Source: a virus. Taken from it: a stretch of DNA of 33,485 bases. The stretch covers positions 1 through 33,485 of the IMG/VR virus record IMGVR_UViG_3300042869_001541, one strand, 5' to 3'. This document shows positions 1 to 33,485 of the stretch, in pieces. The stretch's first letter is position 1. Each line of letters begins with the position of its first letter. The position numbers were made by a program, and so were the translations under genes. The notes under the pieces are model-generated. The model was not told the DNA's origin and did no database searches. It saw nothing but the letters and a program-made list of their open reading frames with translations.

Positions 1-114
1 TGGCGCACCGTCGGCGAGGGCCCGCAGTACTTGAAGATCGTGGGGAAAGTGCTGTACCGGCTCAAAGACATTGAGGCCTATGAAGAAGCCTGTCTGATCC
101 GTAAGGTGTTCTAG
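1..114 (+). CDS. Helix-turn-helix (MerR/excisionase-like) DNA-binding protein, C-terminal fragment
   Basis: The first 37 codons of the window read in frame to a TAG stop; the start lies outside. The visible stretch has the pattern W-R-(T)-x-G-x-G-P-Q-Y-L-K-(I/V)-x-G-K-V-L-Y-R-x-x-D-I-E-A-Y. This is typical of the second helix and wing of small helix-turn-helix proteins of the AlpA/excisionase/HTH_17 type, which bind DNA as regulators or recombination directionality factors. It is the only plus-strand gene left of the island and faces the minus-strand operon ending at 326. Whether it belongs to the host, the island or another element cannot be told from the fragment. Confidence 0.6.
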   Translation, partial: WRTVGEGPQYLKIVGKVLYRLKDIEAYEEACLIRKVF

Positions 115-274
115 GAGAGCACCCAAAGAGGCCCCGAACGGGTTGTAAATTGTTCGAACGACTTGGAATCAGTTCGAAATAGTCTTGGCGGAGCAGAACA
201 CTCTTCATCACAAACCGCCTAAATCCCCCAAGGGCAAGCCGATCAAGCACTTGGGGTCCGATTGATCATTCTAA
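115..274. other. Intergenic DNA with paired GTTCGAA sites
   Basis: No credible gene is seen between the stop at 114 and the convergent operon. It contains GTTCGAAC (152-159) and GTTCGAAA (172-179), two copies of a TTCGAA palindrome 20 nt apart, about two helical turns. It also has a CCCCAAG/CTTGGGG inverted repeat (226-232 and 250-256). These could be protein-binding sites or chance; no function is assigned. Confidence 0.3.
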
Positions 275-307
275 CTGTTGGGACGTCGACTTGAAGTTGC
301 CCAACAG
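275..307. terminator. Stem-loop after the accessory operon
   Basis: CTGTTGGG (275-282) pairs with CCCAACAG (300-307) around a 17-nt loop that itself holds GTCGAC and ACTTGAAGT palindromes. It lies about 20 nt past the stop of the last minus-strand operon gene (326). There is no U-run on either strand, so it would be a weak or Rho-assisted terminator at best. Confidence 0.35.
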
Positions 308-325
308 GGCGGCAGGTCATACAAG

Positions 326-694
326 TTATTTGTCTTCAACCTTTAAATTGCCGACGAGTTGAGCGTAGAAATCTGGCATTTCTTGCTCACTGAACTCCCA
401 CGCACCACACTCATTTCTGATGGCGTCCCACAACGACCACCCCCCGAAAGCAACAGCCGCTTGACCAATAATGCTCATGAATGCCGCAATCGCCTTATCG
501 GCATCAAGCTCTGCGTTCTCTTCATAAGCAAGCAATAACGCGATAGGCAAACCCTCGCCTACAGCCATCACTTTCCCCAGGTAGCCCTCCGGCCCCATAG
601 CACGCATTCTTTCGTCGATCGTATCTGCGATATTTTTCAGGTTTAGCTCGAAGGGCAAGCATTCCAAATTTAGGGAAATGGCAATAGTTTTCAT
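326..694 (-). CDS. Hypothetical protein, third gene of the sigma-54 operon
   Basis: A 122-residue soluble protein that I do not recognise. The ATG at 694 is chosen because GAGAG lies about 9 nt upstream and a longer TTG start would overlap the upstream gene. It is acidic, without signal peptide or strong membrane segment, although residues around 70-85 (S-I-I-G-Q-A-A-V-A-F-G-G-W) are a short apolar stretch. The gap to the previous gene is only 11 nt, so it should be co-transcribed with the two genes upstream. It may be a small effector, immunity or accessory factor of the island, but only its position supports that. Confidence 0.65.
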   Translation of the reverse strand: MKTIAISLNLECLPFELNLKNIADTIDERMRAMGPEGYLGKVMAVGEGLPIALLLAYEENAELDADKAIAAFMSIIGQAAVAFGGWSLWDAIRNECGAWEFSEQEMPDFYAQLVGNLKVEDK

Positions 695-705
695 TTGCAA
701 AGCTC

Positions 706-1215
706 TCAAACTTCAAATTTATGGAATTTCCAGTTGGCTCCAGATGGAATCTCAACCACTTGCGAATCTCCATCAAAAGCGTTTTCAATTGAATAAATGT
801 ATCGCTTGATGGCGTCGACATTTGGCTTTGGTCCACCCTGGTAAATATCCGGCATGGGCGGGAAGCTCCGATCAACGCCTTGGGCTTGTTTTCTTTTGAA
901 ATTGAACATCTCGAAAAATTTGTGCATCTTGTCCTGCTCACGCTCATTTGGAAAAACAATTTTCACGTGCGTAGAGCTTTCATGGATGGCTTCAACTCCC
1001 TGAAATTCGGAGACTCCAATTTGTGTGCCGTTGTTCAGAATCCACTCAATAATTTGCCTGTAGCAACTCCAAGGGAACAAGTATTCAAGCTGCCAGTCAT
1101 TGGACTTTTCGTCTTCTGACTTAAGAATAGCTTGAAGCATAAACAAGTCTGCTGCAAAGCTGAATTGCGCTGGCTTGCTCATTGAGTTCGGCTGTGGGCG
1201 TTGGTTAAAAAACAT
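706..1215 (-). CDS. Hypothetical protein, second gene of the sigma-54 operon
   Basis: A 169-residue protein of unknown function. The ATG at 1215 has a good Shine-Dalgarno (AGGGAA) about 5 nt upstream. The frame stays open to 1365, but that part is antisense to the conserved end of the preceding gene and should not be translated. It is rich in aromatic and charged residues (Phe-rich patches such as H-K-F-F-E-M-F-N-F-K-R-K-Q near residue 110) and has no membrane segments. It starts 10 nt after the stop of the UDG-like gene, so it is almost certainly in the same transcript. Confidence 0.7.
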   Translation of the reverse strand: MFFNQRPQPNSMSKPAQFSFAADLFMLQAILKSEDEKSNDWQLEYLFPWSCYRQIIEWILNNGTQIGVSEFQGVEAIHESSTHVKIVFPNEREQDKMHKFFEMFNFKRKQAQGVDRSFPPMPDIYQGGPKPNVDAIKRYIYSIENAFDGDSQVVEIPSGANWKFHKFEV

Positions 1216-1225
1216 GTTTTCCCTT

Positions 1226-2284
1226 TCACTCAACTGAATAGATGTTACGGAAGTAGCCTTGGCTAGACCATCGCCCAGGACTACCTTTGGGGTCCCAACA
1301 AGTAGTCCTGACCCTTGAGCCAACGAGTGTTTTGGCCTTTTGAGTGATCGCTCCATCAGGATCAAATGTGGACGTCTTCATATGCCGCTGACTTCCGTCG
1401 CCCATCACCAGTACAGTACAAGCTGAGCCGCGCACTATTTGATTTTCCTTAATACTCACAAGCGCATCTGGTTCGGACAGAATGGCAACACTCTTTTCGC
1501 TCTTAGCGGTCTCAGTCTCAGAATTGAAAGTTGCATGATCTTTGGCGGCAAGCTTTTTCAATTGCATGATCTGATCTGGTAGAACTTTGTTTCCCGCGTC
1601 GGGATCATCCACTGTCAGCTGAGACTCCGTTTGGGCATCACTGTCATCGTTGATCTCTGTTGAGTAGCGCCAAGCCACACCGCGCCACGACTTTGTTCGC
1701 CATGAGGCAGGATGCATCCGACGAATGGTTTGCACATTAGGAAAGTGCGTGCGTATTGAAGCCTCAACCAAGGACCTTAGCGGAGTATTCAGTTCAAAGT
1801 CATTGCCCTTGGTACAGCAGTTCATGACAACGTCATTCGGTTTAAGCAACGACCGAAGTCTTGAAACAAAATTGTCCTCGCCACCTTGCGCCCACACAGC
1901 TCGGAAGATTTTGTCGCGGTGCTCGGAAGTGCTCGTGCCGAGGGAGCATTGGTGTTGAATTGCATTGATCAGCACAAATCCAAATCCATCGACATCTTGA
2001 AGATTGATAACTTCATGCAGAAAATTGCGAATCATGTCTCCGGTAAAGCCCTTAGCCGGACCGATGTTGCCGATGAACTCATCAACGTGCGGCGACTCCA
2101 GAACCATTACTAAACACGGTTTTCCAGTTCGTTCTTGCGCTGCTACCCGCAATGGGAACTGTGGCTTTCCAACGGCGTCTGACAGGGGGCCAAGGTACTG
2201 ATCAGGACACGCTCGGACATCAAACGAATGCCCAGCCAGCGACACTGTGTTGCCGACAATTTGTTCAAAATTCAGTGTTGTCAA
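1226..2284 (-). CDS. UDG-fold-like protein with a C-terminal island-specific module
   Basis: 352 residues starting at TTG (2284). An in-frame TAG lies just upstream and AGGAG is 6 nt before the start, so the start is well fixed. The N-terminal ~200 residues show L-E-S-P-H (62-66), G-F-T-G-D (79-83), a hydrophobic strand L-I-N-A-I-Q-H-Q-C-S (105-114), N-C-C-T-K-G (155-160) and H-P-A-S-W (191-195). This order parallels the uracil-DNA glycosylase superfamily (motif A near GQDPY, LLLN strand, LWG strand, HPSP motif), so I infer a UDG-like fold that may act on nucleic acid. A charged linker (~205-285) follows, then a 66-residue C-terminal module (287-352) shared with the protein at 4102-5130. It is the first gene behind a sigma-54 promoter. 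The fold call is inference only. Confidence 0.75.
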   Translation of the reverse strand: MTTLNFEQIVGNTVSLAGHSFDVRACPDQYLGPLSDAVGKPQFPLRVAAQERTGKPCLVMVLESPHVDEFIGNIGPAKGFTGDMIRNFLHEVINLQDVDGFGFVLINAIQHQCSLGTSTSEHRDKIFRAVWAQGGEDNFVSRLRSLLKPNDVVMNCCTKGNDFELNTPLRSLVEASIRTHFPNVQTIRRMHPASWRTKSWRGVAWRYSTEINDDSDAQTESQLTVDDPDAGNKVLPDQIMQLKKLAAKDHATFNSETETAKSEKSVAILSEPDALVSIKENQIVRGSACTVLVMGDGSQRHMKTSTFDPDGAITQKAKTLVGSRVRTTCWDPKGSPGRWSSQGYFRNIYSVE

Positions 2285-2316
2285 TGAGATCTCCTAAGGT
2301 TCGTTGCCTTAATAAA

Positions 2317-2333
2317 TGCGAGATCTATGCCAA
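2317..2333 (-). promoter_or_regulatory. Sigma-54 (RpoN) promoter of the accessory operon
   Basis: On the minus strand the sequence TTGGCATAGATCTCGCA matches the -24/-12 consensus (TTGGCAC-N5-TTGCA) with two changes. It keeps the invariant GG and GC dinucleotides at exactly 10-nt spacing. The predicted start is near 2306, giving a leader of about 22 nt that contains the AGGAG site and TTG start of the 352-residue gene. The adjacent gene encodes a sigma-54 activator with an intact GAFTGA loop, which makes the site much more credible. Confidence 0.7.
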
Positions 2334-2392
2334 CCAACTTGTATCTAAACACCCTATATAAATCAAACACTTAGGCTGTTCAGCGGGTGGCT

Positions 2393-2434
2393 AATTGTAA
2401 ATTTATTTACATTTAAACAAATATATTTACAATT
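2393..2434. repeat. Inverted repeat, candidate upstream activator site for the sigma-54 regulator
   Basis: AATTGTAAATTTATTT (2393-2408) and AAATATATTTACAATT (2419-2434) are reverse complements at 15 of 16 positions, with a 10-nt spacer. The centre is about 107 bp upstream of the predicted sigma-54 start near 2306, where enhancer-binding proteins usually bind. It overlaps the last seven codons of the regulator gene. An AT-rich terminator is the alternative reading, but it has no GC stem. Confidence 0.5.
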
Positions 2435-3972
2435 CGCTCTCGGTTGTGCGGGGGTTCGACGTTCATGCCCAACCGTTTCATCCAATTAGCAAGAGTCTGA
2501 TGATTGGCAAAGCCAAGTAATTTTGCTGCAGTGGATTTGCGATGTCCTGATTGCTGCAAGGCATCGTTGATCAGGCTGCGTGCTACTTCATCAAGCTGTT
2601 CTTGCAAGTCGAAGCCGTCGCTCAATACAGGGGGACGATTCGGCACCGAAGATCGCGCGACAGGGAGCATCGCTGACTGGATGTCGCGGTCGGTAACGTC
2701 CGGACCTGAAGACCAAATGACTGCTCGCAACAGGGTGTGATACAGCTCGCGTATGTTGCCGGGCCAGGTGTGTGACTGCAATATCTTAAGTGCGGCCGGA
2801 CTAATGGACTTATGTTGTGCTTCGGGCCTGCCTGCCGAATCTGCGTTGATGCTGGCCAAAAAATGGTGTGCCAGTAACTCCACATCGCCAGTACGATCCC
2901 TTAACGGCGGCAGCTGAAGAATGCCTACAGCTAAGCGGTGAAAAAGATCTTCTCTAAAGCGACCTGCAGCTACATCGGCTGCTAAATCACGGTGTGTTGC
3001 CGCCAAGATGCGCGTGTTTATTTTGATGGGCTTGGACTGCCCCATTGGGGTAATTTCATGCGACTGCAGCGCGCGTAGTAATCGAACCTGCGTATCCAGT
3101 GGTAAGTCGCCCACCTCGTCAAGAAAAAGCGTTCCATCAGAAGCCTCCAGAAAGTGTCCCTTTCTGTCGGCAGTTGCCCCAGTGAATGCTCCTTTTTTAT
3201 GGCCAAACAATTCCGAGTTGGCCAACTCTGGCGCAATGGCTCCGCAGTTCACCGCGACGAACGGCTGTCCAGCCCTTGAACTTGCAGCGTGTATGGCCTC
3301 TGCAAACAACTCCTTGCCAGTACCGGTCTCCCCCAGAATTAGGACGGGTACCTCATATGCAGCAATTCGGCGTGCAAGGCCTATTTGACTGGCAACCGCC
3401 TGGCTTTGATGAATGATCTTCTCAAACTCTGGGGTTGAGAGTTGGGCTGCGTCAGACAGTCGCCGGACCCGCTCACCACTGCGTTGTAGATATTCTGGAA
3501 GGAAGTCGCTGGCCAAATCGAAGAAAAAATCAACAGGCTCGACGCCTTTTTCTCTGGAGGTTTGAATCAGCTTGGCTGGGAACCGCGTCTTGGAAAGAAT
3601 GATCCAGATGGCGGCCATTGCCGGTGTGCCAGGACTAACGTGAAAAGTGAGTTCTACGTCATCGCGCGGCAAGCCTGCTTGCTGGAGATTTGAACTGACT
3701 TGGGTGTAGATGTCCCCATAATCGATGGGACTGGTGAGGTCAACGCTGTACAGGTCGATTAAGGAAGAGTCGTAACTGGACACGGACTCCAGCCAAGTGC
3801 AGTAACTCTTGCTTCGATCAAAGTCGTAGTTTGTTAGCAGGTAGACGCGGTCGTAACGTTTTTTACCGCGCAATGCCGTCGCGATTGGGCCAAGGTCAGA
3901 GCCGCGCTTGGCCTCAGCGCATTCGTGGTCGGCTGCGCCGATCCATGCGATTAGCCAAGATTTGGGGTTCAT
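2413..3972 (-). CDS. Sigma-54-dependent transcriptional activator with a CARF/RtcR-like sensor domain
   Basis: 519 residues. Residues 1-~165 form an alpha/beta sensor with H-V-S-P-G-T-P-A-M (111-119) followed by a W-x-x-L helix, the ligand-loop pattern of CARF domains as in RtcR and Csx1-type proteins. The AAA+ domain (~185-420) is complete: Walker A G-E-T-G-T-G-K (214-220), GAFTGA (261-266) for sigma-54 contact, Walker B F-L-D-E (283-286) and W-P-G-N-I-R-E-L (403-410). A Fis-type helix-turn-helix follows (~460-500). It should hydrolyse ATP to open sigma-54 holoenzyme at the promoter just downstream. Unlike classical rtcR, no rtcA/rtcB genes adjoin it. The ATG has a poor Shine-Dalgarno, suggesting low expression. 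The ligand is unknown; a cyclic oligonucleotide or RNA end is possible. Confidence 0.88.
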   Translation of the reverse strand: MNPKSWLIAWIGAADHECAEAKRGSDLGPIATALRGKKRYDRVYLLTNYDFDRSKSYCTWLESVSSYDSSLIDLYSVDLTSPIDYGDIYTQVSSNLQQAGLPRDDVELTFHVSPGTPAMAAIWIILSKTRFPAKLIQTSREKGVEPVDFFFDLASDFLPEYLQRSGERVRRLSDAAQLSTPEFEKIIHQSQAVASQIGLARRIAAYEVPVLILGETGTGKELFAEAIHAASSRAGQPFVAVNCGAIAPELANSELFGHKKGAFTGATADRKGHFLEASDGTLFLDEVGDLPLDTQVRLLRALQSHEITPMGQSKPIKINTRILAATHRDLAADVAAGRFREDLFHRLAVGILQLPPLRDRTGDVELLAHHFLASINADSAGRPEAQHKSISPAALKILQSHTWPGNIRELYHTLLRAVIWSSGPDVTDRDIQSAMLPVARSSVPNRPPVLSDGFDLQEQLDEVARSLINDALQQSGHRKSTAAKLLGFANHQTLANWMKRLGMNVEPPHNRERIVNIFV

Positions 3973-4101
3973 CAGTCAAATCATATGTCATCCAGGACGC
4001 TTACTTCAAGTGAAATGCCATGTTGCTTCTCAGTTCGCAATCGTACTGATAAGATGGAATCCGTTGAAAAATTCGATTGACTGTAGATCTCGAAGGTCCC
4101 T
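3973..4101. promoter_or_regulatory. Divergent promoter region between the regulator and the coiled-coil gene
   Basis: 129 bp separate two divergent starts, so promoters for both must be here. On the plus strand TGATAAGAT (4047-4055) resembles an extended -10 (TGnTAAGAT) without a clear -35. I found no GG-N10-GC sigma-54 element on the plus strand, so the right-hand gene is probably not under the same sigma-54 control. AAGG before 4102 is its ribosome site. Confidence 0.3.
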
Positions 4102-5130
4102 ATGCAGATGAAAAAAAACGAACAATCCAAAGTAACCAGTTTTGGCGACATGAAGAAATTAGTCACGCCATCAACGGTGTTCGACATACACGAATTTGTG
4201 ATTAACCAAGTTAACGAATATGACTCTCTGGATGTTGTCGTCCTCTGCAATGAGCATGCTAACTGTGACTCTCTTCCGCTTCGCTATGGGATGCATTTCA
4301 AGACGGACGAGACAATTAGACTTTCACGCATTAAATTTTCAACAAGAACTCAAAAAGATCCAAATCGAATTGGCCTAGAGGCGTACTTTATTGACTCTAA
4401 CAACATTGAACAATCGGGTCAGTTTGTCATCGGGACACGCCGAGGCTTCGATAAGCCAGTTCTAATCACTGTGTGGCGTAACGACACCGACACTGAATTA
4501 CATCTTTCAGAAGTAATGATTAGCCTCAGAAAAGATGGCTACTTAACCCCAGAGGTACTCCTTGATTTGCATCCGATGTACATGCAAGGGAAGATTGCCA
4601 AACATGCGGATTTGGTAGTACTGCTAGGAAATACCTTGAGTGAGCAACAAGTACAAAGAATGAGTGAAATCGTGGCCGAAGTCGTCAGCAAGACTGATCA
4701 GTTGATTGCTGAACGGGATGCAGCAACCGCACTTGCACAAGAGAAGGCTCAAGACCTCGAAAAGGAAAAGGGAGATCATGCAATAACGAAAGAACGGGAA
4801 AAATTTCTAGAAAAAGAAATTGAGCGTTACAAGTTAGAAAAGCTCTCTGCAAGCCGGGATAACAAGCAAGCAACGCTTTCATCACCAGACACCTTAGTGC
4901 AAGTGCTTGAGCGACAAATCTATCGTGGATCAAGCTGTACCATTCTTAAAATGGGTGACGGAAGCCAACGTCACATGAAGACATCTACATTTGACCCCAC
5001 TGGATCAGTTACTGCCCATGCGAAAACACTTATAGGCAAACGTGTTCGTATATCTTGCTGGGACCCAATTAACCAACCCGGCCGTTGGAGCAATGAAGGT
5101 TATTTCAGAAACGTATACGCGACTGAGTAG
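4102..5130 (+). CDS. Coiled-coil protein with the same C-terminal module as the UDG-like protein
   Basis: 342 residues from ATG 4102 (AAGG 5-6 nt upstream; a second ATG at 4108 is possible). The N-terminal ~180 residues are an unrecognised, probably beta-rich domain. Residues ~185-260 are Glu/Lys/Ala/Gln-rich and should form a coiled coil, hence an oligomer. Residues 277-342 are the module shared with 1226-2284: M-G-D-G-S-Q-R-H-M-K-T-S-T-F-D-P, then A-K-T-L, C-W-D-P, P-G-R-W-S and G-Y-F-R-N, about 46 of 66 identical. The gene is clearly AT-richer than the prophage, a sign of transfer. It is divergent from the regulator and likely belongs to the same system, perhaps as sensor, scaffold or partner through the common module. 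Function unknown. Confidence 0.8.
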   Translation: MQMKKNEQSKVTSFGDMKKLVTPSTVFDIHEFVINQVNEYDSLDVVVLCNEHANCDSLPLRYGMHFKTDETIRLSRIKFSTRTQKDPNRIGLEAYFIDSNNIEQSGQFVIGTRRGFDKPVLITVWRNDTDTELHLSEVMISLRKDGYLTPEVLLDLHPMYMQGKIAKHADLVVLLGNTLSEQQVQRMSEIVAEVVSKTDQLIAERDAATALAQEKAQDLEKEKGDHAITKEREKFLEKEIERYKLEKLSASRDNKQATLSSPDTLVQVLERQIYRGSSCTILKMGDGSQRHMKTSTFDPTGSVTAHAKTLIGKRVRISCWDPINQPGRWSNEGYFRNVYATE

Positions 5131-5254
5131 CCATTAACTACATGAGTCGAAAGGCTCAGAGAATATCAAGCCAACTGAACCATAAGGATCGACTTGATAA
5201 CTCTTCGGGATCGAAGCAACCATGCGGCTCCACGAACTCAACGGAGCCCACAGC

Positions 5255-5452
5255 ATGCAAACCAGCCCTCAAGAACAAATCGACTCAAGGTCTGAACCCA
5301 GCCCTATGGCCATCATTGGTGCCATCCTCGCCCAAGGCGCTATCAGGAGGATTGATCGGCAGAAAAGAGAACAACTGGTTGCTCAAAAAAGCAGCAAAGT
5401 CTCTGCCTCCCGCCTGATCGCCAACCCAGGCAGCACTCTGCCGCCACCGTAA
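5255..5452 (+). CDS. Small hypothetical protein running antisense into the lysozyme gene
   Basis: 65 codons from ATG 5255, with GGAG 8 nt upstream. It has a helical middle (P-M-A-I-I-G-A-I-L-A-Q-G-A-I-R-R-I) and a basic stretch. Its last ~23 codons are antisense to the conserved 3' end of the lysozyme gene. Either it is spurious, or it is a host or island gene whose true 3' end was replaced at a prophage junction near 5380. The good ribosome site and plausible start argue for a real gene remnant; I am unsure. Confidence 0.4.
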   Translation: MQTSPQEQIDSRSEPSPMAIIGAILAQGAIRRIDRQKREQLVAQKSSKVSASRLIANPGSTLPPP

Positions 5453-5838
5453 ACCCACCTACGCAACTCCTTCGCCGCACCTGGCCAATCACGCTGATTG
5501 ACCCTCCGCCGAAGCGTTGAGGTCTGCAACCGACCTGCTCCAAGGTTGAAGGTGAAGTCAACAATCGCCGCAAGCCGCCCCTCCGGCTCAGTTGCCAGCA
5601 CCGGGCAGTAGCGCAGTGTGGCTCTTAATGCATCGGCCATGTCAGCAGTGAGATACGCCTCGCCCTCTTCCATGTTGATCGGCGGGTGCTTGGCATCGCA
5701 AAGATGGCCGTACCCGATGGTCCAAAACCCTGCCGGACAGACATACGGATAAGCGCGATCCGGGTCTGACTTGGGCGCCCGGCAGAATCCCTCGAACCGC
5801 TTGGCCAGGTTGATAGCTGCTTGAGGCACTTCGATCAC
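5383..5838 (-). CDS. Phage endolysin, GH24 (T4-type) lysozyme
   Basis: 151 residues, the usual length of phage GH24 muramidases, which cut the beta-1,4 bond between MurNAc and GlcNAc. The N-terminal helix carries K-R-F-E-G-F with the catalytic Glu (residue 16), followed by the F-W-T-I-G-Y-G-H beta-hairpin (about 37-45) and the F-N-L-G-A-G motif near residue 99. No signal or SAR segment is present, so export depends on the holin gene, whose stop overlaps this start by 4 nt (ATGA). It is the last clear phage gene on the left. Confidence 0.93.
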   Translation of the reverse strand: MIEVPQAAINLAKRFEGFCRAPKSDPDRAYPYVCPAGFWTIGYGHLCDAKHPPINMEEGEAYLTADMADALRATLRYCPVLATEPEGRLAAIVDFTFNLGAGRLQTSTLRRRVNQRDWPGAAKELRRWVYGGGRVLPGLAIRREAETLLLF

Positions 5839-6311
5839 GCCCGAACCTTGTCAAACACGCGACCCAAGAACCAGAAGTTCAGGACCCCGGCCCACAGCGC
5901 CTGGTCGGCTTCAGTCCAGGCGTGCAGAACTGCCGTACCCCAGTCAGCACCGGCAGACAAAGCCGCTGCGAATGCTGCCGTCTTCGCCGAGCAATACAGC
6001 GCCATGAACCAGTAGGTGATTACTGGGCGAACTGTGCTGGATAGTGCATCAGCCCAGGCCACACCAGTTTTTTCACCCTGGGTTCGAACGGCATCGCGAA
6101 GGGTTTCGATAGCGCCGGTGTTCCATGCGCCGTCGGCAGCTAGGCCGATCTCGGACATGCGCTGGGCACCACGCAGTTTCTCGAACTCGAGCGCCTTGTC
6201 TTGCATGGCCAACTCATGGCCGCGCTCCCCTTGGCGATCAAACCATTTCAGGACCTCGGGAGCCAGGCGAAAAGCGCCGCCCAGCAAACCACCCAACAGT
6301 GTTTCGATCAT
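5835..6311 (-). CDS. 3TM-type holin
   Basis: 158 residues. It resembles the phage and gene-transfer-agent 3TM holin family: an N-terminal apolar segment (L-L-G-G-L-L-G-G-A-F), a charged helix rich in Glu/Lys/Arg, the conserved S-T-V-R-P-V-I-T-Y-W-F-M segment, and two further hydrophobic stretches near the C-terminus. It would sit in the inner membrane and form the lesion that releases the endolysin. It overlaps the genes on both sides by 4 nt, giving a translationally coupled lysis cassette. Confidence 0.85.
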   Translation of the reverse strand: MIETLLGGLLGGAFRLAPEVLKWFDRQGERGHELAMQDKALEFEKLRGAQRMSEIGLAADGAWNTGAIETLRDAVRTQGEKTGVAWADALSSTVRPVITYWFMALYCSAKTAAFAAALSAGADWGTAVLHAWTEADQALWAGVLNFWFLGRVFDKVRA

Positions 6312-6607
6312 TGGGGACCTCCCATCAGCCGCAACTTGATGGCGATGCCGACCAAAAGTGCAGCGAGCACACCGGTGGTCAGAACCTTGACCGTGGTCTG
6401 CCAGACCGTTCGACGCGCCTCACGCCAGGCATCGATGAGCCCCCGCAGGTCACGGATATCACGGGCAGCGTGGCCGTTTTCGAGGCCAAGGCAGGCCAAC
6501 GCGCGCTCAGCCCCTCGTTCGGCTGCGCGTGTAAGCAACTCATCAAGGTCCTCCGGGCGCAGGTTCAGGATGTCAGCGCTCTGGGTGTTGGTGGATTCTT
6601 CTGTCAT
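6308..6607 (-). CDS. DUF6127-like small membrane protein of the lysis cassette
   Basis: 99 residues if started at ATG 6607, which has GGAG 6 nt upstream; the ATG at 6613 lies directly on the GGAG and is unlikely. A soluble N-terminal part with the R-A-A-E-R-G-A-E-R-A-L pattern and R-D-I-R-D-L-R-G-L-I-D-A-W is followed by a C-terminal transmembrane helix (V-L-T-T-G-V-L-A-A-L-L-V-G-I-A-I). Such proteins sit directly before holin and lysozyme in many alpha- and betaproteobacterial prophages. The exact role is unknown; a pinholin, antiholin or membrane anchor is possible. Confidence 0.78.
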   Translation of the reverse strand: MTEESTNTQSADILNLRPEDLDELLTRAAERGAERALACLGLENGHAARDIRDLRGLIDAWREARRTVWQTTVKVLTTGVLAALLVGIAIKLRLMGGPQ

Positions 6608-6617
6608 GGGCATCTCC

Positions 6618-6655
6618 AAAAAGAAAAAGCCCGCACTGGAGTAAACCAGGCGGGC
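6618..6655 (-). terminator. Rho-independent terminator of the tail-fibre/modification operon
   Basis: On the minus strand a GC-rich stem, GCCCGC (6655-6650) plus CTGG (6649-6646), pairs with CCAG (6639-6636) plus GCGGGC (6634-6629), with one unpaired T at 6635. TTTTTCTTTTT follows directly. It lies 37 nt past the radical SAM stop and just before the ribosome site of the lysis cassette, so lysis genes depend on read-through, antitermination or their own promoter. Confidence 0.8.
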
Positions 6656-6691
6656 GATTGATGAAACGGTTTGTTAGGTGGCCTAGGCTGT

Positions 6692-8041
6692 TTACTGCGC
6701 TGCAAGGATAGGAATCACGCGCCTAGCAGGAGGCGACTCCACGGTGCTTTTGGCCAGGCCAAAGATGTCCTTGCGCTCTGGCGGTAAATCGCCATCGATA
6801 AAGACCGGCATGCAACCCGTCAGATACTCAATGGCCGCCGCAAAGAACACCAGGTTGTCCGAATAGGCGGCGTCGCACCCAGCATCCCAAAGCGACCCTT
6901 CCAAAAACATGCACGAGCCTTTGCACATTTGCAGGACTGGGCAAGATGAGCAGCCATGACGCTGGCTCCAGTGCGTGGCGCTTTTCATGCGCACGGCGGA
7001 CAGGTCTGAAAGTTGACCGATCAAGTGACTTTGACCATTAGGAGCCGTAGCTGCGGCGCTCACGTTCTGACAAGTGACAACATTGCCTTTGAGATCGACA
7101 GCCAGGTTATGGCTTCGGTCCATGCCACATTTTTGTCCCAGCGCAGAGGCCGGTCGCTGGTAACGAATGGAATCAATGAAGTCTTGAATCTTCTGGTGAG
7201 TGATGTCAAAACGACTGGCAAGGCCGGTTCGAAGTTCGCCGAACCCTTGCCTTCGAAATTGGGCATGCTCTGCGGTGGTCTTGAAGATCGCCGCTAACCC
7301 ACCTTCATCGTAGGGGTCGATGAATGCACCTTCACCAATCTGAACATCAGATCCAAAGCGTTCTTGCAGCCAAATCTGGACCGCTGCTCTGCTCGTGTTT
7401 TGTCTGCTGATCATCGCGTTGATGCTGATGCGGCCCTGCGGATGGAGCCGCGCATAAAGATCCATGATGGCGGCACGCTTCTCTGGGTCGTCCAACGGGT
7501 CTGCGCCGCGTGCATGGTAGCCAGGACCATCATGGGAGAGCCCGACGACGAAGCCCATTCTGTCCAGCCACTCATTGGTCTCAATACTAAGCAACGATCC
7601 GTTGGTGATGATCAGGAACTCAGCATCCGGGTAGAGCACGCGCAGGCGCTCAGCCAAGGGCTTCAAGGTCTTGATATAGACCAGTGGTTCACCGCCCCAA
7701 AATTCAATACGCCCGGGAGCCTGGCTCAGGCTGGCGATCAACTGCTGCAGGAAGTCCTCCACATCCTCAGGGTTCGTACTTTCAGCGTGGGGCACAAAGC
7801 GCTGGCTGCAGTAGTTGCACTCGTAGTTGCAGGACAAGCCGAGGCTGATTTTGAGGGTCTTGATCAGGCCTTTTCGGCCTGGCTGGGTGGTGCTCACGAC
7901 CGTGGCGTCCTGAAACGTTTTGGGATTGACTTCCAGTACGGGGGACAAATCTCCCCAAGTCAGGCTGCTGGTCTGGTTGTCGTAATGCAACTCGCGTTCC
8001 GTGTTATCCGGCGCAATTAGCTTGATCTGGAACTTCGCCAT
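6692..8041 (-). CDS. Radical SAM/SPASM peptide-modifying enzyme
   Basis: 449 residues. A radical SAM core begins with C-N-Y-E-C-N-Y-C (Cys71, 75, 78), which binds the [4Fe-4S] cluster that cleaves S-adenosylmethionine; F-W-G-G-E-P (114-119) is the usual GGE motif. The C-terminus is a full SPASM domain: Cys315, G-x4-C334, then C374-x2-C377-x5-C383-x3-C387 and Cys399, enough for two auxiliary clusters. Such enzymes usually modify peptides or proteins (thioether, C-C or epimer formation, sulfatase maturation). The start (ATG 8041, GGAGG 7 nt upstream) overlaps the oxygenase stop. It is the last gene of an operon led by a tail-fibre-like protein with a Cys-rich end, which I infer to be its substrate. 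A radical SAM maturase among tail genes is unusual. Confidence 0.93.
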   Translation of the reverse strand: MAKFQIKLIAPDNTERELHYDNQTSSLTWGDLSPVLEVNPKTFQDATVVSTTQPGRKGLIKTLKISLGLSCNYECNYCSQRFVPHAESTNPEDVEDFLQQLIASLSQAPGRIEFWGGEPLVYIKTLKPLAERLRVLYPDAEFLIITNGSLLSIETNEWLDRMGFVVGLSHDGPGYHARGADPLDDPEKRAAIMDLYARLHPQGRISINAMISRQNTSRAAVQIWLQERFGSDVQIGEGAFIDPYDEGGLAAIFKTTAEHAQFRRQGFGELRTGLASRFDITHQKIQDFIDSIRYQRPASALGQKCGMDRSHNLAVDLKGNVVTCQNVSAAATAPNGQSHLIGQLSDLSAVRMKSATHWSQRHGCSSCPVLQMCKGSCMFLEGSLWDAGCDAAYSDNLVFFAAAIEYLTGCMPVFIDGDLPPERKDIFGLAKSTVESPPARRVIPILAAQ

Positions 8042-8598
8042 CAGAGAACCTCCATCTCAAGATGAATTTCTACGCTGGGACGCTCGCCCAAGTAGACGTG
8101 CCCGAAGTGCAGCAAGTGGCTCGGAAACACCAGCAGCAAATCAGGATGAGGATCAACCATGACCACGCGGCCCTCACCGGGCAGCGCCTTGCTTCCAAAA
8201 GGTCCGATTGGGCTTTGCAAAACAAGTGAACCATCGTACTCACCTCGAGCGTGATCAGGATGAGCATCCCCATCAATCCAGTAAACGGCAGACAGGTGCG
8301 CCGACTCCACATGGGGCGGTACGAAGTCGCCTTTGAACTGGACCAACTCTCTGCCGGTGATGGTTGCGACATCAATGCCAAAAGCTTCGCTCGTCACGGC
8401 TCTGATTCGAGCGAACAGGTCTGCAAATACAGGATCCATGGATTCGAGTGACTCGCGGGTCGAGCGGCTCCAAGGTTTTCTCTTGGAGTTGAGTTCGCCA
8501 TAAACGGCGAGCGTCTTGTCCTTAAGGACCTGGCGCTCCTCATCCGTCAATCCAAGTTGGGTGCGAAAGACCGGAGTTGGGAAAAGCAGTTGCATCAT
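8041..8598 (-). CDS. 2OG-Fe(II) oxygenase-like protein
   Basis: 185 residues. It resembles small putative 2-oxoglutarate/Fe(II) oxygenases of the double-stranded beta-helix fold: P-P-H-V-E (metal ligands His96 and Glu98) with L-S-A-V-Y-W just after, a G-S-L-V-L-Q strand, and F-P-S-H-L-L-H-F-G with the distal His164. It then has R-P-S-V-E-I, where Arg173 would bind 2-oxoglutarate. The likely reaction is hydroxylation of a protein or peptide side chain. It is coupled by 4-nt overlaps to the gene before it and the radical SAM gene after it, so the two enzymes probably act in one pathway on a tail protein. The substrate is unknown. HxE instead of HxD is a tolerated variation. Confidence 0.8.
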   Translation of the reverse strand: MMQLLFPTPVFRTQLGLTDEERQVLKDKTLAVYGELNSKRKPWSRSTRESLESMDPVFADLFARIRAVTSEAFGIDVATITGRELVQFKGDFVPPHVESAHLSAVYWIDGDAHPDHARGEYDGSLVLQSPIGPFGSKALPGEGRVVMVDPHPDLLLVFPSHLLHFGHVYLGERPSVEIHLEMEVL

Positions 8599-9386
8599 GC
8601 GGCCACCACCGCAATCCGCGCGTCTTCTGCACCTGGGAAATACTTCCAGCCAAACTTCACCCGGATTTCATCACCAGCAGACATGCCTGCTGCGGACACG
8701 GGAACGGTAGCCAATCCATGGGTTGCACGAACTCGTGCGAACGGCACCAGCCCGCTCACGGCTTCAAGGTAGACAACAGCCTCTCTGTCAAGCAGTTGCC
8801 CTGCCACATCCTCAATGCGCAATGCGATGGAGGCACTGCTGCCCACTGGAACACTGGCAGGCGCTTGCACATGAATAAACGGAAACGCCATGGTGCGAAC
8901 AGCTCCGCTGCTGGCCGCTTCGCTCCAAACGAGCGCGCAGTGCTCATCGACCTGAATGTTGGCGTCTGTCGCCTGCGCGTTGAGGTTCACCGTGATAAAT
9001 AGCTCATCATCACTGGCCGTTGCAAATGGCACGTTGATGCCCACCAGAAGATTTCTCTTGAGGCGTTGGGCGTAATCGACAGCTGTTTCGCGATTGGGGA
9101 GTGTTTCTGGATACAGCGCAAAGACAGGAAGAAACGCCCCGGCATGAACAGCCACAAAGTAAGTCTGGTGATCGCACCAGTCGTAGCGCTTGCGCAGATC
9201 GGCGATGTTGACAACCACGGACTCGATCAACGACAAGCCTGTATCGCCACTAGTCGCATCATCTGTCGCAAGCTCAGGCAGGTACAAGGACACGCTCAGG
9301 TCACTGGTGGCGGGGTCGAAGCCGAGGTGAACGGTGGGTTGGAATTGGGGATGGATTTGTGCGTTGCGCACTGCAATGATTTTCAT
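8595..9386 (-). CDS. Unknown tail-associated protein with a C-terminal Ig-like domain
   Basis: 263 residues from ATG 9386 (AAGGA 8 nt upstream). The first ~165 residues are an unrecognised alpha/beta domain with a W-C-D-H-Q-T-Y-F stretch. The last ~90 (P-A-S-V-P-V-G-S-S-A-S-I-A-L-R onward) look like a bacterial Ig-like beta-sandwich, common in virion surface proteins. It starts 12 nt after the Cys-rich fibre gene and its stop overlaps the oxygenase start. It may be a fibre chaperone, adaptor or recognition protein for the modification enzymes; this rests on position. Confidence 0.7.
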   Translation of the reverse strand: MKIIAVRNAQIHPQFQPTVHLGFDPATSDLSVSLYLPELATDDATSGDTGLSLIESVVVNIADLRKRYDWCDHQTYFVAVHAGAFLPVFALYPETLPNRETAVDYAQRLKRNLLVGINVPFATASDDELFITVNLNAQATDANIQVDEHCALVWSEAASSGAVRTMAFPFIHVQAPASVPVGSSASIALRIEDVAGQLLDREAVVYLEAVSGLVPFARVRATHGLATVPVSAAGMSAGDEIRVKFGWKYFPGAEDARIAVVAA

Positions 9387-9397
9387 GAGCGGTGTCC

Positions 9398-10009
9398 TTA
9401 GCAGCAGCAATCGCAGTTGCAATTGCAGTTCGTGTTTCGATAAATGCGCACCGTGTTATCGGTGGCGACTTGAACCAATGCGTTGACAGCCAACGCGCCA
9501 CCGATACCGTCACCAACGTTTCCGCTGTACTGAAATGCCGCTACTGCAGTTGGTCGTCCACTCACACCTGTCCAGGGCACGCTGCCTGCACTGCCCGCAT
9601 AGTTCACCGAGAAGTTCGAGGGGTTGTAGACATAGAAGTTAGTTCCATCGTTGCCTCCCCAAAGCCAAGTTGGCTGCCCCGCCTGGCCAGACCAGTTGTA
9701 AGTGCCCGCGCCAGCAGTTGAATTAAGCTGACTTGCAGTTGCAGCGTTTCCACTCACGCTGATCGGCCAAGTACCCGAAGCTCCAGTGCCACCGGGTTGC
9801 GGTGGCGTGAAACCGAGAGCGGCAATCACCTGCGCATAGGTCGGTGCTGTGGCGTTGATCACACCCAGCGCTGTGCGAGCTGTTGCGGCTGTACCGTCCG
9901 AGCCCAGCAGCCCAGTGAGGTAGTCGTTCAAAGAATCAAGGGCAGTCTTGAACTGCCCTTGGGTAACTGTTGAACCAGTGAAGCTGGCTTTGGATGGAAT
10001 CGCTGTCAT
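9398..10009 (-). CDS. Tail-fibre-like protein ending in a Cys-rich tail (NCNCNCDCCC)
   Basis: 203 residues. The N-terminus (Q-F-K-T-A-L-D-S-L-N-D-Y-L, A-A-T-A-R-T-A-L-G-V) and the Gly/Ser/Asn-rich middle (V-S-G-N-A-A-T-A, N-F-Y-V-Y-N-P-S-N-F) are typical of short tail fibres. The C-terminus is odd: after R-I-Y-R-N-T the protein ends N-C-N-C-N-C-D-C-C-C, six Cys in ten residues. There are no other Cys in the protein. Three genes downstream encode the Ig-like protein, an oxygenase-like protein and a radical SAM/SPASM enzyme. By analogy with RiPP precursors the Cys tail is a likely modification target. It could instead bind metal or form disulfides at the fibre tip. Confidence 0.82.
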   Translation of the reverse strand: MTAIPSKASFTGSTVTQGQFKTALDSLNDYLTGLLGSDGTAATARTALGVINATAPTYAQVIAALGFTPPQPGGTGASGTWPISVSGNAATASQLNSTAGAGTYNWSGQAGQPTWLWGGNDGTNFYVYNPSNFSVNYAGSAGSVPWTGVSGRPTAVAAFQYSGNVGDGIGGALAVNALVQVATDNTVRIYRNTNCNCNCDCCC

Positions 10010-10021
10010 AAATGCCTCCGG

Positions 10022-10216
10022 TTATTTCCACATAGGCGCGGAGTCCCCCTGACCCGGCACATAGCCAGGCACAAAGGTGACGATCACGCCGTCTGCGCGT
10101 TTGAGATAAATCTTTCCGTCCGCCACGTTGAGTACCAACTCACCCAGCGTGACTTGCGCAGCGGTGGGTACGGCGGCTGCCGTGCTGCTGCGCTTGTGCA
10201 GGATGGTGTTGGCCAT
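10022..10216 (-). CDS. Small fibre-anchor-like phage protein
   Basis: 64 residues. The N-terminal pattern M-A-N-T-I-L-H-K-R-S-S-T with L-G-E-L-V-L-N-V-A-D-G-K-I-Y-L-K matches the short anchor module at the start of many phage tail-fibre proteins, including the 481-residue fibre just upstream (N-L-I-Q-I-K-R-S-A-T, V-G-E-L-A-W). It ends P-M-W-K without a fibre shaft. It may be a stand-alone anchor, a fibre cap, or what is left of a longer fibre. Spacing of 2 nt to the upstream gene and 12 nt to the downstream gene puts it in the fibre operon. Confidence 0.7.
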   Translation of the reverse strand: MANTILHKRSSTAAAVPTAAQVTLGELVLNVADGKIYLKRADGVIVTFVPGYVPGQGDSAPMWK

Positions 10217-10218
10217 GG

Positions 10219-11664
10219 TTAGAACGACCCTCCGTCAATCGTGGCGCTCGTGGACAAAGCGTCCGTGATACCAAAGCCCGAAAGAGTCGTGGGTTTGCCG
10301 CTGACGCTGGTCCAAGCAGGCGTGATAGTTACAGCCGTACCGATGGCAGTCACACGACCCTTGGCATCAACCGTGATGGGGGAAACCGCAGTGGCGCTGC
10401 TGTTGTAGGTGCCAGCGGTCACGCCACTCGCTGCCAAAGTGAGTGCCATGGATGTCGTGCCCGATCCCGTGACGTCGCCCGAAACCGTGATGTTCTGGTT
10501 AGCGGTTATGTAGCCGGGGTTGGACCCGGCCGTTACCCGACCGGTGGTATCCACCGTCATGCTGGAATAAGTGCCCGCAGTGACACCTGTCGCAGTGATC
10601 GAGAGCGTGTTGCCGGTCTTGGTTAGACCTGTACCCGCTGTAAGTTGACCAAGCCCGTTGAATTGCTGGAATGTCAGCGCTGTGGTGCCTAGAGTGATAG
10701 TTCCATTGGTTGCCAGAACCCAGCCGGAATCGGCGTAGCTGGTACCTTCTTCAACAAAGACATAAAGGCCCGACGTTAATTCGCCGCCGGGTGTGTTGTC
10801 AGCATCCGCTGATCGAGCCCATGCGCCTGCCGCCACAACATACAGGCCGTTTTGCGCACCTGCGGTTTGGTCCTTGACCAGCACCCGATCTCCAGCAACC
10901 AACAGCACACCATCAATGGTCTGAATACCAGACAAGGTAATGTTTGCCGTCGTGGTGGCGCGAACCGAGGCTTTGAAATCAAGGCCAGTGATGGCGTTGT
11001 CCACATACTGCTTTGTTGCTGCATGCAAGGCGTTAGTGGGGTCAGCAGCCAGCGTCAATGCGCCGGTAAGCGTTCCACCAGTAAGCGCCAGTGCATCAGT
11101 GATGCCGTAGCCAGACAAGGTGGTGGGTTTGCTCGTCACGCTCGACCAGGCCGGTGTCAAAGTGACCGCTGCACCTGTGCCCGTGATTCGGCCCTTGGCA
11201 TCTACCGTCAACGGTGTGATGGCGGTGGTGCCGTTGTTGTAAGTTCCAGCCGTTACACCACTGCTGGCCAAGGTCAGCGCAATCGCTGTCGTTCCTGTGC
11301 CCGTGGCATCACCAGAAACGGTGATGTTCTGGTTTGCAGTGAGGTATCCGGGATTGCTGCCACCAGTCACGCGCCCTTTGGCATCTACAGTGACGTTGGA
11401 ATAACTGCCTGCTGTGACACCACTTGCAGCTAAAGCCAGCACCAAGCCACCTGACAAAGTTCCAGTTCCTGTGGCGTCTCCACTGATTGCGAAGCTGTCA
11501 GACTTCTTAGCAAAGACCCCCGAGCCTGCAGCCGCTGTGACAACGCTTCCGGACTCTCCGATGAACAGCGTCTTACTGACTTCGGACCAGGCCAGTTCAC
11601 CCACTGCAAGTGTGGGCGGTGTGGCGGTGGTGGCTGACCGTTTGATTTGTATAAGGTTGGGCAT
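10219..11664 (-). CDS. Phage tail fibre protein with duplicated module
   Basis: 481 residues from ATG 11664 (GGAG 6 nt upstream). The N-terminal anchor (residues 1-45) is followed by Gly/Thr/Ser-rich repeats. A ~112-residue module (81-192: T-V-D-A-K-G-R-V-T, N-Q-N-I-T-V-S-G-D, P-T-T-L-S-G-Y-G-I-T-D-A-L) recurs at 359-470. Between them is a region common in phage fibres (T-N-A-L-H-A-A-T-K-Q-Y-V-D, G-D-R-V-L-V-K-D-Q-T). These proteins trimerise and contact the host surface. It has no tip enzyme domain and no intramolecular chaperone, so the true tip may be one of the smaller proteins downstream. Confidence 0.9.
   Translation of the reverse strand: MPNLIQIKRSATTATPPTLAVGELAWSEVSKTLFIGESGSVVTAAAGSGVFAKKSDSFAISGDATGTGTLSGGLVLALAASGVTAGSYSNVTVDAKGRVTGGSNPGYLTANQNITVSGDATGTGTTAIALTLASSGVTAGTYNNGTTAITPLTVDAKGRITGTGAAVTLTPAWSSVTSKPTTLSGYGITDALALTGGTLTGALTLAADPTNALHAATKQYVDNAITGLDFKASVRATTTANITLSGIQTIDGVLLVAGDRVLVKDQTAGAQNGLYVVAAGAWARSADADNTPGGELTSGLYVFVEEGTSYADSGWVLATNGTITLGTTALTFQQFNGLGQLTAGTGLTKTGNTLSITATGVTAGTYSSMTVDTTGRVTAGSNPGYITANQNITVSGDVTGSGTTSMALTLAASGVTAGTYNSSATAVSPITVDAKGRVTAIGTAVTITPAWTSVSGKPTTLSGFGITDALSTSATIDGGSF
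10255..10590 (-). repeat. Second copy of the duplicated tail-fibre module
   Basis: Encodes residues 359-470 of the fibre and matches the segment at 11089-11424 (residues 81-192) along its whole length. Shared landmarks are N-P-G-Y-(L/I)-T-A-N-Q-N-I-T-V-S-G-D and K-P-T-T-L-S-G-(Y/F)-G-I-T-D-A-L. The copies have diverged at both DNA and protein level, so the duplication is old or under selection. Confidence 0.75.
11089..11424 (-). repeat. First copy of the duplicated tail-fibre module
   Basis: Encodes residues 81-192 of the fibre; partner of 10255-10590. The two copies flank the A-A-T-K-Q-Y-V-D central region, so the fibre is built as module, centre, module. Confidence 0.75.
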
Positions 11665-11682
11665 GAGGTTCTCCGTTGAAAT

Positions 11683-11871
11683 TTAGAAATAGCCCGCGTC
11701 CAGGGCCAAGACAGTGACATCAGGTAATGGGCCAGGCGGACCGACCGCACCCTGATCGCCCTTTGGACCTTGTGGCCCAGGAACTGTGAGCGTGACTTCG
11801 ACTGAAGTGCTGTCCCATTGCGGCTCTAAGCTCAAGCTGACTTCGGTGGTGGATGTGATCGAGGTGGTCAT
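11683..11871 (-). CDS. Small protein with collagen-like Gly-X-Y repeat
   Basis: 62 residues. A Ser/Thr-rich N-terminal half is followed by about six Gly-X-Y triplets (G-P-Q, G-P-K, G-D-Q, G-A-V, G-P-P, G-P-L) and a short tail ending A-G-Y-F. Collagen-like triplets occur in phage fibre and baseplate proteins, where they trimerise. It sits between a baseplate-like protein and the main fibre, with 14 and 18 nt gaps, in line with a linker or collar role. Confidence 0.7.
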   Translation of the reverse strand: MTTSITSTTEVSLSLEPQWDSTSVEVTLTVPGPQGPKGDQGAVGPPGPLPDVTVLALDAGYF

Positions 11872-11885
11872 AGGTCAGGCTCCAA

Positions 11886-12224
11886 TTACTGACTCACATC
11901 GGGCACTACGGGCACGATGAATGTTTCTGTCGATCGCACCATCCCTCCGTCATGCACTTCGACATCGCAGTAAAGATTAGCTGGTGCCGGGAACGATGCG
12001 GACTGGGCAGGATCGACGAGCGAAAGATAGAAGCGCCCCGGATTCAAGGTCTGGTCAGGATCAATTGCCGCAGAGAGGTTGGCGACCAAAGCACCGACAC
12101 TCGTGCGCAGTTGGGAACGAATGGTTTGGGCACTCAGCTGGCTCGCCACACCGTTGATGCGGTAAACACCAGACAAAGCGAAGGTATCGCCCCGCTTGAA
12201 CGGGGGCGTTATTTGTGCAGTCAT
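11886..12224 (-). CDS. Baseplate/tail-tip accessory protein (BppU-N-like)
   Basis: 112 residues from ATG 12224, with AAGGA 7 nt upstream inside the last codons of the J-like gene; the longer frame upstream is antisense or overlap. It resembles the small beta-rich N-terminal domain of baseplate upper proteins: R-G-D-T-F-A-L-S-G near the start, I-R-S-Q-L-R-T-S, L-N-P-G-R-F-Y-L-S-L, Y-C-D-V-E-V-H-D-G-G, then S-T-E-T-F-I-V-P-V. Likely an adaptor between tip and fibres. Confidence 0.7.
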   Translation of the reverse strand: MTAQITPPFKRGDTFALSGVYRINGVASQLSAQTIRSQLRTSVGALVANLSAAIDPDQTLNPGRFYLSLVDPAQSASFPAPANLYCDVEVHDGGMVRSTETFIVPVVPDVSQ

Positions 12225-12225
12225 T

Positions 12226-15195
12226 TCAATATCCTTGAACGTAGGCGTCCACAGTCCCAGCGGTTGCAGCGCCACTGGCGTTGAAACACTGGATCAGCGG
12301 GCCAGAGGTTGATTTGTCGACCACGCGGGCCGTGGTGGCAGAACCACCGTCTGAATGCAATGTGAGGCTCACGATCACCACGTTTCGCCAGCCGGTGCCA
12401 ATCGCCAATCGAGTACCTCCCGAGGCAATGACCACATCCGGGAGGCGAATCGTTTTATCGGGCACATCGATCTGCGCAACCACCGAGCCAATCAGGCCTT
12501 GTAAATTGCTCTGATCGATGTCGATGCGAAACTGATACGTTGTTCCGGCATCAGCCCATGCGCGTCCAGGAAACGGCACGTAGGCCACGTCCGTCGTCTT
12601 CTTCCAAGTGATCTTCCAGGCGTAGCCACTGATGGTGGCTGCGATCGTGAGACTGCCACTCTCGGTGAATGTGACGCTGCCCGTCCAAGAAATGGCTTGG
12701 TACTGTGGCACCAAAAAAACTGCAGCGGTGTTAGTCCACAACTGCGCCGTGTCGTTACTCCACATGCGCGATGAGTCGGGGGCTACCACCGGCGTCGTAT
12801 TGAGCGTGTAGCTTGCAAACACGTTCTCCACCGGCGCATCACCTAAGTTGCAGGCAATGGCCGTGACGTTCAGGCTTTCATTACCTGTGGTGTCGACCGC
12901 TTTGATCAGAATCTGACCGGCCCCGTAAGGAATGGTGACCAGATCCCAGGGTGAGACTGACAGCAGACCGGTGTGTAGTTCCAGCGCATCCGACCAGGAA
13001 CGACTGCCCCCCGGCTGCCAACGCACGCGGTAACCAGCAAGATCGATGTCTGTGACTGGTCCCCAAGTCAGGCGCTCGCCGTCTAGGCGCAGCCAAGGGA
13101 CATCGGAAGGTGGTGCAGTTTTACCCACCACTTGAACCGTCCCCTGGCTCCAGGCCCCGCGCACGCCGATCGAATTGATCGCCCGAATGCGAACGTTGTA
13201 GCTGGCTCCATCTTGAACTGGCGAGACCCAGGCCACGCCCAATTCGGCAGCCACGATGTCCACCGGCGACCATCCAAGATCGGTGGTCGCTTTGGATTGA
13301 ATCTCTACCTGACCCTTTTGGGCGTAGACCTCTGTGGGTGCGGTCCATCCGACCCGGATGCGGGAAATGACAGAGCCATCAGCCAGTCGAAGTAATTCAG
13401 ATGTACCGGAGGCCAGAGTGAGACCCGACACCGCAGGCACGCTGAACGGGTCTGGCAAATTGGACTGGGCTATGACGGCGGCAGGCGACAGGACCGCTTG
13501 CGTGTAAACACTGGCGCTGTATTCACGGGCTACGACATAGACCTCATCGTTGTCCTTGATCTCGATTTGCATGATCCGAAACAATTTGGCCGACCAACCC
13601 GGCGTTGAATGCGTAATTGGCACCACGTCCCCAACCTCGCAGCGCAAGCCCTCCTGAAAAGCGGAGAACTTCACGATCAAACCGTAGCGGCTCTGGTTAA
13701 GGGTCAACTGACCGATGTTTTGCGCCCGGTAGCTGTTGGCTGTGAAAGGCAAATCAATCTTGGCTTCCAGAATCAGACCGTTGTCAGTAGCACGCAAAGC
13801 TGTGGACTCCACCATTGCCAAATCGGGCTGCCACTTCTTGGCCGGGTTATAGAACCCTGCGGTGACCCGGTTGTACTTGGCGCGTTTACCGGCCTGGCTG
13901 ATGACCCAAGAGCCGGTGATGTTGCTCTCAGTGAACCCGAAGCTTGAGGCTGTGGTGGCCACATCAAGCACCAAACGGTACTTGCCTCCGCTAAACACCA
14001 ACATGCCCCGGCACGCGGTGAGCAACGCGCGCACGTTGTCATACGCGGTCTGGTTTGTGTCGATCGTTCCGTCGCAGGCGTAAGCCGCATAGTTCACCTG
14101 GGTCAGCGTGTGTTGGCCCGAACCTGCGGAAGTCAGATCGATGGCCACACCGGCAAAGGCATTGGCCAGTGTGGTGGCCAGTTGGTAGCTGGTGTCAGTT
14201 ACCTTGATAGCGTAATAAGTTGTCCCTGCGACCAACGGACTGGGCAAGGTGGCGGTGCTGCTCACTTTGACACCGTCACCGGTGTCGATCGGAATCGGTT
14301 GGGAGAAAGTCAGCGCTTCGGTCGTGGTGCTGACCGTGAAAATGTCAGAAAAACTGGGGGCCGTAATCCGCACATCGCAGGCGTTCGCAGCTGCTGCAAT
14401 GCTCGTGTCATCGATCGCGCTGCTGGCTATGCCTCGCCCGTAAATCGTGTTACTCAGGTAGTCCCGAAGGACGAGTGCTGGGTTGTTGGAATAGCGGGTC
14501 TGACCGTTTCGTGGGTCGAACAAGGTTCTGCCGCGCACATCGGCAGTGATCGTGGGCAGGCCAGAGAAAGCGTTGCGGTCGTACTTGAGCTTGACGTACA
14601 AGTAGGCGCAGTTGGAAAGTTTGCAGGCACTGGTCCATTTGGGTACATCAGCGGTCAGCGCTGCATCGGCTGCTTCACCCGGCGTACCCAGGTGCTTGGT
14701 AACAGTGACCAGGCCATTGAATTTGGCGTCACTTGAAAGCACATCGTCCAAGTACACGTTATCGATCGCGGTCACGGGGCCTTCTGACAGCACCAGCACC
14801 AGATGCAGGTATTCGTTGCTGCTTCCGGAGACCTCAATAAACACCCGTGTGCCACCCACCCGTCGGCGACCGTAGATCACAGGGATGGGGTCGACATTGC
14901 TCTGGGAGTTAATCAGGATGCCCTGCGCCTGGGCCGAAGACAGCGCTGACTGAGCGCTCGAGGGCGAGTTCGAACCGATCAGTGACTGCACCGCAAGATT
15001 GGCAACACCCCCGGCGACCAAACCGGTCGCACCGCCGATAAAGCTGGCTGTGGCAAGCGATGCGCCAAGAACGTCAGCCGCTGCAGCCGTGATGCCCGAC
15101 TCAATGACCATGCCAAGTACGGCATCAGCCACCACCGCACCCACAGCCTCCGACACCACCGACCCAACGATGGCTCCAATGACGATCCCTGCCAT
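12226..15195 (-). CDS. J-like tail tip / host-specificity protein
   Basis: 989 residues, the size of lambda J-type central tail tip proteins that hold the receptor-binding end of the tail. An Ala/Gly-rich apolar N-terminus (1-90) is followed by the conserved tip region with D-P-I-P-V-I-Y-G-R-R-R-V-G-G (about 102-115) and H-L-V-L-V-L-S-E-G-P-V. A Ser/Thr/Gly-rich beta insert lies at about 281-370, the main hub at 380-580 and two fibronectin-III-like domains at about 590-790. The C-terminal ~190 residues are an unrecognised beta-rich domain. Its stop is followed at once by the baseplate accessory gene, and the start overlaps the GNAT gene by 1 nt. Confidence 0.92.
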   Translation of the reverse strand: MAGIVIGAIVGSVVSEAVGAVVADAVLGMVIESGITAAAADVLGASLATASFIGGATGLVAGGVANLAVQSLIGSNSPSSAQSALSSAQAQGILINSQSNVDPIPVIYGRRRVGGTRVFIEVSGSSNEYLHLVLVLSEGPVTAIDNVYLDDVLSSDAKFNGLVTVTKHLGTPGEAADAALTADVPKWTSACKLSNCAYLYVKLKYDRNAFSGLPTITADVRGRTLFDPRNGQTRYSNNPALVLRDYLSNTIYGRGIASSAIDDTSIAAAANACDVRITAPSFSDIFTVSTTTEALTFSQPIPIDTGDGVKVSSTATLPSPLVAGTTYYAIKVTDTSYQLATTLANAFAGVAIDLTSAGSGQHTLTQVNYAAYACDGTIDTNQTAYDNVRALLTACRGMLVFSGGKYRLVLDVATTASSFGFTESNITGSWVISQAGKRAKYNRVTAGFYNPAKKWQPDLAMVESTALRATDNGLILEAKIDLPFTANSYRAQNIGQLTLNQSRYGLIVKFSAFQEGLRCEVGDVVPITHSTPGWSAKLFRIMQIEIKDNDEVYVVAREYSASVYTQAVLSPAAVIAQSNLPDPFSVPAVSGLTLASGTSELLRLADGSVISRIRVGWTAPTEVYAQKGQVEIQSKATTDLGWSPVDIVAAELGVAWVSPVQDGASYNVRIRAINSIGVRGAWSQGTVQVVGKTAPPSDVPWLRLDGERLTWGPVTDIDLAGYRVRWQPGGSRSWSDALELHTGLLSVSPWDLVTIPYGAGQILIKAVDTTGNESLNVTAIACNLGDAPVENVFASYTLNTTPVVAPDSSRMWSNDTAQLWTNTAAVFLVPQYQAISWTGSVTFTESGSLTIAATISGYAWKITWKKTTDVAYVPFPGRAWADAGTTYQFRIDIDQSNLQGLIGSVVAQIDVPDKTIRLPDVVIASGGTRLAIGTGWRNVVIVSLTLHSDGGSATTARVVDKSTSGPLIQCFNASGAATAGTVDAYVQGY

Positions 15196-15689
15196 TACCC
15201 GACTTCCCTGTCCCGAACTACCTTAGCGTACAGGCGCTCAACGTCCTGGTAGCCCAGGTGTCCGAGCAGGCGACCGAAGTCTTTGGTCTGTTTGACGTGG
15301 TAATAAATCTTTTGCACGCCCTGGGCTTTAAGGCCCATCTCGGCAAAGCGCAGCAGTTTCAGAACGATACGCCCGGCACGTACCTCGGGTACGGCATACA
15401 CAGCGCTGTTGGCAGCGACCAGTGCGTCCTGGTAATGGATATGGGTCTGCACGATGAATGCTGCGTAGCCTACGATCACACCATCGCGCTTGGCGATGAA
15501 GGTGGCGAGTTTCCCGGCAGCGTCGAGTTCAACGTAGCGAGCCCAGTCGATGTTCAGGCGTTCGAGATCCTTCTGGCCGACTTCCTCGTACTCACGCTCG
15601 GCCAGGGCTTGGAGTTCTTGGGTTGCCGTGCCAATCGGGATACGCGCATAGGTGTAGAAAGATCGTCCGCTCTTCACAGTGATCCCCAC
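15195..15689 (-). CDS. GNAT-family acetyltransferase-like protein in the tail operon
   Basis: 164 residues with the GNAT layout. An N-terminal helix pair is followed by a strand T-F-I-A-K-R-D-G-V-I-V-G-Y-A-A-F, V-Y-A-V-P-E-V-R-A-G-R-I with the acetyl-CoA loop, an L-L-R-F-A-E helix, and a final G-V-Q-K-I-Y-Y-H-V strand with L-L-G-H-L-G-Y. The typical Q/RxxGxG/A loop is only partly kept (R-A-G-R-I-V). Similar proteins sit at this place, between tail-tip genes, in other proteobacterial prophages, where the substrate is unknown. Overlaps the gene before it by 16 nt and J by 1 nt. Confidence 0.82.
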   Translation of the reverse strand: MGITVKSGRSFYTYARIPIGTATQELQALAEREYEEVGQKDLERLNIDWARYVELDAAGKLATFIAKRDGVIVGYAAFIVQTHIHYQDALVAANSAVYAVPEVRAGRIVLKLLRFAEMGLKAQGVQKIYYHVKQTKDFGRLLGHLGYQDVERLYAKVVRDREVG

Positions 15690-16237
15690 TTGATTTCCCG
15701 ATTGATGTTGGTGACGAACTGAAACCCACGGTCGCCCGGAAACCAGATCTGCTCTTCCGGGTCATTGGTGTGCCTGCCCGGCGTGCGTTGGAAATCCACC
15801 CACTGCGAGCTGGCAGTCACTGCGATCGTGCAGGTGCCGTTGTTCGGGTCGTCGGAGATTTCCATGCTGTCAATCCGACCATCGAACACCAGCAAGGGGT
15901 TGCTGATGATGGCCAGGCGGTAGTCCAGAAATCCCTTGTAGATGGCAATTCGCCGGTCGATGTAGGGTTTAGACAGCGCAATTGAGATCCAGGTCTGATC
16001 CACTGCCGAGACTTGTACCGTGACATTGGGAATGCTCATGTCACTGGTCTCTGATAGACCGGAGAACCCCAGAAAGTGGCCGTTGGCCGTATAGGTGTTA
16101 GTACTCCACAGCACGTTGATCCAGGCGTCCGTCATGCGGATGGTGCCGTCATCGAACCATGCCTCAACCAAATAGACGGGCTGATTGCTGGATTTAAGGA
16201 TCTCGGTAATGAACTCTGAACTTGCGCCGCGATCCAT
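15674..16237 (-). CDS. Tail-tip/minor tail assembly protein
   Basis: 187 residues, beta-rich, between a distal-tail protein and the GNAT gene. It has D-D-G-T-I-R-M-T-D-A, Y-I-D-R-R-I-A-I-Y-K-G, L-L-V-F-D-G-R-I-D and F-P-G-D-R-G-F-Q-F-V. This pattern is common to minor tail proteins that form the hub entrance in lambda-like phages, the position of lambda L. No Cys cluster of the lambda L type is seen. Function is by gene order and family resemblance. Confidence 0.78.
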   Translation of the reverse strand: MDRGASSEFITEILKSSNQPVYLVEAWFDDGTIRMTDAWINVLWSTNTYTANGHFLGFSGLSETSDMSIPNVTVQVSAVDQTWISIALSKPYIDRRIAIYKGFLDYRLAIISNPLLVFDGRIDSMEISDDPNNGTCTIAVTASSQWVDFQRTPGRHTNDPEEQIWFPGDRGFQFVTNINREIKWGSL

Positions 16238-16836
16238 TAAAAGGCCTCCACCAACTGCAAGCTGAAGTTGTAAATTGACCCCGGAGCCACGGCTGATTCC
16301 ATCGCATCTGTGCCCAAAGCCAACGTAAACGGCACGTTGCGCACGGTGATCACTGCACCGTCGGCGGGCACTGCCAACAAGGCAGGCTCAATTGCCACGG
16401 TAGCAAGGCCAAAGGCATCTGCGTTCACATCAGCGGTGACCATGTAGACCTTGGTCTGGCCAGCAATTCCAATGAAGTCACCTGCTTTCAGCGCGCCAGA
16501 AAGACCTGCGGTCCAGCCGCGCGTGGACAGACTTCTGCCTTGCTGATTAGCCCCGTTGATCTGCGGTGTTCCAGTGGCTACCCCTTGCGGCAGCTTGTGC
16601 GCAGGCAGTACGGCGGTGAAGGTGTCCCACTGGCCGCGTTGGGCAACAACAAAGGCTTGGATTGGCGCGAATTGCGCTCGGGTCAAACCTACCCAGTCCG
16701 CAGTGATCACCCAGCGCTGAGCGCCATTGGTGCGCACACTGCGGCGCAGGTTGTGCGAAATCGAAACACGTGTGGGCTGGTAGGACTGAATCTTGATGGC
16801 GCTGGGCGCGGGGGTTAAAGGAAATGTGCCGCTCAT
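16237..16836 (-). CDS. Distal/minor tail protein
   Basis: 199 residues, directly after the tape measure gene. The N-terminal part (R-R-S-V-R-T-N-G-A-Q-R-W, Q-W-D-T-F) is followed by a domain with L-K-A-G-D-F-I-G-I-A-G-Q-T-K-V-Y-M-V-T-A-D and A-T-V-A-I-E-P-A-L. This is widely kept in minor tail proteins of lambda-M-like position. It likely forms the ring that joins tail tube and tip. Starts 3 nt after the tape measure stop; its stop overlaps the next start by 1 nt. Confidence 0.82.
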   Translation of the reverse strand: MSGTFPLTPAPSAIKIQSYQPTRVSISHNLRRSVRTNGAQRWVITADWVGLTRAQFAPIQAFVVAQRGQWDTFTAVLPAHKLPQGVATGTPQINGANQQGRSLSTRGWTAGLSGALKAGDFIGIAGQTKVYMVTADVNADAFGLATVAIEPALLAVPADGAVITVRNVPFTLALGTDAMESAVAPGSIYNFSLQLVEAF

Positions 16837-16839
16837 GAC

Positions 16840-19350
16840 TTATCCCGTGATCCCATAGCGTCCGCGCATGTTGAGCGCCTGATTCACGATACCCACCACC
16901 ACTGCCTTGTTTTGCACCATGGCGGACTGGAAACTACGTGCGTCCATTGCCCGCACGGAAAAGTTGATATTGATTGGCGCTTGGGCTGAACTGCTGTCAC
17001 CGCCGTCTGGCGAAGCTGTTGTGACAGGCGTCTTCCCGTTGGGAACGATCGTTCCTGCGCCATTGGGCACAAACCACTCTGGGCCTTGCTCGCCCACGAT
17101 GTAGGGCTGACCACCTGCGACCGGACCGCCATCGGCCTTGAACAGACCCGACAAAAAGTTACCGGCACTGCTGAACATGCCTGAGAGCGACATTCCGCTG
17201 GTCGCTTGTGCCAGCGGTTTCATGATGCTGTTTTGAATCTGGATGCGAATCAGATCCGCAATGATGGAGTTGGCCAGGCTCTTGAAGTCGAGCTTGCCGG
17301 TCTGCACAAAGCTCACCAGCGCGTCCTCCATTCCCTTGAACGCATTCGTGAATAGCCGCTCGGACTGGGCTGCTGCGTTGGTGACCGTGTCGATGTAGTT
17401 GTTGAGGGCTTTGTTGACGCCCGTCTCCCAAGAGCGCTCAGCGTCCCATCTGGCTTCTATCGCTTTGATCATGACTGCGGTTGATTTGACGGCCTCATCG
17501 CGCAATCGTTGCTGCGTATCTGCCGTCAGTTTGGTGCCGCTTTGCTCGGCATCCCAGATCTGCTGCTCGACCGCGAGGAAGTTCTTACGTTTGACGTTAG
17601 CGATCTCCTGCGCCTGGGCGTTCATGCCAATCAGGTCGGTCTGGAAGATGTATTGTTCGTTGGCCTGCTCGAGGCTGTGCGTGAATGCATTGATGCGCTT
17701 GGTCTCATCGAACTTCTGCTGGGCATCGAATCGATCATTCACCGCCTGCACCAAAGTGGCCGTGGACTTGGTCGCCTCGGTGCGCAATCTCTGCTGCGCC
17801 TCTGCAGACAACTTGGAGCCGTTCTTTTCTGCATCCCAGATTTGCTGTTCAACAGCCAGGAAGTTCTTGCGTCCTTCGGTGGCTAAGGCTTGATCGCGCG
17901 CATTCAGGCCAATCAACGTGTTTTGAAACTCGTATTGCTGGTTGGCCACATCCAGGCTGTGGGCGAATGCATCAATGCGTTTGCTCTCATCAATCGACTG
18001 GATGCTTGAAACGGTGGCCGTTACCTTGGCCATATCGCCTAGGCGGCCTTCCTTGACTGCAAGCAGGCGACCTTTTTCGATCATGGCCTCGTACTTGCCC
18101 AGTTTGTCTTTGATGGCCTCGACATTGAGCGAGTCCAGGTACGAATCAAACGGGCTGGTTTTGTCAGGCCGCTGGTCTGGAATGGCAAAGGAGCGCTTGG
18201 GTGACTCGACGGGCTTTTTCATACCTGCATCACGCTGTGCAAACTGCTCGTCGAGTTTGGTCAAGAACAACGGTGCGGTCCAAATCTTGACCATGTCATC
18301 GTTGAAGGACTCGGCGTGGCTTTTGAGGTCCGAGGTGAGCGTAGCGAAGCGACGTTTGACCGGATCTAGTGACTTTTCACTGATCATCTCTGCACCAATG
18401 CCATCCATGAAGGCAAGCACCGACACAATGTCCGCGCCGGTGGCTGCGATGGCGTTACCGGCAATGCGAACAATCCGAACGCAAGCGTCAAAGATGTCGA
18501 TGAAGGCGGCAACCGCACGCAAGCCTTCCCGTGCCCAGGTCTCGATCACATTGTCTTGCTTGAGTTGCTTGGCCGTGTCGTTGAGGCGCTCGGTCATGCT
18601 GCCTGATGCCAGCAAAGCATCGGTGAAGTCACGCATCACCGGCAGTAAGGCCGAGGCAATGGTGTTGTAAAGCGACTTTTTCCTGCCCTCCAGGCGCACG
18701 AGGTTCTTCTCGTACAGGTCTGCTTCTGCGGCCATCTCCGATGTGACCTTGGCGTTTAGTTCGCCAATTTCAGCCAAGTCCTGCATGAATGGCAGCAGTT
18801 CAGCGCCTCGCTTGCCCAGCAGCATCTGGGCTGTTGCCACAGCCTGTGTACTGCTATCCATGGAATCGAGCTTCTTGGCCAGATCCAGCATGACTTCGCC
18901 GGAGTCGCGCAACTTCCCCGATGAGTCGGTGACCTCAACGCCGAGCGATTTGAACAAGTCGGACTGTTTTTGGCTGCCGCCCGCCGCTTCGAACATGGCT
19001 TTGGAGAGCTTTTGAAGCCCGCCGCCGACTTCCTCCAGGCTAGTGCCCGAGAGTTTGGCCGCCGACTTCAAGCCTGAGAGAGCCTCCACCGTTGCTCCGG
19101 TCTTCTTTGCCATCTGGTCGAGTTCACCCGCTGAGGCAATCGCCCCCTTAATGCCATCAGCAAAAGCGTCAAAGGTGTATGCCGCCGCCATAGCCATCAC
19201 TGCGCCCTTGACCGCCTTCATGGCGGTTTCCGACACATTGCCGATGGTGTCCATGGCTTTTTTTGCCATGAACTCGGCCTTGTTCAGGTCGGATTCAAAG
19301 CGAGCGACATTGGCCTCGAGGCTGACCACGAGACTGGCGAGGGTTGCCAT
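16840..19350 (-). CDS. Tail length tape measure protein
   Basis: 836 residues, highly alpha-helical. The N-terminus (F-E-S-D-L-N-K-A-E-F-M-A-K-K-A) is typical of tape measures, followed by a small apolar zone (V-M-A-M-A-A-A-Y). The middle is coiled coil with a tandem 94-residue repeat (454-547 and 548-641). The C-terminus has the lambda-H-like L-D-F-K-S-L-A-N-S-I-I-A-D-L-I-R-I-Q-I-Q and a G-G-P-V-A-G-G-Q-P-Y-I-V-G-E-Q-G-P-E motif. With the usual ~0.15 nm per residue this predicts a long flexible tail of about 120 nm. The gene follows the G/GT chaperones, as in lambda. Confidence 0.93.
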   Translation of the reverse strand: MATLASLVVSLEANVARFESDLNKAEFMAKKAMDTIGNVSETAMKAVKGAVMAMAAAYTFDAFADGIKGAIASAGELDQMAKKTGATVEALSGLKSAAKLSGTSLEEVGGGLQKLSKAMFEAAGGSQKQSDLFKSLGVEVTDSSGKLRDSGEVMLDLAKKLDSMDSSTQAVATAQMLLGKRGAELLPFMQDLAEIGELNAKVTSEMAAEADLYEKNLVRLEGRKKSLYNTIASALLPVMRDFTDALLASGSMTERLNDTAKQLKQDNVIETWAREGLRAVAAFIDIFDACVRIVRIAGNAIAATGADIVSVLAFMDGIGAEMISEKSLDPVKRRFATLTSDLKSHAESFNDDMVKIWTAPLFLTKLDEQFAQRDAGMKKPVESPKRSFAIPDQRPDKTSPFDSYLDSLNVEAIKDKLGKYEAMIEKGRLLAVKEGRLGDMAKVTATVSSIQSIDESKRIDAFAHSLDVANQQYEFQNTLIGLNARDQALATEGRKNFLAVEQQIWDAEKNGSKLSAEAQQRLRTEATKSTATLVQAVNDRFDAQQKFDETKRINAFTHSLEQANEQYIFQTDLIGMNAQAQEIANVKRKNFLAVEQQIWDAEQSGTKLTADTQQRLRDEAVKSTAVMIKAIEARWDAERSWETGVNKALNNYIDTVTNAAAQSERLFTNAFKGMEDALVSFVQTGKLDFKSLANSIIADLIRIQIQNSIMKPLAQATSGMSLSGMFSSAGNFLSGLFKADGGPVAGGQPYIVGEQGPEWFVPNGAGTIVPNGKTPVTTASPDGGDSSSAQAPININFSVRAMDARSFQSAMVQNKAVVVGIVNQALNMRGRYGITG
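17428..17991 (-). repeat. Tandem 94-codon repeat inside the tape measure gene
   Basis: Two adjacent 282-nt units (17710-17991 and 17428-17709) encode related segments. Shared landmarks are D-E-(S/T)-K-R-I-(D/N)-A-F, K-N-F-L-A-V-E-Q-Q-I-W-D-A-E and Q-Q-R-L-R-(T/D)-E-A. The unit keeps heptad phase, so it can lengthen the coiled coil without breaking it. Confidence 0.8.
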
Positions 19351-19357
19351 GGGGGAT

Positions 19358-19705
19358 TTATTCCTTTTTACCCAAAAGGGCTGAGATCAAACGGCTGTGT
19401 GCCTCCGCATCGGGCGGAGCATCGGCACCTTTGGTCGCGGCAGGCTCTGCAGTTCGCAGTCCCGGCATGAAGTCATCGGCCTGGTACGGGTCCTGACCTT
19501 CGCGGCGATGGACGTTGGCCAGCGTGGCGCAGACCTGGCCAAAGCCAAAGTCAGCGCGCATGTCTGGCAGGCCTTCCAGAGAGGCAAACGCCATCCACTC
19601 CGCAACCTGCTGCGAACTTAGACTCCCGAGGAGATGGTCAGGGTGTTGGAATCCAAGGGCAAGGCACAGTCGGAAGTAGAAACGGCGCTCGGGACGCCGC
19701 TGGAG
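19358..19705 (-). CDS. Tail chaperone T segment, made as GT fusion by -1 frameshift
   Basis: This frame is open from the slippery site in the G gene (19705-19711) to TAA at 19358, 115 codons, and is in the -1 frame to G. Its translation has the conserved T-type pattern: F-Y-F-R-L-C-L-A-L-G-F-Q-H-P-D-H-L-L, then Q-Q-V-A-E-W-M-A-F, T-L-A-N-V-H-R-R, and Q-A-D-D-F-M-P. That pattern starts well upstream of the first ATG (19594), so a stand-alone ORF from 19594 would cut the domain. The expected product is a ~234-residue GT fusion, present at a few per cent of G, which coats the tape measure and recruits tail tube subunits, as in lambda. Confidence 0.85.
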   Translation of the reverse strand, partial: LQRRPERRFYFRLCLALGFQHPDHLLGSLSSQQVAEWMAFASLEGLPDMRADFGFGQVCATLANVHRREGQDPYQADDFMPGLRTAEPAATKGADAPPDAEAHSRLISALLGKKE

Positions 19706-20061
19706 TTTTTTGTGAGTTCATCCACATCTGCGCCCGACAAGCCATTGAGCTTTTGCGCAATGGCAAACACCCGGTCCAATGCAGCGCCAGATTTGGCACC
19801 GAGCAGATCCACCTCTTCGTCGGTAAACAAGCGCTGGCCACCCTCATCAATTACTGTGAGGCCCACCAGACGCGCGCGCATATTGGTCAGATCAACCTTG
19901 CGGTCCTTGCCCTCGCCACGGACCATGCTGGCCTCAAAGGCATCACGCTCGCGACCCGTGAAACTGCGAACGCGCACGGCCCCACCCCATTCGGGGACTT
20001 CGACGTCCTCTGTTTGAAGGTCGTTGGCGCAAAGGATGGCGGTTTTAGAAAGTAGAGTCAT
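19618..20061 (-). CDS. Tail assembly chaperone G
   Basis: 147 residues when translation stays in frame. W-G-G-A-V-R-V-R-S-F-T-G-R-E-R-D-A-F and the R-L-V-G-L-T-V-I-D-E-G-G-Q-R-L-F-T-D-E-E-V core match lambda-G-like chaperones. The last 29 residues, after D-E-L-T-K, are low-complexity Ser/Thr/Val and overlap the T frame. They are probably unimportant, since the conserved T sequence is encoded there in the other frame. It lies between the tail tube gene and the tape measure, the invariant place for this pair. Confidence 0.88.
   Translation of the reverse strand: MTLLSKTAILCANDLQTEDVEVPEWGGAVRVRSFTGRERDAFEASMVRGEGKDRKVDLTNMRARLVGLTVIDEGGQRLFTDEEVDLLGAKSGAALDRVFAIAQKLNGLSGADVDELTKNSSGVPSAVSTSDCALPLDSNTLTISSGV
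19705..19711 (-). promoter_or_regulatory. Programmed -1 ribosomal frameshift site (A AAA AAC)
   Basis: On the minus strand the G frame reads ACA AAA AAC at codons 117-119, which contains the canonical X-XXY-YYZ heptamer A AAA AAC. Slipping by -1 gives AAA AAA then CTC and enters the open T frame. The codons after it in that frame are conserved T sequence, which supports real use. This is the counterpart of the lambda G-T slip. Confidence 0.85.
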
Positions 20062-20078
20062 AAGAGTCCTTCGAAAAA

Positions 20079-20726
20079 TTAGGCCCAGGTGATGGAGCCG
20101 GATATACGCAGTTCAGCCGAACGTCGGATTGCCTGATCTACAGCACCCTGGCTGTTGAATTTCTTCACGTAGGCCGTGAAAGTTGCTGTGTTACCGTTGG
20201 GCAGTAGCAACTTGAAGCTCTTGGCCACACCGGTCACCAGCGCGGTCATCAGGGCCAACTGGCCTGCATCGCTGTTGTCCTGGTCGACCTCAATGGCAAA
20301 CGCACCGGGATCAAAGAGGCCAAGAATGAATTCCTTCGCCGTCGAGTCAAAGTTGGTACGCTCAATCTCGGAGGCTGAGCCGTCAAAGCCGCTGTAGCTC
20401 TTGACGTTGGAAATCTTGGTCCACTGCACAGGGGTGGCCGTGCCGCCGCTGGTGTAGGTCGTATAACCAGTCGCGTCCAGTCCAGCAAGGGTCACGATCT
20501 TGGTCGTAGGTTCGATGTACTGCACAACGAAGCTGTTGCCGTTGAGCTGCGTGGTGCCAACGACGCCTGAGATGGTGATCACATCGCCCTTGTTCAATGC
20601 GGTGACCGCTGAGAGCGTGACCCGGCAAGGGTTCGTGAGTGAGACGGCGGTGATGGTGAGCGCCGACCCGGTGGTCGTGCCAATACTGACGGTGGAGCCT
20701 TGGGCTGAGATGGCGGTGCTTGGCAT
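20079..20726 (-). CDS. Major tail (tube) protein with inserted beta domain
   Basis: 215 residues. The tube core is split: residues 1-22 and ~98-215 (W-T-K-I-S-N-V-K-S-Y-S-G-F-D-G-S-A-S-E-I, then the D-P-G-A-F-A-I-E-V-D-Q-D and the R-R-S-A-E-L-R-I-S-G end) look like lambda-V-type tail tube subunits. Residues ~23-97 are an extra module with N-K-G-D-V-I-T-I-S-G-V and L-N-G-N-S-F-V-V that recurs in unrelated phage structural proteins (database tools often name it FCCH-like). The subunits stack in rings around the tape measure. Confidence 0.88.
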   Translation of the reverse strand: MPSTAISAQGSTVSIGTTTGSALTITAVSLTNPCRVTLSAVTALNKGDVITISGVVGTTQLNGNSFVVQYIEPTTKIVTLAGLDATGYTTYTSGGTATPVQWTKISNVKSYSGFDGSASEIERTNFDSTAKEFILGLFDPGAFAIEVDQDNSDAGQLALMTALVTGVAKSFKLLLPNGNTATFTAYVKKFNSQGAVDQAIRRSAELRISGSITWA

Positions 20727-20742
20727 GGGGTTCTCCTAAAAG

Positions 20743-21081
20743 TTAGTGCCAGATCGAAAAATCCAAAATCACCCGGTGCAGCAATGCCTCGGGCTCGAAT
20801 TGGTCTTGCTCGAGAAGCAAGAGGTGGGTGATGGAACTGCTTTTGAGGGCGGCTTTGACCGTCTCGGCCAAAGCAACGGCAGCGGCGTAGGTGGTGTCAA
20901 AGCAGTCCACCTGCAGGCGGGTGTTTTCAATGGGTGCGCCGTTTGCCAGGGTGTTTTCTGGTGCGCTGGATACGCGGGCATAGACCACGTAGGGCTTTGA
21001 CACGTTGTTGGGCGCAACGTTCGGAAACACCCTTCCCCCGGCCACACCTGAGAGGGCCGAAAAAAGTTCTTGCTGAATCAT
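20743..21081 (-). CDS. Tail completion protein, DUF3168
   Basis: 112 residues, the usual size. M-I-Q-Q-E-L-F-S-A-L, R-V-F-P-N-V-A-P, P-Y-V-V-Y-A-R-V and L-Q-V-D-C-F-D-T-T-Y-A-A-A-V-A-L-A match the DUF3168 family. These are lambda-U/gp17-like terminators that cap the tail tube and join it to the head. The start overlaps the gp10 stop by 4 nt. Confidence 0.87.
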   Translation of the reverse strand: MIQQELFSALSGVAGGRVFPNVAPNNVSKPYVVYARVSSAPENTLANGAPIENTRLQVDCFDTTYAAAVALAETVKAALKSSSITHLLLLEQDQFEPEALLHRVILDFSIWH

Positions 21082-21563
21082 TTTTTGAGTTCGCGTGCGG
21101 CTTGCTCAATGCGCTCAGCAAGCCGTGTCTTGATGGCCGTTAGCGCATCGTTTTTCTTCATGTCAAAAGCAGGCCGCAGAAACGGGCGCGCGGACATCTT
21201 TACGGTCCCAAACTCCACAAAGCGCCAGTACCAAGCGTCTTGCGAAAGGTTTCCCTTCTTGCCTTGCTTGCGGTACTTCTTGCCATGCCGAACGGTCACA
21301 AAGAAGGTCTGCTTGTTCTTGTTCGATAACTCAGGGATCTGTTTCAAAATCACCGAACGCTTCAAAGTACCTGGCGGAGGCTGGTTGGGTCCCAGATCGC
21401 CCGTGGCAACGGGTGCCTGCAACTTGGCTTCATCCCGAAGGACTTTGGCCCCGGCATAGACCGCTGCGCGCAGTCCGTTCTTGGCAACACGGTCAGGCAA
21501 CTCTTTCAATGCCTTGGCCAGTGCATCAAGGCCTTCTATCTGAACGCTTTCGTACTTAGCCAT
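21078..21563 (-). CDS. HK97 gp10-like head-tail morphogenesis protein
   Basis: 161 residues. The opening E-G-L-D-A-L-A-K-A-L-K-E-L-P and V-A-K-N-G-L-R-A-A-V-Y-A-G-A-K-V-L-R-D-E-A, and the later W-Y-W-R-F-V-E-F-G-T and A-R-P-F-L-R-P-A-F, are the signature of the HK97 gp10 family (neck or tail-joining protein). A Lys-rich insert (H-G-K-K-Y-R-K-Q-G-K-K-G) is a little unusual. Overlaps both neighbours by 4-8 nt. Confidence 0.9.
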   Translation of the reverse strand: MAKYESVQIEGLDALAKALKELPDRVAKNGLRAAVYAGAKVLRDEAKLQAPVATGDLGPNQPPPGTLKRSVILKQIPELSNKNKQTFFVTVRHGKKYRKQGKKGNLSQDAWYWRFVEFGTVKMSARPFLRPAFDMKKNDALTAIKTRLAERIEQAARELKK

Positions 21564-21906
21564 CGTCTAGACCCTCAGAGGCCAGCAGCGTGACCAGCAC
21601 GTTTCGCTCTTCATCGTTGAGAGCTGCGTGGATGTTGAAAATCCGCGATCGGTACATCGCCCGGTAGCCAGCAACCTGACGCGTATCAGCAAAGATGGCT
21701 TGGTAGCGCACAACGATTTGATGTGAGACCTCGCTTGCCATACGTTGCGCGCTTTCCAGTTCGCGGCCAGTCAAGGGTTGAATCTCAGCCCAGAACGAAC
21801 CAAGGTCAGTCCATGTGCGAACTGGTCCGCCGTAGCTGTCTTGCACCGTGCTTTGCCGCTGCAAGGTAATGCGTCGATTCAACTGACCTGAACGAACCGG
21901 ATTCAT
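21556..21906 (-). CDS. Phage head closure protein (SPP1 gp16-like)
   Basis: 116 residues. L-N-R-R-I-T-L-Q-R-Q-S-T-V-Q-D-S-Y-G-G, W-T-D-L-G-S-F-W-A-E-I and L-T-G-R-E-L-E-S-A-Q-R match the head-tail joining/closure family, which forms the ring below the connector that stops DNA leaking. It lies between the gp6-like connector and gp10, its usual place, overlapping them by 4 and 8 nt. Confidence 0.9.
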   Translation of the reverse strand: MNPVRSGQLNRRITLQRQSTVQDSYGGPVRTWTDLGSFWAEIQPLTGRELESAQRMASEVSHQIVVRYQAIFADTRQVAGYRAMYRSRIFNIHAALNDEERNVLVTLLASEGLDDG

Positions 21907-22526
21907 GCCATCACAACCTTGTACGGATCGAGCAGGCCGTCAATGAAGGGTAATGATTCGATGCGTCCTCGAGAGAGCGCAGCCACCTCTTCGCGATGCG
22001 CATACAAGCTGCCCACGCGCAGCTTGATCCAACTCTTGATACCTTCTGGAACTTGCGCAGCAGTACCGTACCCGGCGTCAAAAGTAACCGACACCGCTCC
22101 GATCTGAGGCAAGCAAATCGGCCATATCTGCCCGAACACCGGCGTGATTCGCGCGGGTTCACAGGCGGCATCGACCGTGTAGGTCAAAGCAGGCATCGTC
22201 TGATTCACAGAGCCCATGTCCAGGTAATTGATCGACACAACCGACTGCACCGGTGCTTTGGCCAACAGAATTGCATGGCCTGGCAAGGTGAAAGCCTGCC
22301 CCGCTGGCACACCCATCAGCGACGGTCCGGGGAAGCAGTCGAGCACTTGCCTCCAGCGGGCAGTGGTTAACTGCCTGCCAGTCAAGGTCTCGGCTGCCTG
22401 CCGGGCCGCAGTGATGAGTGAGGCGATCAGCATGTCGTCCTCGTCAAAGTCCACCCGCAGATGCAGCTTTGCCTCCAGAAGCGACACCGGCTCCTCTGTG
22501 GGTGGCGTGACGAGTTGGATGGGCAT
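21903..22526 (-). CDS. Head-tail connector protein (gp6-like)
   Basis: 207 residues. The N-terminal helix pair P-V-S-L-L-E-A-K-L-H-L-R-V and D-D-M-L-I-A-S-L-I-T-A-A-R-Q-A-A-E is the hallmark of HK97 gp6-like adaptors, which dock under the portal. F-D-A-G-Y-G and a final helical region follow, with the D-P-Y-K-V tail. It starts right after the gene at 22527 and overlaps the closure gene by 4 nt. Confidence 0.88.
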   Translation of the reverse strand: MPIQLVTPPTEEPVSLLEAKLHLRVDFDEDDMLIASLITAARQAAETLTGRQLTTARWRQVLDCFPGPSLMGVPAGQAFTLPGHAILLAKAPVQSVVSINYLDMGSVNQTMPALTYTVDAACEPARITPVFGQIWPICLPQIGAVSVTFDAGYGTAAQVPEGIKSWIKLRVGSLYAHREEVAALSRGRIESLPFIDGLLDPYKVVMA

Positions 22527-22973
22527 TTAGATGACCTGCACCACAGCCGCTTGGTTGGAAGCATCCGCAGGCGCAAAGCGTGGATTGAGGCCGAGCACCT
22601 GGGCCGAGGTCTGGCTTGCTGCCACGCCCACCGTGACTGACAGGCGAACAAAGCCAAAGCCGTTCACCGTATCGAGCTCCTCGGGCTTGACGTTGATCAA
22701 GGCCTGCTTGTTGTCACCAGTGGCTTTGACGATCTGGGTGATCGCCTTACCCGTGATGTCCTTGGCGCTGGTGCCGGTTGAATCAACCGCCTGCTGCAAC
22801 TTTGCATCCACAGTGGCGCTGGTGCCCAGTACTCCGGTCTGCACCAGGGAGAGAAACCCGTGGTGGTTGGCCACAGAAATCCAGCCCGTGGTGACTGTTC
22901 CCGCCGCTTGCGCGGCAGGATCGATGGTGGCGAGAACGGACAGCAGTTCGCTGCCTTTTGCGTTGGGAAACAT
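22527..22973 (-). CDS. Unknown capsid-associated protein
   Basis: 148 residues, Ala/Val/Thr-rich and probably beta-rich, between the major capsid and the first connector gene. I do not recognise a named family. The place is commonly held by a head decoration or fibre protein, and the composition fits a virion protein rather than an enzyme. Start near 22973 with a purine-rich site (AGGAGAA) upstream; it follows the capsid gene by 26 nt. Confidence 0.65.
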   Translation of the reverse strand: MFPNAKGSELLSVLATIDPAAQAAGTVTTGWISVANHHGFLSLVQTGVLGTSATVDAKLQQAVDSTGTSAKDITGKAITQIVKATGDNKQALINVKPEELDTVNGFGFVRLSVTVGVAASQTSAQVLGLNPRFAPADASNQAAVVQVI

Positions 22974-22999
22974 AGTTTTCTCCTAAGGTTGGGGTCGGC

Positions 23000-24313
23000 T
23001 TAGCGCGCGCCCAGTTGGATAAAGGGCGACATCGTTGCGCTGCCTTTGGCAGGCGTGATGGGGCTGTTGAGCTTGGACTGGCCGTCCATGCGGAAGGTCG
23101 TGCGAAACGCTGTCAAGTCCGCATCGAAGTACAGGTGCATCGATGTGGCGGTCTGCATGCCACCCGCCTTGGTGATGGTCTGGTAGTACTTGAGGTCCAC
23201 CAGCAAGATGTCGCCTTGGGCCGAGAAAGTGTTGGCGTGTTGAGACACAAACACAGGGCGACCCAGCAAGGTGCCGTAGGGCGAGACCTGCAAGCCCCCG
23301 ACGGGCAGACCCGTGGGGATGTAGATCGGATAGTTGCCCAGAGTCAGCGTGAAGAGTGCGGGCAGCACATCGTTGTTCACGATCCAGACGGCATTGGCAA
23401 AGCTGCCCGAGGGCAAGCGCGCAATCATCTTGGCCAGGTTCTGAGGCACCAGCGTTTGCGTTGCTTGACCTGACTCCTTGGTCACGGTGACCGTCGCACC
23501 AGAGCTGAGCGCTCCCACAGGCACACCGTTGCCAGCACCAAAGAGGATGGACTCGTTGGTTTTCCAACGAATGGACAAAGCGACCTTCTCAGGCAGGTAG
23601 GTGGTCAGCGCATTCGCGTCGTCCAGCAGTTCGTCAGTGGTGGGTACCAGCGCCATCAGCTTTTTCAGGCGCAACGTGGCCAGGCCCAGCACCGGCTTGG
23701 ATGCCACAGCCGAGGCCGCTTCACCCTGCCAATAGGCGCGGATACCGTTGGTGCCCCAAGGCGTAGTTTCGTCCTTGGGGAATGCCATGCTGTTGCCGCT
23801 AATCTCGACGTTATCGGTCATGGGCAGCAAAGAGTCCTCGCCCAAAGAGAGTTTGAAGATTTGCTGAGAGAACTGAGGCGGCACCAAAAAGCCGCCGTCT
23901 TGGCCCGAAGCCTCGTTGGCAAAGCTGCCGGGCGCTGCTGCACCACGGCCACCACCAATGAGCAAACGTTCATCGAGCGATTTGCCGGGCTTTTCTGCCT
24001 GGTACACCGCCTGCATGAACTCGCCCGCAGTGCGAAAGCCGTGCAAAGGATCGGCCTCGCGGTTGTCAGTGACAGTGATAAAAGCGCCAGCGCTTGAAGG
24101 GGCTTGTGCCATTTGCGCTTCTTCCGCGATCAGGCTTGCCTCACGGTCGATGGCGTTACTGGCAGCCTCAATACGGGTCTTGAGCGCATCGAAGGCCGTA
24201 GCCTCTTCATCATTCAGATCGCGGTTATCGGATGCGGCGCGGTCAGTGAGCGCGCGCGCTTCTTTGACCAGGGTAGATTTGCGAGCCTGCAGCTCGCGCA
24301 ATTGCTTACTCAT
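23000..24313 (-). CDS. HK97-family major capsid protein
   Basis: 437 residues from ATG 24313 (GGAG 8 nt upstream; the longer frame to 24361 crosses a hairpin). Residues 1-~100 are a charged coiled coil (Q-L-R-E-L-Q-A-R-K-S-T-L, E-E-A-T-A-F-D-A-L) that acts as the built-in scaffold (delta domain). The HK97 fold follows, with G-G-F-L-V-P-P-Q-F-S (near 155), L-G-L-A-T-L-R-L-K-K-L, T-D-E-L-L-D-D-A and an N-I-(G/L)-like loop near D-I-L-L-V-D. The upstream S49 protease probably removes the delta domain. Confidence 0.95.
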   Translation of the reverse strand: MSKQLRELQARKSTLVKEARALTDRAASDNRDLNDEEATAFDALKTRIEAASNAIDREASLIAEEAQMAQAPSSAGAFITVTDNREADPLHGFRTAGEFMQAVYQAEKPGKSLDERLLIGGGRGAAAPGSFANEASGQDGGFLVPPQFSQQIFKLSLGEDSLLPMTDNVEISGNSMAFPKDETTPWGTNGIRAYWQGEAASAVASKPVLGLATLRLKKLMALVPTTDELLDDANALTTYLPEKVALSIRWKTNESILFGAGNGVPVGALSSGATVTVTKESGQATQTLVPQNLAKMIARLPSGSFANAVWIVNNDVLPALFTLTLGNYPIYIPTGLPVGGLQVSPYGTLLGRPVFVSQHANTFSAQGDILLVDLKYYQTITKAGGMQTATSMHLYFDADLTAFRTTFRMDGQSKLNSPITPAKGSATMSPFIQLGAR

Positions 24314-24340
24314 TTGGGGTTCTCCAAAATCAATGGACGT

Positions 24341-24375
24341 AAAAAAACCACCGGGTCTCAATTGACGAGGTGGTT
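24341..24375 (-). terminator. Possible terminator before the capsid gene
   Basis: On the minus strand AACCACC (24375-24369) pairs with GGTGGTT (24352-24346) across a 16-nt loop, followed by a T-run (24347-24341). It lies between the protease and the capsid gene. A full stop here would cut off the late genes, so it is more likely a partial terminator or an RNA processing or stability element setting a high capsid level. Confidence 0.45.
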
Positions 24376-24384
24376 GCTTGGGGT

Positions 24385-24435
24385 GCGGCCAACGGGCCGC
24401 TTCACTTTGCTGGCAGCCCTCTACGGAGTGCTGCC
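24385..24435 (-). other. Two further stem-loops between protease and capsid genes
   Basis: GCGGCC/GGCCGC with a 4-nt loop (24385-24400) and GGCAGC/GCTGCC (24412-24435) sit next to the terminator-like hairpin. Neither has a U-run. With the third one they make a 90-nt structured leader ahead of the capsid gene. Confidence 0.4.
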
Positions 24436-24445
24436 CGAAAAAAAG

Positions 24446-25372
24446 TCACATCAAGGCCAGCGAATTCCTCGCCTGGTTGAGCCGTGATGCATTGGGTTTG
24501 ATTTGCGTTCGCGCATCGCGGCGCATCTTTTTGACGACATCGTCAAAGGTGGCTATGCCGTCGACCATGCTGCTAGCAAGTGCCGCGTCGGCTCCTAGAA
24601 CTCGGCCCTGACCCATGCCATCTCGCACCTGAGAGATGGGTACACCTCTGCCCTTGGCCACAGCTTTGGTGAACGCGGCGTAATAGTCATCAACGCGGGA
24701 CTGCATAAAGCCCTGGGCTTCTTCGTCCAAAGGTGCATATGGATTGCCCTCAACCTTGAACTTTCCCGCAGAGATGAGCGTAGTTTTGACACCGGCCTCG
24801 TCCATGGCCTTGCTGTAGTCCTGGTGCGCTTGCCACACCCCGATGGACCCCACTTCGCCGCCGGGTGTGACATAAAACTCAGATGCTGAGCAACCAATCC
24901 AGTAGGCTGCCGAAGCGGCAAGGCTGTTGGCGATGGCCACGACAGGCTTTTTGGCGCGGGCGCTGACAATTTCATCGGCCAGTTCCGCGACACCGTAAAC
25001 ACTGCCGCCGGGGCTGTCGATGTCGATCAGGATTTGAGAGACCGTCTCATCTTGGATAGCAGCGCGCAACATGTTTGAAAACTGCTGAGTGCTGGCAGTA
25101 CCAGGACCGGATACATCGTCCACCATGTTGCCGCGCTGCGTCACGATGCCGTAAAGCGGAAGCACCGCAATGCCGCCACCAGAGTTGGACACGCTGGATT
25201 GGCGACGTGCATCTCTTGCGTTTCTGTCGGCTGCAATATTGCGCATCACCTCTTCGCTTGCGCGGGCATCCCCCGACCAGCGTGCGATGACAGCAGTGAC
25301 TGCGTTCAGCCGTTCGGGCATCAATGCCCAGGGAGTTGCCAAATATTCGGCAACCAGTAATTGATGGTTCAT
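24446..25372 (-). CDS. S49-family (SppA-like) serine peptidase, likely prohead protease
   Basis: 308 residues. The ClpP/crotonase-like core is clear: L-P-L-Y-G-I-V near residue 71, L-I-D-I-D-S-P-G-G-S-V (115-125), and N-S-L-A-A-S-A-A-Y-W-I-G with the catalytic Ser154. G-K-F-K-V-E-G-N-P-Y supplies the Lys of the Ser-Lys dyad (K204 or K206). Phages with an HK97-like capsid and no HK97 gp4 protease often use this enzyme to mature the prohead. The start overlaps the portal stop by 4 nt. Confidence 0.92.
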   Translation of the reverse strand: MNHQLLVAEYLATPWALMPERLNAVTAVIARWSGDARASEEVMRNIAADRNARDARRQSSVSNSGGGIAVLPLYGIVTQRGNMVDDVSGPGTASTQQFSNMLRAAIQDETVSQILIDIDSPGGSVYGVAELADEIVSARAKKPVVAIANSLAASAAYWIGCSASEFYVTPGGEVGSIGVWQAHQDYSKAMDEAGVKTTLISAGKFKVEGNPYAPLDEEAQGFMQSRVDDYYAAFTKAVAKGRGVPISQVRDGMGQGRVLGADAALASSMVDGIATFDDVVKKMRRDARTQIKPNASRLNQARNSLALM

Positions 25373-26853
25373 GGTGTCATCCCCAGTGATTTAAGTGATT
25401 GGCACAGATGCGGTTCATCCATGGATACGCAGGCCTGCGCCCAGACACTCACCCGGTCCACTGGCACAGCCAGGGATTGCGCAATCAGTGCCAGATCTTT
25501 CTCGTCGACCCGACCGGCCCGAGCGATGCGCCTGGCCCAGCGTTCGGCACTTGAATCGATCAGGGCACGCAAGCGGGCAGCGGCTTCATCGGAGGGCTCA
25601 GTTGCTTCTTGCTCCGGGTCCTCCGCTTGTTCGGTATCAAGCGCCACATCCTCTGCTGTGCTTTCCTCGACCATATTGAGCGGGCGAAGTGGTTCGTCCA
25701 AGCCATCAAGCGGGTTGAGGTTCTCTGCAATGCGTGCTTCATTGCGTGTGAGCCAGCCGTTCTGAATACCGCTTTGGTAGAACGACGCACGGCTGGCGGC
25801 ATCGCCGCGCATCAGGTTGGCGAAATCAAATTCGACCTCGATGTCGTCACCTTCGAGAAGCAACTCGGACTCGATGCTTGCTTCCCAGCGCTCAGCCCAG
25901 GGCGTCATGGTATGCATGACGAACTCAAGGCTTTGTTGCTCAATGTTGGAAAACGTCGCCCGGTCCAAATCGCCGATCATGTGAGGTGGCACTCGAAACA
26001 GCCTGGCAACATCAGTAATCTGAAACTTGCGCAGTTCCAGGAACTGGGCATCCTTGTTCGTAACACCCACTTCGTGAAACTTCATCCCGTTTTCAAGCAC
26101 AAGGACCTTGCCCCGGTTGGCACCGGACTGTGCCTGCTGGTAGGACTCACGAAACACCTTCTTGGCTTCCGAGTCCTTGAAGGATCCCGGAAATTCAATC
26201 CAACCGCCGGTAGGCTTCGCATCGTTGGCAAAGAATCGCGCGCCGTAGTCCTGGGCGGCTAGTGCCATTCCGAGGTTTTCTCGGGCAAGCTCGATCGGAC
26301 TCATGCCCAGCAAGCCATCGGAGGACAGGCCGCGCAAATGCCAAACCTCTCCGCGCGGCAAGATTGACTCATTGCCAAACCGGTCTGTAAACCGGTAACG
26401 GTATTCGCCAGAGGGCAGCAACTCCAACCGGATGCGGTCTGGATGAAGAGGCATCAACTCAACCACCTCGCCTTTGGCGTTGGTGATGATCTGGTTGTAG
26501 GCGTTGCCGCGCAGTGCGAGATGGCCTTGCAGCATCTCACGCCATTCAAACGGGTTTTGAAAACGGTTAGGCCGTTTGGCAAGTAAACGGAACAACCAGT
26601 GGTCGGTGACCTTGTCTTTGCCACCGTCGGCACGGCGTTGGTAGATGACCAGCGGAAGCGAAGCCATGGACTCCGACAAGACGCGTACGCAGGCATAGAC
26701 CGTTGCAAGGCGAAGCGCGCTGTCGGGTGAGACGTGCATGCCGCTCCCAGTACGAGCGGAGACAGGCTCAAAAAAGAAGTCTCCCCATGGCGAGCGATCT
26801 CCACCGGAGGCGCTTGGGCCACGGAACCGATCAATGAAGCTTAATAATCCCAT
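25369..26853 (-). CDS. HK97-family phage portal protein
   Basis: 494 residues. S-A-L-R-L-A-T-V-Y-A-C-V-R-V-L-S-E, S-M-A-S-L-P-L-V-I-Y, G-N-A-Y-N-Q-I and S-P-I-E-L-A-R-E-N are typical of the family, as is F-R-V-P-P-H-M-I-G-D (about 292-301). It forms the dodecameric ring at one capsid vertex through which terminase pumps DNA. The C-terminal ~90 residues are acidic and Ala/Glu-rich, then basic, and more variable. 4 nt separate it from the large terminase. Confidence 0.95.
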   Translation of the reverse strand: MGLLSFIDRFRGPSASGGDRSPWGDFFFEPVSARTGSGMHVSPDSALRLATVYACVRVLSESMASLPLVIYQRRADGGKDKVTDHWLFRLLAKRPNRFQNPFEWREMLQGHLALRGNAYNQIITNAKGEVVELMPLHPDRIRLELLPSGEYRYRFTDRFGNESILPRGEVWHLRGLSSDGLLGMSPIELARENLGMALAAQDYGARFFANDAKPTGGWIEFPGSFKDSEAKKVFRESYQQAQSGANRGKVLVLENGMKFHEVGVTNKDAQFLELRKFQITDVARLFRVPPHMIGDLDRATFSNIEQQSLEFVMHTMTPWAERWEASIESELLLEGDDIEVEFDFANLMRGDAASRASFYQSGIQNGWLTRNEARIAENLNPLDGLDEPLRPLNMVEESTAEDVALDTEQAEDPEQEATEPSDEAAARLRALIDSSAERWARRIARAGRVDEKDLALIAQSLAVPVDRVSVWAQACVSMDEPHLCQSLKSLGMTP

Positions 26854-26857
26854 CAGT

Positions 26858-28570
26858 TCAGAGCAACACCAATTCGTAGTCGGATCCCAGCACCACCGAG
26901 TCCCCCGGTTTGATCGCGCGCGACAGCGCCATGATCAGTGCAACGATGCCGTCGATCTTGTTTTCTGCTCGCTCCTTGCGTGGGTAAATGTTGTCTTTAG
27001 CGTCCAAGTGAGCCACCACATTGCTGACCATCCAGCCCAGCACCGGGTCCCCGTCGTGAACCAATTTCTTTTGAAGCACCAAGGCCTCGAGCGTCTTCAT
27101 CGGCTCTGAGAAATTCAGCACCGTGGGACGCACTTCAATCATGGGCAGCCCCTCACTCATCATTCGAGTCGAGAGTTGCGTTGCCTGAAACGGATCAAAA
27201 GCGACTGCCTGCACCGCAAAGCGAGAGGACAGATCATTCAGATCAGCTTCGATCCAACTGAAATCAATCACATTGCCTGGCGTCACGATCAATCGTCCGG
27301 TGTGCATCCACCCCGAGTACTGACTGTTGCCGTTGGCATTGACCGTGTCTTCTGGCAGGTAGTACTTACCAAAGACCGCAAACGCGTCGGCAACCTCAGG
27401 ATGGGCAAATACGATCACCAAGGCGGCAATGTCTGTCTTGCTGGCTAGGTCCAGCCCCACCCAGCAGGGCTGACCCACAAAGGACTCGATGTCCAGGTCC
27501 AGGTCAGCGCAGGCGTCCCAGGAACGCATGTCCATCCATGCTGTGTCGGCGTTGACCCACTCGTTCAAGTGTTTGGTCTTGAAGTTGTTCATCGCGCTGG
27601 GCAACTGCATAGCCTTGGCCTGCAGTGGTCCCAGAATTTCTGGGCGCACAGAGATACCCCAGTTGGGGTTGGCCTTCATCAGCGAATCTTCGCTGGTCCA
27701 GTCGTCCCCGTCATCAAGACCGTAGACGATGCCGAACTGACTGTCGTCTTCGAACACGCCGTCGAGAAGCCTGGTCACAAAGGTTCGCACCTCGTAGCAA
27801 ATGCCAGAGCGGTTGCTGCCTGCGGTGGTGATCACCCAAAGAAGTGAGTTGTCACGCTTGCCGGTTCCTGTCTCCACCACGTCGTAGACGGTGCGGGTTT
27901 TGTGGGCATGCAGTTCATCAATGCAGCCGAAGTGAATGTTCAAGCCATCTAGCGTCGACCCTTCAGCCGAGAGTGCTTCAAACTTGGAGCCGGTCTGCAG
28001 CACGTTCATGTTGTGCGCGCCGACGTTGACAGAAAACCGGGTGCGAAAACCTTGAGACCTGCGCGCCATGGTCTGCGCATCACCAAATACGATTCGAGCC
28101 TGGTCACGGGTGGTGGCCAGGGAATAGACCTCAGCCCCGCCTTCGCCGTCAGCGGCCAGCATGTACAGCGCAAGCGCAGAAGACAAGGTCGACTTGGCGT
28201 TGCCGCGTGGCACTTCAATGTACGAGCGCCGAAAGCGGCGGTTGCCGTCGGGCTTGACCCAGCCAAAGACAGTGGTCAGAATGAACACTTGCCAAGGTTC
28301 CAACTTGATCGTCTCGCCTGCCAGCGGCCCTTTGACATGGGGCAGCCGCTCAATGAACGCGCACAGGTTATCGGCGGGTCGGAACTCCCGTCCGTCCTTG
28401 TCGGTGAGCTTCGGGTTGAACTGGTAAGGACTTGCTTTGCCTTTGAACTTTGCCAGATCGTTCAACTGTCGTTGGCATGCCCGCTGGACCCATTTGCAAG
28501 TCAGGATGTCACCGGCAACGACTGCCTGCGCATACTTGCGGGCAACATCAACGTAATTCTCGGTCGCCAA
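26858..28570 (-). CDS. terL: Terminase large subunit
   Basis: 570 residues. ATPase part: E-V-P-R-G-N-A-K-S-T (Walker A, 119-128) and F-G-C-I-D-E (Walker B, 214-219). RNase-H-like nuclease part: G-L-D-L-A-S-K (Asp374), V-A-F-D-P (Asp459) and N-K-I-D-G-I-V-A-L (Asp540), the three acidic residues expected. It packages DNA into the prohead and cuts it at the packaging site. The frame begins at TTG 28570, 9 nt after the small subunit stop, with only a weak ribosome site, so it may be coupled to the gene before it. Confidence 0.95.
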   Translation of the reverse strand: MATENYVDVARKYAQAVVAGDILTCKWVQRACQRQLNDLAKFKGKASPYQFNPKLTDKDGREFRPADNLCAFIERLPHVKGPLAGETIKLEPWQVFILTTVFGWVKPDGNRRFRRSYIEVPRGNAKSTLSSALALYMLAADGEGGAEVYSLATTRDQARIVFGDAQTMARRSQGFRTRFSVNVGAHNMNVLQTGSKFEALSAEGSTLDGLNIHFGCIDELHAHKTRTVYDVVETGTGKRDNSLLWVITTAGSNRSGICYEVRTFVTRLLDGVFEDDSQFGIVYGLDDGDDWTSEDSLMKANPNWGISVRPEILGPLQAKAMQLPSAMNNFKTKHLNEWVNADTAWMDMRSWDACADLDLDIESFVGQPCWVGLDLASKTDIAALVIVFAHPEVADAFAVFGKYYLPEDTVNANGNSQYSGWMHTGRLIVTPGNVIDFSWIEADLNDLSSRFAVQAVAFDPFQATQLSTRMMSEGLPMIEVRPTVLNFSEPMKTLEALVLQKKLVHDGDPVLGWMVSNVVAHLDAKDNIYPRKERAENKIDGIVALIMALSRAIKPGDSVVLGSDYELVLL

Positions 28571-28579
28571 AGTTCAGTC

Positions 28580-29038
28580 TCAGCCTGCAATATCCGCCCA
28601 AGGATCGAGATCAATCTCGGTCTCTGTGGGTTGTGTGATCCGCGAACGTGAAGCAGGCGTAAATCCCATCTCCACCGCTGCCTTGGTCATGATCTGGGCC
28701 TGCTTGTTCGCAATGGCCAGGTACGGCGACTGCATTGGCACTCCGGTGTTCGGCGCTTTGATCAATAGGCCAGTTTTGGTAATGCCGATCTGAGCCTTGC
28801 GGTACAAATCCGCAGCGCAGGACCAGACTTCCAGCACCGACATATCGAGTTTGCGCAGCAAATGTTCAGGCGCGCTCTCAATGGCATAACGCCAGGCCTG
28901 CTTGGCACCATCTGACATGTACTCGGGCGGTGCAACCAGATCCCCTTGAGGCTGTGGCTCATGCGGGTTGGTCCTGCACTTTTGCAGGGTTCCCCTGAGC
29001 TTTTTGATCTCCGTGGGGAGCGGCTTTCTTCCGGCCAT
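28580..29038 (-). CDS. terS: Terminase small subunit, P27 family
   Basis: 152 residues. The N-terminus (M-A-G-R-K-P-L-P-T-E-I-K-K-L-R-G-T-L) and the helical part with N-T-G-V-P-M-Q-S-P-Y-L-A-I-A-N-K-Q-A are typical of P27-like small terminases. They bind the packaging site and load the large subunit. It ends with an acidic D-L-D-P-W-A-D tail. It sits between an HNH gene and terL, the usual arrangement in HK97-type cos phages. Confidence 0.9.
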   Translation of the reverse strand: MAGRKPLPTEIKKLRGTLQKCRTNPHEPQPQGDLVAPPEYMSDGAKQAWRYAIESAPEHLLRKLDMSVLEVWSCAADLYRKAQIGITKTGLLIKAPNTGVPMQSPYLAIANKQAQIMTKAAVEMGFTPASRSRITQPTETEIDLDPWADIAG

Positions 29039-29152
29039 TAATCTTCCGTTCTGGGGGACCCCCCCTTGGTTTCAATTTGCACGCGCAAAAATCTCGGCAG
29101 GCGCACGCATCTTTGGCCGCCGTCTGTAGAGATTCAGACCCCCTAGGGGGCG
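29039..29152. other. Candidate cos (packaging) region
   Basis: 114 bp without a gene between the HNH and small terminase genes. It has two GC palindromes: GGGGGACCCCC (29053-29063) and CCCCCTAGGGGG (29139-29150). In many HK97-like phages with an HNH gene beside terS, the cos site lies in this interval. The nick positions cannot be deduced from this sequence. Confidence 0.4.
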
Positions 29153-29518
29153 TCAGCTGCGCCGTGCGGTCTCTCGCGCCGTCTTTCGGTTGTGACATGA
29201 GACGCAAAGGCCTTGCAGGTTCACCCAATCAAAGCGCTCACCGTCGTCCTTGAGCGGCCTGATGTGGTCAGCAACCTTGGCAGCCACCACCAGTCCAGTC
29301 GCCTTGCAAGCCACACACAACGGGTGTTCTCGCAGGAATGCGGCACGCACCTCACGCCAGCGCACTGACTGGTAAAAGCCCACCTCGGCATCAAAGCCAC
29401 GCCTGGCTCGCCCGTAGTCCCGGTGCACTTGGGTACGGTGTTGATCGCAGTAGCCCGGTTTGTCCAGCACCAACGCACAGGCGGGATGTCGGCAGGGTGT
29501 TGGAGCACTGCGGGGCAT
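29153..29518 (-). CDS. HNH endonuclease
   Basis: 121 residues. A Zn-binding N-terminus (C-R-H-P-A-C and Y-C-D-Q-H) is followed by the HNH fold: H-P-L-C-V-A-C, A-D-H-I-R-P-L (first His), N-L-Q-G-L-C (Asn) and C-H-N-R-K (last His). Small HNH proteins next to terminase are needed for specific DNA cutting in packaging of HK97-like phages. It is the first gene of the leftward late operon here. Confidence 0.93.
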   Translation of the reverse strand: MPRSAPTPCRHPACALVLDKPGYCDQHRTQVHRDYGRARRGFDAEVGFYQSVRWREVRAAFLREHPLCVACKATGLVVAAKVADHIRPLKDDGERFDWVNLQGLCVSCHNRKTARETARRS

Positions 29519-29647
29519 GGCGGCTTGTTATTGGCTTATTGCCAACTCTTTCAAAAAACCAATCGCAAATGATGCAGATAAAGCTTGGCTTCACTGGGAA
29601 TCAGAGCGTTCATAGGAACGTCATCAACAACCCAAGGAGCTTTGCAA

Positions 29648-29854
29648 ATGACCTACACCACACAGTTCACCGTCGATGAGGTCGGGTTCATCCAGATCGC
29701 ACTAACCAAGGTGCTGGCAGCCGCCGCACGCGGCGAACTTGACCTCAACCTGCTGGCCCGCGAGGAGCTGGCCTCACGCGGCCTTAACACACAAGGCGAG
29801 TGGGTCGGCTTTGACCGCGCTCGCCAGATTCACAAGGTGGGGGGAGCCAAGTGA
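29648..29854 (+). CDS. Small hypothetical phage protein
   Basis: 68 residues from ATG 29648 (AAGGAG 8 nt upstream). Helical, with F-I-Q-I-A-L-T-K-V-L-A-A-A-A-R-G-E-L-D-L-N and L-A-S-R-G-L-N-T-Q-G-E-W-V-G-F. I know similar small proteins from proteobacterial prophages but no function. It is the first of three plus-strand genes coupled by stop/start overlaps. Confidence 0.72.
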   Translation: MTYTTQFTVDEVGFIQIALTKVLAAAARGELDLNLLAREELASRGLNTQGEWVGFDRARQIHKVGGAK

Positions 29855-30042
29855 TGGACGCCAAAACATTGGAGCGTCTGCTCAACCAAATCGCCGCAGA
29901 ACATCTGCACATCGACACGCTGGCAACACGCAACAGCGACCGACTGGACTTTCATGAAGTCAGCGTCTGGGGCCTCAAAGAAGCCCTGCAAGCCGCATTC
30001 ACGGCTGGCCAGCAATCCAAACAAACAACTCAACCAAACTGA
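29854..30042 (+). CDS. DUF6900-like small protein
   Basis: 62 residues; ATG 29854 overlaps the preceding TGA (TGATG) and has GGGGGAG upstream. I-A-A-E-H-L-H-I-D-T-L-A-T-R-N-S-D-R-L-D-F-H-E-V-S-V-W-G-L-K-E-A-L is the core of the DUF6900 family, seen in phages and mobile elements. The family function is unknown. Confidence 0.78.
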   Translation: MDAKTLERLLNQIAAEHLHIDTLATRNSDRLDFHEVSVWGLKEALQAAFTAGQQSKQTTQPN

Positions 30043-30056
30043 TGTCGGAGATCAAC

Positions 30057-30530
30057 ATGAAACTCACACCCAGCCAAACCTTGCTTCTCAACGCTGCAGG
30101 CAGCCATCCTCAGCATGTGTTGACCGACTTCCCGCCCAACCTCAAAGGTGGTGCGTTGATCAAGGTGCTGACCAGCCTTGGCAATGAAGGCCTGATCCGC
30201 CCGCACAGCAAAGGCGCTGCGGGTTCAACCCGCTTTGCCCTCACCACCGCAGGGTTGAAGGCCATTGGCATTGAGCCACCGGTCAAATCCAAACGCGAAG
30301 GTAGCAAGCAGTCGGTGCTCATCGATCTGATGAAGCGCCCAGAAGGTGCAACCCTTCCGCAAATGGTGGAGGCCACAGGCTGGCAAGCGCACACGGTGCG
30401 CGGATGCATGGCCGGGACTTTGAAAAAGAAACTGGGCCTGACCATCGACTCCGTCAAGGAGAGCGGTGGTGAGCGGGTCTACAGGGTCTCACCCTCCAGC
30501 TCGCTCCCCACAACATCAAAAACAGACTGA
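30057..30530 (+). CDS. DUF3489 domain protein
   Basis: 157 residues from ATG 30057 (GGAG 6 nt upstream); a coupled ATG at 30042 is the alternative. The N-terminal half looks like a winged-helix regulator (L-L-N-A-A-G-S-H-P, L-T-S-L-G-N-E-G-L-I). The C-terminal half is DUF3489: L-M-K-R-P-E-G-A-T-L-P-Q-M-V-E-A-T-G-W, T-V-R-G, then G-T-L-K-K-K-L-G-L and G-G-E-R-V-Y-R-V. It is likely a DNA-binding protein. Its 3' end overlaps the convergent methyltransferase gene by 52 nt. Confidence 0.85.
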   Translation: MKLTPSQTLLLNAAGSHPQHVLTDFPPNLKGGALIKVLTSLGNEGLIRPHSKGAAGSTRFALTTAGLKAIGIEPPVKSKREGSKQSVLIDLMKRPEGATLPQMVEATGWQAHTVRGCMAGTLKKKLGLTIDSVKESGGERVYRVSPSSSLPTTSKTD

Positions 30531-31762
30531 CCTTGCGGCGCAAGATCTGAAAACACAGAGCCATCCGATTCACGGGTGGCTTTCTGTCCTGTGAAGTCCT
30601 CCCAGCGCTTGACGATCACGTCCACATACTTGGGATCCATCTCCATGAGTCGTGCCTGTCGATTGGTTTTTTCGCAGGCAATAAGCGTGGTGCCAGAGCC
30701 GCCAAACAAGTCGATCACGATGTCACGCGTCTTCGATGAGTTCTTAATGGCACGCTCTACCAACTCCACCGGTTTCATCGTCGGGTGCAGGTCGTTCACG
30801 CGAGGCTTGTTGTAATTCCAAATGTCTGACTGGTCGCGGTCGCCGCACCAGAAGTGTTTAGCCCCGTCCTTCCATCCGTAAAGGATGGGCTCGTACTGGC
30901 GCTGGTAGTCGGCGCGACCGAGTGTGAAAGTGTTCTTGGCCCAGATCACAAATGTCGACCACTTGCCACCCGCATCAAGCCAGGCTTTTTGCAGTGTGTG
31001 CAACTCGGATGAGCTCATGCACACGTAGCAGGCACCTTTGGTGACTACCAACAAGTTGACACAGGCGTCATAAAGGAACTTGTAGAACCCGTCACCGAGC
31101 GCATCGTTCATGATGCGGCGGTCCTTGCCGCGCATCTTGTCTTTGGCGTTGTTGCCGTAGTCCACGTTGTAGGGTGGATCAGTGAACGCCATGTCGGCGA
31201 GTTGACCGTTCATGAGGCGCTCGACATCTGAGAGCACTGTGGAGTCACCACACAGCAAACGGTGCTGACCCAAGACCCACACATCACCTGTTTTGGAAAC
31301 AGGTTCGGCTGGCAATTCGGGGACTGCATCGTCCTCGGTCAGGCCCGTGGTGTCGCCGTCGCCATTGAGCAAACGCTCGAGTTCTTCGTCACCAAAGCCC
31401 ATCAACTCCAGATTGAAGTCAGCCTCATCGAGTTCGGCAATCTCAAGCTTGAGCAACTCTTCGTCCCAGCCAGCGTTTGCAGCGATGCGGTTGTCGGCCA
31501 GGATGTAGGCTTTCTTTTGAATTGCAGTGAGGTGGCCCAGCTCAATCACGGGCACTTGTGTCAGTGCAAGTTTGCGCGCAGCAGCCAAGCGGCCATGCCC
31601 TGCGATCACGCCTTTTTCGCCGTCTGTCAGGATGGGATTGGTAAAACCAAACTCGGAGATGGATGCGGCAATTTGTGCCACCTGGTCTTCGCTGTGGGTG
31701 CGGGCGTTTCGCGCATACGGGATGAGCGAATCCACCGGGACCATTCGGATCTCGGGTGTCAT
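30479..31762 (-). CDS. ParB-domain DNA adenine/cytosine-N4 methyltransferase
   Basis: 427 residues from ATG 31762 (a TTG at 31768 is possible; no strong Shine-Dalgarno). Residues 1-~120 are a ParB/sulfiredoxin-like domain (G-F-T-N-P-I-L, G-V-I-A-G-H-G-R-L-A-A-A). The rest is a beta-class amino-methyltransferase: F-T-D-P-P-Y-N-V-D-Y (catalytic DPPY, about 200-209) and then D-L-F-G-G-S-G-T-T near the C-terminus for SAM binding. Such fusions are common in prophages as solitary methylases without a nuclease and may protect phage DNA. None of the flanking genes looks like a partner restriction enzyme. Confidence 0.92.
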   Translation of the reverse strand: MTPEIRMVPVDSLIPYARNARTHSEDQVAQIAASISEFGFTNPILTDGEKGVIAGHGRLAAARKLALTQVPVIELGHLTAIQKKAYILADNRIAANAGWDEELLKLEIAELDEADFNLELMGFGDEELERLLNGDGDTTGLTEDDAVPELPAEPVSKTGDVWVLGQHRLLCGDSTVLSDVERLMNGQLADMAFTDPPYNVDYGNNAKDKMRGKDRRIMNDALGDGFYKFLYDACVNLLVVTKGACYVCMSSSELHTLQKAWLDAGGKWSTFVIWAKNTFTLGRADYQRQYEPILYGWKDGAKHFWCGDRDQSDIWNYNKPRVNDLHPTMKPVELVERAIKNSSKTRDIVIDLFGGSGTTLIACEKTNRQARLMEMDPKYVDVIVKRWEDFTGQKATRESDGSVFSDLAPQGQSVFDVVGSELEGETL

Positions 31763-31847
31763 TGGCAAGCTTTCGGGTTGGAGCGCAGCGTGTAAGTCGA
31801 CCGGTAGCGGGTACTTGCAAGCGCGATAGATGTGAGAGGTGAAGACC

Positions 31848-31885
31848 CAAACAAAACGCCCACAAGGCGTAAACCGTGTGGGCGT
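31848..31885 (-). terminator. Rho-independent terminator after the RuvC-DUF6456 genes
   Basis: On the minus strand ACGCCCACA (31885-31877) pairs with TGTGGGCGT (31864-31856) across a 12-nt loop, followed by TTTGTTT. It is about 65 nt past the DUF6456 stop and would separate it from the methyltransferase gene. The 31769-31950 interval holds no other feature I can support. Confidence 0.75.
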
Positions 31886-31950
31886 AATTTGAGTGATTAG
31901 CAGAATGCTACCTCTTCGATATATACCGCGTCAATAGGTTATTTGATGAT

Positions 31951-32472
31951 TTATCGCGAGTACCCGTAATGCACCGCCAACACCCCCAAAGCGCCAACCA
32001 AAATACCCTTGGCTTCATATTGATTGAGTGATCGTCCGTTCCACCCTTCTTGGGCAGACCACTCCTTCACGCTTTGTCCCAAACCGGCCACGTGCCAGAC
32101 AGCGCAACCACCGGGGCTGCTGATACCGCCCACCGCATCGAGCGCCTCACCTAACCGCTTTCTGGCCCAAGCACAGCGCTCAGTCATCGTGTCCTGCCAA
32201 TGACCGCCAGGAATGCGATCAAGCGGTGGAGAGCCCGCTGAACTTAGCTGAGCAAAGACAAATGTGCGAGAGAAGTCCTGACCCGCATCGTGCATCTGTG
32301 CCGTGATCGCGCCGTTGCGCATCAAAAGACCGAGCGAGTCGACAGTCCGAAAATGCTCGGTGCGAAAGCTGGTGCCTTCCTCCGCCTCACTGATCCACTC
32401 ACCAACCCGACCGCCGGGCAGACTTACCAAAGTGCCATGGGTCAATGGCTGTGCAACTTGCTTTTTAGCCAT
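31951..32472 (-). CDS. DUF6456 domain protein
   Basis: 173 residues; ATG 32472 has a strong AAGGAGG 7 nt upstream. The C-terminal half is a helical domain with R-N-G-A-I-T-A-Q-M-H-D-A-G, L-G-E-A-L-D-A-V-G-G, S-P-G-G-C-A-V-W-H-V-A-G-L-G and V-G-A-L-G-V-L-A-V-H-Y-G, as in the DUF6456 family of phages and alpha/betaproteobacteria. The family is often near replication or recombination genes; a DNA-binding role is likely but unproven. Overlaps the RuvC-like gene by 8 nt. Confidence 0.8.
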   Translation of the reverse strand: MAKKQVAQPLTHGTLVSLPGGRVGEWISEAEEGTSFRTEHFRTVDSLGLLMRNGAITAQMHDAGQDFSRTFVFAQLSSAGSPPLDRIPGGHWQDTMTERCAWARKRLGEALDAVGGISSPGGCAVWHVAGLGQSVKEWSAQEGWNGRSLNQYEAKGILVGALGVLAVHYGYSR

Positions 32473-33007
32473 GGCGCACCTCCTTGCTCAAGGCGGGATC
32501 CGTACCCTGCGCCAGCGCCCAGTGCAAGAGCGCAAGAGCATCCGCCTCGTTGTCGTCGGTGACCGGGTGGCCCAGCGCTTTCATGGCCGCAATCACCTCG
32601 GCCTTGCCCGCGTTGCCCTTGCCAGTGGCATGGCGTTTGATGGTGCCCACAGGCACACCTTGGTACGGTATCTGGTGACGCTCACACCATGCGGTCAGCG
32701 TGGCCAGCAAGCCGCCGTAAACGTGCGCCGCATCTACGCCAAGGTGACAACGCACCTCTTCAAAGTAAACGGCTCCAATGGCCGCTGAATCGGTTGGTGC
32801 GTCACTCTCTGAGCCACTCAAGGCGAGCATGTCATCGAGCCAACGTCCAAAGCGCAGATAGCGCATGCCACCGCCTTCAAAGCGCTGGGACTTGAAGCTC
32901 ACGAAGCCATGCGCCACAGGACCGTTTGCCGAGCGCAGCGCCCAGCCGGTGGTCGTGCCCAGGTCAAGAGCCAGGATGACGAGGCGTGGGGTTGGTTTGT
33001 TATTCAT
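32465..33007 (-). CDS. RuvC-like Holliday junction resolvase
   Basis: 180 residues from ATG 33007 (GGAGG 9 nt upstream). RNase-H-like fold: L-A-L-D-L-G-T-T-T-G-W-A (first catalytic Asp), V-Y-F-E-E-V (Glu, near residue 82) and D-D-N-E-A-D-A-L-A-L (final Asp pair), with G-T-I-K-R-H-A-T-G-K-G-N-A-G-K before the last. This is the phage-type RuvC, which resolves branched DNA before packaging. Coupled to DUF6456. Confidence 0.9.
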   Translation of the reverse strand: MNNKPTPRLVILALDLGTTTGWALRSANGPVAHGFVSFKSQRFEGGGMRYLRFGRWLDDMLALSGSESDAPTDSAAIGAVYFEEVRCHLGVDAAHVYGGLLATLTAWCERHQIPYQGVPVGTIKRHATGKGNAGKAEVIAAMKALGHPVTDDNEADALALLHWALAQGTDPALSKEVRHG

Positions 33008-33009
33008 CA

Positions 33010-33406
33010 GGGATTTCCTCCAAGGGTTCGTACAAGTTTTCTTGTGCGACCTGGAGGAGCACTGGCACCAAAGCCGTGTCAGGGCGGGTGCGGCTCCCTC
33101 ATGTCTGTCATTTCCGATTTTTTCAATCGGATGCGGTTATCAGGGCTTACAAAAAGTCTTCAACAGATGACGGGGCTTATTTCAATACTTCATCTTTCAA
33201 ACGTGGAGTCCGGGTCTGGTGGGGTACTTATTTCAATACTTCTTCTTTCAATATATATACCTATGTCTCTCTCTGACCACCTCCAGGGCAGGCGTTTCGC
33301 GCGCGCGAGGATTTTTGGGTGCGTATAGCGACCCCTGTATTTATTTGTATATAGAGGCACCCCCTTTGAAAGAAGGTCGTAATTGAAAGAAGTCCTCATA
33401 GACCGT
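33010..33406. other. Repeat-rich non-coding region
   Basis: About 400 bp with no convincing gene. It holds a direct repeat pair (33176-33200, 33227-33251), two inverted short copies (33366-33375, 33383-33392), a GCGCGCGCG run near 33299-33307 and AT-rich TATATATA stretches. Such a mix fits a regulatory or replication-origin region. The only ORF through it (33190-33465, minus) has a protein with no family features. Confidence 0.4.
33176..33251 (+). repeat. Direct repeat pair with TTGAAAGAAG half-sites
   Basis: Two 25-nt copies, 33176-33200 and 33227-33251, differ at one base (position 17, A or T). They start CTTATTTCAATACTTC and end TCTTTCAA, and their starts are 51 nt apart. The reverse complement of the end, TTGAAAGAAG, recurs at 33366-33375 and 33383-33392. 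The arrangement suggests protein-binding sites. Confidence 0.6.
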
Positions 33407-33484
33407 TCACTGTTCAGTTGGGACATCATTTCCCGCCAGCTTGATCCACTGGCTGGGTCTGCCACCCGTTGGCATGGCGAACAC
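33407..33484 (-). CDS. C-terminal fragment of an upstream minus-strand gene
   Basis: From the right edge one frame reads 25 codons to TGA (33407-33409), containing G-G-R-P-S-Q-W-I-K-L. A GGRPS-x-W ending is often seen at the C-terminus of phage primase/helicase or replication proteins. Another frame gives a 19-codon tail ending at 33428, so the frame choice is uncertain. Confidence 0.35.
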   Translation of the reverse strand: MFAMPTGGRPSQWIKLAGNDVPTEQ

Positions 33485-33485
33485 C

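Follow-up and report, generated by a model that had tools for sequence, protein, structure and literature searches.

Why a phage should encode a radical SAM enzyme close behind a tail fibre whose cysteines are crowded into its last residues is the question raised by the virus record IMGVR_UViG_3300042869_001541 of IMG/VR, analysed here as one window of 33,485 nucleotides (the whole stretch of DNA under study). The original prediction described a tightly packed operon with 4-nt overlaps, in which a radical SAM/SPASM enzyme and a 2OG-Fe(II) oxygenase-like protein modify the tip of a fibre-like protein that is Cys-free apart from six Cys in its last ten residues. The three genes were located as claimed (Table 1), and exactly six Cys were counted in the fibre protein, all within its final ten residues (C-terminus TNCNCNCDCCC*). 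A fourth gene had been overlooked: the order after the fibre gene is a 263-aa Ig-like protein, the 2OG-Fe oxygenase and then the radical SAM/SPASM enzyme. The close packing is real, although the plural 4-nt overlaps are not: one overlap of 4 nt (8595-8598) joins the 263-aa and oxygenase genes, one of 1 nt (8041) joins the oxygenase and enzyme genes, and 11 nt separate the fibre gene from the 263-aa gene, given its likely ATG at 9386. By the position of the J-like tail-tip gene, this cassette comes last among the tail genes. The 203-aa fibre locally matches tail fibre proteins of Ochrobactrum phage OC (62% over 66 aa) and Sinorhizobium phage PBC5.

Table 1. Features of the fibre cassette and its upstream neighbourhood in the window.
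Feature	Coordinates	Strand	Evidence
203-aa fibre-like protein, Cys-tail carrier, predicted substrate	9398..10009	-	ORF, Cys count, local fibre matches
C-terminal Cys-tail codons (NCNCNCDCCC)	9401..9430	-	Sequence; same-type tails in relatives
263-aa Ig-like-domain protein (orf275 family)	8595..9386	-	AlphaFold2 model, Foldseek
185-aa 2OG-Fe(II) oxygenase-like protein, HxE...H (H96, E98, H164)	8041..8598	-	Profiles and model
449-aa radical SAM/SPASM enzyme (phrog_1802), predicted tail maturase	6692..8041	-	Profiles and alignment
CX3CX2C radical SAM cluster motif of the enzyme (C71, C75, C78)	7808..7831	-	Alignment
SPASM domain of the enzyme, seven invariant Cys	6875..7129	-	Alignment; TIGR04085 above cut-off
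64-aa fibre N-terminal-like protein, no Cys, immediately upstream; cassette membership putative	10022..10216	-	Weak PHROG tail fibre matches
481-aa upstream tail fibre protein, no Cys	10219..11664	-	PHROG tail fibre matches
Central tail fibre J-like protein (tail tip)	12226..15195	-	phrog_31, E 3.5e-79

The enzyme matches both the Radical_SAM family (PF04055) and the TIGR04085 SPASM model above cut-off. In an alignment of 44 diverse homologues, its three radical SAM cysteines and the seven SPASM cysteines (305, 324, 364, 367, 373, 377 and 389) are invariant, as the claim of a full SPASM set implied, and they make up the CX3CX2C and seven-Cys (CX9-15GX4C, CX2CX5CX3C, C) motifs that define radical SAM/SPASM proteins. 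The protein is a member of PHROG 1802 (E 2e-58), a bare cluster of category ‘other’ with no assigned substrate or function. Its best NCBIfam match is PapB, the ranthipeptide (thioether) maturase NF047865, with 53 bits (E 2.9e-14) against a curated cut-off of 340 bits; divergent relatives score 35-111 bits, and PapB is the best NCBIfam match for most of the relatives tested as well. Cyclophane-forming enzymes (YhhB) and YydG are also among the matches. Since all NCBIfam matches fall far below the curated cut-offs, the type of reaction cannot be read from the family. An antiviral enzyme of the viperin/pVip type was considered and rejected (52 bits vs a cut-off of 180; the pVip models match the core only, and a SPASM domain is present).

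The sequence relatives in the PDB include the SCIFF maturase CteB (5wgg; profile match E 5e-14) and, among the best, the anaerobic sulfatase-maturating enzyme AnSME (4k36-4k39). CteB has a SPASM domain, and the window enzyme likewise carries its seven SPASM Cys, but CteB also carries an RRE domain and acts on a short peptide, while Pfam/NCBIfam-type profile searches returned no RRE (leader-binding) domain in the window enzyme. The relationship to AnSME, a radical SAM and SPASM enzyme that acts on a Cys of a large protein, brings in a different product: the tail Cys would be converted to formylglycine or another aldehyde, and the reactive tip would bond covalently to the host surface. The homologue in Achromobacter phage JWF is in fact annotated as an anaerobic sulfatase-maturating enzyme. 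This conversion is nevertheless very improbable, as AnSME is defined by Asp277, which we take to be the catalytic residue, together with eight auxiliary-cluster Cys, and in the family studied here Asp277 aligns with the near-invariant Gln325, an alignment gap stands opposite Cys261, the additional Aux I ligand, and no CxPxR sulfatase motif is present in the tail. Seven SPASM Cys with no equivalent of AnSME Cys261 suggest that auxiliary cluster I of the window enzyme may have an open coordination site. The Aux I site is open in CteB (PMC6231123), and PapB binds the substrate thiol on its auxiliary cluster and joins Cys to the beta-carbon of Asp (PMC10470005); such binding of a thiol is plausible for the window enzyme too.

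Whether radical SAM/SPASM genes follow other Cys-tailed fibres, which had been put forward as a check, was addressed from three seeds. With the enzyme as the seed (clusters at 70% identity, each with at least 3 kb of upstream DNA), a same-strand upstream tail ending in (N/D)C repeats was found for 34 of 38 clusters, or 35 when locus L237 is counted. At these loci the Cys tail occurs in 123 of 3232 upstream same-strand ORFs vs 1 of 12912 elsewhere (0/4239 downstream, 0/4754 in other positions and 1/3919 upstream on the opposite strand). With tail DNA as the seed, the enzyme is present in all 82 assessable records, with no counterexample; 7 more records run off the contig end. In the 74 loci that hold both, the enzyme gene always lies downstream on the same strand, at a median of 1284 bp. 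Seeding with the 263-aa gene recovered the tail at all loci with sufficient upstream DNA and a radical SAM frame on all contigs that extend far enough on the downstream side (that of L310 is short and broken); the loci of this family were collected with an alignment of close relatives, and scans with single members returned little. Three new loci came from held-out genomes, two with the tail (L298 and, with a Hint domain, L302) and one, L303, that is a YcaO cluster. Independent occurrence of tails and enzymes would have spoken against the original prediction; none of the three seeds led to its refutation. The architecture, its conservation and the exclusive co-occurrence of tail and enzyme were observed directly in these genomes, and the pairing of the enzyme with the Cys tail as its substrate is strongly supported by them; very probably, the enzyme modifies the fibre tail.

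Cargo genes are known to accumulate in fibre regions, and the host-recognition cluster of pelagimyophages holds radical SAM cassettes to which no role has been assigned (PMC7029224), so the enzyme might be a moron gene that travels beside a variable fibre gene with no functional link to it. Such hitchhiking gives no reason for fibre bodies without sequence relation to end in one shared residue pattern precisely where the enzyme occurs; its probability is negligible, and it is already refuted as far as comparison of genomes allows.

The tails themselves are diverse around a fixed spacing. Upstream of the same enzyme family, 80 distinct tails were found on 166 unique proteins of about 65-620 aa, with at least nine fibre bodies that have no sequence relation; Limnohabitans prophages (L208 and L209) bear the same tail as the window fibre. 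Cys recurs at every second residue and is invariant, while its neighbours vary (the preceding residue is N in 688 cases, D in 89 and A in 69), which points towards chemistry at sulfur. Tail length varies, and some tails end in CCC, CGC or GK. The Cys and Asn codons differ synonymously between tails with the residues kept, and this, together with the ORF-position controls, excludes chance composition; a frame artefact or overlapping ORFs are excluded by the recurrence of tails at the C-terminal ends of fibre genes in many genomes.

The same spacing could instead mark a metal site, in which every second residue of three parallel strands is a Cys that points to the trimer axis, where iron, zinc or an Fe-S cluster is bound, and the radical SAM enzyme only tunes a few residues for geometry or aids assembly. 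A column of metal along the axis of a trimeric fibre would call for just this strict placement of Cys at every second residue; the alternation suits such a ladder as well as it suits a maturation cassette, against which it counts to that extent. Iron in fibre tips also has a precedent in the HxH motifs of T4 gp37-type fibres, those of T4 gp37 binding seven iron ions, with a ligand at every second residue near the tip (PMC11705849). Those fibres use His, are not known to require a modifying enzyme and differ from the window tail, which has Cys at the extreme C-terminus and an obligate enzyme gene. A metal site by itself leaves unexplained this obligatory link to a radical SAM enzyme whose SPASM clusters are complete, and the variable lengths and endings fit a strict ladder poorly, so we regard it as unlikely. 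A different radical product on the tail, whether epimerised (D-) amino acids, cross-links of the C-C or C-O type or bonds between chains that hold the trimer together, would be within the known reactions of SPASM and related radical SAM enzymes, YhhB and YydG being among the matches; invariant Cys beside variable neighbours points to sulfur instead, and such products appear quite improbable.

Twelve loci have a Hint (intein-like) domain directly behind the tail, at the position where other phages have the stop codon; its CFxxGT-type start adjoins the tail, and a TxxH-like block is present. The tail and Hint start of L157 read NCNCNCDCCC|CFAPGT vs NCNCNCDCCC* in the window, whose fibre has no Hint domain, and the Hint domain of JWF matches PF05203 above cut-off. 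Self-cleavage at the Hint Cys would uncover a C-terminal end equal to that produced elsewhere by the stop codon.

Two further proteins accompany the pair. The 185-aa protein matches PF13759 below threshold and phrog_81 with E 5e-12, as expected of a distant 2OG-Fe(II) oxygenase, and its model is a double-stranded beta-helix (pLDDT 95) with best PDB matches to 3bvc and 2rg4, followed by P4H/PHD2. His96 and His164 of the iron-site motif are invariant. Fold and HxD/E...H site together place it among the 2OG-Fe(II) oxygenases by prediction, which bears out the earlier assignment; oxygenase activity is likewise predicted. Its gene is present in 23 of 49 tail-bearing enzyme clusters. The oxygenase is therefore optional and the core pair is tail plus radical SAM enzyme; the proposal that the operon modifies the fibre tip holds for this pair but not for the oxygenase as a required part. 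The 263-aa gene, present in 39 of the 49 clusters, encodes a protein modelled by AlphaFold2 with pLDDT 96; in Foldseek its C-terminal part is Ig-like, and the full-length matches are solely to unnamed phage proteins. It is a candidate tip partner, chaperone or substrate presenter. Direct tblastn against phage isolates gave no match for either protein, and the 240-aa middle gene of JWF, considered as a homologue of the 263-aa gene, has no sequence match to it.

Taken together, these data make it likely that the phage encodes at this locus a RiPP-like cassette by which its virion fibres are matured. At its C-terminal end, the fibre would carry a short tag in which Asn/Asp alternates with Cys, and the enzyme encoded downstream would act on this tag. 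Most likely, the 5'-deoxyadenosyl radical would abstract a hydrogen from the residue adjoining a Cys while the reacting Cys sits on auxiliary cluster I, at its predicted open site, and the product would be thioether cross-links from Cys to Asx (or Ala/Gly), by comparison with PapB on PapA; for a thioether as the product we see an even chance. The optional oxygenase may hydroxylate the same tag, plausibly at Asn/Asp, and the Ig-like protein probably binds or presents the fibre tip. We infer a benefit to the phage: the tip could become rigid and resist proteases and oxidation, or it could present a contact surface of special chemistry. On balance, we lean towards an undescribed class of virion maturation in phages of several bacterial groups, in which a dedicated radical SAM enzyme introduces covalent cross-links into a Cys-Asx tag at the fibre C-terminus, either inside one chain or from chain to chain of the three, with optional 2OG hydroxylases, a conserved Ig-like tip protein and sometimes a self-cleaving Hint domain that exposes the tag.

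Known systems share only parts of this arrangement. The PapB-type maturases of ranthipeptides (freyrasin) are also radical SAM/SPASM enzymes encoded beside a Cys-rich target with Asx, but their target is a short leader-core peptide, not the end of a phage structural protein, and PapB acts on CX3D with Asp, whereas window-type tails alternate (N/D/A)C, mostly with Asn, and lack the CX3D pattern. The size of the targets and the lack of an RRE match set the locus apart from classical RiPP clusters, and these two traits count against the cassette reading. No exporter gene was seen within the window cassette by profile and PHROG searches. In the searchable literature, the pelagimyophage remark was the only mention found of radical SAM with tail fibres, a text search for NCNCNC returned nothing relevant, and no description of radical-enzyme maturation of host-contact fibres was found.

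If the proposal is true, the fibres by which many phages choose their hosts are finished at their tips by radical chemistry and are not purely genetically encoded, which would add a new layer to phage-host biology, extend RiPP chemistry to large trimeric proteins and explain PHROG 1802. It would also account for a possible failure of such fibres when produced alone. The predicted substrate is a ten-residue tag, the hundreds of natural variants (422 relatives in a single viral scan) are a ready mutational series, and two isolates, Achromobacter phages JWF and 2-1, carry both the Cys-tailed fibre and this enzyme.

Enzyme clusters with no upstream tail lie outside phages, save for one phage in which the tail is 40 residues from the protein end. 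In Bacteriovorax, the enzyme genes adjoin an ABC transporter gene. Five loci (L270, L273, L274, L277 and L303) are RiPP clusters with YcaO and nitroreductase, a type of cluster from Variovorax and its relatives; their radical SAM enzymes belong to the same family tree, but YcaO machinery takes the place of fibre and tail. In three of them, a short conserved Cys peptide is encoded directly upstream of the radical SAM gene.

The fibre-like protein of the window contains six cysteines in total and, as had been predicted from the sequence, translation places all of them within the final ten residues. The oxygenase and the radical SAM/SPASM enzyme following it in the same operon, both profile matches, were likewise recovered as described, whereas the gene for a 263-aa protein was absent from the earlier list. 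The overlaps of 4 nt claimed for this operon hold for the 263-aa and oxygenase genes; the oxygenase and radical SAM genes overlap by 1 nt, and 11 nt separate the fibre gene from the 263-aa gene.

Features of the window (virus record, 33,485 bases)
Feature	Position	Strand	Remarks
Tail-tip protein J	12226-15195	-	phrog_31; the cassette comes after J and fibre genes
203-aa fibre-like protein	10009-9398	-	C-terminus TNCNCNCDCCC*
263-aa protein	ATG 9386, stop 8595	-	
185-aa 2OG-Fe(II) oxygenase-like protein	8598-8041	-	phrog_81, E 5e-12
449-aa radical SAM/SPASM protein	8041-6692	-	PF04055 and TIGR04085 above cut-off; phrog_1802, E 2e-58
Lysozyme gene	5383-5838		among further phage genes beyond the radical SAM gene
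Phage-borne sigma-54 activator	2413-3972	-	RtcR-like N-terminal region (RNA-repair regulator family)
Unannotated genes	326-2284		adjoin the sigma-54 activator gene
N6/N4 DNA methylase	30479-31768	-	fused to a ParB-like N-terminal region (sub-threshold)

PHROG 1802 is an existing family without an assigned function. For pelagimyophages, cassettes with radical SAM genes were remarked on previously in the host-recognition region, with no function given (PMC7029224), and no link between radical SAM enzymes and fibre modification was found in the PubMed Central open set.

The first sign that tail and enzyme move jointly while the remaining genes differ came from the sequences of Achromobacter phages JWF and 2-1, the enzyme homologues of which share 47% identity with that of the window. 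Two places upstream of the enzyme, both phages encode a fibre whose middle, RQNCNCDCNCNCSCFPAGTMVLMADGTQKLIE, is a Cys tail of the same type, directly followed by a Hint (intein-like) domain (PF05203). Scans with the window enzyme yielded 422 relatives in IMG/VR, of which the best 80 were used, and 92 in the GTDB species genomes, of which 80 were used; those from GTDB belong mostly to Burkholderiales (Limnohabitans, Polaromonas, Burkholderia), Rhodobacteraceae and Rhodospirillaceae. A tail was defined, after the first tails were known, as an ORF of at least 45 aa with at least 4 Cys and [NDQ]CxCxC in its final 20 residues; the reverse and held-out tests described below followed fixed rules. 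In the enzyme-seeded loci (those fetched by the tail pattern being left out), tail ORFs accounted for 123 of 3232 ORFs upstream of the enzyme on the same strand within 7.5 kb, 1 of 3919 upstream on the opposite strand, 0 of 4239 downstream on the same strand and 0 of 4754 in all other positions. Near-identical contigs were handled by clustering the enzymes at 70% identity, although some may remain in the other counts, and a tail was present in 34 of the 38 clusters whose upstream DNA extends for at least 3 kb. In one of the others (L237; L-numbers denote fetched gene loci) a tail is present but lies 40 residues from the protein end; the other three are non-phage (L270/L274/L277 from Variovorax, L273, and L283/L285 from Bacteriovorax).

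In the reverse direction, IMG/VR was searched irrespective of the enzyme with an exact DNA pattern encoding NCNCNC(N/D)C, which matched at least 119 loci. Among the matches listed, 89 had the pattern at the C-end of an ORF; the enzyme was found in the locus in 74 and elsewhere on the record in 8, in the remaining 7 the DNA ends within 2.5 kb downstream, and none with sufficient DNA lacked it. In all 74 loci the enzyme lies downstream of the tail on the same strand, at a median distance of 1284 bp. Seeding with the 263-aa gene retrieved the same cassette, since the tail occurred in every locus with enough upstream DNA and a radical SAM frame wherever the contig extended far enough (short and broken in L310). 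The enzyme is present in 7 of 401 Limnohabitans-family genomes, and of three previously unseen loci from this family two have the tail (L298, and L302 with Hint), the third (L303) being a YcaO cluster. The independent occurrence of tails and enzymes, named in the original prediction as what would refute it, was not borne out from any of the three starting points: a tail accompanies the enzyme in 34 of 38 clusters, and seeding with the tail or the 263-aa gene gave no counterexample.

The 166 unique tail proteins carry 80 distinct tails with a median of 6 Cys, which are preceded by N (688), D (89), A (69) or, rarely, other residues; Cys is the final residue in 131 proteins. Within a given tail sequence, synonymous differences are seen at the Asn and Cys codons, and therefore the amino acids are what is conserved. 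The bodies, many of which contain a few additional Cys, unlike the window fibre, form at least nine families that show no detectable similarity to one another, a low estimate because single linkage merges most bodies into one. All of them are taken to be fibres on the basis of context, repeats of a fibre-like kind, and segments resembling collagen or PilV. In 12 loci a Hint domain begins 0-5 residues after the tail, and inspection by eye did not find the usual C-terminal splicing residues there. In locus L157 the tail continues into the Hint domain (NCNCNCDCCC|CFAPGT), whereas in the window a stop codon follows the same ten residues, NCNCNCDCCC; on the simplest reading, either mature protein would end with the tail. 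Many tails (L211, L244, L246, L247, L249 and others) have an additional NC four residues upstream ([FY]NC[RYV][TS]NCNC) or a longer run, ACNCNCNCG..YTNCNCG, before them, which suggests a second modification site. In two loci (L077:6011-7090, L080:5549-6473), three small ORFs of 92-119 aa lie in tandem upstream of a single radical SAM gene, and all three carry a Cys tail.

When tail-pattern-seeded loci were counted in, a tail was present in 49 of the 54 enzyme clusters whose DNA extended far enough; of these 49, the 263-aa family was present in 39 and the oxygenase family in 23. Two oxygenases occur in some cassettes (L065, L249), and the order in Rhodobacteraceae is 263-aa gene, oxygenase, tail, oxygenase, radical SAM gene. 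The structure model of the 263-aa protein (pLDDT 96) comprises its own N-terminal domain and an Ig-like C-terminal domain, with whole-length matches to unnamed phage proteins only (TM up to about 0.75). In agreement with its predicted class, the oxygenase is modelled as a double-stranded beta-helix near 3bvc, 2rg4 and prolyl hydroxylases; His96 and His164 are invariant, and the first site is HxE/D/H. Window-type cassettes that are complete in all other respects have a disrupted or short radical SAM frame (118 aa, about 70 bits) in L128 and L171 (also L310), through either sequencing error or natural loss.

Non-phage enzymes nested in the same tree sit mostly in YcaO RiPP clusters. The YcaO-nitroreductase protein neighbouring the enzyme in L270 has homologues in L273, L274 and L303, and such clusters occur in Variovorax and relatives (also L277); in Bacteriovorax L283 an ABC transporter gene adjoins the enzyme gene. 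Directly upstream of the radical SAM gene, three loci (L274, L270, L273) encode a short conserved Cys peptide, LNCxVxVxxSSIxxL...DCGC (for example, L274:8711-8926), possibly marking an undescribed RiPP.

The three radical SAM and the seven SPASM cysteines, the latter already noted in the original prediction, are all invariant among homologues. In the profile alignment with AnSME (4k37), a gap replaces Cys261, the extra Aux I ligand of AnSME, and after the second SPASM Cys a near-invariant Gln stands in place of the catalytic Asp277. In the thioether-forming CteB, an open Aux I site binds the substrate Cys (PMC6231123), and PapB links Cys sulfur to the Asp beta-carbon with the thiol held on an auxiliary cluster (PMC10470005). 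PapB is also the best curated match, both for the window enzyme and for most of the relatives that were compared, at a score far below cut-off. Together with the Cys peptide of the YcaO-cluster relatives, these features favour thioethers between tail Cys and neighbouring residues; this reaction type is a prediction, as every family score lies far below its cut-off. The main rival, by analogy with the HxH iron sites of T4 gp37 (PMC11705849), is that the cysteines would form a metal ladder in a trimeric tip.

Distant radical SAM genes with weak similarity occur in isolated phages of Campylobacter (CP220 group, e.g. FN667788 16362-16724) and Erwinia. In other phage contigs (L097:592-11662; also L148, L103, L159, L180), a 67-79 aa protein ending in ACNCNCNCNC(S/T)RGIL or similar is encoded ahead of several distinct radical SAM genes along with unknown genes, in what looks like an enlarged and more distant form of the cassette, resembling a full RiPP cluster within a phage.
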